The notes under the pieces were generated by a model, which saw only the letters and a list, made by a program, of their open reading frames with translations, made no database searches and was not told the DNA's origin. 44,849 bases of DNA, taken from the NCBI GenBank assembly GCA_947475715.1, contig CANJNY010000028.1, positions 1 through 44,849 on the forward strand. The letters run 5' to 3'. Below are positions 1-44,849 of this stretch, in pieces. Each line of letters opens with the position of its first letter. Positions within the stretch are counted from its first letter, which is position 1. The translations under genes and the position numbers were made by a program. The stretch is from Prolixibacteraceae bacterium (GTDB lineage: Bacteria > Bacteroidota > Bacteroidia > Bacteroidales > Prolixibacteraceae).

Positions 1-14
1 AAACTGTAAATCAA

Positions 15-2396
15 ATGCATAGATTTTTAATCCTTTATTTTCTCTTAATCGCCCATATTGTACATAGCCAGAATTCATTGAATTTTTCATTGGATGGCTC
101 GTGGAAATTAACCTATGGATTAAACGATTCAAACTCGCCTAAAACTCCCGATGAACTTAAAACCAGAACTATGGAGGAGATACCTTCCATAGTGCCCGGA
201 AATGTAGAGCTTGATATGCTAGCCGCCGGAAAAATCAGTAATCCGGAGAGAGGAAATCACATCTACGACCTGCGCAAATTTGAAGCTTATCAATGGTGGT
301 ATACCAAAACCTTCCCGACCCCTGACTTTGACAAGGAGGAACGAATTGAACTTATTCTTGAAGGAGTCGATTGTTTCGGAACAATCTGGATCAACAATCA
401 ACTGATCGGAAAAACCGAGAATATGCTTATTGATCACCATTTTGACATCACCGATCTGTTAAAAAAAGGGAAAAACAATACCATATCCATTCGGATTAAT
501 CCGGCAGTTGCCGAAGGACAAAAGTATACCAACGGGGTAATTGGTACACGCATGGATTTTGGCGCTGAGGCGATAAATGTGCGAAAAGCTCCTCATATGT
601 ATGGCTGGGACATCATGCCGCGACTAATTAGTGCCGGACTTTGGAGAAGTGTTCATCTTTCAGTTATAAAACCCACACGGCTTAAACAGGTTTATTGGAT
701 GACAAATTCGGTAGATATTCCGAAAAAAAGGGCGCAACTGTTACTGGATTGGGATTTTGTATCGGGATTCCCCACTATCGATGGATTAACAATGGAAGTT
801 TCGTTGAAGCTTGGATCCAAAATTTGCTATGAAAATTCTTATCCGCTGTTTACAAACAGTTCACGGCAGCGCATCTCGCTGGAAAATGTCGAATTCTGGT
901 GGCCAAGGGGTTATGGTGAACCTGCTCTTTATGAGGCCACGGTCAGGATTGTTGATAAGCAGAAACGGGTTCTTGATGAGCAAAAGCAACAAATAGGTAT
1001 CCGGACTGCCGAATTGGTTCATTCGGAGATAACGACCAAAGAGAATCCCGGGGAGTTTGTATTTAAGATAAATGGGGAGAAGATATTTATCAGGGGGACA
1101 AACTGGGTACCATTGGATGCGCTTCACAGTCGGGATAAGGGGCTATTAAAGGATGTGTTTGGAATGATTACCGATCTGAATTGTAACCTGATCCGTTGCT
1201 GGGGTGGAAATGTTTATGAAGATCACGACTTTTTCGAATTATGCGATCAAAAAGGGATCTTAGTCTGGCAGGATTTTGCCATGGGGTGCACGACCTATCC
1301 GCAGGATAATAATTTTGCAGAGCGGATCACAAACGAGGTGATTAATGTCGTTCTAAAACTCAGGTCACACCCCTCATTGGTTTTATGGTCAGGTAATAAT
1401 GAAAATGATTCCTCGCTGGAATGGAGTTTGCGAAAACATCCCGATCCGTCAAGAGATCGGATCAGCAGGGAGATTTTGCCCCGAATCATCTGGGAATATG
1501 ACCCGATAAGGTCATACCTGCCAAGCTCGCCCTATTCGAGTGAAGAATACTACAAACAGGGGGGAAAAGGATCCTTGTTGCCGGAGGTTCACCTTTGGGG
1601 GCCACGCGGCTACTACAAAGACCCTTTTTACACCAGTTCGAATGCCCATTTTGTGAGCGAAATCGGATACCATGGATGTCCGAACAAAAGCAGCCTTGAA
1701 AAAATGTTTGAACCTGATTTTGTCTATCCCTGGACCAAAACAGGAGCGTGGAATGATCAGTGGCAAACCAAGGCAGTGCGTTCACATCCGGAGTCGAATT
1801 TTACTATACAGAGGAATGATTTAATGATTAAGCAGGTTAAGTCGATGTTTGGAGAATCGCCCAAAGACCTGGATCAGTTTATTTTTGCTTCACAGGTTGT
1901 ACAGGCAGAGGCGATGAAATTTTTTGTGGAGTTATGGCGAATGGATAAATTCCGAAAAACGGGAATTATCTGGTGGAATCTTCGCGATGGATGGCCCATT
2001 ATCTCCGACGCAGTAGTGGATTACTATAACAGCAAAAAACTTGCCTATTACTATATACGGCAAGTTCAGCATGATGCCTGCGTGATGATCGGCGATGCGG
2101 TGGAGGAGAAAAATCCAATTATTGCGGTTAACGATACAAGAGAAGAGAAATCAGGCAATGTCGTAGTCACGGATGCCGCGGGGGGAAAAATACTGTTCTC
2201 TTCTTCGTTTGTGATTCCGGCGAATGGGAAAGTCGAAATTGGACATATTCCGATCTCGGAGGGACAAGCCATGTGGTTAATTAATTATACAATTGGCAAT
2301 GAAAAATTAACAAACCACTACCTGAGCGGGAAGGCCCCATTCAAACTGGATGATTACCAAAAATGGTTTGAAAAATTAAATCTCAAAAGAGACTAA
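15..2396 (+). CDS. Secreted GH2 beta-mannosidase
   Basis: A 793-residue exported glycoside hydrolase of family 2, most like beta-mannosidases, which remove terminal beta-1,4-mannose such as the core mannose of N-glycans or ends of mannan. A signal peptide is visible (hydrophobic stretch, then HSQ near residue 19). A galactose-binding-like jelly roll follows (about 25-210), then an Ig-like sandwich, then the TIM barrel (about 340-650). The motif WSGNNEN at 458-464 is the family acid/base signature with E463 as proton donor, and SEIGYHG places E549 as likely nucleophile. WWNLRDGWP near residue 655 is also typical of GH2 mannosidases. Length is close to the family norm. Only 14 bases precede the start, so its operon context upstream is unseen. 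Family assignment is firm; the exact substrate is inferred. Confidence 0.92.
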   Translation: MHRFLILYFLLIAHIVHSQNSLNFSLDGSWKLTYGLNDSNSPKTPDELKTRTMEEIPSIVPGNVELDMLAAGKISNPERGNHIYDLRKFEAYQWWYTKTFPTPDFDKEERIELILEGVDCFGTIWINNQLIGKTENMLIDHHFDITDLLKKGKNNTISIRINPAVAEGQKYTNGVIGTRMDFGAEAINVRKAPHMYGWDIMPRLISAGLWRSVHLSVIKPTRLKQVYWMTNSVDIPKKRAQLLLDWDFVSGFPTIDGLTMEVSLKLGSKICYENSYPLFTNSSRQRISLENVEFWWPRGYGEPALYEATVRIVDKQKRVLDEQKQQIGIRTAELVHSEITTKENPGEFVFKINGEKIFIRGTNWVPLDALHSRDKGLLKDVFGMITDLNCNLIRCWGGNVYEDHDFFELCDQKGILVWQDFAMGCTTYPQDNNFAERITNEVINVVLKLRSHPSLVLWSGNNENDSSLEWSLRKHPDPSRDRISREILPRIIWEYDPIRSYLPSSPYSSEEYYKQGGKGSLLPEVHLWGPRGYYKDPFYTSSNAHFVSEIGYHGCPNKSSLEKMFEPDFVYPWTKTGAWNDQWQTKAVRSHPESNFTIQRNDLMIKQVKSMFGESPKDLDQFIFASQVVQAEAMKFFVELWRMDKFRKTGIIWWNLRDGWPIISDAVVDYYNSKKLAYYYIRQVQHDACVMIGDAVEEKNPIIAVNDTREEKSGNVVVTDAAGGKILFSSSFVIPANGKVEIGHIPISEGQAMWLINYTIGNEKLTNHYLSGKAPFKLDDYQKWFEKLNLKRD

Positions 2397-2561
2397 ATCA
2401 GAAATATAATTATAGATCAGTAAATCATAAGGTAAGTCTTAAGATTTCGGAATAACCTCTTCAGGCTATTTAGTTTGGAGGAGATAAATAATTTGATGAA
2501 ATTGCCGCTTTATTTTGGGAAAATAAATTCCTGAAATTATCAGAATTAAACACCTATAATA

Positions 2562-2975
2562 ATGGAACAGGCACTAAAATATTACCAATACGAACTCGAT
2601 TTTATGGTTCGTGATTATGAATGTGATCTTCAGGGAATTGTCAATAACGGGGTATACTTAAATTACTTTGAACATGCCCGTCACACATTTTTACTTGAAA
2701 AAAATATCGATTTTGCAGGGCTTCATGATCTGGGGATTGACCTTGTTGTATCACGGATTGAGATCGACTATAAACTTTCTCTTACCAGCAGGGATCTTTT
2801 TGTTGTAAAGATCAATGCCCTAAAAGAAGGGCAGTTAAGACTTGTTTTTGAACAGGATATTTATAAATTACCTGAGAATAAACTTGTTGCCCGTGCCAAA
2901 GTCATTGGGGTAGGATTAAAAAAAGGCCGGCCTGTAAGACTGGATGATATACCCGGATTTAAAGATTTCGTTTAA
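2562..2975 (+). CDS. Acyl-CoA thioesterase, hotdog fold (4HBT/YbgC-like)
   Basis: A 137-residue cytoplasmic single-hotdog protein of the 4-hydroxybenzoyl-CoA thioesterase superfamily. The N-terminal signature RDYECDLQGIVNNGVYLNYF carries D22, which aligns with the catalytic Asp of YbgC/FadM-type enzymes, followed by the helix with EHARHTFL. Such proteins hydrolyse acyl-CoA thioesters; the acyl group cannot be predicted. The stop codon lies three bases before the next start, so it is almost certainly co-transcribed with the LysE-type exporter. A 165-bp spacer separates it from the GH2 gene. Confidence 0.88.
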   Translation: MEQALKYYQYELDFMVRDYECDLQGIVNNGVYLNYFEHARHTFLLEKNIDFAGLHDLGIDLVVSRIEIDYKLSLTSRDLFVVKINALKEGQLRLVFEQDIYKLPENKLVARAKVIGVGLKKGRPVRLDDIPGFKDFV

Positions 2976-2978
2976 GCA

Positions 2979-3605
2979 ATGGAATACCTTCCTTTAATTG
3001 GAACTGTTGCTTTGTTAAATTTATTGGCTGCTATAAGTCCCGGCCCGGATTTTGTGATGGTTTTGAGGAATTCTCTAACCTATTCGCGCAGGTCAGGGAT
3101 CTTTACCAGCCTTGGAATCTCTTTGGCACTGGGGGTTCATCTGTTTTATTGTGCCGCAGGAATTGGTTATCTCATTTCCACTTCCGTAGTTCTCTTTACA
3201 ATGATCAAACTGCTGGGAGCCGGATATCTGATCTATATGGGAGTTGGATCGATGATGGCCAAAAGGTCAAAACTAGATCTTACAGCAACACATTCGGAAT
3301 TTGATCTTACCAGATTTCAGGCTTTTAGAATAGGTTTTCTAACGAATGTATTGAATCCCAAAGCGACCTTATTTTTCCTTAGTTTATTTACTCTTGTGAT
3401 TGGAAACTCTACCCCACTTTATATTATTCTTACGATATCTTTTATCATCATCGGAACTGCCCTTTCCTGGTTTGCCATTGTCTCCGTTTTCCTTACGCGA
3501 CAGGAAATTCAGCGAATTTTTCTAAAATATGAAAAGGAAATCAATCGCATCCTTGGTGGATTTCTCGTACTACTGGGAATTAAGGTTGCATTTACCTTAC
3601 TGTAA
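2979..3605 (+). CDS. LysE/RhtB-family amino-acid exporter
   Basis: A 208-residue inner-membrane protein with about six hydrophobic segments. The N-terminal motif ISPGPDFVMVLRNSL (about residues 19-33) is the LysE/RhtB hallmark, and LNPKATLFFLSLF around 125-137 is the second conserved segment. Family members export amino acids or homoserine-lactone-like metabolites by proton antiport. It starts three bases after the thioesterase stop, so the pair is one operon. Substrate is unknown. Length matches the family. Confidence 0.9.
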   Translation: MEYLPLIGTVALLNLLAAISPGPDFVMVLRNSLTYSRRSGIFTSLGISLALGVHLFYCAAGIGYLISTSVVLFTMIKLLGAGYLIYMGVGSMMAKRSKLDLTATHSEFDLTRFQAFRIGFLTNVLNPKATLFFLSLFTLVIGNSTPLYIILTISFIIIGTALSWFAIVSVFLTRQEIQRIFLKYEKEINRILGGFLVLLGIKVAFTLL

Positions 3606-3847
3606 TCCCTGTTAAAAGCAGATCTCTTTTAAGTATTCACAAGCTATTTCCACAATAGTTTAAAAGGCTCTCCTATTATTTTTATTTTCGGCCAATTTAT
3701 AATTTCTGATCCCTTTCAGATAAGCTTATAACTTCGGATAAGAGATTACTCAATTAAATATCTGTTTACATCGGCGGGTGCACGAACTTTCCCGTTAAAT
3801 GTGTTCAAAAACCGGTAAAACGACGACAATTTTTTAATATTAACCTC

Positions 3848-3877
3848 CAATTAACTCTGAATTAATATTCAAATTAA
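3848..3877 (+). promoter_or_regulatory. Three phased AATTAA boxes upstream of susC
   Basis: Heptamers CAATTAA (3848-3854), GAATTAA (3859-3865) and AAATTAA (3871-3877) repeat at 11 and 12 bp, one helical turn each, and the last ends 11 bp before the putative -7 element. Direct heptamer repeats with 11-bp period next to the promoter are how SARP-type activators are known to bind. The PUL encodes a SARP-like regulator downstream, so these boxes are candidate operators. The spacer is AT-rich, so chance is possible. Confidence 0.4.
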
Positions 3878-3888
3878 TTGTCCAAATC

Positions 3889-3896
3889 TACATTTG
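3889..3896 (+). promoter_or_regulatory. Putative -7 element (TACATTTG) for susC
   Basis: TACATTTG matches the Bacteroidota -7 consensus TAnnTTTG. It lies about 93 bp before the susC ATG. No good TTTG/TTG -33 element sits 19-21 bp upstream, which would suit an activator-dependent promoter. Confidence 0.5.
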
Positions 3897-3989
3897 TACC
3901 GTTTTCGTGTGCTTAATTCAGAACATGAAAAGTTAGATTCTGCCCGCTAATCGCAGATTCACCGAATGTTAAATTAACTAATTAAATTT

Positions 3990-6900
3990 ATGAAAAAACC
4001 TGATTTATGCCATTCTCATCAGAGAATGAAGTTAGGGTACGTTGATCTATTCAGGAAAATATGGATTATTGTCATTGCCCTGATAACGCACCTGAATGTT
4101 ATAGGAGCGACTTTGCCAATCGCCGGAAATGGTTTGAATAAATCCTCATCAGAGTCAGCTGCTGCGATCACAAAAAATGTGGTTACTGGCAAGGTGGTCG
4201 ATAAAGACGGAGCACCGCTGCCTGGAGCGACTGTAATGATCCAGGGTTTGCCAGGCGGATCAATCACCGATACAGAAGGAAATTTTTCTGTCAAAGCTGC
4301 TTCTGGTGATAAGATTGTTGTATCCTTTATAGGGATGATCACACAAATAATCGATTTTGTAGGTCAAAGCGAATTAAAAATAACCCTTTTGGAGAAAGTT
4401 GATGAGCTCAAAGAGGTTTCTGTTGTAGCCTTCGGAAAACAAAAAAAGGAGTCTGTAATCGCCTCGATTTCCACCATCAGGCCTTCCGAATTAAAAATTC
4501 CATCCAGCAACCTGACCACCGCTTTAGCCGGGCGGATGCCGGGTTTAATTTCCTATCAGCGCAGTGGAGAACCGGGTCATGATAATGCCGAATTTTTCGT
4601 CCGAGGGGTAACCACCTTCGGATATAAGAAATCACCGCTAATTTTGATTGATGGAATTGAACTGGCCACATCGGATCTTGCCCGGATGCAACCCGATGAT
4701 ATTTCAAGCTTTTCAATCATGAAAGATGCTACGGCCACAGCATTGTATGGGGCACGTGGCGCCAATGGGGTAATCCTGGTAACGACGAAAGAGGGTAAGG
4801 AGGGGCCTGCAAAACTCAATATCAGGTACGAAAGGTCAATGTCATCACCAACTCGCATGCTTGACATTGCTGATCCGATTACCTATATGAAGATGCAGAA
4901 TGAAGCTATTTTAACCCGAAATCCGCTTGGTGGTCGTGCATATTCACTGGAAAAAATAAAAATGACCGAACAGCCGGGAAGGAATCAATCTGTCTATCCT
5001 GCTGTTAACTGGTTTGACAATATGTTCAATACTCAGGCTATGAACGACCGGCTTAATTTCAATTTAAGTGGAGGTGGTAAAATTGCACGCTACTATTTGG
5101 CCAGTACGATAAATACTGACAATGGAATTTTGAAGGTTGATAAACGAAATAACTTTAATAATAATGTAAAATATAACCGAATTTCGCTTCGGTCAAATGT
5201 GAATATTAATGTAACAAAAACCACTGAGGTTACAGTTCGGTTTAACGGCAATTTTGATGATTACAACGGACCGATCGATGGAGGCGAAGCATTATTCCGA
5301 AAAGCTCTACAAACAAACCCTGTTCTATATCCTCAATATTATGCACCTGATGTAGAAAATGCTTTTTCGAAACATATTCTTTTCGGCAATGCAGGCCAGG
5401 GAAATTATTTAAATCCTTACGCCGACATGGTTAAAGGATATAAAGATGAAAGCAAAAGTAATATGCTGGCTGTTATTGAATTAAAACAGGATTTAAGTTT
5501 TATCACCAAGGGGTTAACCTTACGTGGGTTGGGAAATACAACCAGGGAATCATTTTTTAATTTAAACAGGTCATATTCGCCATTCTACTACTCGCTTTCG
5601 AGTTACGATGCTGCGATTAATAAATATTCACTATTTGAATTAAACCCCAATAATGGGACCGAATACCTGCAGTATAATGAGGGTGACAAATCGATTGGGA
5701 CATCATTCTATTTTGAAGGTGCTTCGAATTACGAGCGGACATTCGGCAAAAAACACACTGTTACCGGCATGTTAGTCGGAATAATGCGTGAAATGAAATA
5801 TTCAAATGGAGGTAGTTTGCAAAAATCACTACCATACCGTAACCTTGGATTATCGGGCCGATTTACATATGCTTATGACAGCCGCTTTTTTACAGAGCTA
5901 AATTTTGGATACAATGGTTCGGAAAGGTTTGCTGCCAGGGAACGGTTTGGCTTATTCCCATCAATGGGAGCTGGCTGGATTTTATCGAACGAAAACTTCT
6001 GGAAACCATGGAATAAGGTTGTTAATAAACTAAAACTTAAGGTCACTCATGGTTTAGTAGGAAACGATGCTATTGGAAGTGAAAACGACCGCTTTTTTTA
6101 TATCTCGCAGGTTAATATGAATAATGGCGGAGTTGGGACCACTTTTGGACAGAATTACCTTCACAATATTCCGGGGATTAGTATAGACCGATACAGCAAC
6201 AATCAGATATCATGGGAAAAAGCGAGGATGACAAACCTGGGAGTCGAGATCGGGCTGTTCGGCAAGTTTGAAATTCAGGCCGATTACTTTTATGAATACC
6301 GTTCCAATATTCTGATGGATCGTTCACAAATACCGGCATCTATGGGATTACAAGTCCCTTTAAAGGCAAATATCGGAGCCGCAGCGTCACACGGATTTGA
6401 GACCTCTATCGATTTTAATCACAGCTTTGCCAACGGACTATGGGTAATGGGTCGGGCCAATATCACTTACGCTGCAAGTAAATTTAAAACTTACGAAGAA
6501 CTAAATTTTGTTGGTGCAGGATTACCCTGGAGATCCAGACTTGGGAACTCCATAAACCAACAATACGGATACATTGCCGAGCGACTATTTGTTGATGAAG
6601 CTGATATTGCAAACTCACCGCTTCAAACATTTGGCAGGTACATGGCCGGAGATATCAAATACAAAGATATTAGTGGTGACGGGCGTATCGACGAAAATGA
6701 TGTTGTCCCAATCGGTTACCCCTCAGATCCTGAAGTTATTTATGGCTTTGGCGCATCTGCAGGGTATAAAGGATTCGATTTCTCCTTTTTCTTTCAAGGA
6801 TCAGCCCGCTCCTCATTTTTCATCGACACCTATAAAACGGCTCCATTTATCGATATTAACGACGGATCACAAGGAGATGAGTGGAATAATAAGATCGGCA

Positions 6901-7253
6901 ATAATGCATTGCTAAATGCCTGGGCAAACGACCATTGGTCAGAGGACAACAGAAACTCTTATGCAGCATGGCCACGCTTGTCGAATCAGGTTATTGAAAA
7001 TAATATGCAGGCAAGTACCTGGTTTATCCGAAACGGTGCATTCCTGAGGCTTAAATCTTTTGAAGTTGGATACACCATCCCTAAGAAAAGTTTCCTGACA
7101 AAAGCGGGATTGTCTTCGATGCGGTTTTACATCAGTGGGACTAATCTGCTAACAATTAGCAAATTCAAACTATGGGATGTGGAGATGGGTGGAAATGGTT
7201 TAGGTTACCCTATTCAGAAAGTATTTAACCTAGGTGTAAACGTAAACTTTTAA
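3990..7253 (+). CDS. susC: SusC/RagA-family TonB-dependent outer-membrane transporter
   Basis: A 1087-residue outer-membrane importer for oligosaccharides. After an N-terminal signal segment (hydrophobic about 24-42) comes a carboxypeptidase-regulatory-like domain (about 63-143, starting VVTGKVVDKDG), then the plug (about 150-275) with the SusC signatures LILIDGIE and DATATALYGARGANGVILVTTK split around 215-265. The rest is the 22-strand barrel, ending in the aromatic C-terminus VNVNF. There is no STN domain between signal and CPD-like region, so classical anti-sigma/ECF signalling through this transporter is unlikely. susD follows after 9 bp. The presumed ligand is a mannose-rich glycan, inferred from the GH92 gene in the same cluster. 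The first in-frame ATG gives an atypically long charged N-terminus; M13 is an alternative start. Confidence 0.95.
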   Translation: MKKPDLCHSHQRMKLGYVDLFRKIWIIVIALITHLNVIGATLPIAGNGLNKSSSESAAAITKNVVTGKVVDKDGAPLPGATVMIQGLPGGSITDTEGNFSVKAASGDKIVVSFIGMITQIIDFVGQSELKITLLEKVDELKEVSVVAFGKQKKESVIASISTIRPSELKIPSSNLTTALAGRMPGLISYQRSGEPGHDNAEFFVRGVTTFGYKKSPLILIDGIELATSDLARMQPDDISSFSIMKDATATALYGARGANGVILVTTKEGKEGPAKLNIRYERSMSSPTRMLDIADPITYMKMQNEAILTRNPLGGRAYSLEKIKMTEQPGRNQSVYPAVNWFDNMFNTQAMNDRLNFNLSGGGKIARYYLASTINTDNGILKVDKRNNFNNNVKYNRISLRSNVNINVTKTTEVTVRFNGNFDDYNGPIDGGEALFRKALQTNPVLYPQYYAPDVENAFSKHILFGNAGQGNYLNPYADMVKGYKDESKSNMLAVIELKQDLSFITKGLTLRGLGNTTRESFFNLNRSYSPFYYSLSSYDAAINKYSLFELNPNNGTEYLQYNEGDKSIGTSFYFEGASNYERTFGKKHTVTGMLVGIMREMKYSNGGSLQKSLPYRNLGLSGRFTYAYDSRFFTELNFGYNGSERFAARERFGLFPSMGAGWILSNENFWKPWNKVVNKLKLKVTHGLVGNDAIGSENDRFFYISQVNMNNGGVGTTFGQNYLHNIPGISIDRYSNNQISWEKARMTNLGVEIGLFGKFEIQADYFYEYRSNILMDRSQIPASMGLQVPLKANIGAAASHGFETSIDFNHSFANGLWVMGRANITYAASKFKTYEELNFVGAGLPWRSRLGNSINQQYGYIAERLFVDEADIANSPLQTFGRYMAGDIKYKDISGDGRIDENDVVPIGYPSDPEVIYGFGASAGYKGFDFSFFFQGSARSSFFIDTYKTAPFIDINDGSQGDEWNNKIGNNALLNAWANDHWSEDNRNSYAAWPRLSNQVIENNMQASTWFIRNGAFLRLKSFEVGYTIPKKSFLTKAGLSSMRFYISGTNLLTISKFKLWDVEMGGNGLGYPIQKVFNLGVNVNF

Positions 7254-7262
7254 CAAAACGCT

Positions 7263-9191
7263 ATGAAAAGATATATTTTAATTCTGTGTGTATTCTCCCT
7301 TTTTAGTTGTAAATCTTATCTTGACATTGTACCCGATAATGTTGCAACGCTTGAAATCGCATTCCAAACAAGGGGTTCTGCCGAGCGGTTTTTAGCCACA
7401 ATATACAGCTATATACCGGAACAGGCGAGTCTTGAACAAAATTTTGGAATGGTGGCAGGGGATGAAATCTGGTATTATGGGGAAAAAGATTTCTATCTCA
7501 ATAACGAAACCAGCCTAAGATTGGCTAAAGGGATGCAGAATACGATCGACCCTTATTTGAATTTTTGGGAAGGGCGCCAAGGCGCTTACAATCTGTTTGT
7601 AAGCATAAGGGACTGCAATATTTTTCTTGAAAATCTCAAAGACATACCCGGTTTAAATACCGATGAGAAAAATCGATGGATTGCAGAGGCAAAGACCTTA
7701 AAAGCCTATTTCCATTTCTTATTACTTCAGATGTATGGCCCAATACCGATTGTTGATAAAAATATCCCCGTTGATGCACCATCAGCTGAAACCCATGTTG
7801 AACGAAAATCGGTCGATGAAGTAGTTAAGTACATAACCGCCTTATTGGATGAAGTCGTTAAAAGCGGAGCATTACCAGACAAAATCAGGTTTATTCAGAC
7901 CGAAAATGGACGAATTACATTACCGGCTGCGAAAGCAATTAAAGCAAAGATTTTAATGCTGGCTGCAAGTCCTTTATTTAATGGAAATTCAGACTATGCC
8001 GGATTTAATGACAAAAAAGGGCTGGCCCTGGTGAACCAGACTTTTGATCCCCTAAAATGGGTAGCTGCGCAAGATGCTTGTCTCGATGCCATTCAAACCG
8101 CTGAATCGGCAGGTCACGAATTATTCTCATTTACCAATTTATTACCTATTGGAACAATCAGCCAGGAGGTTCGCCAGGAGCTTACATTAAGGGCCACAAT
8201 TACTGACAGGTATAATAAAGAGATGATTTTTGGTGTTGGGCCCAACTCTGTCAATGCTTTACAGGCATGGTGCCAGCCACGCTGGACTGGCGACCACGCT
8301 GCAAATTTTGGTGCAACCCGAAAATCCCATGCCCCAACACTTAATGTGGTGGAAGATTTCTATTCGTCCAATGGCCTTCCAATAAACGAAGACAAAACCT
8401 GGAATTACAATGATCGGTTTAGTCTGGTGAAAGTTACAGATGCCTTAGCGTCAGATCATAGGTATTACCTTCAGAATAATTATACTACGGCAAAATTGCA
8501 TACTTACCGCGAGCCCCGTTTTTATGCCTATGTTGGATTTGATGGGGGTAAATGGTTTTCGATGGAAACATCCGACACGGAGAACATACCTTACCTGAAT
8601 GCTAAAGCAGGACAATTTTCAGGTAAGGCTGGAACTGAAATTTACTCAATTACCGGATATTTTACAAAAAAACTGGTTAATTATGAAAATGTCATTACCC
8701 GAAATACAACTACCATACAGGAGTATACTTTCCCGATTATTCGCCTGTCGGACTTATATCTGATGTATTCAGAGGCATTAAATGAAGTTAAGGGTGCTCC
8801 CGATGCCGAAGTTTACAAGTATATCCAGAAAGTAAGAGATAAAGCAGGACTCGACAAAGGGTCAGACCTGGTAAGCACCTGGAACCAATATTCGAATCAT
8901 CCTGAAAAACCCAAATCAAAAGAGGGGATGAGAACGATTATTCAAAAGGAGAGAATGATCGAACTTGCCTTCGAAGGACACCGGTATTGGGATTTACGCC
9001 GATGGAAATTAGCAGGTGATTACTTCAATAGACCAATCCGTGGGTGGAATATCTATGCAGGCGATACCAAAGATTTCTACCAGGTCAAAAATATCTTCTA
9101 CAGAGATTTCCTGATAAAGGATTATTTGTGGCCAATCAGCCAAAATGAGATGCTGCGCAATCCGAACCTCGTTCAGAGTCCTGGATGGTAA
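7263..9191 (+). CDS. susD: SusD/RagB-family glycan-binding lipoprotein
   Basis: A 642-residue surface lipoprotein that caps the SusC barrel and captures glycan. A lipoprotein signal ends FSLFSC with C16 as the lipidated residue. The N-terminal SusD-like region carries helical TPR-like segments (AEAKTLKAYFHFLLLQMYGPIPIVD about 140-165), and the C-terminal RagB/SusD signature ELAFEGHRYWDLRRWKLAGD lies near 560-580. Length is slightly above the common 500-600 residues. It is coupled to susC by a 9-bp gap. Glycan specificity cannot be read from the sequence. Confidence 0.95.
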   Translation: MKRYILILCVFSLFSCKSYLDIVPDNVATLEIAFQTRGSAERFLATIYSYIPEQASLEQNFGMVAGDEIWYYGEKDFYLNNETSLRLAKGMQNTIDPYLNFWEGRQGAYNLFVSIRDCNIFLENLKDIPGLNTDEKNRWIAEAKTLKAYFHFLLLQMYGPIPIVDKNIPVDAPSAETHVERKSVDEVVKYITALLDEVVKSGALPDKIRFIQTENGRITLPAAKAIKAKILMLAASPLFNGNSDYAGFNDKKGLALVNQTFDPLKWVAAQDACLDAIQTAESAGHELFSFTNLLPIGTISQEVRQELTLRATITDRYNKEMIFGVGPNSVNALQAWCQPRWTGDHAANFGATRKSHAPTLNVVEDFYSSNGLPINEDKTWNYNDRFSLVKVTDALASDHRYYLQNNYTTAKLHTYREPRFYAYVGFDGGKWFSMETSDTENIPYLNAKAGQFSGKAGTEIYSITGYFTKKLVNYENVITRNTTTIQEYTFPIIRLSDLYLMYSEALNEVKGAPDAEVYKYIQKVRDKAGLDKGSDLVSTWNQYSNHPEKPKSKEGMRTIIQKERMIELAFEGHRYWDLRRWKLAGDYFNRPIRGWNIYAGDTKDFYQVKNIFYRDFLIKDYLWPISQNEMLRNPNLVQSPGW

Positions 9192-9240
9192 CCCAATTTC
9201 AAGATTACATGATCTATTTTTATCAATTAAACTTAGCACA

Positions 9241-10449
9241 ATGAACTTTAAAATTATACTGACACTAATTTTAGTGATAGCCTTATTTGCAGGATGCAAG
9301 GAAGACACACACCATCCTTACGGATCAGATGGAGTATCCCCAGGCCTGGTGACGGTTAACCAGATTGTAAACAAATCGGGAGGTGCCGTAATCTATTTTA
9401 CAGCCCCTTCCGACAAGGATGTATTATATGTAAAAGCAGTCTTCTCCGATAGTAAAGGGAAGAAAAGAGAGGTAAAAGCTTCATCAGTAATAGATTCTCT
9501 TACTATCGAAGGTCTGGGAAAAGTTGGAGATTACCCGGTCGAACTTTTTGCTGTTGACCGCGCAGAAAATATCTCCAAAGGAACCAAAGCAGTGATATCC
9601 CCGTTATTACCAGCTGTTGAGCAAATAATTCCTTCAATTACCGGAGTTGTCGATTACGGGGGGATAAAAATCTCATACGCTAATCCTTTGCGTGCACAGG
9701 TTTCGATAAACATCCTAACCTACGACGAGGTACAATCCAAAATGGTTTACCGCGAATCCTTCTTTACCAGTCAGGAAGTAGGCACGTATAGTTTTCGTGG
9801 ATACAAAAGCGTTAAGACCAAATTCGGTGTCTATATTGAAGACCGGTGGGGAAATCAATCAGAGGTTGTAAACTTTGAATTTACCCCAATCCCCGATGAT
9901 TTTCTGGATAAAACATTGTTCTCGATATTCAAGTTAAACAATGATAAAAGTTTTGACGAATATGGATTCAACGCCCGGCAAATATGGGATAACCGATGGA
10001 GCGATCAGTGGAATTGCGGTCATACAAACTTTGAACCGCTACCCCATTACCTCACAATCGACTTAGGACAGTCGGCAAAACTTAGCAGATTTAAACTGTA
10101 TCAACGTGGTGGATATGAATTGTATAAACATGGAAATCCAAAACATTTCAAAATCTATGGCACACAGGATATCAACCAATTGCCACCTTATGATGCTTCG
10201 AATCCAACTGCAGGCTGGACCCTTTTAAAAGAATGTTTCTCATTTAAACCATCAGGCCTCCCCGTAGGACAGGTATCATCAGAAGATATAGAATTTCAGG
10301 ATAAAGGTGAAGACTTTGAATTTGACGTGAATGACCTTCATCAGGTTCGGTTTATACGGATTGAAAATATTGAAACCTGGGGTTCAATGGACGTAACGGT
10401 GATCGGAGAACTCTCCTTTTGGGGGGATATTATTAAAACACAATTATAG
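9241..10449 (+). CDS. Surface lipoprotein, DUF4959/DUF5000-like with F5/8-type-C-like domain
   Basis: A 402-residue PUL surface lipoprotein, probably a glycan-binding partner of SusCD. The start at 9241 is chosen over an in-frame upstream ATG at 9145, because the later start gives a clean lipoprotein signal (MNFKIILTLILVIALFAGC, C19) and avoids overlap with susD. KED straight after the cysteine resembles the acidic Bacteroidota surface-export signal. The N-terminal half has two Ig/Fn3-like segments as in DUF4959 and DUF5126 proteins. The last 150 residues, with HYLTIDLGQSAKLSRFKLYQ and a final GELSFWG, form a discoidin-like (F5/8 type C) beta sandwich. It lies 49 bp after susD. Confidence 0.82.
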   Translation: MNFKIILTLILVIALFAGCKEDTHHPYGSDGVSPGLVTVNQIVNKSGGAVIYFTAPSDKDVLYVKAVFSDSKGKKREVKASSVIDSLTIEGLGKVGDYPVELFAVDRAENISKGTKAVISPLLPAVEQIIPSITGVVDYGGIKISYANPLRAQVSINILTYDEVQSKMVYRESFFTSQEVGTYSFRGYKSVKTKFGVYIEDRWGNQSEVVNFEFTPIPDDFLDKTLFSIFKLNNDKSFDEYGFNARQIWDNRWSDQWNCGHTNFEPLPHYLTIDLGQSAKLSRFKLYQRGGYELYKHGNPKHFKIYGTQDINQLPPYDASNPTAGWTLLKECFSFKPSGLPVGQVSSEDIEFQDKGEDFEFDVNDLHQVRFIRIENIETWGSMDVTVIGELSFWGDIIKTQL

Positions 10450-10498
10450 CACTAACCACTGTAGTGGTCTGATTTTAACTTATAAAAATTAGAAAATT

Positions 10499-12199
10499 AT
10501 GCAAACAAAAATTTTAAAAATACTCCCTATAACTATACTGCTCATCACCATAATTATGGGATGTAGCGATATGCAGTCAAATTACAAACAATATCTGAAC
10601 GGGGAAAAAATCTATGCCGGAAAACTCGATTCCCTTGAAGTTCTAAGTGGGTATAAACGGGTGAAAATTATAGGACTGACCAGGTACCTGGGGAATTCAA
10701 CGGAATGTACCGTTCAATGGGAAGATCAATCAAAAACCTTCACGATCGATAAGAACGGAAAAGATAAGTTCGAGATGATCATTGATAATCTGAAAGAGCG
10801 CACTTACGAATTCAAAGTCTCAACCAAAGACAATTATGGAAACCTGTCGGTATTACAAACTACACGGGGCAGGGCTGTTGGAGATATCTTCAAATCAACA
10901 CAGCAAACACGAAGGATGACAGGAGTGGTATTCGAAGGGGACAATACCGTGGCGAGCTGGGCCGATAAAAGTGAATCGGAATATGTGCTTTTCACGAACC
11001 TTTGGTACGATAACACGAGCAATGAGAAGACCAGCATGGTGGTAAAACAGGATGATTCAAAAACAACGCTGGTCAACTGGAAACCTCTGGGTCAGATAGA
11101 ACGAACCTCCGCGATCCAATCCGGCATACTAGGTTTTGATACAATCTATCTGGATAAGGTTGTCAGCCAACTTCCTGCACCGCCATACACATTCCTGGAT
11201 AAGAGCCTTTTCTCGTTTGCAGGGATGGCGAGCGACAACCCGGGAACATCTTATGGAGGTGACCCTGTTCATTACCTGTTTGATGGTGACGGAAGCTGGT
11301 CTGGTAACGATGCACTTGGGTATCACTCGGGTGAAAATTCAATCCCTCACCACTTCACGATCGATCTGGGAGTAAGTGCACAAATCCGTAAATGCCGGCT
11401 CGATTTAAGAGATCCGAATAATTATTCCGGTAACAACCCAACCAAAGTTGAACTTTGGGGAATCATGGACATCACCAATGCGGAGACCTCTTCAGAGGAT
11501 GCAGCGGAATTTGAAGCCAAAGGATGGAAACTGCTTTTTAGAGGTCCCGTTGATGGGGCAAACAGCCAAAGCGTTGAATTTGATGTTGCCACAGGACCCG
11601 ATGTCCGATACCTCAGATACCGCGTAACTGAAACAGTCGGTGGTTCAGGGGCACAATTAACAGAGATGACCTTCTGGGGACAGAATATCCAGCCACTGGA
11701 ACTACCGAAGAGTTTAATTTCTTTCGCAGCAATGGCAAGCGACAATCCGGGAACTTCGTATGGCGCCGACCCGGCAAGATACTTATTCGATGGAGATGGA
11801 AGCTGGTCTGGCAGCGATGAGCGTGGATATCACTCTGGCGAAAACTCAATACCACATCATTTTACATTAGACCTTGGAGTAACAGCAAAGATCCTTAAAT
11901 GCCGACTTGGACTAAGGGATCCGGGAAACTATTCGGGAAACAACCCAACAGAAGTTGCTCTTTGGGGAATTATGGACATCACCAATGCTGAAACTTCATC
12001 AGAGGATGGTGCAGAATTTGAGGCCAAGGGATGGAAATTACTCTACAAAGGTGCCGTAGATGGCGAGAATAATCAAACTGTAGAATTCGATGTAGCACCC
12101 GCAGCGGATGTTCACTACCTGAGGTATCAGGTGTTGAAAACCGTTGGCGGATCAGGAGCTCAACTTACTGAAATGACTTTCTTTGGTCAGTTCAAATAA
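10499..12199 (+). CDS. Surface lipoprotein, DUF4998 plus two tandem F5/8-type-C-like domains
   Basis: A 566-residue lipoprotein with lipobox ending MGC (C22) followed by SD. Residues about 25-225 resemble DUF4998, with WEDQSKTF and YEFKVSTKDNYGN. Two discoidin-like carbohydrate-binding modules follow, at about 233-397 and 402-566, and they are near copies of each other (PGTSYG, YLFDGDGSWSG, GYHSGENSIPHHFT, LWGIMDITNAETSSED and GGSGAQLTEMTF occur in both). It sits 49 bp after the previous lipoprotein gene and before the GH92 gene, so it is probably a surface glycan-binding protein of the PUL. The duplicated modules could raise avidity. The ligand is unknown. Confidence 0.85.
   Translation: MQTKILKILPITILLITIIMGCSDMQSNYKQYLNGEKIYAGKLDSLEVLSGYKRVKIIGLTRYLGNSTECTVQWEDQSKTFTIDKNGKDKFEMIIDNLKERTYEFKVSTKDNYGNLSVLQTTRGRAVGDIFKSTQQTRRMTGVVFEGDNTVASWADKSESEYVLFTNLWYDNTSNEKTSMVVKQDDSKTTLVNWKPLGQIERTSAIQSGILGFDTIYLDKVVSQLPAPPYTFLDKSLFSFAGMASDNPGTSYGGDPVHYLFDGDGSWSGNDALGYHSGENSIPHHFTIDLGVSAQIRKCRLDLRDPNNYSGNNPTKVELWGIMDITNAETSSEDAAEFEAKGWKLLFRGPVDGANSQSVEFDVATGPDVRYLRYRVTETVGGSGAQLTEMTFWGQNIQPLELPKSLISFAAMASDNPGTSYGADPARYLFDGDGSWSGSDERGYHSGENSIPHHFTLDLGVTAKILKCRLGLRDPGNYSGNNPTEVALWGIMDITNAETSSEDGAEFEAKGWKLLYKGAVDGENNQTVEFDVAPAADVHYLRYQVLKTVGGSGAQLTEMTFFGQFK
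11195..12196 (+). repeat. Intragenic tandem duplication of an F5/8C module
   Basis: Two units of about 495 bp each (11195-11689 and 11702-12196, offset 507 bp) encode the two C-terminal modules of the DUF4998 lipoprotein. They are strongly alike in protein and clearly alike in DNA, with many third-position changes. This suggests an in-place duplication kept under purifying selection rather than a very recent event. Confidence 0.85.
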
Positions 12200-12205
12200 A
12201 TACCG

Positions 12206-12248
12206 GGGTGGCTGGTTTTAAATCTGAATTTAAAAACCAATGCCATCC
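12206..12248 (+). terminator. Stem-loop between lipoprotein gene and GH92 gene
   Basis: An imperfect hairpin: GGTTTTAAAT (12214-12223) pairs with ATTTAAAAACC (12228-12238) and is extended by GGTGGC/GCCATCC flanks. It is followed by A-rich rather than T-rich sequence on the plus strand. It may stabilise the upstream susCD mRNA or partly terminate before GH92, and is not a textbook intrinsic terminator. Confidence 0.35.
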
Positions 12249-12358
12249 TAAAAACAAAATGGGGTAGATGAACTTCGTTCGATCGAAGGGCATCTATCCC
12301 AATTAGAGACACCATTTTTATTAAATCCTCAAAAGAACAGTAGATCAGAATTGAAAAC

Positions 12359-14509
12359 ATGAATTCCCGAAAAATATCTATTGTAACATCATTTTTTTTT
12401 ATGCACATTAAAGTACTCACCATTACATTACTCCTGTTTAATTTGGGTCTGTTTGTTACCGCCCAGGACTTTGCAAAGTTAGTTGACCCGCAAATTGGAA
12501 GTCACGGAGATGGTTTACGCTGTGGATATTCGTTTATCGGTGCAACATATCCATTTGGAATGATTCAGTTTTCACCCGGATTCTTTACCCCACAACGTGG
12601 ATTTGCCGTAACTCAGCTAAATGGGGCAGGATGTGCTAATATGGGAAATTTTCCGGTACTTCCCTTAGCCGGAAAGTTAAGTTCCTCTCCGAATCAGATG
12701 GATGGTATTCCCGCATATAAAAAAGTAAATGAGGCCTGTGCCGGGTATCTCTCAGTAAAAATGGAAGATCAAACCCTTGCTGAGTTAACCGTTAATAAAA
12801 GGTCTGCAATAGCCCGATTCACCTATAATTCGGACATGGGTACTGTAATAATCGGATCAGGAATTAACGCTACCAGCGTCGATGACGCCAGAGTTGAAAT
12901 AACTTCCCCCTCAACTTGCGAAGGCTATAGTTCGGGAGGTGAATTTTGTGGTAACCAAACCCGCTACAAAATCTATTTTGCTGCAGAATTCAATCGAATG
13001 GCAAATTATACAGGAACCTGGATGGGTGATGCCCTGCTTGATTCCTTAAAACTGGCTTATGGAAAGAGCTCAGGAGCCTATTTCACTTTCAATACTAAAA
13101 AAAATAAGGAGGTCAATTACCGCATTGCCATTTCATTTGTTTCGGTTCAAAATGCCAAAGAGAACTTAAAGCAAGATAACACCTCCGAAAAGTTTGAAGA
13201 TTATAAACGCAATGCCATAAGCGTGTGGAATAAAACGCTTGCCAAAATAAGTGTAAAAAGTGATAATTTAGACCGGAAAGTTCAATTTTATACCCATCTC
13301 TACCATTGCCTGATCCATCCCAATATTGTCAATGATTCTAACGGAGAATATATCGGAGCAGATTTTGTCGTTCATAAAGCGGATAAAGGGCGTGATCAAT
13401 ACAGCTCTTTCAGCGAATGGGACACATACAGAACTCAATGCCAAATGGTTGCAATTCTTTTCCCAAAAGAGTCCAGTGATATGATGCAATCATTGGTTGA
13501 ATTTGCCTCCCAATCGGGAGGTTATGGAAGATGGATTCTGGCCAATATCGAAACCGGAATTATGCAGGGCGATCCTGCTCCTATCCTAATTTCGAATTCT
13601 TATGCCTTTGGGGCTACCGATTTCGACGTTAAGACAGCGTACAAATATATGAAACAAGGATCCATGCGTCCACTTCTTCGATCTCAAAATCAGGAAATCA
13701 GACCATTTTTGACTGAGTATATTAAGTACGGTATTGCCCCTGCCTCGATGCTTCTGGAATATACCTCATCCGATTATGCCATCGGACAATTTGCCAAACA
13801 AGCTCTAAATAATAATGAGGATGCGGCATTTTTCATCAATCGCTCCCAAAACTGGAAGAACCTGTACAACCCTAAATTAAACTGGCTTTGTTCAAAAGAG
13901 ACCAATGGAAAATGGAAAGATATTTCCGATGGCTGGAATGAAGCCTCCTACAAAAACTATTTTTGGATGGTTCCTTACAATCTGAAAACACTGATTGATA
14001 CCATAGGTGGAAAAATTATTGCAGAAAAAAGGCTCGATGACCTTTTTGTCAGACTCGATGCTAAATACGATAACGATTGGTTTGCTGCCGGAAATGAACC
14101 CGATTTCCAGGTACCATGGATCTATAACTGGACAGATTCACCAAATAAAACCTCAGCAGTAATACATCGGATTTTAAAGGATGTATACAACAGTTCCACA
14201 TCAGGCCTACCCGGGAATGATGATTTAGGGGCCATGGGAGCCTGGTATGTGTTTGCCTCAATTGGCTTATTCCCAATGACTCCGGGAATAGCCGGTTTCT
14301 CCGTCAACACCCCCCAGTTTGACGAAATAAAAATAGAACTGCCGCAGGGAGAATTGCTTATTTCAGGAGGATCACCTGAAAAATCTTTTATTCATTCTTT
14401 AAAACTAAATAACAAGTTATACAAAAATTCTACCTGGATTAATTGGAATGATATAAAAAGCGGGGGAAATTTAGAGTTCGAAGCCTCCGAAACAAGCATC
14501 AAAAAATAA
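12359..14509 (+). CDS. GH92 alpha-mannosidase, secreted
   Basis: A 716-residue family 92 exo-alpha-mannosidase. These calcium-dependent enzymes trim alpha-1,2/1,3/1,4/1,6-mannose from N-glycans by inversion. A signal peptide precedes VTAQ (about 27-36); M15 at 12401 is an equally plausible start and gives a more usual leader. The N-terminal beta-sandwich contains VDPQIGSHGDG and ATYPFGMIQFSPG. In the C-terminal helical domain, DGWNEASYKNYFWMVPYN places the likely catalytic acid at E528, and AGNEPDFQVPWIYNW precedes PGNDDLGAMGAWYVF with D621/D622, the family signature for base and metal site. Length is slightly short of the common 740-770. It is the only glycosidase inside the PUL block. Linkage preference is not predicted. 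Confidence 0.93.
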   Translation: MNSRKISIVTSFFFMHIKVLTITLLLFNLGLFVTAQDFAKLVDPQIGSHGDGLRCGYSFIGATYPFGMIQFSPGFFTPQRGFAVTQLNGAGCANMGNFPVLPLAGKLSSSPNQMDGIPAYKKVNEACAGYLSVKMEDQTLAELTVNKRSAIARFTYNSDMGTVIIGSGINATSVDDARVEITSPSTCEGYSSGGEFCGNQTRYKIYFAAEFNRMANYTGTWMGDALLDSLKLAYGKSSGAYFTFNTKKNKEVNYRIAISFVSVQNAKENLKQDNTSEKFEDYKRNAISVWNKTLAKISVKSDNLDRKVQFYTHLYHCLIHPNIVNDSNGEYIGADFVVHKADKGRDQYSSFSEWDTYRTQCQMVAILFPKESSDMMQSLVEFASQSGGYGRWILANIETGIMQGDPAPILISNSYAFGATDFDVKTAYKYMKQGSMRPLLRSQNQEIRPFLTEYIKYGIAPASMLLEYTSSDYAIGQFAKQALNNNEDAAFFINRSQNWKNLYNPKLNWLCSKETNGKWKDISDGWNEASYKNYFWMVPYNLKTLIDTIGGKIIAEKRLDDLFVRLDAKYDNDWFAAGNEPDFQVPWIYNWTDSPNKTSAVIHRILKDVYNSSTSGLPGNDDLGAMGAWYVFASIGLFPMTPGIAGFSVNTPQFDEIKIELPQGELLISGGSPEKSFIHSLKLNNKLYKNSTWINWNDIKSGGNLEFEASETSIKK

Positions 14510-14688
14510 AAACAGAAAAATCAAAATCTTAATAATGATTATACATGAAAAATTATTGATTATTCGACAATAAATAAATGATTAATTGCGTTTACAATTA
14601 AAAAAAAAGTAGATTTACCTCCGACAAATCTGTTGAGCACTACATAAATAGTTAGAACAAAATATTTATGGCTTCACTCTGGTAACTT

Positions 14689-17229
14689 ATGGTAAATCTA
14701 AATATTAAATTACTTCTTGTTTTTATATTTTGTTTTTCACTGAATATATTCTCACAAGGGCTACTATTCCAGTCAAATGATATCACAATTTCTCAAAGGA
14801 CAGCGTATAATGTCTTTGAGAAATCGACACCTGTTTTTAGAAATACCTTAGCCATATCATTTGATCTATCCATCTTGGATTTTAATGCATTCGGTTATAT
14901 TTGTTCTATCACTGAAAAAGGTACCGGCGACTCATTCTCGTTGATCTTAAGCGAGAAAGATAACTCAACTTACCTAAGTTTTAATCTTGACGGAAAACAG
15001 AATTTGCTTAAGATCCCCCTCAATAAAGCAGAGTTAGGCTACCGAAGGTGGCATAGAATCTCAATAGATCTACTTTCATTAACTGATTCCATTGAAATTA
15101 AGATGGATAATAAAGCCTGGCGTGCCTATTTTAAACGATCAAAACGAGATATTACGCCGGTGATCTCATTTGGAAAACACGAAAATATCATTGATGTGCC
15201 CAAAATGGCTATTAGAAAATTGCTCATTCAAGGGAGTCAACGAAATTACGAATTTGACTTCAACGAACACGAGGGATCGGAGGTTCATGAGCTCAATGGC
15301 GAGGTATTTGGAAAAGTGGAATATCCGGTATGGCTAATAAACGACTCTTTCCATTGGAAATTGCGCTATAAATATCGTTCATCAGCCGTTGCAGCAGTCA
15401 ATTTTGACGCAAAAAGCCAACGAATGATTATTTTAAATAAAGACTCCATTTTATTTTATTATTTCATATCAAACACCTCAAAAATAAATAGGTACAAGAA
15501 CTCGCTTAATGTACCTATTGCATTAGGAATGAGTTTTATGGACACATTAAGAAATCTGATTTATGTGTATGAAATTAATAATCTTCCGGTAAATACAACT
15601 ACAATTGCATCGTTGGATCTGACGAATTTATCATGGACAACCAAGAGCTCAACACAGCTGGAGGTACAAATCCATCACCACAATAGCTATTTTAATATTG
15701 ATAATCAGACATATACAATATTTGGAGGTTTTGGAAACCAGCGATTTTCAGGCTCTTTCCGAACCTACGACATCACCACCGACAAATGGAGTATACAATC
15801 CTATTCCGGCGATCGGATTTCTCCACGGTTCTTCTCCGGCTTAGCGAAGGTTGACAAGACGACCTCATTGATTTATGGCGGAATAGGCAATGAAACAGGT
15901 GACCAGAGTTTAGGAAGATCTTACAATGACGATTGCTTTCAAATAAACCACTCAACCCATTCAATTAAGAAACTTTGGAATGGTACTGCAAAAAAAGAGG
16001 GGATGGTTTCTGTTCGGAATATGGTTATTTCTGATGACAAAAGATCATTTTACACCCTTTGTTATCCGGAATACATCCCCGATACCTATCTTAAATTATA
16101 TCAATTTTCGATTGAGAATGGCAATTATGAGGTACTTGCAGATTCGATCCCCCTATTTTCAGAGAAAATAGAAACCAATGCCAATCTGTATCTCAATCCA
16201 ATTACCAATGAATTATATTGCACCACGCAGGAATTTTTCTCTGATGGATCTCAGGTAATAAAAATTTACTCTTTATCAGAACCACCTGTTTCGAAAAAAA
16301 TATTTACAGGTTCTCAATTCAATTTAGGGAAATCAAGGGTAAACTATTTTTCTATTCTTATTGCCATTCTTGGTTGTTTAGCCTTGTTTTTATTTTATCG
16401 CAGAAGAATAACTGTTAAAAAAATTCAGATAAACAATCAACGCATAAAAATAGAGCAAAACGATAATCCTGAGCATATTGCCAAAGAGAAAAGGGTAAAT
16501 GCGATTTACCTTTTTGGTGATTTTTGTGCGTTTGATCATTCAGGAAAAGATATTACACAATTATTCAGTACCCGGATCAAACAATTATTTGTATTTATTT
16601 TATTAAACAAAAAAAACGGAGTCACCTCGTCTCAGATTTATTCTGCAATATGGCCTCACAAGAGTATAGAACAGGCAAAGAACTCGAAAGGGGTAACATT
16701 GAATCAGTTACGAAATATCTTAACTAAAATGGAGGGTATTTCGTTAATAACCGAAAAAGGCTCACTTTACTTTGAGATCGATAATCGGTTTTATTGCGAC
16801 TACCTCTGTTACCAGGATCTTCTAAAAGACTTCAGCCACAATAGCGAAAATAATGATGCCTTACCCCAAATAATAAATATCATCTCAAAAGGTCCCTTTA
16901 TAAAAGCGATAAACTTCGAATATTTTGATCCCTTTAAAACCAATTTTGAAGATGAAATTTTAATTGCTTTCCTGCCATTGATTGATAAACATTTTCTTGC
17001 ATGTTCCTACTCAGTGGTCATTCAACTTTCGTATATCCTCAATATGATTGATGCACAAAATGAGCAAATATTAAGATATGAATTAGTTTCTTATATGAAA
17101 CTAAATAAGAGTGAACTGGCAGAAAAACGGTTTAATACGTTTAGAATTATATATAAACGTGAAAACAAAAGTGATTTTCCCTATACATTTAAAGAGGTTT
17201 CAAATCCTAAACTTATTATTATAAAATAG
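14689..17229 (+). CDS. Membrane-spanning SARP-like regulator with LamG/kelch-like sensor
   Basis: An 846-residue protein with an unusual architecture. A signal segment (1-23) leads to an extracytoplasmic part: a concanavalin/LamG-like sandwich (about 30-225) and a beta-propeller with kelch-like blades (about 230-530), for example IFGGFGNQRFSGSFRTYD and LIYGGIGNE. One transmembrane helix follows (about 554-573, then RRR). In the cytoplasm a winged-helix domain starts near 603 (AIYLFGDFCAFDHSGKDIT, then TSSQIYSAIWP) and resembles OmpR/SARP DNA-binding domains. The remaining 150 residues (CDYLCYQDLLK and ELAEKRFNTFRIIYKRE) resemble a bacterial transcriptional activator (BTAD) TPR domain. I read it as a one-component sensor-regulator of the adjacent PUL, replacing a hybrid two-component system or ECF/anti-sigma pair. 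It is co-oriented with the PUL, 179 bp after GH92. The domain reading is by eye. Confidence 0.75.
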   Translation: MVNLNIKLLLVFIFCFSLNIFSQGLLFQSNDITISQRTAYNVFEKSTPVFRNTLAISFDLSILDFNAFGYICSITEKGTGDSFSLILSEKDNSTYLSFNLDGKQNLLKIPLNKAELGYRRWHRISIDLLSLTDSIEIKMDNKAWRAYFKRSKRDITPVISFGKHENIIDVPKMAIRKLLIQGSQRNYEFDFNEHEGSEVHELNGEVFGKVEYPVWLINDSFHWKLRYKYRSSAVAAVNFDAKSQRMIILNKDSILFYYFISNTSKINRYKNSLNVPIALGMSFMDTLRNLIYVYEINNLPVNTTTIASLDLTNLSWTTKSSTQLEVQIHHHNSYFNIDNQTYTIFGGFGNQRFSGSFRTYDITTDKWSIQSYSGDRISPRFFSGLAKVDKTTSLIYGGIGNETGDQSLGRSYNDDCFQINHSTHSIKKLWNGTAKKEGMVSVRNMVISDDKRSFYTLCYPEYIPDTYLKLYQFSIENGNYEVLADSIPLFSEKIETNANLYLNPITNELYCTTQEFFSDGSQVIKIYSLSEPPVSKKIFTGSQFNLGKSRVNYFSILIAILGCLALFLFYRRRITVKKIQINNQRIKIEQNDNPEHIAKEKRVNAIYLFGDFCAFDHSGKDITQLFSTRIKQLFVFILLNKKNGVTSSQIYSAIWPHKSIEQAKNSKGVTLNQLRNILTKMEGISLITEKGSLYFEIDNRFYCDYLCYQDLLKDFSHNSENNDALPQIINIISKGPFIKAINFEYFDPFKTNFEDEILIAFLPLIDKHFLACSYSVVIQLSYILNMIDAQNEQILRYELVSYMKLNKSELAEKRFNTFRIIYKRENKSDFPYTFKEVSNPKLIIIK

Positions 17230-17269
17230 TTATACTAAAATTAGTAATTAAGAAGAGTTAAACCACCTC

Positions 17270-18292
17270 TTAAATTTCCCCAACTCCCTTATCGGAAAAG
17301 TGAATATAGGTAAATAGTTCCGGGATATGGGAATCATAAATTCCATGGGTATTCCACGACCACCCCGGATTGATGTTAGCGCCCCGTTCCTTCAATAATT
17401 CAAACCGCGAAAAGTCCATTCTCCACACATCACCCGGCTTTGGAGGGAGCGACCTTTCGCCTGCCAGCAGCTTCAATCCGGACCAGGGAATAGCAATTTC
17501 AACATTCCACCCCGCATCGAGATCTTCACTTTTATTAGCCGTACCATTAACTTTTACAGCTGTTTTAAGCCCTTTAAGATCCCATTCCCGAAAGCCCCAT
17601 CGCCCTCCGCGGGGGTGTTTTCGGCCATCAAATTCTCCACCCAGAACCTCTACCTTTTGGGTGAGCAGATCCAGTTCCGGGATTTCAAATCTGCTGCCAT
17701 GTTTATAAGCATCCTGCCACACCCATAAAACTTCGTAAACTGTCCCAAATGAATTGATCTCAAACTCGTAATAGCAATCCTCTCCTCCAATAAACATCTC
17801 AACATCATTGTCATTCCAGATCAATGAGTCTCTTTTGGTTAATGTGGCCGCAATATTGGGTTCCTGAATCCAGTAGGCCACATACAGATTCTGATCATCC
17901 CATTGAACTGCAGCCCGGGTATCCAGAATTGCTGAATTCCCGGTAGTCATATCCACAAACCGGGGGGATCTTGGAACAGACTTCCAGTCCTCCTTTTCCA
18001 CCTCTCCGTCAATATGAACCGGACCTGCTGACCGGTAACAGGTGTAATGTTTACACAAATCCTGGTTATAACCATAATTATTAGGCTGACCTGTCACCGT
18101 TGAAGAACCCGGACTTGCTCCACCAGTGTGGGCAGATTCAATTTCTGATGGAATCGCGGGTGTTTCCCTATTGCCAAATTCGGATCTGTTTTTGCCCTCA
18201 GCGGTAGTCCAGACAGCAGGAACAGCAGCCGCTGCGGATAGTAAAAAGGAATTTCGCAGAAACGATCTGCGGGAATTATCACTTTTCTTCAT
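17270..18292 (-). CDS. Tat-exported CBM9-like carbohydrate-binding protein
   Basis: A 340-residue protein with a twin-arginine leader (SRRSFLRNSFLLSAAAAVPAVW) at its N-terminus. From about residue 90 it matches the family 9 carbohydrate-binding/DOMON-like fold: IDGEVEKEDWKSVPRS opens the domain, and LYVAYWIQEPNI, WNDNDVEMFIG and WNVEIAIPWSGL are typical strands. No catalytic motif is seen. Family 9 modules bind reducing ends or single sugars; stand-alone secreted versions are common in Bacteroidota but poorly understood. It converges on the regulator gene with a 40-bp gap. A role in periplasmic sugar sensing or binding is inference. Confidence 0.8.
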   Translation of the reverse strand: MKKSDNSRRSFLRNSFLLSAAAAVPAVWTTAEGKNRSEFGNRETPAIPSEIESAHTGGASPGSSTVTGQPNNYGYNQDLCKHYTCYRSAGPVHIDGEVEKEDWKSVPRSPRFVDMTTGNSAILDTRAAVQWDDQNLYVAYWIQEPNIAATLTKRDSLIWNDNDVEMFIGGEDCYYEFEINSFGTVYEVLWVWQDAYKHGSRFEIPELDLLTQKVEVLGGEFDGRKHPRGGRWGFREWDLKGLKTAVKVNGTANKSEDLDAGWNVEIAIPWSGLKLLAGERSLPPKPGDVWRMDFSRFELLKERGANINPGWSWNTHGIYDSHIPELFTYIHFSDKGVGEI

Positions 18293-18353
18293 AGGAATTA
18301 TCAGTTAAAGGTAAATAATAGTGATCTGTGACCAGAAAATTTAAATCTATAAC

Positions 18354-18641
18354 TCAGTATTTAAACAAAAGGGTGTAAGGTATACAAAAATCTCCTGATA
18401 TTGCGTTTTGGTGTTTTTCAATCTCTTGGTCGTCCGAAATTTTTCGGAAATGAACCCTTGCTGCCATCTGAGGAATCATCCGGTTAATTAGCGCTTCGGC
18501 AGCCTCAATCACAGGCTCTCTGGCGGTAAAACCCGAGGCTCCAATACAGTTCAAAACCAGCAGAACCATCATCCCGAGCCGAATGATACGCCTCGCGTAT
18601 TTACATAATAATGAATTGAAGGTGTAATGAGAAAAATTCAT
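18354..18641 (-). pseudogene. Short secreted ORF, possible N-terminal remnant of GH89
   Basis: A 95-residue reading frame with a signal-like segment (about 20-38), then PVIEAAEALINRMIPQMAA and VHFRKI. This part recalls the N-terminal small domain of family 89 alpha-N-acetylglucosaminidases, in which a LI.R.IP helix follows the leader. Similarity fades after about residue 73 and the frame stops at 95, whereas GH89 enzymes exceed 700 residues. Nothing downstream resembles the missing part; the CBM9-like gene follows directly. It has its own possible promoter. It could also be a genuine small secreted protein. The family link is tentative. Confidence 0.35.
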
Positions 18642-18661
18642 TCAGTTACCTGTTAGTCAAC

Positions 18662-18669
18662 CAAAGATA
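18662..18669 (-). promoter_or_regulatory. Putative -7 element for the 18354-18641 ORF
   Basis: Read on the minus strand this is TATCTTTG, a match to TAnnTTTG, about 20 bp upstream of the ATG at 18641. It is divergent from the plus-strand element at 18696, so the 166-bp spacer may hold two back-to-back promoters. Confidence 0.4.
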
Positions 18670-18695
18670 CCATTTAAATTATCAATTTAATATCC

Positions 18696-18703
18696 TAACT
18701 TTG
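18696..18703 (+). promoter_or_regulatory. Putative -7 element for the DUF6174 lipoprotein gene
   Basis: TAACTTTG fits the TAnnTTTG consensus and lies about 104 bp upstream of the ATG at 18808. No clear -33 element was found. Confidence 0.4.
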
Positions 18704-18807
18704 TCATAATAAAACAAGTCATAAGGGACAATCTCACCAGGAAAATAATTAAATCATGTAGGGTTCCTTTTCCGTTAAGTACTGGATTAAAAATAAACTA
18801 TAAACAA

Positions 18808-19230
18808 ATGAAAAACCTGGCCATTTTACTCATTTTATTTTGCGCATGCAGCAAGTCACTGAATAATAATTTTCCAGCTAATCAGCTAAAATGGACTTCA
18901 ACAAAGAGGGTCAATTATGAATTTACACTGCGGATCAGCTGTTATTGTACCACCGAAAGGATAGGCCCTCATCTGATAAAGGTTACCGATGGTAAAATTG
19001 TATCGGTAAATAACCAGCCTTACGATCCGACCAAAACCGGGACGTTAATGACAATCGATGAACTCATCGCCTACATTAAAACAAGTGTTGACAAAAATCC
19101 CTACATCAAAAAAATTGAATACAATGCAAATTTCGGGTATCCTGAGCATGTCTATTTTGACTTTGTCAAGGAAATAGCAGATGAGGAAATAGGATTTGAT
19201 ATAACAAATTATAAAGAGATTGTCGGTTAG
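18808..19230 (+). CDS. DUF6174-family lipoprotein
   Basis: A 140-residue lipoprotein with lipobox FCAC (C14). The mature part has the DUF6174 pattern: YEFTLRISCYC near 34-44, a PHLIKVTDGKIVSV strand pair, TIDELIAYI, and the ending YNANFGYPEHVYFDFVKEIADEE. Members are small secreted proteins of unknown function found across Bacteroidota. It stands alone between the GH89-like remnant and the TPR gene. Confidence 0.75.
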   Translation: MKNLAILLILFCACSKSLNNNFPANQLKWTSTKRVNYEFTLRISCYCTTERIGPHLIKVTDGKIVSVNNQPYDPTKTGTLMTIDELIAYIKTSVDKNPYIKKIEYNANFGYPEHVYFDFVKEIADEEIGFDITNYKEIVG

Positions 19231-19430
19231 AACTCAAATAACCGGCGAGGAATACACCTTAAATTATAGCGCTTCTGAAAGCTGTACTTTCGTGCGATTA
19301 GCTTTGCCGGATCAGACCATGCGGCATTGATAAACAGCTCTCCCCAATAGATCAAGTATTTTCCGTTATAGGCTTTGACAAGGTGGTACCGTTTTTTGCA
19401 GTGTAACAGATTGCTCTCCGGTGGTATCAT
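19227..19430 (-). pseudogene. Possible frameshifted remnant in the 19231-19566 spacer
   Basis: The 336-bp spacer before the TPR gene holds minus-strand reading with coding character: one frame reads SLTIYDTTGEQSVTLQKT, and a second frame then continues VKAYNGKYLIYWGELF to a stop near 19227. Neither piece has a recognisable family. They would join with one frameshift, which suggests a decayed gene. The call is weak. Confidence 0.2.
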
Positions 19431-19566
19431 AAATAGTTAAAGAGTTGCTACTGGGGTAAGGTACCGATTCGGTAAATTTCTTAATGTGAATAATTGAATA
19501 TTATCCTACTAAAATTGATCCTTTTTTTGTAAATTTAAGTCACGCTTAATTTTAAAGTCAGCGACC

Positions 19567-21810
19567 ATGAAAACATCCTTTTGGGCTTTGTTTTTCTGCC
19601 TGATTTTATTGGCACCAACATGTTTTGGCCAATCTGCCCGTGAATATTACGAAAGGGGTATGGAAAACCTTAAAAAAGAGGAGAGCCAAAATGCCATAAT
19701 CGATTTTAACAAGGCGATAGAGCTAAATCCTGATTATGCGGAGGCATATAATGTAAGGGGGCGTGCCCGATTTGAAAAGGATAATCAAGGTGGCATGGAA
19801 GATTTAAATAAGGCCATTGCACTAAATCCCGATTTTGCGGAGGCCTACTTCTTCAGGGGATATTTCAAGTGTGGTCCCCTTAATGATACCCCTGGCAGTA
19901 TACAGGATCTTTCTAAAGCCATTGACTTAAACCCCAAATATGCAGAAGCTTATTTCGTAAGATCCATGGCAAGATTTCTTCTTCAGGATACTCCGGCTGC
20001 ACTTCAGGACTGTACCCGGGCTTTTGAGCTTAACCCCGGATTTTTCCCGGCCCTGGAATTCAGAGCCATGATAAAGTTTGATCAGAATGACAATTCAGGA
20101 ACCATGGCAGACTTAAATATGGTATTGGAATTAAGCCCAAAACGCTCAGAAACTTACGCCATTCGAGGGCTAATAAAAAGTACCTTAAAAGACTATCCAG
20201 GAGCCCTGGCCGATCTTAATCAGGCCTTGATCATTGACCCCAAATCTGCGGATGCACTAAAAAACCGTAGTACTATAAAACTTGACCTCAAGGATATTAC
20301 CGGAGCGTTTGCAGATTTAAACCAAGCCTTGGAAATCAATGCGAAAGATGCTGAAGCATGGGCTCTTAGAGGAAATGCGAAACATTCTATACAAGACGAT
20401 GGTGGAGCCTTTGATGATTTTAGCAAAGCCATAGCAATTAACCCAAAATATGGAAATGTCTATAAATTCAGAAGCAATGCAAAAATCGACCTTCACAACA
20501 TCAACGGGGCCCTTGACGATTTAAATCAGGCATTGCAAATTAACCCCAAAGATGCTGAGGCTTATGCCAGTCGGGGAACTGTAAAGCATTTAATGGCTGA
20601 CGATAACGGAGCCTTTGCAGATTTTAACAGGGGACTGGAAATTAACCCAAAATCTGCTGAAGTTTATAAAAAAAGAGGTCTGATAAAGATGGATCTTCAC
20701 GATGAGCAAGGTGCAAAGAGTGATTTGATGAAGGCACTAACACTTGATCCTAATCTTCAGGATATTGCCTATATAAATGGGATGATAAAAATTTTGAACA
20801 AAGACTTTACAGGAGCCATTAATGAATTAAATACCACCATAGTCATATATCCCAAATCCACCATTGCATACATTAACAGGGGTGTATCCAAATCAGCTAT
20901 TAAAGATTATACAGGAGCATTTGATGATTTTACGCAAGCCATAGCGATTGATTCTCTTAATGCGCAGGCATATTCGGAAAGAGGGGGTGCCCGGATATGG
21001 CTAAAGGACTTTAATGGTGCTATGGAAGATTTCAACAAGGTGCTCAAAATTGACTCCACCAAAGCTGAGACCTTCTTTTGCAGGGGCAACGCAAAAGGTT
21101 TCTTAAGTGACTTTAAAGGTGCCATTCTCGAGTTTACGAGGTCTATAGAAATTGACTCCACCAAAGCTGAAACTTATTTTTGCAGGGGGTATGCCAAAAA
21201 AGAACTTAAAGATTATCTGGGAGCCATTATGGACTATTCAAAATCGATTGAATTAGACCCCACAAATATTTATGCATATTTAGGTAGAAGTACTGCCAAA
21301 ATAATGGCTAATGACTTTCCGCTGGCTATCGCCGATCTTGACAAAGCGATTGAAATTGATCCAAAAAATACATTAGCCTATAATGATAGAGGCAACTTAA
21401 GAATATGTCAATACGACTACTTTGGAGCAATTGATGATTTTTCTGCCATCTTATCTCTTGACCCTAATAATACCGAGGCTTATATTAACAGAGGACATTT
21501 GAGGAGTGATCTGAAAGACTTTCAAGGAGCAATTACTGACTTTACCAATGTAATCAATCTTGATCCAAAACATAGCTATGGTTATTTTTGCAGGGCATTT
21601 GGGTTCGTCTATCTAAAGGATTACAAGCGTGCAATTCTTGATTTTACAAAAGTGATAGAGGTCGATCCTAAAAATGGTGAGGGATATTTCTTCAGAGGAG
21701 TTTTCAAAGCACTGTTAATTCCCCCTGAAAATGGATGCGCTGATTTAAAAAAGGCCAAAAAGCTGGGTTATTTAGAAGCAGCGGAAGAACTTCAGAAAAA
21801 TTGCGAATAA
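19567..21810 (+). CDS. Secreted protein of 21 tandem TPR repeats
   Basis: A 747-residue protein with a signal peptide (cleavage after CFGQ, about 22) followed by about 21 consecutive 34-residue tetratricopeptide repeats that fill the protein to the C-terminus. Each repeat follows the pattern AY..RG..K..L.D..GA..DF.KAIEIDPK.AE. Acidic and alanine-rich helices make an extended superhelix for protein-protein contacts in the periplasm or outside. Repeats 6-10 are the most alike (ADLNQALEIN and DFNRGLEINPKSAE patterns), suggesting local duplication. No enzymatic domain is attached. Neighbours give no partner; the S46 peptidase gene follows after 83 bp on the same strand. Confidence 0.9.
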   Translation: MKTSFWALFFCLILLAPTCFGQSAREYYERGMENLKKEESQNAIIDFNKAIELNPDYAEAYNVRGRARFEKDNQGGMEDLNKAIALNPDFAEAYFFRGYFKCGPLNDTPGSIQDLSKAIDLNPKYAEAYFVRSMARFLLQDTPAALQDCTRAFELNPGFFPALEFRAMIKFDQNDNSGTMADLNMVLELSPKRSETYAIRGLIKSTLKDYPGALADLNQALIIDPKSADALKNRSTIKLDLKDITGAFADLNQALEINAKDAEAWALRGNAKHSIQDDGGAFDDFSKAIAINPKYGNVYKFRSNAKIDLHNINGALDDLNQALQINPKDAEAYASRGTVKHLMADDNGAFADFNRGLEINPKSAEVYKKRGLIKMDLHDEQGAKSDLMKALTLDPNLQDIAYINGMIKILNKDFTGAINELNTTIVIYPKSTIAYINRGVSKSAIKDYTGAFDDFTQAIAIDSLNAQAYSERGGARIWLKDFNGAMEDFNKVLKIDSTKAETFFCRGNAKGFLSDFKGAILEFTRSIEIDSTKAETYFCRGYAKKELKDYLGAIMDYSKSIELDPTNIYAYLGRSTAKIMANDFPLAIADLDKAIEIDPKNTLAYNDRGNLRICQYDYFGAIDDFSAILSLDPNNTEAYINRGHLRSDLKDFQGAITDFTNVINLDPKHSYGYFCRAFGFVYLKDYKRAILDFTKVIEVDPKNGEGYFFRGVFKALLIPPENGCADLKKAKKLGYLEAAEELQKNCE

Positions 21811-21893
21811 ATTAAAATGAGATTTATTTTTTTCTCTCCACTTTATTGTTACTATTGTTGTGAAAATCACCCATCAAAATATCCAAATCAATT

Positions 21894-24041
21894 GTGATCA
21901 TGAATATTAAAAAAGCGATCGTATTATTTCTGTCAGTTATCGTTTTCTCTGTTGGCACCCTGCGTGCAGACGAAGGAATGTGGATGCTTCCTCTGATTCA
22001 AAAACTGAACATCAAAAAAATGTCGGAAATTGGATTTAAGCTCTCTGCCAATGACATTTACAATATCAATAACTCCAGCTTAAAGGATGCCGTACTTCAT
22101 TTCGGCGGTGGTTGCACTGCTGAAATTATTTCCAAAGACGGGCTCGTCCTGACGAATCACCACTGTGGTTACGGCTCAATTCAGAAACTAAGTACCGTTG
22201 ATCACGATTATCTGCAAAACGGTTACTGGGCCATGAACCATGACGAAGAACTCCCTTCAAAAGGATTAACGGTAACCTTTCTCGACCGTTTTGAAGATGT
22301 TACTAAAGAGGTTATTGAAGCCACAGCCGGTGCAACGGACCCAAAATCAAAGGAAGAAGCACTAAAAGCGGTTTCCGATCAGCTGACAAGCAAGGCCATA
22401 GGGGCGAATAAATATCTCAAAGCAAGGGTAGTTTCCTATTTCGGCGACAATCAGTATTATATGGTAATCACTAAAACGTACAGTGATATCCGCTTTGTGG
22501 GGGCTCCCCCCTCCTCGATCGGTAAATTCGGCGCGGATACTGATAACTGGATGTGGCCCCGTCACACAGGAGATTTCAGCATGTTCCGTATTTATGCCGA
22601 TAAAGAGAATAATCCTGCCGAATTCTCAAAGGATAATGTTCCCTATAAACCCAAAAAATTCCTGACCATCTCCCTTAAGGGGGTGAATCAAAACGACCCT
22701 GCGATGATTCTTGGATACCCCGGCAGGACCAATCGGTTTATGACCTCTTATGAAGTGAAGGAGACCAGTGAAATTACCAATGCGATTACCATTTTAGTAC
22801 GCGGGGTTCGTCAGAATGTGTTGATGGCTGATATGGTTTCTGATCCTAAAATCAGATTGCAATATGCCAGTAAATATGCAGGATCCTCTAATTTCTGGAA
22901 AAAAGCAATCGGTATGAACGAGACCTTTGAAAAGCTAAAAGTCAATGAAAGAAGAGCCGCCGAAGAGAAGAGCTTTACCGAATGGGTCAACGGTGATCCC
23001 GCACGTATTCAAAAATATGGCAAAGCGCTCGATGATATTAAATCGTCCATCGATGGACGAGCAAAACTTCAGGCCATCCTAAAATATTATATGGAAGCCT
23101 TAAGCCCGATCGAACTGACCTCCGCGGCAACCCGTTTTGGACCAAAACCGGAAGGAAATGGTGCGGATCAAAAAAATGTGAGGCCTCTGGCTCCGATGAC
23201 CACTACTGATTTCTATAAAGATTACAATGTCGCTACCGACAAAAAGGTTGCTGCGGCCTTAATAAAACTCTTCAGGGATAAAGTTTCCGCCATCGATTTA
23301 CCTGATTTCTATAAAACTATTGAAGCTGATTTCCAAGGAAATATTGATGCCTACATAGAGTCATTGTTTACCAAATCGGTATTTGTTTCGGAAGCCAAAC
23401 TCACGGTTGCTCTTGCGGGCGATAAAAAAGAGCTCGAAAATGATCCTGCCTTTATCGCAGCCAAAAACATCTCCTCCGCAATGGCAAAATACAATAAGGA
23501 ACTTGAGCAGTATCGTACCCTTTACACACAGGGACAAAAACTTTATATTGCAGGTATATTGGAGATGAAGAGCGGACAAGCTATTTATCCGGATGCCAAC
23601 TCTACAATGCGGATGACTTACGGAAAAGTAATGAGCTACTCACCCAAAGATGGCGTGACCTTCGATTATGTGACAACTCTGGATGGCGTAATGCAGAAAG
23701 AGGATCCCAAAAACTGGGAATTCGTCGTTCCGGCTAAACTCAAAGAGCTTTATAATACTAAAGATTTTGGAGAATATGCGTTGAAGGATGGCCGGATGCC
23801 CGTCGCGTTTCTCACCAACAACGATATAACCGGAGGTAATTCCGGCAGTCCGGTAATGAACCGCAAGGGGGAGCTAATCGGTACAGCCTTCGACGGAAAC
23901 TGGGAATCGATGAGCAGTGATATTATCTTTGAACCCTCCCTTCAGCGGTGCATCAATGTAGACATCCGTTATACCCTCTTTATCATGGATAAATTCGGAG
24001 GGGCAGGTTATCTGCTCAACGAAATGAAGATCTCCAGATAA
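21894..24041 (+). CDS. S46-family dipeptidyl-peptidase, DPP7-like
   Basis: A 715-residue periplasmic serine peptidase that releases dipeptides from peptide N-termini. A signal peptide ends near LRADEG, giving a mature start typical of the family (DEGMWMLPL). The chymotrypsin-type triad is readable: H89 in LTNHHCGYG, D227 in WPRHTGDFSMF and S652 in GGNSGSP. The residue that separates S46 subtypes lies in FDGNWES as G668; DPP7-type enzymes carry glycine there (bulky or hydrophobic P1), while DPP11 has arginine for acidic P1. Length is normal. The ATG at 21900 is an alternative start. With the glycosidases it would allow use of glycoprotein peptides. Confidence 0.93.
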   Translation: MIMNIKKAIVLFLSVIVFSVGTLRADEGMWMLPLIQKLNIKKMSEIGFKLSANDIYNINNSSLKDAVLHFGGGCTAEIISKDGLVLTNHHCGYGSIQKLSTVDHDYLQNGYWAMNHDEELPSKGLTVTFLDRFEDVTKEVIEATAGATDPKSKEEALKAVSDQLTSKAIGANKYLKARVVSYFGDNQYYMVITKTYSDIRFVGAPPSSIGKFGADTDNWMWPRHTGDFSMFRIYADKENNPAEFSKDNVPYKPKKFLTISLKGVNQNDPAMILGYPGRTNRFMTSYEVKETSEITNAITILVRGVRQNVLMADMVSDPKIRLQYASKYAGSSNFWKKAIGMNETFEKLKVNERRAAEEKSFTEWVNGDPARIQKYGKALDDIKSSIDGRAKLQAILKYYMEALSPIELTSAATRFGPKPEGNGADQKNVRPLAPMTTTDFYKDYNVATDKKVAAALIKLFRDKVSAIDLPDFYKTIEADFQGNIDAYIESLFTKSVFVSEAKLTVALAGDKKELENDPAFIAAKNISSAMAKYNKELEQYRTLYTQGQKLYIAGILEMKSGQAIYPDANSTMRMTYGKVMSYSPKDGVTFDYVTTLDGVMQKEDPKNWEFVVPAKLKELYNTKDFGEYALKDGRMPVAFLTNNDITGGNSGSPVMNRKGELIGTAFDGNWESMSSDIIFEPSLQRCINVDIRYTLFIMDKFGGAGYLLNEMKISR

Positions 24042-24072
24042 CAATCCTATTTATGGTTTTAGAAGCAAATCG

Positions 24073-24185
24073 CAGAACGGGTTTGAATTATACAGAACGG
24101 GTTTGAATTGTAGAGACGCACAGCTGTGCTTCTCTACAATTAATCCGCACATTCCTGTAATCACCCAGTGCATTCCTGCAATTAA
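24073..24185. repeat. Direct repeats flanking a long palindromic REP-like element
   Basis: Downstream of the S46 gene, CAGAACGGGTTTGAATT occurs twice with a 20-bp period (24073 and 24093). The second copy runs into a 36-nt near-perfect inverted repeat (24106-24141): arms AATTGTAGAGA and TCTCTACAATT, one mismatched pair, and an inner GCACAGCTGTGC palindrome. Two copies of GCAcATTCCTGcAAT follow (about 24147-24185). Elements with GTAGAGACGC arms are scattered in many genomes as REP/MITE-like repeats. It may also serve as a bidirectional terminator. Confidence 0.65.
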
Positions 24186-24252
24186 TAAGGCCTCTTTATA
24201 AGCTAAAATCAATGCACTAATAATTCAAAAGAATAAATATAATCGTGTAGTT

Positions 24253-24648
24253 TTACTTCCCCGGATGGAGAAATTCATCAATTGTAGCACTAAAAAGTGT
24301 TGGCTGATCGACAAAGGTCATATGGCCACTTTTGGGGAAGATAACCAGTTTTAATCCGGCAATTTTTTCATTCATCTCTTTTGCAAGCGAAGGATCACAC
24401 TAGTCGTTATCGCCAACGGTAATGAGGGTAGGAACCTTCAGAGTTAAAAGCTTGTCCGTATATTCAACAGAGGTTAAATTGCCATCTACGACAAACTCGC
24501 CATGTGACCCCCACATCTGACGGTAAAGATCCCATGCCATAATACCGTTGGAAACAGGATCGTAGTTGGGGTCAGGATGGTTCTGATAGAGATAAGGAAA
24601 ATAACCCTCCCCCCTTGCAGCATTCATGTTCCTGTTTTTAATTATCAA
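24253..24648 (-). pseudogene. Alpha/beta-hydrolase (proline iminopeptidase-like) remnant
   Basis: The minus strand encodes only the C-terminal third of an alpha/beta hydrolase: MAWDLYRQMWGSHGEF, then KVPTLITVGDND, where a TAG at 24400-24402 interrupts. The same frame then continues CDPSLAKEMNEKIAG and ends with PKSGHMTFVDQP and EFLHPGK. GDND and SGHM are the strand with the triad Asp and the loop with the triad His of proline-iminopeptidase-type enzymes. The nucleophile elbow and the whole N-terminal half are missing upstream of 24648. This is a truncated gene with an added nonsense mutation. Confidence 0.75.
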
Positions 24649-24681
24649 AATCCTTTTTAATAACTAAATTGCCATAAAACA

Positions 24682-24713
24682 AAAACATCCCCCCTTTGAA
24701 GGAGAGATGTTTT
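24682..24713 (-). terminator. Intrinsic terminator-like hairpin after the DUF4468 gene
   Basis: AAAACATC (24682-24689) pairs with GATGTTTT (24706-24713), with an inner C-run/GGAG pairing. On the minus strand the stem ends in T residues. It lies 49 bp beyond the stop of the DUF4468 gene. Confidence 0.5.
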
Positions 24714-24761
24714 GTAAATTAAATTGTACAGTGCCTGATGGCAATAATTAGGAGATAGTTA

Positions 24762-25226
24762 TTACCTCACCACAAGTGCCTCCGAATTTATTGGTTGTGA
24801 TTCCATATAACTCTTAAAACTGTCAATCAGTTTCTGCATATCCTTTTGTGCCGTCTCCGGCTTATAAACAGTGGTATTTAAGACTGCGGTATTATATTTC
24901 CACGGAAGCGGATCGATTTCAATCTTAGCTGTCTTATCTGAAACAGTTATCGTAATTACGGAATATACATCACTGGAATAATAGGGACTGTTGGTTGTAT
25001 TCATCAGAAACCGTCCGATAATTTTACCGTCATTCTTGTCGTTATACTGAATTGCACTTTGAGAATTAGCAAAAGCACGAATCGCCCATTCATTCGATTT
25101 AAGAAAAAGCTGGTCTTTTGTACCGCTTACCTTTATCAACTGAGAAACTTTTGGAGTTACTGCATCTTTATAAGCCACGCAAGAAAAGAGCAGAAACAGC
25201 GGCAGAATGAAAGATATTAGTTTCAT
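24762..25226 (-). CDS. DUF4468-like lipoprotein
   Basis: A 154-residue lipoprotein with lipobox LLFSC (C16). The pattern SGTKDQLFLKSNEWAIRAF, SQSAIQYNDKNDGKIIGRF and a central ITITVSDKTAKIEI strand matches DUF4468 (TBP-like fold), a small envelope family common in Bacteroidota with no assigned function. It is monocistronic, flanked by the hydrolase remnant and a divergent small membrane-protein gene. A possible -7 match (TAATTTTG, minus strand, 25240-25247) lies very close to the start. Confidence 0.72.
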   Translation of the reverse strand: MKLISFILPLFLLFSCVAYKDAVTPKVSQLIKVSGTKDQLFLKSNEWAIRAFANSQSAIQYNDKNDGKIIGRFLMNTTNSPYYSSDVYSVITITVSDKTAKIEIDPLPWKYNTAVLNTTVYKPETAQKDMQKLIDSFKSYMESQPINSEALVVR

Positions 25227-25422
25227 ATATTTTTTTTTTCAAAATTACTAAAGTATTATATCGTCAATAATTTAAGTTAGCCCTAATCTAAATTATTTAT
25301 AAACAACTTTATTAACATTTATCATTCTGTAAACAAATATCCGGGCAATATGCAAAATACGTTAATACACAAAACGCATTTTTGCAGGATTAAAGTTATC
25401 TTTATGTATTAAATTTATTCGG

Positions 25423-25614
25423 ATGAAGCCATTTACAGGAACCGCATCGGTTATTTTTGGAATTATCGCTTTGCTCCATCTTTTGCGCTTAATGTTCGGC
25501 ATCAGTATAGTTATAGGTGATCTTAAGTTCCCATTTTGGATGAGCATACCAGGACTAGTTGTTACAACAACTCTTTGTATTGGGTTATGGAAAGAGGCAA
25601 AAGGGAAGCAATAG
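25423..25614 (+). CDS. Small two-helix membrane protein
   Basis: A 63-residue protein starting MKPFTGTASVIFGIIALLHLLR with two hydrophobic helices (about 6-31 and 38-56) and a basic C-terminus (KEAKGKQ). Small membrane proteins of this shape (HLLRL after the first helix, PxW before the second) occur as conserved hypotheticals in Bacteroidota. Hydrophobic pattern and clean start support it as real. Function is unknown. Confidence 0.6.
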   Translation: MKPFTGTASVIFGIIALLHLLRLMFGISIVIGDLKFPFWMSIPGLVVTTTLCIGLWKEAKGKQ

Positions 25615-25751
25615 AAATTTTGGCATTTCAATCCTTAGAGTGATCACAGGCATGTTAAAGGACTAACTATCTCAAATAACCGTCTGATTCTGATCTCTAC
25701 CAAATCCAACCTTTGTTTGAATATTAATAGTGCAATCAAAATATTAATTAA

Positions 25752-26465
25752 ATGATACAAGCCATACTTTTTTTATGCATTATTCAGCTTATACACTCTT
25801 CTCTTGTTGCTCAGGAATACAAACCGGTGACAGTAAAAGCCGGGACGAGTTTAAAAGAGTATTTCACTGATTCCCAAAGATATCTTTATCCTAATTTTAC
25901 ACAAGGAAGCGTAATATTTAAGAATCGGATAATCACACCAAGCAATTTTAATTTTAATCTTCTAACCGGTGAAATAGAGTTTATTCATTCTAAAGACACC
26001 TTGTTCTTTCCTTCTAAGAATGAAATCGATTTGATTGTTGTTGCCCGGGATACTTTTTACTATCATAACGCTTATTTACAATTGATTCGTAGCGGCCCGC
26101 TGAATTTATATCTTAAACGGAGCATGATCGTTATGAACATACTTAAACAAGGTGCCTTCGGTACGGTAAACAGAAGTGCTGCATCTGAATCCTATGATTT
26201 TGTTATCACAAAATCACTCTCAATTGATTTGAAGCCGGTTGATGATATGGTTCTTCAGCGAAAAGATGAGTATTTTTATTCAACAACAGGAAGCGACTTT
26301 AATCCTTTTACCAGGAAAAATATAACCAGAATAATGCCCGGAAAAGAGAAGGACATCAGGAATTTCTTAAAAACATTTAGGGTCGACTTTGAATCCCGTG
26401 AGGATCTGCTTCGATTAACCGACTTTATGAATAACCTTCAATCCGAGCATTCAGGAAAAAGGTAA
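25752..26465 (+). CDS. Secreted protein of unknown function
   Basis: A 237-residue protein with a signal peptide (MIQAILFLCIIQLIHSSLVA, then QEY). The mature part is rich in beta strands, with VIFKNRIITPSNFNFNLLTGEIEFI and a conserved-looking HSKDTLFF, and it ends in a charged helical tail (REDLLRLTDFMNNLQSE). It resembles Bacteroidota-only secreted hypotheticals, but I recognise no named domain. It is 137 bp after the small membrane-protein gene and 88 bp before the DUF423 gene, all on the plus strand. Confidence 0.7.
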   Translation: MIQAILFLCIIQLIHSSLVAQEYKPVTVKAGTSLKEYFTDSQRYLYPNFTQGSVIFKNRIITPSNFNFNLLTGEIEFIHSKDTLFFPSKNEIDLIVVARDTFYYHNAYLQLIRSGPLNLYLKRSMIVMNILKQGAFGTVNRSAASESYDFVITKSLSIDLKPVDDMVLQRKDEYFYSTTGSDFNPFTRKNITRIMPGKEKDIRNFLKTFRVDFESREDLLRLTDFMNNLQSEHSGKR

Positions 26466-26553
26466 TTGCAACGAATTCAATCTAAAAAGGGAGATTCTGT
26501 CTTCCATCCACCTTTTTTCTCTAGATTTACTACCTAAATAATAAAACATCGAA

Positions 26554-26931
26554 ATGAAGCTATTCTTAACAGCAGGAGCCGTAAGCGGAGCGCTGGCCGT
26601 TCTGCTCGGAGCATTTGGAGCACATCTTCTTAAAAACATGATTTCCACCGATATGCTGGAAGTATACAAAACAGGCGTTCAGTACCAGTTTTATCATACG
26701 TTTGCCTTGTTATTTACAGCTATCCTGATGAATTTCAAACCCACAAAAACACTGAAATGGTCCGGCTACCTTTTTATTGCCGGAATAACCATTTTTTCAG
26801 GGTTTCTTTATCTGCTGGCAATTACTGGAATTAAGGTCCTCGGGATGATCGTCCCGATAGGTGGGCTAATGCTGATTGCCGGATGGATCTGCCTGTTTAT
26901 TAATGTATTAAAAATTAAATCATTATCCTGA
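26554..26931 (+). CDS. DUF423 family membrane protein
   Basis: A 125-residue inner-membrane protein with four hydrophobic helices. GALAVLLGAFGAHLLK near 12-27 and VYKTGVQYQFYHTFALLFTA near 37-57 are the DUF423 (YgdD/YwdK) signature, and the C-terminal GMIVPIGGLMLIAGWICL completes it. The family is widespread with no settled function. Length matches the family. Confidence 0.9.
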   Translation: MKLFLTAGAVSGALAVLLGAFGAHLLKNMISTDMLEVYKTGVQYQFYHTFALLFTAILMNFKPTKTLKWSGYLFIAGITIFSGFLYLLAITGIKVLGMIVPIGGLMLIAGWICLFINVLKIKSLS

Positions 26932-27005
26932 GGATTCCTGTACTGCCGGGATATGAATTAAAATGGATATTCGATAATACCAGGAAAGGTAAATCCTAAA
27001 TTTAC

Positions 27006-27577
27006 TTAATTGGTATCCAACATCTTTTTAATATCTTTTACTATCGAGGTACTTGTTCTGCCTGAAACCGGAATTTTAATTCCACTTTTCAGTATGATAT
27101 AATTTTCTACTCCCCTGACAAATTTTTGAATATAATGGATGTTGATTAAATAGGATCTATGAGCACGATAAAACTGATTTGGAGGAAGTAATTCCTGAAG
27201 TTGTTTTAACGATTTATTGATTAAATAGTTTCTTTTAATTCAACGATATTAATTGGTTTTAAAAGACAATCGGAAGCTGATTTTTTAAAAGCATCTAAAG
27301 TGTATGGTTCGTGGGCTGTCATGAAAATAATTTTGAATTCTGGTACTTTGAAGTATTCATAGATATTCAAACCACTTTTACCCGATATTTTAATGTCCAG
27401 AAAAACAAATTCTGGTTTCACCCGTTTAATCATGGCAACTGCATCAGGAAGATTATTGGCAGTTCCAACCACTTTTAACGGTATCGAAGAGAAATTCCCC
27501 AATAATTCAGTCATTAATTCTATTGATTGCTCTTCATCATCTACGATGGCTATTGTATAGGGATCGATATGTTTCAT
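27006..27577 (-). pseudogene. LytTR response regulator with internal deletion and frameshift
   Basis: The minus-strand ORF at 27221-27577 encodes 118 residues of a receiver domain: IAIVDDEEQSIELM with the acidic pair, VFLDIKISGKSG with the phospho-acceptor Asp, FMTAHEPY with Thr/Ala and LLKPINIVELK with the conserved Lys-Pro. It then stops. Directly downstream in another frame (about 27006-27232) lies only the second half of a LytTR DNA-binding domain: KSLKQLQELLPPNQFYRAHR, SYLINIHYIQKF and IPVSGR, to a stop at 27006. The linker and first LytTR strands (about 70-90 residues) are absent, so an internal deletion with frame change has split the gene. The receiver could still be made as a lone domain. 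Confidence 0.8.
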
Positions 27578-28152
27578 AGGTCTGGGTTTGGATCAAAGTT
27601 GTAAGAATAAATTAGAAAAGCCAAATTCAATTTTTAATCGTCTGTTTTTTAAGATTTAACGCATTTTTTAATAAAGATAACTGAAGAGCAAATAAAATCA
27701 ACCATTAGTTGGAGCAGATTATATTTGATGATAATATTCGCTTAATGTGGCTCAAAGTTATCAGGAGAACAGACAAAAACCTAAATAAATTAGTCGCATT
27801 ATATTGCAAGTATTTAGAATCATCTGATATTTTAATTATTTCGATTTACCGTGGTTAGCGATCTTGTACAATTAAGTTTTGGTGCACGAATATATGTTTA
27901 CCAATGCACCTTCAACTGTATAGTCTGACAAATCTATGAATGCTAAAACAGGATAATTGATAATAATCCAGGAACTGTTTTATTTTCAATCCATCAATGC
28001 AGTTATCCTCTTTATTTGTTATTAATCAAGTCAAAGCGTACGCTTATCTGTATAATCCCTGCATTTAAACTTTTAAAGAAGATTAAATCCATTTTATCCT
28101 TATGTTTGGCTAGTTATTTTAATAAAGAATCTACTTAAATATACTTAATCAA
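27578..28152. other. 575-bp AT-rich spacer without a supported gene
   Basis: It lies between the response-regulator remnant and the OmpA-like mini-ORF. A short minus-strand frame near 27872-27975 ends with FIDLSDYTVEGALVN before a stop, looks coding-like, and could be decayed sequence of an unknown gene. No histidine kinase partner is seen. No clear promoter or terminator was found. Confidence 0.4.
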
Positions 28153-28458
28153 ATGGCTAAAAAAAATGAGATTCCTAGGTTTCTTTTAAATACCTGGCAT
28201 CTTTTACCGGAAAACAAAAGCGAATTAATCGTTTTACTCAGTTACCTGAATAAAAATCGATCACTTCGAATTGAGTTAAACTCATTTATTCCTCCCAATA
28301 GCGAGCCGGACACGAAAATATCTTTCAAAGAGAGTTTAACTGCCAGCGAAGCACATAATCACATGGTCTTAAATGGCTTAGATCAGTCAAGGGTCACTAG
28401 TAATCACTTTGTAATTTCCAAATTACCCATGTTTCGATTTATTGAAGAACAACCTTAG
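28153..28458 (+). CDS. Orphan OmpA-like domain, no signal peptide
   Basis: A 101-residue protein whose layout follows the OmpA C-terminal peptidoglycan-binding domain: LPENKSELIVLLSYLNKN matches the first helix, SLRIELNSF the strand that is normally IEI.GHTD, SLTASEAHNHMVLNGLDQSR the segment normally LS..RA..V..YL...GI...R, and VTSNHF the next strand. The key GHTD and R.E residues are replaced, and there is no signal peptide or barrel. It may be a relic of an OmpA-family gene or a repurposed small protein. The match is by eye only. Confidence 0.45.
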   Translation: MAKKNEIPRFLLNTWHLLPENKSELIVLLSYLNKNRSLRIELNSFIPPNSEPDTKISFKESLTASEAHNHMVLNGLDQSRVTSNHFVISKLPMFRFIEEQP

Positions 28459-28520
28459 CCAGTTCATTCTATTTTGTATACATTCTAAAATTTACAGAAA
28501 TAGTTTCGGCTGAATATAAA

Positions 28521-28655
28521 ATGAAAATTAAAAGAATTTGTATGAATTGGAATTATTTATTTGGTCCGGATATTAAGAGTGGAATTATAATTTGCATAAT
28601 CTTAATAATTATACCTGTAATTATATTCTTTATTTCAAAATATACCAGAAAATAA
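28521..28655 (+). CDS. Possible 44-residue single-helix membrane miniprotein
   Basis: A short ORF, MKIKRICMNWNYLFGPDIK followed by one strongly hydrophobic helix (GIIICIILIIIPVIIFFI) and a basic tail SKYTRK. The positively charged end after the helix suggests an N-out topology. A later ATG at 28542 gives 37 residues. It lies just upstream of a good terminator hairpin, which supports transcription on this strand. AT-rich sequence can give such ORFs by chance. Confidence 0.35.
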   Translation: MKIKRICMNWNYLFGPDIKSGIIICIILIIIPVIIFFISKYTRK

Positions 28656-28703
28656 TATCCCATTTCCTTTAAGCGAATTCTTTGCCTCTGTTTTTGAATA
28701 AAA

Positions 28704-28740
28704 AAACACCTGGAGCATCGCTCAACAGGTGTTTAATTTT
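28704..28740 (+). terminator. Intrinsic terminator
   Basis: AAACACCTG (28704-28712) and CAGGTGTTT (28726-28734) form a perfect 9-bp stem with a 13-nt loop, followed by AATTTT. The A-run on the other side makes it bidirectional, so it could end both the plus-strand mini-ORFs and the minus-strand DUF1080 gene. Confidence 0.7.
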
Positions 28741-28828
28741 GGAGGTATATCAATTCGAGAATGGTGATTCTAAGAACTGGCTTAAAATTAACCGGCCTAA
28801 ATTATAGGCGTTCCTCAATAAAATAGTG

Positions 28829-29482
28829 TCAGGGCAATGGTTTGACCATAATATTTTTAAAGTAGACGATGCTTTTAGGATCATGCCCTTGCAGGGCAAA
28901 TGTTCCATGTGCAATTTTTCGTTCCGGGTGACCTTTGTAATTTGGATTCTCAGGCTCAACAAAATCAACGGTAGTTTTACCATTCAATGAAACTACAATA
29001 TGCTTTCCTGTTACAATGATTTGCATGGTAAACCACTCATTATCTTTTACCGGAACTTCTTTTAAATCCATAACATCATATAAACCACTGGTTCTCTTCC
29101 AGTCGCTGTGGCTGTTATTGACCTGAACCTCATAACCCTTATCCGGAAACCCTTTAGTCTGAAATTCGGTATGAAAATAAATACCTGAATTTGAGCCGGG
29201 CTCGGTCATCACATCAGCCTTCATCTCGAAATTTGTAAAATCATGATTATTAACTGGTCCGTCATAATACAAATGGCTGCGCTTCCCATGAACCATAATA
29301 GCTCCGTCCTTAACTGAAAATGTCCCATCGTCTTCGCTAAATTTCCAGTTCTTCAGATTTTTGCCGTTAAATAGCTTCACCCATCCTTTTTCACCTTTTT
29401 TACGGTCCGATCTTTTCTCCTTTTGTGCTCCATATCCCTGAAGAAAGCAGACAACCAGAGCCAATAAAATCACATTTTTCAT
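28829..29482 (-). CDS. Secreted DUF1080 (3-keto-disaccharide hydrolase-like) protein
   Basis: A 217-residue protein with a signal peptide (cleavage near GYGAQ). The mature part is a LamG-like beta-sandwich of the DUF1080 family: GWVKLFNGKNLKNWK opens it, then DGAIMVHG, NFEMKADVMTEPGSNSGIYF, GYEVQVNNSH and the final GTFALQGHDPKSIVYFKNI. Some members of this family cleave 3-keto-glycosides; others are only domain-level matches. It is monocistronic. Substrate and whether it is catalytic are unknown. Confidence 0.88.
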   Translation of the reverse strand: MKNVILLALVVCFLQGYGAQKEKRSDRKKGEKGWVKLFNGKNLKNWKFSEDDGTFSVKDGAIMVHGKRSHLYYDGPVNNHDFTNFEMKADVMTEPGSNSGIYFHTEFQTKGFPDKGYEVQVNNSHSDWKRTSGLYDVMDLKEVPVKDNEWFTMQIIVTGKHIVVSLNGKTTVDFVEPENPNYKGHPERKIAHGTFALQGHDPKSIVYFKNIMVKPLP

Positions 29483-29679
29483 AAAACTGTAGTATAAGTT
29501 AATTTAAATTACTTTTTAAAAATAACCATTTTCTATGAATTACTCAATCCTTTAGGAAAAGAGATCAAAAATGCTTCAATTAATTTGATTAATGTTTACC
29601 GTGATTTAAACTTATACACGATCCATTTCTCTTAATCAGACCCGGGGTGAAGTCAAACCTCCAAAATCAATTTTAAATA

Positions 29680-29687
29680 TACCTTTG
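29680..29687 (+). promoter_or_regulatory. Putative -7 element (TACCTTTG) for hemW
   Basis: TACCTTTG fits TAnnTTTG and is followed by GTGTTAATTGG, with the ATG about 55 bp downstream. No strong -33 element was seen. Confidence 0.45.
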
Positions 29688-29742
29688 TCGTGTTAATTGG
29701 TCACCTTTTATCAATTATCTAGAATTATATCTTAATAATATT

Positions 29743-30870
29743 ATGGCTGGTATATATTTACATATTCCCTATTGCAGAAGTAAGTGTCATTATTGTGACT
29801 TTTATGCGACCAGTAACATGGCTAGTATCGAAGAATTAGTATCAGCTGAAAGGAGTGAGCTTATTGCAAGGAAACAGTATATTGGTAATGAAGTAGTTGA
29901 AACAATTTATTTTGGAGGTGGAACTCCTTCTGTCCTTTCTGCAATTCAGGTTAAGGATCTTCTGGCAGTAATTTATACTAATTTTAATGTAGCTTCAGAT
30001 TGCGAGATTACATTGGAAGCGAATCCTGAAGATTTGGCCGAGCCCTATCTTACTGATTTACATTTAGCAGGAATTAACAGAATGAGCATTGGCATTCAAA
30101 GCTTTAACAATGACATGCTATCCTATCTCGGACGAGGTCATGATAATTCTAAATTAGTTAATAAAATTAAGGCTGCCAAAAAGGCGGGAATTGAAAATAT
30201 TTCCATTGACTTAATTTATGGTATTCCCGGATTAAGTCTGGATAAATATTTAGAGTCATTAAATGAAGCAATGCAATTGGGTATTCAACATATATCTGCC
30301 TATTCGTTGATCATTGAGAAGAACACCTTTTTTTACAAATTATATAAGACAAACCGGCTGGTCGAAGCGAAGGATGATGATGTCGTTGCACAGTTTAATG
30401 CCACTATTGATACCTTATCCAACAATGGTTTCTCTCATTATGAAGTTAGCAGTTTTGCTTTGGAGGGGTTTCAATCGAGGCATAATTCATCCTATTGGGA
30501 GGGTAAAAAATATCTCGGAGTGGGTCCTTCGGCTCATAGCTTTGATGGGAGTTCAAGACAATGGAATGTCAGCAGTATAAAAACCTATATGCTCAATATG
30601 AAGAGTGATAAGGATTACTTTGAAGTTGAGATTTTATCAGAAGTCGACCGGTATAATGAATATCTTTTGGTGGGGCTACGAACCGCAAAAGGGATCTCAA
30701 AAAAATATATCTCGGAGCAGTTTAATAGTAAAATCAATGGTTATTTTCTCAAGGAACTCTCCAAACTGAATAGTGATGATTTTATTTCGGTTGCGGACGA
30801 TCGTGTTACTTTAACCCGAAAAGGGATTTTTGTTTCAGACCTTATTATACGGACTCTTTTTTTTAACTGA
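29743..30870 (+). CDS. hemW: HemW-like radical SAM protein
   Basis: A 375-residue radical SAM protein. The start MAGIYLHIPYCRSKCHYCDFY holds the iron-sulfur cluster cysteines C11, C15 and C18 (CxxxCxxC), followed by YFGGGTPSVL and EANPEDL. The C-terminal HemN/HemW region is present (HYEVSSFA, HNSSYW and YLGVGPSAHSF). HemW is a heme chaperone long annotated as oxygen-independent coproporphyrinogen oxidase; the length and the start directly at the CxxxCxxC motif favour HemW over HemN. It is monocistronic and divergent from the DUF1080 gene. Confidence 0.93.
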   Translation: MAGIYLHIPYCRSKCHYCDFYATSNMASIEELVSAERSELIARKQYIGNEVVETIYFGGGTPSVLSAIQVKDLLAVIYTNFNVASDCEITLEANPEDLAEPYLTDLHLAGINRMSIGIQSFNNDMLSYLGRGHDNSKLVNKIKAAKKAGIENISIDLIYGIPGLSLDKYLESLNEAMQLGIQHISAYSLIIEKNTFFYKLYKTNRLVEAKDDDVVAQFNATIDTLSNNGFSHYEVSSFALEGFQSRHNSSYWEGKKYLGVGPSAHSFDGSSRQWNVSSIKTYMLNMKSDKDYFEVEILSEVDRYNEYLLVGLRTAKGISKKYISEQFNSKINGYFLKELSKLNSDDFISVADDRVTLTRKGIFVSDLIIRTLFFN

Positions 30871-30934
30871 GACTAAAATCAGGATCCTTATTCCTTTCTT
30901 TGAATTCCAATCAACCGGCCAGAATGAGATCACA

Positions 30935-32428
30935 CTATTTATTTGACTTTTTAACGAACAATTTTGCCAGTAAAAATCCCACAAGCGTAATTGCAATGGT
31001 GCCGAATACGGTGGTCAGATTTTCGTGAAACGGACTTTTAAAAGCGAGCAATTTCCCTTCCGTAAAATAGAGCGGAGTTAAACTCATCCAGATAATAATC
31101 AATACCCCTATAATCACCCCTATAAATGCATCAATATTGCGTGCATTCTTTGAGAAGTACCCAAGCAGAAATAATCCAAGCATCCCGCCGCTAAATATGG
31201 AGGCAAGCATCCACCACGCATCCAAAACGCTTTTAACTCCGACCAGTGATAAGGCAATAACCACACCCAATGAACCAACGATCATTGAAGAACCATAAAG
31301 GACCCTCATGGAAGATTTTTCATTTGCATTTTTATTGAAGTATCTTTTGTAATAGTCGGATAAGATAATTGTGGCAGTACCATTGATATTGGCAGAAATA
31401 TTACTCATCCCGGCTGCAAAAATTGAGGCAATTAAGAGTCCCTTAAGGCCATCGGGAAGTGCCGTAGCAATAAAGTAGGGAAAGATCTTGTCTCCGGCAC
31501 CGGGAACCTGAAGTTCTGCAGGTAATAAGCCGGGTTGAGCAGTATAATAGGCAAAGAGTGCTGTTCCGATATAAAAGAGAATCATCGACAGTGGGATATA
31601 TAAGAAATAACCCAGGAAGGCTGAAGATTTTGCCTCCTTCTCAGTACTGGTTGTCATATAACGCTGTACATTATTCTGATCGATCCCAAAATTCTGAAGG
31701 TTCATAAATAAGCCATACATCAGCACGACCCAAAATGTTGAATCCTGCAGGCTCAATCCAAAACTTCCCAGGCTGAATTTATGGTTAGCAGCAGCTATCT
31801 CAAAAAGCTGTGAAGGGCCACCGGGCATTTTAAATGTCAATATTAAAGCGGCAACAACTGCACCAATGATAAGTATAATACCTTGTATTGCATCGGTCCA
31901 GATAACAGCTTGAATACCGCCCAGCATCGAATAAAGGGTTACCGTAATTCCGGTACATATAATGATTATTTCAATGCTCCAGCCAAATACGGCATTTAAG
32001 GGTAATGCAAGCAATAACAGGATGGCTCCGGTATGCATAACTTTGGTTAAAATATAGCAAACCGATGCATAAATGCTGGCCCAGGGACCAAAACGTACCT
32101 CGAGGTAATGATACGCCGATATACTTCCCAAACCCCGATAAAGCGGGACAAAAAACCGGATCGAAAAAACTGCGGCAATTGGAATGGAGAGACTAAATAC
32201 AAATGCATTCCAGTTCGACATGTAACCTTTTCCCGGAAGGCCTAAAAAACTTATACAGCTCAAGAAGGCTGCAAACAGCGAAAAACCGACTACCCATCCC
32301 GGTATTTTACCGCCACCGGATGTAAATTGTGAGGTAGTTTTATTTTTACGGAAGAAACTGGCGCCAAAAATTACACTTCCCAAAGTCAGTATTATAAAGA
32401 CAATCAGATCCAGAACAGATAGTTTCAT
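30935..32428 (-). CDS. Sodium:solute symporter (SSS family)
   Basis: A 497-residue inner-membrane transporter with about 13 hydrophobic helices. It has the SSS features: an N-terminal helix, then TSGGGKIPGWVVGFSLFAAFLSCISFLG split over residues 37-64, the YHYLEVRFG segment, and GLLIASIFAAGMSNISANING near 340. Members import sugars, sialic acid, amino acids or vitamins with Na+. Bacteroidota often use SSS carriers for monosaccharides from PUL enzymes, and mannose, GlcNAc or fucose are possible here, but nothing fixes the substrate. It converges on hemW. Confidence 0.92.
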   Translation of the reverse strand: MKLSVLDLIVFIILTLGSVIFGASFFRKNKTTSQFTSGGGKIPGWVVGFSLFAAFLSCISFLGLPGKGYMSNWNAFVFSLSIPIAAVFSIRFFVPLYRGLGSISAYHYLEVRFGPWASIYASVCYILTKVMHTGAILLLLALPLNAVFGWSIEIIIICTGITVTLYSMLGGIQAVIWTDAIQGIILIIGAVVAALILTFKMPGGPSQLFEIAAANHKFSLGSFGLSLQDSTFWVVLMYGLFMNLQNFGIDQNNVQRYMTTSTEKEAKSSAFLGYFLYIPLSMILFYIGTALFAYYTAQPGLLPAELQVPGAGDKIFPYFIATALPDGLKGLLIASIFAAGMSNISANINGTATIILSDYYKRYFNKNANEKSSMRVLYGSSMIVGSLGVVIALSLVGVKSVLDAWWMLASIFSGGMLGLFLLGYFSKNARNIDAFIGVIIGVLIIIWMSLTPLYFTEGKLLAFKSPFHENLTTVFGTIAITLVGFLLAKLFVKKSNK

Positions 32429-32512
32429 TTGAATAGTTTAGTATGAGTTAAAAGCACAAATAAAAATTAGAATCGTCTTCTTTTCAAGGATATATGAATA
32501 ACTCCGTAACAA

Positions 32513-32690
32513 CTAACTCTGTTTTCTTGCTTTGAAACTCCCATATTTAACATTATCCAGAAAACCTTGGTAGATCTCCGGCATTCTTAAACATCAGGGC
32601 TGAGCGTAAAAATAGTATTTTATTTGCATCATCGTGGCTTTGCGTCCGTCATATGACGAATTGCGCAGGATGGGGGGTAAAATCATGCTA
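32513..32690 (-). pseudogene. Frameshifted coding remnant upstream of the symporter gene
   Basis: The minus strand reads LFLRSALMFKNAG in one frame, then only in a neighbouring frame continues EIYQGFLDNVKYGSFKARKQ to a stop at 32513. Joined by a one-base frameshift this looks like a C-terminus of a real protein, but I cannot name the family. It occupies part of the 604-bp spacer between the symporter and a secreted protein. Confidence 0.25.
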
Positions 32691-32768
32691 AGTAATCCCA
32701 GGTTCAGGAAATCCAACCTCGAAAAAATAACACGATGAAAAAATGGCGATCTGATTGAGTTTTAAAAC

Positions 32769-32920
32769 CTCACGCAAAGGCGCCAAGGCGCTAAAAGCTT
32801 ATATTTAAAAGCTTTGCGACTTTGCGGCTTTGCGTGAGTAAAAAAAGTTAGTTAGGAGGCGCTAAGAGTTCAATTTTTAAAACTTTGCGACTTTGCGGCT
32901 TTGCGTGAGTAAAAAGAGTT
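32769..32920. repeat. REP-like repeat cluster (CTTTGCGTGAG)
   Basis: CTCACGCAAAG (32769-32779) faces its exact reverse complement at 32828-32838, with the stem extended by GGCGCCAAGGCGC and GACTTTGCGGC. A block of about 42 bp (GCGACTTTGCGGCTTTGCG plus flanks) occurs at 32807-32849 and again at 32879-32920, a 71-bp period. Such GCAAAG/CTTTGCG repeats are common extragenic elements in Bacteroidota genomes. Confidence 0.75.
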
Positions 32921-33032
32921 ATAAGAGATAAGGTAAAGTTCTAATAAATATTACATTACGGCTGGTCATGAAAAAAAATTATCAGGAAGCGTTTCCCGGT
33001 CTAAGAACTCCCAACTTTAGCTTAATTCAAAT

Positions 33033-33542
33033 TCATTTGACAGCTGGTGGTACTACTGCAATAGTGTATTTCCACCTTGATGATGAAAACTTTTTACCTC
33101 TCGAAAGAAGCTGAACTCCTTTTATCGTTCCGAAGATTCCGATTGCTGTAATTGGAGACATAACTATACCCATTAAGATTAAGAATCCTTCAGCTTGAAT
33201 AATTCCGGCTCCTAAGAGAGCTAGTCCACCTCCGCTAATAAAGGCACCCGGAACTGCAAGTCCCAAGCCACCAAGTTGAGATGAGGGTGTTTGAACACAT
33301 AATTGCTGAATCTGACTGACTAAAATGGTATCCGAATTAATAAGAATTGCTTTATCGGAAAGGACTTTCAAATTACCCTTATATTTTTTACCATATTTAT
33401 AAACAGATACTTTAGAGCCTTCACTTATATACTTGAACTGATTGCCCTTATGGCTCATAAGTTCCAGACCACTTTTATCCTGGCCAATTGCTGCAACAGA
33501 AGTAAATAGAAAAAGGGTGATAGCTAGATAAATTTGTTTCAT
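33033..33542 (-). CDS. Secreted/membrane protein of unknown function
   Basis: A 169-residue protein with a signal peptide (cleavage near AIGQ, about 21). The middle is beta-rich with GSKVSVYKYGKKYKGNLKVLSDKAILINSDTI split over 40-75, as in small SH3-like modules. It is followed by a glycine-rich hydrophobic hairpin (about 90-150) that could insert in a membrane. It resembles Bacteroidota hypotheticals with a VxxxxxxGxKVxVYxxGKKxKG start; no function is known. Confidence 0.65.
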   Translation of the reverse strand: MKQIYLAITLFLFTSVAAIGQDKSGLELMSHKGNQFKYISEGSKVSVYKYGKKYKGNLKVLSDKAILINSDTILVSQIQQLCVQTPSSQLGGLGLAVPGAFISGGGLALLGAGIIQAEGFLILMGIVMSPITAIGIFGTIKGVQLLSRGKKFSSSRWKYTIAVVPPAVK

Positions 33543-33764
33543 AATAAATATTTTTTAGGTTAATAAAGTTAGATCGGATGTCCGACCAAATAAAAATGTG
33601 GTAGTTTATTATACTGGCTAACTATAATTTAGGATAGTTTGTCACCTTGAAAAAACAATAGTCCCGGTTAGGTTATTCGTAAAACGCACTAATTTAGGCT
33701 CAAATTTAATCAATAAAAAACCAAACTTCAATAAATAAAAAATATTTTGTTGAATTTATCAAAT

Positions 33765-33905
33765 TTAATTAGAATCGGTGTTATAAATTAGCAATTCATC
33801 CCGCAAGACCCTACCAACCGGAAGAGTAGAAATTCCCGCGATGCCGCGATTAACATATAATTCAGTTTTGTTCTGCTTAAACTCGGCCGATTTTATTGCC
33901 GGCAT
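33765..33905 (-). pseudogene. C-terminal remnant of a metallophosphoesterase
   Basis: In the 455-bp spacer the minus strand encodes TELYVNRGIAGISTLPVGR and a short tail to a stop at 33765. It resembles the last strands of YaeI-type calcineurin-like phosphoesterases (LYVNRGIGT..LP.R...PEI...TL). No metal-binding motifs remain upstream, so this is a decayed fragment if the match holds. Confidence 0.35.
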
Positions 33906-33997
33906 CTCATGCTTTGTTAAGGAAGAGATGTTTGTTGGAGAGTATCACCCGAACCAGCACGGCCGCATACTCACAATATTTATTCTCTCTTTTCACC

Positions 33998-35269
33998 TCA
34001 CTTAGGCAATATATAATCCCCCTCGCCCATCCACGTGGCGTAACTGTCCCAGCCAAACCCGCCGGAAATTGATTTAACACTCCAGAAAATGTAGTTGGCT
34101 GCGGCCAGGTCGCCGGCCGCATTGAGCTTGCGTGAGATCCCGAGGTAGTTGTAAGATTCGCAAACTTCGGGTAATATGGTTTTGATCAGAGTAGCGTTGT
34201 AAGACTGCACCAGATCATATGCGAGACCATAAATCTGAACGGCATCGTAAGCAGTAAGTGAATAGGCATCGGGCAGGAATCCGGTTTTGGTTAAGATCTG
34301 GCCATCCAGGGCTTCAGCAGTTGCCGGAATTTTACCCGCCGTTCCAATACCCATAATAGGAGCAACGAATCTCACATCACGGGCAAATGTAGCAGCCACA
34401 GCATCATCTGTGACCGAAGCTTTTTGAACATTGGCATCGCAGCCGTACCATTTCACCTGTGAGAGGGTATTCTGAGCTGCAGCAGAATGAAGAAAATCGG
34501 AGGCTTCCTGGTAAGAGATCAGCAGAACTGCCACTTTTGAGACCCCATACGTTGCAATGGCGGCACTAGCCTGATTGGCCACCAAAGTAATCATCTCCTG
34601 AAAGTTGCCGGCTTTAGGCTTATAGCTGATACCGGGAAGTACAATTCCTCCCATAGCCTGGAATCTTTGCTTTACAGTCTGGTATAGACCGCTTCCGAAT
34701 GTGTCGTCCCTCCAAATGGGAATAATCACCTTCACCGAATCAAACTTCATCATGCTTACCAGGGCCTGCCCCTGCACATTATCGTCGGTGATCAGTCTGA
34801 AAATATAATCATTTGGGATTGCCAGCGATGGAGTAGAGCTGAAACACCCGAGCGATAACATCTGGTTTGCATCAAGAAAAGCTCTTATTGACTTCAGCTC
34901 GGCGCTGTTGCCTGGTCCTGCCACAAGCAGTCGTATCCCATCGGCATACATCGCCTTTGCAGCCGCAAGGGTAAGAACGGTATCCATGTGCGTGTCGGTG
35001 TACGTACATGAAAACCTCAGGGGCGATCCCACTGATGCATACCGCTGATTCAGGTTTGTCAAAGAGAGCTCAATCACGGCTTTTCCGGTGAGACCTCCCT
35101 GTGAATAATCACCGGTAAGGTCCAGAATCGCACCCAGCTTTATTGTATTAGTTTGGGAGCTCGTATCTGAATCTTTTTTGCTGCAGGAAAATAGCAGGAC
35201 GCAGGATAGCAGAATGAGGGATGTAGTAAATAGGATACGGGATATGTGGGTAATTAATAATTGTTTCAT
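33998..35269 (-). CDS. Leu/Ile/Val-type (Peripla_BP_6) substrate-binding lipoprotein
   Basis: A 423-residue lipoprotein: the leader ends LLFSC (C29), followed by SKKDSD. The mature protein begins IKLGAILDLTGDYSQGGLTGKAVIEL, typical of type I periplasmic binding proteins of the branched-chain amino-acid receptor class. It continues with GPGNSAELKSIRAFLD, VKVIIPIWRDDTFGSGLYQTV and FLPDAYSLTAYDAVQIYGLAYDL. No permease or ATPase genes are nearby, so it may be a stand-alone receptor rather than part of an ABC importer. Higher GC than the flanking spacers is noticeable. Confidence 0.85.
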   Translation of the reverse strand: MKQLLITHISRILFTTSLILLSCVLLFSCSKKDSDTSSQTNTIKLGAILDLTGDYSQGGLTGKAVIELSLTNLNQRYASVGSPLRFSCTYTDTHMDTVLTLAAAKAMYADGIRLLVAGPGNSAELKSIRAFLDANQMLSLGCFSSTPSLAIPNDYIFRLITDDNVQGQALVSMMKFDSVKVIIPIWRDDTFGSGLYQTVKQRFQAMGGIVLPGISYKPKAGNFQEMITLVANQASAAIATYGVSKVAVLLISYQEASDFLHSAAAQNTLSQVKWYGCDANVQKASVTDDAVAATFARDVRFVAPIMGIGTAGKIPATAEALDGQILTKTGFLPDAYSLTAYDAVQIYGLAYDLVQSYNATLIKTILPEVCESYNYLGISRKLNAAGDLAAANYIFWSVKSISGGFGWDSYATWMGEGDYILPK

Positions 35270-35716
35270 AGCATTAAAAAGAGATGTTTAATCATTCAGG
35301 CATTAAAAGACAAAGATATATTTATTAGGGGAAAAGAGATATTCGAGGTTTATGATATCTAGCTTTTCATCTTAGAATTCAGCCCTGATAAGTTTTTTTT
35401 TGAATTAAATTACTTCCGCTTTATAAATCCGGACTCCAGGTACACTCTTGTTCCAATGAAAATCATCCGAACATTTGGATTAAAATTGATTAGTTATCTC
35501 TATTGAAATTTGATGTAATTTAGGACCATCTGAAAAAAATAGGTTTACTAAGAACAACGATTTACCTGCCAACGAAATGAACATTCAGTTATTTGAAGAC
35601 ATCATCAGACAAAAAGCCAAAGTTCTATTATAATATACGATAAAAATACCGGGAAATTTCTCTTAATCAGATCACTTGCAACCTGTAATACTTAAAATAA
35701 TTTTAAAGTCAGCATA
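35270..35716. other. 447-bp divergent spacer
   Basis: It separates two divergent genes (binding lipoprotein and GH20). A TATCTTTG -7 match for the minus-strand gene lies at 35311-35318. A short plus-strand frame reads NDLPANEMNIQLFEDIIRQ and stops near 35632, with a stop about 40 codons upstream; it could be a gene tail or chance. No clear GH20 promoter was identified. Confidence 0.4.
35311..35318 (-). promoter_or_regulatory. Putative -7 element for the binding lipoprotein gene
   Basis: Minus-strand TATCTTTG, fitting TAnnTTTG, about 41 bp upstream of the ATG at 35269. Confidence 0.4.
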
Positions 35717-37744
35717 ATGATAAAATATATTCTCTTTTGTTTCAGTATTCTGTATTCAGCTCCATCCTTTTCCCAGGATAGAACCTTTGACTTGATGCCT
35801 GTTCCAAAGGCTATTAAGTCTACAGGAGATCGCTTTCGCTTATTAAAAAGCTTTTCAATAGGTGTGATTGGAAATCCGAGTGATCGCATATACAAAGAAG
35901 CATCCCGCTCATTACGCCGATTGGATGACCGGATGGGACTTTTCTTTATGCAAGGGAATATTACCAAAAAAGATAATAATACTACCGCAAGCTTACTTAT
36001 TGAGGTAAAAAGGGCGGCAAATCTGAAGTTATATGAGGATGAAAGTTATCAGTTATTTTCAGGGGCAAAGCAGGTTAGAATTGTTGCCAATACAGACTTG
36101 GGGGCCATTCGCGGGTTGGAAACTTTACAGCAACTTCTAAGCACAGATGACTTTGGTTACTATTTCCCCGGCGTTGAAATCAATGATGATCCTCGCTTTC
36201 CCTGGCGAGGACTACTGCTGGATATCACGCTTCACTGGATGCCCATGGATGTTATTAAACGCACACTCGATTGCATGGCCTCGGTAAAAATGAATGTTTT
36301 ACACCTACATCTTACAGAAGATCAGCTATTTGGAATTGAGTCGAAAGTGTTTCCCCGATTGCAGGAAGTTGGAGCCGAAGGGAATTATTATAGCCAGGAG
36401 AATATTAAGGAAATTATTGCTTTTGCAGATCAACGGGGAATTCGCGTGGTGCCTGAGTTTGATGTTCCAGGTCATTGCACCTCCTGGCTAAAGGCTTACC
36501 CGGAATTGGCAAGTGTAAAAAGAGAGTATGAATTGCAGCGATATTTCGGGGTGTTTGACCCTGCTTTGGATGTTACGAAAGACTATACTTATGAATTTCT
36601 GGAAAAGTTGTTTACTGAGATGTCACAGCTTTTTCCCGATGAGTATTTTCATATAGGAGGTGATGAAAATACAGGAAAGGATTGGGACCGAAATCCCAAT
36701 ATTAAAGAGTATATGCAAAAGAAGGGTATGAAAACTTATCGTGAGTTGGAGACAGAATTCATACAACGATTGCTCCCAATTTTGCAAAAAAATGGTAAAA
36801 AGATGATGGGATGGGACGAAATTCTGAGGCCAGGTGTTCCTCATGATATTATGATCCAGTCATGGCGTGGCACAGAATCGCTTGTTGAGGCTGCCAAAAA
36901 AGAGTATACCGCGCTGCTGTCCACCGGTTATTACATTGATCTGATACAGCCTACCGACTTTCATTATCTGACTGATCCGATACCTGCCAATACAACGCTC
37001 ACAGCAGAGCAGCAAAAATTTATTGTAGGGGGAGAAGCCACCATGTGGACAGAACTTGTTACTCCGGAAACAGTTGACTCGCGTATTTGGCCACGCACAG
37101 CAGCCATTGCTGAAAGGCTTTGGTCGGCCTCAACCGTTAATAATGTAACGGATATGTACCGAAGGTTAGACCAGATTAGTCTCTTACTCGAAGGGCTGGG
37201 ATCTACGCATATTAAAAACAAAGGTATGCTCCTGCGCAGACTTGCCAATTCAGTTGATACAAAAGCACTGGAAGTTCTTGTTGACGTTATAGAACCACTG
37301 AAGATCTATGAACGGAATGCCGGGGATACGATGTATACTGTTTTCTCGCCCTTTACTAAAATTGCGGATGTTGCTACACCGGATCAAAAAATAGCGCGCG
37401 AATTCAGAAAAAATGTCTCAATTTATTGTGCATCAAGGGATAAATTGTTAGAAAAAGATCTCCTTGAACATCTTTCTGTGTGGAAAGAAAACCATGCACC
37501 CTTTTTAGAAATAGTTAAAAGGTCACCGGTCTTGACTGAAGCAGTTGGCCTTTCAGAAAATCTGGCTCAAATTGCCAATCTAGGTTTACAGGGAATTGGC
37601 TATATGAATACTCGTTCTTCGCCGCCGGGGGGCTGGAAAACTGAGAGTCTGGAAATCACCAAAAAAGCAAAGGAACAGGGTGGTCGATGCGACCTTCAGG
37701 TGGTTACTGCTATCGAAGAATTAATTAATGCAGCAAGTAAATAA
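35717..37744 (+). CDS. GH20 beta-N-acetylhexosaminidase, secreted
   Basis: A 675-residue family 20 enzyme that removes terminal beta-GlcNAc or GalNAc by substrate-assisted catalysis. A signal peptide (cleavage near SFSQ) leads to the GH20b alpha/beta domain (about 25-150, ending at GLETLQQLL). The catalytic barrel starts at FPWRGLLLDITLHWMP. FHIGGDENTG holds the Asp-Glu pair D316/E317 (stabiliser and acid/base). RVVPEFDVPGH and WGTES-like WRGTESLVEAA are further family features, and GGEATMWTELV is the barrel end. A helical C-terminal region of about 180 residues follows. The NagX-like gene follows after 77 bp on the same strand. Confidence 0.94.
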   Translation: MIKYILFCFSILYSAPSFSQDRTFDLMPVPKAIKSTGDRFRLLKSFSIGVIGNPSDRIYKEASRSLRRLDDRMGLFFMQGNITKKDNNTTASLLIEVKRAANLKLYEDESYQLFSGAKQVRIVANTDLGAIRGLETLQQLLSTDDFGYYFPGVEINDDPRFPWRGLLLDITLHWMPMDVIKRTLDCMASVKMNVLHLHLTEDQLFGIESKVFPRLQEVGAEGNYYSQENIKEIIAFADQRGIRVVPEFDVPGHCTSWLKAYPELASVKREYELQRYFGVFDPALDVTKDYTYEFLEKLFTEMSQLFPDEYFHIGGDENTGKDWDRNPNIKEYMQKKGMKTYRELETEFIQRLLPILQKNGKKMMGWDEILRPGVPHDIMIQSWRGTESLVEAAKKEYTALLSTGYYIDLIQPTDFHYLTDPIPANTTLTAEQQKFIVGGEATMWTELVTPETVDSRIWPRTAAIAERLWSASTVNNVTDMYRRLDQISLLLEGLGSTHIKNKGMLLRRLANSVDTKALEVLVDVIEPLKIYERNAGDTMYTVFSPFTKIADVATPDQKIAREFRKNVSIYCASRDKLLEKDLLEHLSVWKENHAPFLEIVKRSPVLTEAVGLSENLAQIANLGLQGIGYMNTRSSPPGGWKTESLEITKKAKEQGGRCDLQVVTAIEELINAASK

Positions 37745-37821
37745 CCTTGAGATTCAGCATCGCAGACAGGTTATTGTGAGTTTAAAGAAACAAGTATTTA
37801 GGATTAATTGATTTGGAAAAA

Positions 37822-38943
37822 ATGAATGAGACAACAATGAATGAAAGCAGCGGGCGATTGATCTCTCTCGATGCTTTTCGTGGAATTACAATTGCAGCAA
37901 TGATTTTGGTTAATTTTCCAGGTAAAAGCGACCATGTTTTTTCAACCCTTCAGCATACTCATTGGAATGGAATAACCTCGACCGATCTTATTGCACCATT
38001 TTTCTTATTTATCGTCGGTGTTGCTATTTCCTTTGCTTACACAAAAAGAATTGATGCCGGCGTGAGTCCATCAACGATGTACAGTAAGCTTATTTTCAGA
38101 TCTTTAAAAATATTCGGTATTGGGATGTTCCTGAATATTTTAGGATTATTACCTGATTTTAATTTTGCAGATATTCGCTATACCGGAACATTGCACAGGA
38201 TCGCAATCGTATTTCTTGTTTGCGGGTTCATTTTTCTGAATACGCGATGGAAAACACAGGCTATTATTGGAGCTGCGACCCTTATTCTCTATTGGCTTGC
38301 AATGACACTCATCCCTACCCCAGGATATAGTAAGGTAATGCTTGAACCCGGGATAAATCTGGCAGCATGGATTGACAATAAATTTCTGCCGGGTAAAATG
38401 TGGCAGGGAACGTGGGATCCGGAAGGAATTTTAAGCACACTACCTTCCATTGTTACAGGTATAACGGGTATGTTGGCCGGAACAATATTATTGAAAATTA
38501 AATCACAGGAATACAAGGTAATCTATTTATTTACCTTTGGGTTTGCATCAACCATCTTTGGTGTAATCTGGAGTTGGGTGTTCCCTCTCAATGAAAACTT
38601 GTGGACCAGTTCATTTGTCCTTTTTACTTCAGGGCTTGCTTCCATGACGCTCGCAGCTTCCATTTTCGTTATTGATATCCTTCAATATCAGAAAAATACA
38701 CAATTTGGAGTAATATATGGCTCCAATGCAATTACAATATATGTTCTGGCCGAACTTTTTGCTTCGTTTTTTTATGGGATTAAAATAGCCGGTGGAAGTT
38801 TAAATGATCATTTCTTTAATTTCTTTACCTCAATTGGTGGCGCTCCCAAGTTTGTAAGCATGGTGTATGCACTAATTTATGTCGGAATTAATTTCATACC
38901 TGCCTATATACTGTATAAGAAGAAGATTTTTATTAAATTATAA
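37822..38943 (+). CDS. NagX/HGSNAT-like membrane acyltransferase (DUF5009-type)
   Basis: A membrane protein of about 373 residues with around ten helices. It opens with GRLISLDAFRGITIAAMILVNFPG, the hallmark of the heparan-alpha-glucosaminide N-acetyltransferase/NagX group, then DLIAPFFLFIVGVAIS and GTLHRIAIVFLVCG. Family members transfer acetyl groups to amino sugars across the membrane or assist GlcNAc uptake. Linkage to GH20 fits amino-sugar salvage. A TTG at 37813 and an ATG at 37837 are alternative starts; 37822 is chosen as the first ATG. It converges on the small ABM-like gene. Confidence 0.85.
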   Translation: MNETTMNESSGRLISLDAFRGITIAAMILVNFPGKSDHVFSTLQHTHWNGITSTDLIAPFFLFIVGVAISFAYTKRIDAGVSPSTMYSKLIFRSLKIFGIGMFLNILGLLPDFNFADIRYTGTLHRIAIVFLVCGFIFLNTRWKTQAIIGAATLILYWLAMTLIPTPGYSKVMLEPGINLAAWIDNKFLPGKMWQGTWDPEGILSTLPSIVTGITGMLAGTILLKIKSQEYKVIYLFTFGFASTIFGVIWSWVFPLNENLWTSSFVLFTSGLASMTLAASIFVIDILQYQKNTQFGVIYGSNAITIYVLAELFASFFYGIKIAGGSLNDHFFNFFTSIGGAPKFVSMVYALIYVGINFIPAYILYKKKIFIKL

Positions 38944-38979
38944 ATAAGCTTGTTGAATGATGTTTTGATATTGTTAGTT

Positions 38980-39309
38980 TTAATAATTTTTCCCTTTTGA
39001 TTCTAGTAGTGAATAGGCCTCTTCCCAACTTGGTATTGTATCAGATTCATAACCATAGGTCCTACCGGTAGCGATTGATTTAAACGCTTTCATTGCTTTA
39101 AGATGAACACCGTTTCTCATAAAGGCTAACATCAGTTCGCGGTTTTCCCAGGCCGAGAGTGTACAATTATAGCCGTTGATTTTTTTGACTGCACTATAGA
39201 TATTTCCTTTTGCCGATTTTGCTTCACCAAAAGAGGGGATTGCGAGAGTCCAAAATCGTATAAATCCCCACAACCCTTTTGGCTTTAATCCTGTAATTGA
39301 GATATGCAT
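38980..39309 (-). CDS. Small ABM/DUF3291-like protein
   Basis: A 109-residue cytoplasmic protein. MHISITGLKPKGLWGFIRFWTLA with FGEAKSAKGNIYSAVKKINGY and TLSAWENRELMLAFMRNG is the pattern of dimeric alpha-beta-barrel proteins (antibiotic-biosynthesis-monooxygenase-like, spheroidene-monooxygenase-like, DUF3291). Function is unknown. It is the last gene of the minus-strand run, 44 bp after the fucosidase, and probably shares its transcript. Confidence 0.65.
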   Translation of the reverse strand: MHISITGLKPKGLWGFIRFWTLAIPSFGEAKSAKGNIYSAVKKINGYNCTLSAWENRELMLAFMRNGVHLKAMKAFKSIATGRTYGYESDTIPSWEEAYSLLESKGKNY

Positions 39310-39353
39310 AATGTTATCATTAGATAATTACACACAAAGAAAATAATTTTTAA

Positions 39354-41060
39354 TTAATTAATAACGTATGCAGAACCAAATGTAACTTTCCCATTAGCGG
39401 GGATTTTGCTTTCAATCGAAAAAGTTAAAACAGAACTCCCCTTATCTGTTACACTTGCCGTCCGATTTACATTGATAGTTTGCCCGGAGATCGAAACAAA
39501 TTCCTGTAGGGCTTTTGATCCATCATAATAAATTTCAGCATCCGTTAGCTTTAATTTTACAGTACTATCAGCCGGAATTACATTCACAATATATTGACCT
39601 GGCAAATTGATCAGTTTACTTAAATTTATTTCTACTTTTGTCTTTCCGGATTGAAACATATCCTTTTTGAACTCCAAAACGTCAGCGGTTGCAGACCATA
39701 GATTCAAAGTATCTTTTTTGAAAGCCTTAAACTCATTTACAAAATAAACAGACAAGGATCGGATCAAAGGTGTACCTACAGATTCAGTCACATTAAGTTC
39801 CACTGCAGTAACTGATATGTCATTAAAATAATCTATCTTTTTTCGACCCACTGATTGTCCTTTCGCTAATTCAATCCATTTGTCCCCGACCAGGCCTTTA
39901 ATGGTATAAAGCCTTATTCGTTCTCCCTGACGGTAATCTTCCATGGTAACAACATGGTTTATAAGTGTGGGAGATGAGAAACTAATCGTTGTTTTTGTTC
40001 CTTGTTTATTTTCGATCGATTTCAGGGGATCTTTAAATCGTCTCTCTATTTCAGCCCCAAGCATCTTATAGTGATCCACATCACGAATCGGAATGAGCCC
40101 TGTTGTATCAGGCGTGGCATTTAGTAGAAATACTCCGCCATATCCCACGGACTTGTAATAACATTCCATCAACTTTTCAATCGATTTTCGGTGTTTTATT
40201 TTTTCAGGTGACCATAACCAATAATGGTCGTACAAAGGAGTGTCTGCCTCTAGCGGGGCCCAGCAGTTACCATTCGAAGTGCTTTGTAATTGCGTAGATA
40301 CTCCTGACTTAAGGAGTTCACAATCGATAGAATTCCATGCGGGATAGGCAAGTTTACCTGATTCAGTACCTGGCCATCTTATTGAGGCACGGGATCCCTG
40401 AAAAATCACCGCATTACCGGCATATTTATCCAGGATATCCCCCACTTCAATTTTACAACTGCCATCAAACCAAAGCTCCTGAATATCCCCATATTTTGTA
40501 AGCACTTCCTTCAGCTGATCTCTGAAGATCAAACTATATGCCTTCTGTTTTGAAGGATCTGCTGTTTGTCCCCCACTTCCAACTCCTGCACCCCACTCCA
40601 AATCACCAGGATAGATATATACTCCAAGATTCACCCCAAATTTTTTACACGATTTTGAAAGGTCACTTAACACATCTCCATTCCCATTTTTATAAGGGGT
40701 GTTTTTAATACTGTAATTCGAACCAGTCTGCCACCAGCAAAAGCCACCTACATGTTTTGCGACAAAAAGTATTTCTTTCGCTCCCCAGGAAAGCGCAACC
40801 TGGCACCATTGGTCTGTATTTAACTTCGAGGGATTAAATCGGCTTAATGGTAATGCAGGACTATCTTCCTCACTTCCATTCCATGTGCCCGGTGTCATAT
40901 GTATAAACATTATACGTTCCTGCTCGTGCCATTTATATTGTACATCAGAAGGGATGGCGATTCTTTTTTTTCCAGTTATATCAGCTTCAGAGCTATTATT
41001 CGATTGGCAACCAAACACCGCTGATAGAAAAATAAGTGATAAAAATTTTAGAGCTTTCAT
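39354..41060 (-). CDS. GH29 alpha-L-fucosidase lipoprotein
   Basis: A 568-residue lipoprotein (lipobox VFGC, C18) of family 29, a retaining alpha-L-fucosidase. The catalytic barrel spans about 35-345 with HVGGFCWWQTGSNYS, the conserved GVYIYPGDLEW strand and ELWFDGS, in which D199 is the expected nucleophile. The barrel ends LLNATPDTTGLIP. A beta-sandwich C-terminal region follows (about 350-568). The acid/base residue varies in this family and I cannot point to it surely. It starts two bases after the phosphoesterase stop, so they are one operon. Fucose on N-glycan cores or antennae would be a consistent substrate. Confidence 0.92.
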   Translation of the reverse strand: MKALKFLSLIFLSAVFGCQSNNSSEADITGKKRIAIPSDVQYKWHEQERIMFIHMTPGTWNGSEEDSPALPLSRFNPSKLNTDQWCQVALSWGAKEILFVAKHVGGFCWWQTGSNYSIKNTPYKNGNGDVLSDLSKSCKKFGVNLGVYIYPGDLEWGAGVGSGGQTADPSKQKAYSLIFRDQLKEVLTKYGDIQELWFDGSCKIEVGDILDKYAGNAVIFQGSRASIRWPGTESGKLAYPAWNSIDCELLKSGVSTQLQSTSNGNCWAPLEADTPLYDHYWLWSPEKIKHRKSIEKLMECYYKSVGYGGVFLLNATPDTTGLIPIRDVDHYKMLGAEIERRFKDPLKSIENKQGTKTTISFSSPTLINHVVTMEDYRQGERIRLYTIKGLVGDKWIELAKGQSVGRKKIDYFNDISVTAVELNVTESVGTPLIRSLSVYFVNEFKAFKKDTLNLWSATADVLEFKKDMFQSGKTKVEINLSKLINLPGQYIVNVIPADSTVKLKLTDAEIYYDGSKALQEFVSISGQTINVNRTASVTDKGSSVLTFSIESKIPANGKVTFGSAYVIN

Positions 41061-41062
41061 TT

Positions 41063-42046
41063 TTAAAATTGAAGTTTTCTATCGGTAATATCCGGTTTTG
41101 TATAGTCTAAATCATAGCCGGTGTATCCCATATCTTTAGGATGAGGCCCCACAAACTCTGATAGCTTTCCTTTTATTATTATATCCTTATCTGTTATCTC
41201 TACAAAAGCATAAATAGAATCTTTATAGGGTGCAGTATAACGGATGTCAGGGAAACAATTATCAAGCGTCTCGCTATAACGACCTGTCATGATATAATTT
41301 GCACCAAGCCACCTATAGGAAGAACTATTGATTTGAATATAATGAATGCCGTTAATTTCTTGATTTTGATCGATATGTGTATGACCATTGATGCATGTTA
41401 CTACTTTTTTAAACCCTGCACGCTTATTTGCTTCTTCAAAAATTTCTCTTATTTGTAAGCGATTAATTAACCCAGCCTGATCATCACCCACTGGTTGATG
41501 AACAAATACGACTACCTGAAGCGTGGTTTTTTGCAAATCATCCTTCAACCATTCTCTTTGTTTTTCACCAACATAACGTGGATATCCCTGTTTATAATCA
41601 GGATTTTTTTCATTTCCATCCAGGATAATAAAATGAAAACCAGATGAATCAAATGAATAGTAACTCCTATTGAGCCCATAAAACTTCAGCACTACATCTA
41701 ATGTGGCAGATCCATCATCTAAATCAAAATCATGGTTGCCAATAACATGATACTTATCACCAGGGTGGCTATCAAATATTCCCAAAAAACCCTTATTTGT
41801 CTCTTTGGGTTGACAAAAATCACCAAGCTGGATAATAAAATCAAGCTCTTTATTTTTAGTAGCATTTAAAAAAGTGCGGAGCCTGTAATCCCCATCATGC
41901 ATCACATCAGTATGAACATCGGTTATTATACCAAAACTTACCTTTTTCGTAGGTTTTCTGGGAACTGATATTGCAGATAAATCAAGAGGTAAAGCTACGA
42001 CTGAACTACCTATGGCTAGATCTCTAATAAATTTTCTTCTTTCCAT
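41063..42046 (-). CDS. Exported calcineurin-like metallophosphoesterase
   Basis: A 327-residue phosphoesterase. The leader MERRKFIRDLAIGSSVVALP is Tat-like (twin Arg). The metal-binding motifs are in order: ITDVHTD (D43, H45), QLGDFCQ (D76), IGNHDFD (N104, H105) and GHTHID near the end. PRYVGEKQREWLKDDL and VVFVHQPVGDDQAG are typical of the secreted Icc-type group. It could cleave phosphomonoesters or diesters; with a fucosidase two bases downstream, removal of phosphate from a glycan is a possible role but inferred. First gene of the minus-strand run down to 38980. Confidence 0.88.
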   Translation of the reverse strand: MERRKFIRDLAIGSSVVALPLDLSAISVPRKPTKKVSFGIITDVHTDVMHDGDYRLRTFLNATKNKELDFIIQLGDFCQPKETNKGFLGIFDSHPGDKYHVIGNHDFDLDDGSATLDVVLKFYGLNRSYYSFDSSGFHFIILDGNEKNPDYKQGYPRYVGEKQREWLKDDLQKTTLQVVVFVHQPVGDDQAGLINRLQIREIFEEANKRAGFKKVVTCINGHTHIDQNQEINGIHYIQINSSSYRWLGANYIMTGRYSETLDNCFPDIRYTAPYKDSIYAFVEITDKDIIIKGKLSEFVGPHPKDMGYTGYDLDYTKPDITDRKLQF

Positions 42047-42342
42047 TTTTATTTTTTTACTTGCGTAAGATAATTCAAATTTTATACTAAATTTTTAAAA
42101 TAAGTCATCTGAATTATGAATTGGAATTCGGCTTTGGGCTCTTTAAAAAAATTATATTTAAATTATGATAATAAAATAGTTAGTTTTATGTAGACCACCC
42201 TGGACAGATCACAACCAAGGTAGTAAATAGCTGTAAAAATTCCGATTACATACGATTTCAGAGTTTTTTTAGGCACTTTGTGGTATGCTTTTGTACTCCT
42301 TTGTCCTGAATTGTTTACCTCGGTTAGAGTACTTGCAAAAAG

Positions 42343-42372
42343 AAAACCACCCTCGGTTTGGAGAGTGGTTTT
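42343..42372 (-). terminator. Intrinsic terminator for the fibre-like gene
   Basis: AAAACCAC (42343-42350) pairs with GTGGTTTT (42365-42372) around a 14-nt loop. On the minus strand the stem is followed by CTTTTTG. It lies about 84 bp past the fibre-like stop. The rest of the 42047-42455 spacer shows nothing else recognisable. Confidence 0.7.
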
Positions 42373-42455
42373 ACCTAATTTTTTGATTTTAAATTCCTAA
42401 TAATCTGTTGCTTGTAACGAACTTTAAAATTTTTGTATTTGTCCATTTTAAATGG

Positions 42456-44849
42456 TTAAAAAGCCCTAATCGCACGAACATATCTGTTTTGATCCTTAGC
42501 AACGTTAAAATCAGCCCCCGTTTGAAAAGTCAAGGACCATGCCTGGTCGTAGCTGCTCTCTGTAGAACTCCAATATCCAAAATCTGTAAAGCCTCCAACA
42601 CCATCTTTGCCAGAATACAATAAGCTTAGCTCATACTTTGTCGGTAATCTCCAATCTGAATATTTTTGTCCTTCTGTCGAATGATTCGCTGAATTACTAA
42701 TAACATTTTGAGCATCATACCACGTTGAAGAGGTTGATTGGTCTTGTGTTTCAGCTATTAAACCATGTAAACCATCGCTTGAAACAGAAAACACGATACC
42801 TCCTCCAAATGAGTCACCAATGGCGTGAGTAGAAAGTCCTACTGCTGTCCAGATACTGGCAGTACCATCGTAATAATACAACCCTTTACTGCCATTAGTT
42901 TGATAGATAACTAATCCATCAGCAGGTGAAGAAATTGCGGCTCTCTGAGCAGCAGTCATTCGTGGAGGTAAAAAACCTTGTGTTGTTGAGGTGATATCCA
43001 AAATAGCCGATGCATGGGGCGTTGCCGTTCCAATACCAGCAGAAGCTACATTTACTAAATTTTGACCATTTAAATCAACAGCATTATTTGCGCCGGTATA
43101 AGGCACACCCCCGGCTGCAGCATCTGCCCATGTTGGGGTTGTGCCGGATAAAGTCAAAACCTGACCTGAATTACCTGCAGCCAATAAACTGGTTGTTCCT
43201 GCATCTGTTTGATAAGGGATTGATCCAGCTGCTCCTCCTGATATATTGGTTGCTGATGTTGCTGTTGCGGCATTTCCTCCGATATTTAAAGCAGCGGCTG
43301 TTCCTGTGATATTTGTTCCCACCAAAACTGAAGGTGTTCCTAAGTTGGGAGTTACCAAAGTTGGGGAAGTATCCATAACAAATTTGCTGCCAGTACCTGT
43401 CTGAGAAGCTACAGAAGTAGTATTTCCGGAACTGGTAATCGGGCCGTTTAGATTGGCATTGGTGGTTACTGTTGCAGCACTGCCTGTTGTATTTTGATTC
43501 CAAATTGGAACGTTTCCTGTTAATAAAGAATAAGGAATCGAACCAGTAATTAAATTTCCAACTGCAGTAATATTTGATAAGGTAGTAGGTGATAAATTAG
43601 AGGTTACAGTTGATAAATTTAAACCTGTTAAAGATACAATAGATGCTAAAGTTGAACTTGATAAACTTAAATTTGGTAAAGAAGTTATAGCATTAAAAGC
43701 TGAACCTATAGTCGATATTACAGTCGATGGAGATATCCATGTTGGAATGTTAAGGTATGGGTATGTTGTTGAAGGAACCAATGCTAAGAAACTTCCAGTA
43801 TTTGATGATGGTCCCGAGGATAATTTAACGGCATTACTTCCATCATAATAAATTATATCCCCTTGTCTACTCATAGGTGACAATGAATTAAAAGCACCAA
43901 TAAGAGTAGTTTGTCCGGTACCACCTTTACCAACAGGAAGTGTTCCTGTAACTTTGCTAGTTAAATCAATCGATCCTGCGAGCTGAGCATTGGTCACCTT
44001 GCCAGCACCAATGGTGGTTGCATTGCCTACTGAGGTTACATCGCCCGTTAAATTTGCATTGGTAGTTACTGTTCCAGCTGTTAATCCGGAAGCAGTCCCG
44101 GTGATATTTGTTCCGATCAAGGCTGATGGTGTTCCTAAGGCTGGTGTTACCAGTGTTGGTGAATTCGATAAGACTACTCCTCCGGTTCCTGTTGAAGCGG
44201 AGGTGGATCCTGTTCCTCCGTTTGCCACCGGCAATGTTCCTGTGACTTTAGCTGTCAGGTCGATTGAACCAGCCAGCTGTGCATTGGTTACCTTGCCAGC
44301 ACCAATGGTGGTTACTCCGGTACTGTCGATCGTTATGTCGCCTGTTGGTGTTACGGCAGCAGCCAGGTTGGCTCCGTCACCCAGAATGATTTTTCCCGAG
44401 TTTAGTGCAGATCCAACCGGTGAGGCTCCGGTTATGGTGGTATTGGTCACCCCGGTTACCCGACCTTTGGCGTCAACTGTTACAACCGGAACAGAGGTGG
44501 CACTACCATAGGTATTGGCAGTAACTCCTGTTGTGGATAAAGTCGTTGAATTGCCTGAAGAGGTGACATCACCCGTCAGGTTAGCATTGGTAGTTACCGT
44601 TGCAGCATTCCCTGATACACTTCCTACTATCGGATTGGATACAGTTAAGTTCGTTAGTGTTCCCACGCTCGTTAAGCTAGATTCTGTCACCGTTGAATTT
44701 AAAGTCGTTCCGGTTAAAGCTCCTGCATCTGCGGCAGCAGGAATGGTGATATCTGCACTACCATCAAATGCAACTCCATTAATATTTCGTGCTGTAGCTA
44801 ATTTAGTTGCCGTAGCGGCATTTCCTCCGATATTTAAAGCAGCGGCTGT
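42456..44849 (-). CDS. Repetitive tail-fibre-like protein with C-terminal DUF1566, N-terminus outside window
   Basis: The frame stays open to the window edge, so about 797 residues of a longer protein are visible; the first in-window ATG (44690) is internal. Most of it is low-complexity beta repeats rich in Thr, Gly, Asn and Val: GNAATATK, NANLTGDVTS, GAGKVTNAQLAGSIDL, KVTGTLPV..GGTG and NSPTLVTPALGTPSALIGT, as in phage tail fibres and large Bacteroidota surface proteins. Then comes LDITSTTQGFLPPRMTAAQR with a WDG-like GLYYYDGTASIWTAVG segment. The last 125 residues are a DUF1566 (Lcl C-terminal-like) domain with WRLPTKYELSLLY and GYWSSTESS, related to C-type-lectin/FGE-like folds. It is likely a long trimeric or solenoid surface fibre with a tip domain. 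No phage genes are adjacent. Confidence 0.8.
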   Translation of the reverse strand, partial: TAAALNIGGNAATATKLATARNINGVAFDGSADITIPAAADAGALTGTTLNSTVTESSLTSVGTLTNLTVSNPIVGSVSGNAATVTTNANLTGDVTSSGNSTTLSTTGVTANTYGSATSVPVVTVDAKGRVTGVTNTTITGASPVGSALNSGKIILGDGANLAAAVTPTGDITIDSTGVTTIGAGKVTNAQLAGSIDLTAKVTGTLPVANGGTGSTSASTGTGGVVLSNSPTLVTPALGTPSALIGTNITGTASGLTAGTVTTNANLTGDVTSVGNATTIGAGKVTNAQLAGSIDLTSKVTGTLPVGKGGTGQTTLIGAFNSLSPMSRQGDIIYYDGSNAVKLSSGPSSNTGSFLALVPSTTYPYLNIPTWISPSTVISTIGSAFNAITSLPNLSLSSSTLASIVSLTGLNLSTVTSNLSPTTLSNITAVGNLITGSIPYSLLTGNVPIWNQNTTGSAATVTTNANLNGPITSSGNTTSVASQTGTGSKFVMDTSPTLVTPNLGTPSVLVGTNITGTAAALNIGGNAATATSATNISGGAAGSIPYQTDAGTTSLLAAGNSGQVLTLSGTTPTWADAAAGGVPYTGANNAVDLNGQNLVNVASAGIGTATPHASAILDITSTTQGFLPPRMTAAQRAAISSPADGLVIYQTNGSKGLYYYDGTASIWTAVGLSTHAIGDSFGGGIVFSVSSDGLHGLIAETQDQSTSSTWYDAQNVISNSANHSTEGQKYSDWRLPTKYELSLLYSGKDGVGGFTDFGYWSSTESSYDQAWSLTFQTGADFNVAKDQNRYVRAIRAF
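43267..44849. repeat. Direct repeats inside the fibre-like gene
   Basis: A 35-bp segment is identical at 43267-43301 and 44815-44849 (encodes TAAALNIGGNAA), the second copy cut by the window end. A 24-bp segment is identical at 43996-44019 and 44290-44313 (encodes TTIGAGKV). Longer repeats of about 80 bp surround the latter with many silent differences. Exact islands within diverged repeats point to gene conversion or slippage. Confidence 0.75.

Follow-up and report, generated by a model that had tools for sequence, protein, structure and literature searches.

How is a PUL controlled when none of the regulators expected beside it can be found? In Bacteroidota, PUL control usually falls to SusR-like proteins, HTCS or ECF/anti-sigma systems, at least as described in the relevant parts of PMC3878776 and PMC10316084. 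The question is raised by a contig of 44,849 nucleotides from a Prolixibacteraceae bacterium, here called the window, which is the whole contig and in which the neighbourhood can be read only within the contig ends. Genes for SusC, SusD, two proteins in SusE/F position and a GH92 enzyme lie on the same strand as the gene of a large putative regulator (Table 1). The search for regulators covered 26 window ORFs (leaving out 42456-44690 and small ORFs) and found no ECF sigma factor, anti-sigma factor or HTCS, nor an ECF sigma/FecR system paired with an STN-bearing SusC; the Pfam scan gave no STN match in SusC. The original prediction had rested on just these two absences, an STN domain in SusC and an ECF gene, when it called the regulator the only candidate, and for the ORFs scanned on the contig this is true. 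We regard the locus as a probable alpha-mannoside PUL, a guess made because GH92, GH125 and GH130 genes sit in the loci of this regulator family.

Table 1. Features of the window discussed in the text (positions in nucleotides; domain limits in residues)
Feature	Position	Strand	Details
Predicted operator, four TTAAY repeats	3840..3880	+	Starts 3840, 3851, 3862, 3874; steps 11, 11, 12 bp
Predicted -7 promoter box TACATTTG, consensus TAnnTTTG	3889..3896	+	8 bp past last repeat
susC-like TonB-linked transporter, predicted first target	3990..7253	+	TIGR04056 4.6e-288
susD-like, predicted target	7263..9191	+	PF07980 2.2e-55
DUF4959/DUF5126/DUF5000 protein, SusE/F-like position	9145..10449	+	Pfam; listed start overlaps susD
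DUF4998/DUF5000/F5-F8C protein, SusE/F position	10499..12199	+	Pfam
GH92 alpha-mannosidase family enzyme	12359..14509	+	PF07971 1.8e-126
Regulator gene	14689..17229	+	ATG start, 846 aa; ORF, Pfam, hydropathy, AF2, Foldseek
Regulator domains (predicted)			Signal segment; beta-sandwich ~24-211; kelch-type propeller ~224-529; TM helix ~552-575; winged helix 605-697; BTAD-like helices 704-837
Cytoplasmic SARP-like part (predicted), residues 604-846	16498..17226	+	AF2, Foldseek

The ORF for an 846-residue protein beside the SusCD-GH92 genes is present as originally claimed, and its product is predicted to cross the membrane once. In the hydropathy profile, one segment lies at the N-terminus (residue 8) and a strong TM segment at ~551-569, directly followed by RRRITVKK, which places the C-terminus inside; a weak third segment (1.59) from residue 769 falls within the BTAD-like helices. 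The full-length AlphaFold2 model (24 rows; mean pLDDT 77.0, pTM 0.46) consists of strands at 24-529, a helix at 552-589, the winged helix at 605-697 and helices up to 837, in agreement with the single membrane helix that had been expected at ~554-573. With a TM segment and a DNA-binding domain in one polypeptide, the protein is, by prediction, a transmembrane transcription regulator.

Modelled alone (AlphaFold2, 28 rows), residues 604-846 reached a pLDDT of 91.4 and a pTM of 0.81, and a Foldseek search of the PDB returned six chains below E 1e-3, all of them AfsR (8k60_J at 8.9e-8, 8k60_I and 8hvr_I) or EmbR (2fez at 2.4e-7, 2ff4_A and 2ff4_B), at 13-15 % identity; the next match followed at E 0.022. 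The predicted model thus has the structural layout of a SARP, a winged helix and then a BTA helical domain, which bears out the cytoplasmic winged-helix and BTAD-like part proposed to follow residue 600. No Pfam BTAD or Trans_reg_C model and no NCBIfam SARP model scored above cut-off in the window C-terminus, where Trans_reg_C came to E 0.079 and 13.5 bits (cut-off 26.2) and the SARP model BagI_FevR to 10.8 bits (cut-off 500). At E values up to 0.5, BTAD was found in 7 of 33 family members (best 0.0028), Trans_reg_C in 5 and BagI_FevR in 6 (best 5.6e-6). A C-terminal profile run against PDB sequences gave chance-level matches (best E 0.59), and SARP was absent among the best 50 of 1616 Foldseek matches of the whole regulator model, which were mainly propellers. 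Because the fold matches AfsR and EmbR but the sequence profiles are weak, we use the term SARP-like for the cytoplasmic part, on the strength of its predicted fold, and refrain from formally classing it as a SARP.

For the periplasmic part, the original prediction had proposed a LamG sandwich joined to a kelch propeller. The propeller is supported by a match to PF24681 (1.7e-10, 41 bits, under its 50-bit cut-off) and by kelch propellers as the best structural matches of the whole model (best 50 of 1616). A beta-sandwich is likewise predicted by AlphaFold2, but its identity as LamG was rejected on sequence: the region has no Pfam match in the window protein, Laminin_G_2 appeared at 0.18 in one homologue, and hhalign against the LamG region of relatives gave probabilities of 1.9 and 5.8 %. 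Pfam likewise gave no match to a carbohydrate-binding family in the sensor region, and none to kinase, receiver or AraC domains in the regulator, so that the protein does not have the make-up of an HTCS.

The region upstream of susC, 3840-3900, had been suspected as the target, and it does carry the expected element: 3840-3896 reads TTAACCTCCAA TTAACTCTGAA TTAATATTCAAA TTAATTG, 8 nt, then TACATTTG. The consensus of the box, TAnnTTTG, has been deduced as the -7 element of the primary sigma factor of the phylum (PMC7366714). By the rule published for SARPs (PMC10936776), direct repeats follow each other at 11 or 22 bp, and 8 bp separate the 3' one from the -10 element; the window operator keeps the 8-bp distance, and one of its steps is 12 bp, not 11 or 22. 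Three repeats plus box occur once in the 5.77-Mb own genome, upstream of the window susC (reversed control 0), and in none of 300 dinucleotide shuffles of the window; without the box, three repeats were matched in 8 of 300 such shuffles. The four-repeat pattern was found without mismatch in 1 of 61 genomes, at the window site only, and with one mismatch as one match each in five other genomes (reversed control 1), which include a Dysgonomonas GH92 site and not a GH125 site, both described below. The registers were read from the data after some promoters had been seen, and the uniqueness and co-occurrence tests came later and are not fully blind. None of the sites reported in this text was picked up when triple heptamers in strict 11-bp steps were sought ahead of the box, since the steps in the kelch groups are 12 bp or mixed. 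A broader scan took in the window together with 66 loci (1.09 Mb, some stretches twice) and asked for an exact box preceded, from -14 on, by three or more TTAAY in 11/12 steps; it gave nine matches, all upstream of SusC, and none in three shuffles of each.

Whether such elements accompany the regulator elsewhere depends on the family, whose homologues occur in 21 of 61 genomes (the own genome and 60 relatives); the own genome itself has a single paralogue, close to the beginning of contig C26. The family is uncommon, since a profile of the C-terminal part has matches at E <= 1e-3 in 34 of 395 genomes of the phylum. Scanning contigs with one peptide pattern yielded 27 loci, five with the sensor of the window protein (L064-L068, 29-43 % identity) and 22 similar in the C-terminal part only; by hydropathy, every one of the 27 has a TM segment preceding the SARP-like part. 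Laminin_G_3 was detected in seven of eight C-terminal-only proteins scanned with Pfam (the exception being L048), two of which, L046 and L047, lie on contigs of the same lengths as those of L088 and L089 among the 22 loci. All of the 22 except L072 align with L089 at 39-63 % identity, and we name the 22 LamG-type because of Laminin_G_3 in the scanned members and the alignment to L089, not on a Pfam scan of each.

The original prediction had further tied the homologues to PULs, which fits one branch and mostly fails in the other. Among the other kelch-type loci, 15 of 20 have SusC within the fetched stretch (L032-L045, L063 and L064-L068 were counted; L031 is, judged by length, the same contig as L066, and the kelch-type matches G024:C197 and G008:C457 lie outside the count). 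The SusC of L063 is a fragment of 202 aa where the contig ends. SusC is missing from L038 and L042 and from three loci that lie on or near contig ends, L036, L037 and L064. The C-terminal-only proteins, on the other hand, are mostly not beside susCD, with SusC or a piece of it in 2 of 22 LamG-type loci (L084 and L089) and in 4 of 17 for L046-L062. With as many as 41 SusC matches over the family cut-off in the own genome, some proximity to SusC is to be expected by chance. All three findings that had been named beforehand as contrary to the original prediction (no winged helix after residue 600, no membrane helix, homologues without PUL association) were looked for, and none was found.

For the loci sharing the window's sensor, the operator was sought as TAAY at >=3 of the offsets -14, -26, -37 and -48 from a box with <=1 mismatch. 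The window gave one match with 4/4 offsets, and four of the five loci (L065, L066, L067 and L068) gave one match each with 3/4 offsets, at an expectation of 0.0 matches per locus (20 Markov draws). The closest orthologue, L064 from Carboxylicivirga (43 %), showed neither an operator site nor a SusC in its truncated stretch. The site of L066 (Dysgonomonas) precedes a gene for a GH125 alpha-mannosidase divergent from the regulator, that of L067 (a Tannerella MAG) precedes a sulfatase gene in a run that, with a SusC group, also holds FecR, and that of L068 lies between the regulator and a divergent gene run holding SusC. Another Dysgonomonas locus (L116, genome G055) has a site with 4/4 offsets and one mismatch in the box, preceding a GH92 gene, the enzyme family also encoded in the window; no site was found in L112 (Dysgonomonas), whose stretch ends 190 bp upstream of the 609-aa gene of its SusC run. 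When 625 register sets were compared on the window, L064, L065, L066 and L068 (L067 left out), only (14,26,37,48), a register derived from the window itself, matched four loci; 3 sets matched three, 5 two, 21 one and 595 none.

The kelch group of the own-genome paralogue has an element of a different form, TTAATCG three times upstream of susC in 12/12-bp steps, which depart from the 11 or 22 bp of the SARP rule; one of its loci, L033, reads SusC-SusD-SSF-GH130-regulator (GH130 was checked there only). The pattern TTAAYCG-N5-TTAAYCG-N5-TTAAYCG with <=1 mismatch occurs once each in 10 of 61 genomes (seven exact, three with one mismatch), against 3 of 61 for the reversed control, and all ten sites lie upstream of SusC. 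Of the 11 genomes with this protein group (defined after the fact by match score, 250-269 bits), 10 have the pattern, vs 0 of 50 others, carriers of other branches included; the eleventh, G017, is 78 % complete. By Fisher's test this co-occurrence has a probability of 1.2e-10, and of 4e-4 within the genus (8/9 vs 0/9), values that ignore relatedness. Site and regulator may be far apart: in G010 they lie ~43 kb from each other on the same contig, with SusC at ~40 kb. In the own genome the paralogue site is on contig C146, before SusC-SusD-SSF running to the contig end, and the paralogue gene opens C26, as expected for one operon split in assembly.

In the LamG branch, the promoter of the gene after the regulator was taken in 18 of 22 loci (L070 and L078 were outside the comparison, L090 was removed for a 28-bp gap and L083 for having no box). 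TAA stands at -14, -25, -36, -47, -58 and -69 in 17, 17, 16, 16, 16 and 11 of these 18 promoters, and at -70 in six further promoters; in all, 93 of 116 TAA share one 11-bp phase. Other periods from 7 to 16 gave at most 26, and 1000 mononucleotide shuffles at most 14. The L088 promoter has no TAA array, and the 18 promoters are related (median pairwise identity 0.5) and are not 18 independent events.

Taken together, the ORF, the topology prediction, the SARP fold, the repeats at near-SARP spacing, their conservation and their co-occurrence with the protein family, all of them computed, lead us to consider it very probable that the protein is a transmembrane, single-pass, one-component SARP-like activator of the probable alpha-mannoside PUL, working through the TTAAY repeats. 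The beta-sandwich and kelch propeller would sense a product of the locus in the periplasm, most likely an alpha-mannoside, and the signal would cross the single TM helix to the cytoplasmic module of OmpR-type winged helix and BTAD-like helices. Several such modules might then sit side by side on the four repeats, presumably as an oligomer on DNA, and help RNA polymerase to use the -7 box, perhaps by direct contact. In this way susC-susD-...-GH92, probably as one operon, would be switched on rather than repressed, and probably the regulator's own gene too. AfsR offers a precedent, having been solved as an activator together with RNA polymerase and with side-by-side binding (in the relevant part of PMC10936776); SARPs are characterised by a side-by-side dimer that contacts RNA polymerase.

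What the periplasmic part reads is the step at which another view deserves most attention. Kelch propellers often bind proteins, and the same DNA-binding role could be combined with a sensor for a protein partner, for example one linked to SusC/SusD or to the state of the cell envelope. The best structural matches are in fact eukaryotic kelch propellers, many with protein or peptide partners (among the best 50 of 1616), and the sensor lacks both a carbohydrate-binding family match and support for its LamG label. Mannoside enzymes nevertheless recur in the loci and among the predicted targets (GH92, GH125 and GH130), and the known membrane PUL regulators sense oligosaccharides, as stated in parts of PMC3878776 and PMC10316084; we therefore hold a protein partner to be unlikely, while taking it seriously.

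A bound array that abuts the core promoter and leaves 8 bp to the box could also block RNA polymerase until the ligand releases the regulator. The placement of the repeats 8 bp upstream of the -10 element is, however, the geometry of SARP activators, and AfsR was solved as one (again in that part of PMC10936776), which makes repression quite improbable. The same adjacency to the core promoter would fit repeats that serve another regulator or a general promoter architecture, with the membrane protein nearby by chance, and AT-rich DNA does yield chance repeats, as in the shuffles scored without the box. Against this reading stand the co-occurrence with the paralogue protein group (10/11 vs 0/50 genomes), the presence of one window-type site in the own genome despite its many SusC matches, and the fact that each family branch examined has its own variant of a TAAYC-like repeat, so that we judge it very improbable.

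With AfsR of Streptomyces and EmbR of Mycobacterium, the regulator shares a winged helix joined to a BTA fold, and with SARPs generally the direct repeats of which the last lies 8 bp from the -10/-7 element. Unlike in AfsR and EmbR, the module comes after a periplasmic sensor and a TM helix in the chain, and it is found in Bacteroidota, at glycan loci; its family is further set apart by three to six repeats in 11- or 12-bp steps and, for the window protein, by scores under the Pfam cut-offs. SusR, too, sits in the membrane, senses in the periplasm and binds DNA through a C-terminal cytoplasmic part, and its predicted motifs consist of two repeats separated by 67 or 77 bp (both as given in part of PMC3878776). 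Since SusR works alike in sensor, membrane anchoring and DNA-binding part, PUL control by a one-component protein of the membrane is in itself not new. Kinship to SusR was rejected, with no hmmsearch match for two comparators (named SusR by their position beside GH97-type, SusC and SusD genes) and an hhalign probability of 0.5 % for one; proteins that are SusR by position are DUF6377 proteins, and the regulator does not combine DUF6377 with a C-terminal HTH. HTCS resemble it in uniting periplasmic sugar sensing and PUL control in one polypeptide, one of them, BT3172, being tied to mannosides (as reported in part of PMC3878776). They differ from the regulator by their kinase, receiver and AraC domains. 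ToxR/CadC-type regulators also tether a winged helix to the inner membrane, there N-terminal, cytoplasmic and before the TM helix; in the regulator it comes after the TM helix and is followed by a BTAD-like domain, which sets it outside that type. The main text of the transmembrane-regulator census PMC10269533 contains neither 'SARP' nor 'BTAD', and searches of the open-licence literature (as distinct from subscription papers) brought up no account of SARP-type PUL regulators.

We consider it likely that these proteins form an unrecognised class of Bacteroidota regulators, membrane-anchored and of SARP fold, with swappable kelch or LamG periplasmic sensors on one TM helix, which would drive glycan loci and other clusters through arrays of three to six TAAYC repeats in phase, the last of them 8 bp ahead of the -7 box, as activators that line up next to one another on the promoter while tethered to the membrane. 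The concrete predicted operators in several genomes make both the regulon and the ligand accessible to immediate tests. A puzzle is thereby raised, namely how a membrane-tethered protein would occupy four to six side-by-side sites. For Bacteroidota, the regulator would add a fourth membrane route of PUL control, one whose DNA-binding module is familiar chiefly from the regulation of antibiotics, and the LamG branch suggests that the same device may also drive non-PUL clusters.

Downstream of the LamG-type relatives of the regulator, a gene run recurs in locus L080 and in the aligned regions of loci L069–L089, and in its promoter in the LamG branch TAA recurs five or six times in 11-bp steps. 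According to a domain scan of L080 only, the first gene of the run joins a cytochrome of the NapC/NirT type to an FGE-sulfatase domain; behind it come two GFO/IDH/MocA proteins and then a GT2. The SusR-position proteins adjoining starch-type PULs in the two comparator loci (L107 and L109) are DUF6377 proteins, a family for which Pfam gives no function; they show weak TPR matches, one strong transmembrane helix, and a weak C-terminal HTH match.

The window itself also encodes a stand-alone receiver of the response-regulator type, in which the domain scan detected no output domain, as well as a second glycan cluster that would be consistent with the degradation of N-glycans when GH92 and GH2 are taken into account. 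As listed, the DUF4959 ORF begins inside the 3' end of susD, and its real start may lie further downstream.

In L113 (G010:C79), the triple TTAATCG site at SusC is intact, with the regulator about 40 kb away on the same contig, and the downstream place of SSF is taken by an apparent response regulator and kinase pair, as judged from ORF starts only. In L067, from a Tannerella MAG, two control modes may meet, since a FecR gene lies within the SusC group and the TAAY site is found upstream of a sulfatase gene.

Coordinates of the features discussed
Feature	Sequence	Positions	Details
Recurring gene run	L080	10717-16418	
SusR-position protein	L107	2444-4045	DUF6377
SusR-position protein	L109	2453-4090	DUF6377
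susD/DUF4959 ORF overlap	window	9145-9191	47 bp
Lone receiver	window	27221-27577	PF00072, 118 aa
Second glycan cluster	window	35717-42046	GH20, HGSNAT-type acetyltransferase, alpha-L-fucosidase, phosphoesterase (domain scans)
SusC locus with TTAATCG site	L113	5635-12763	
SusC group with FecR gene	L067	1511-4921
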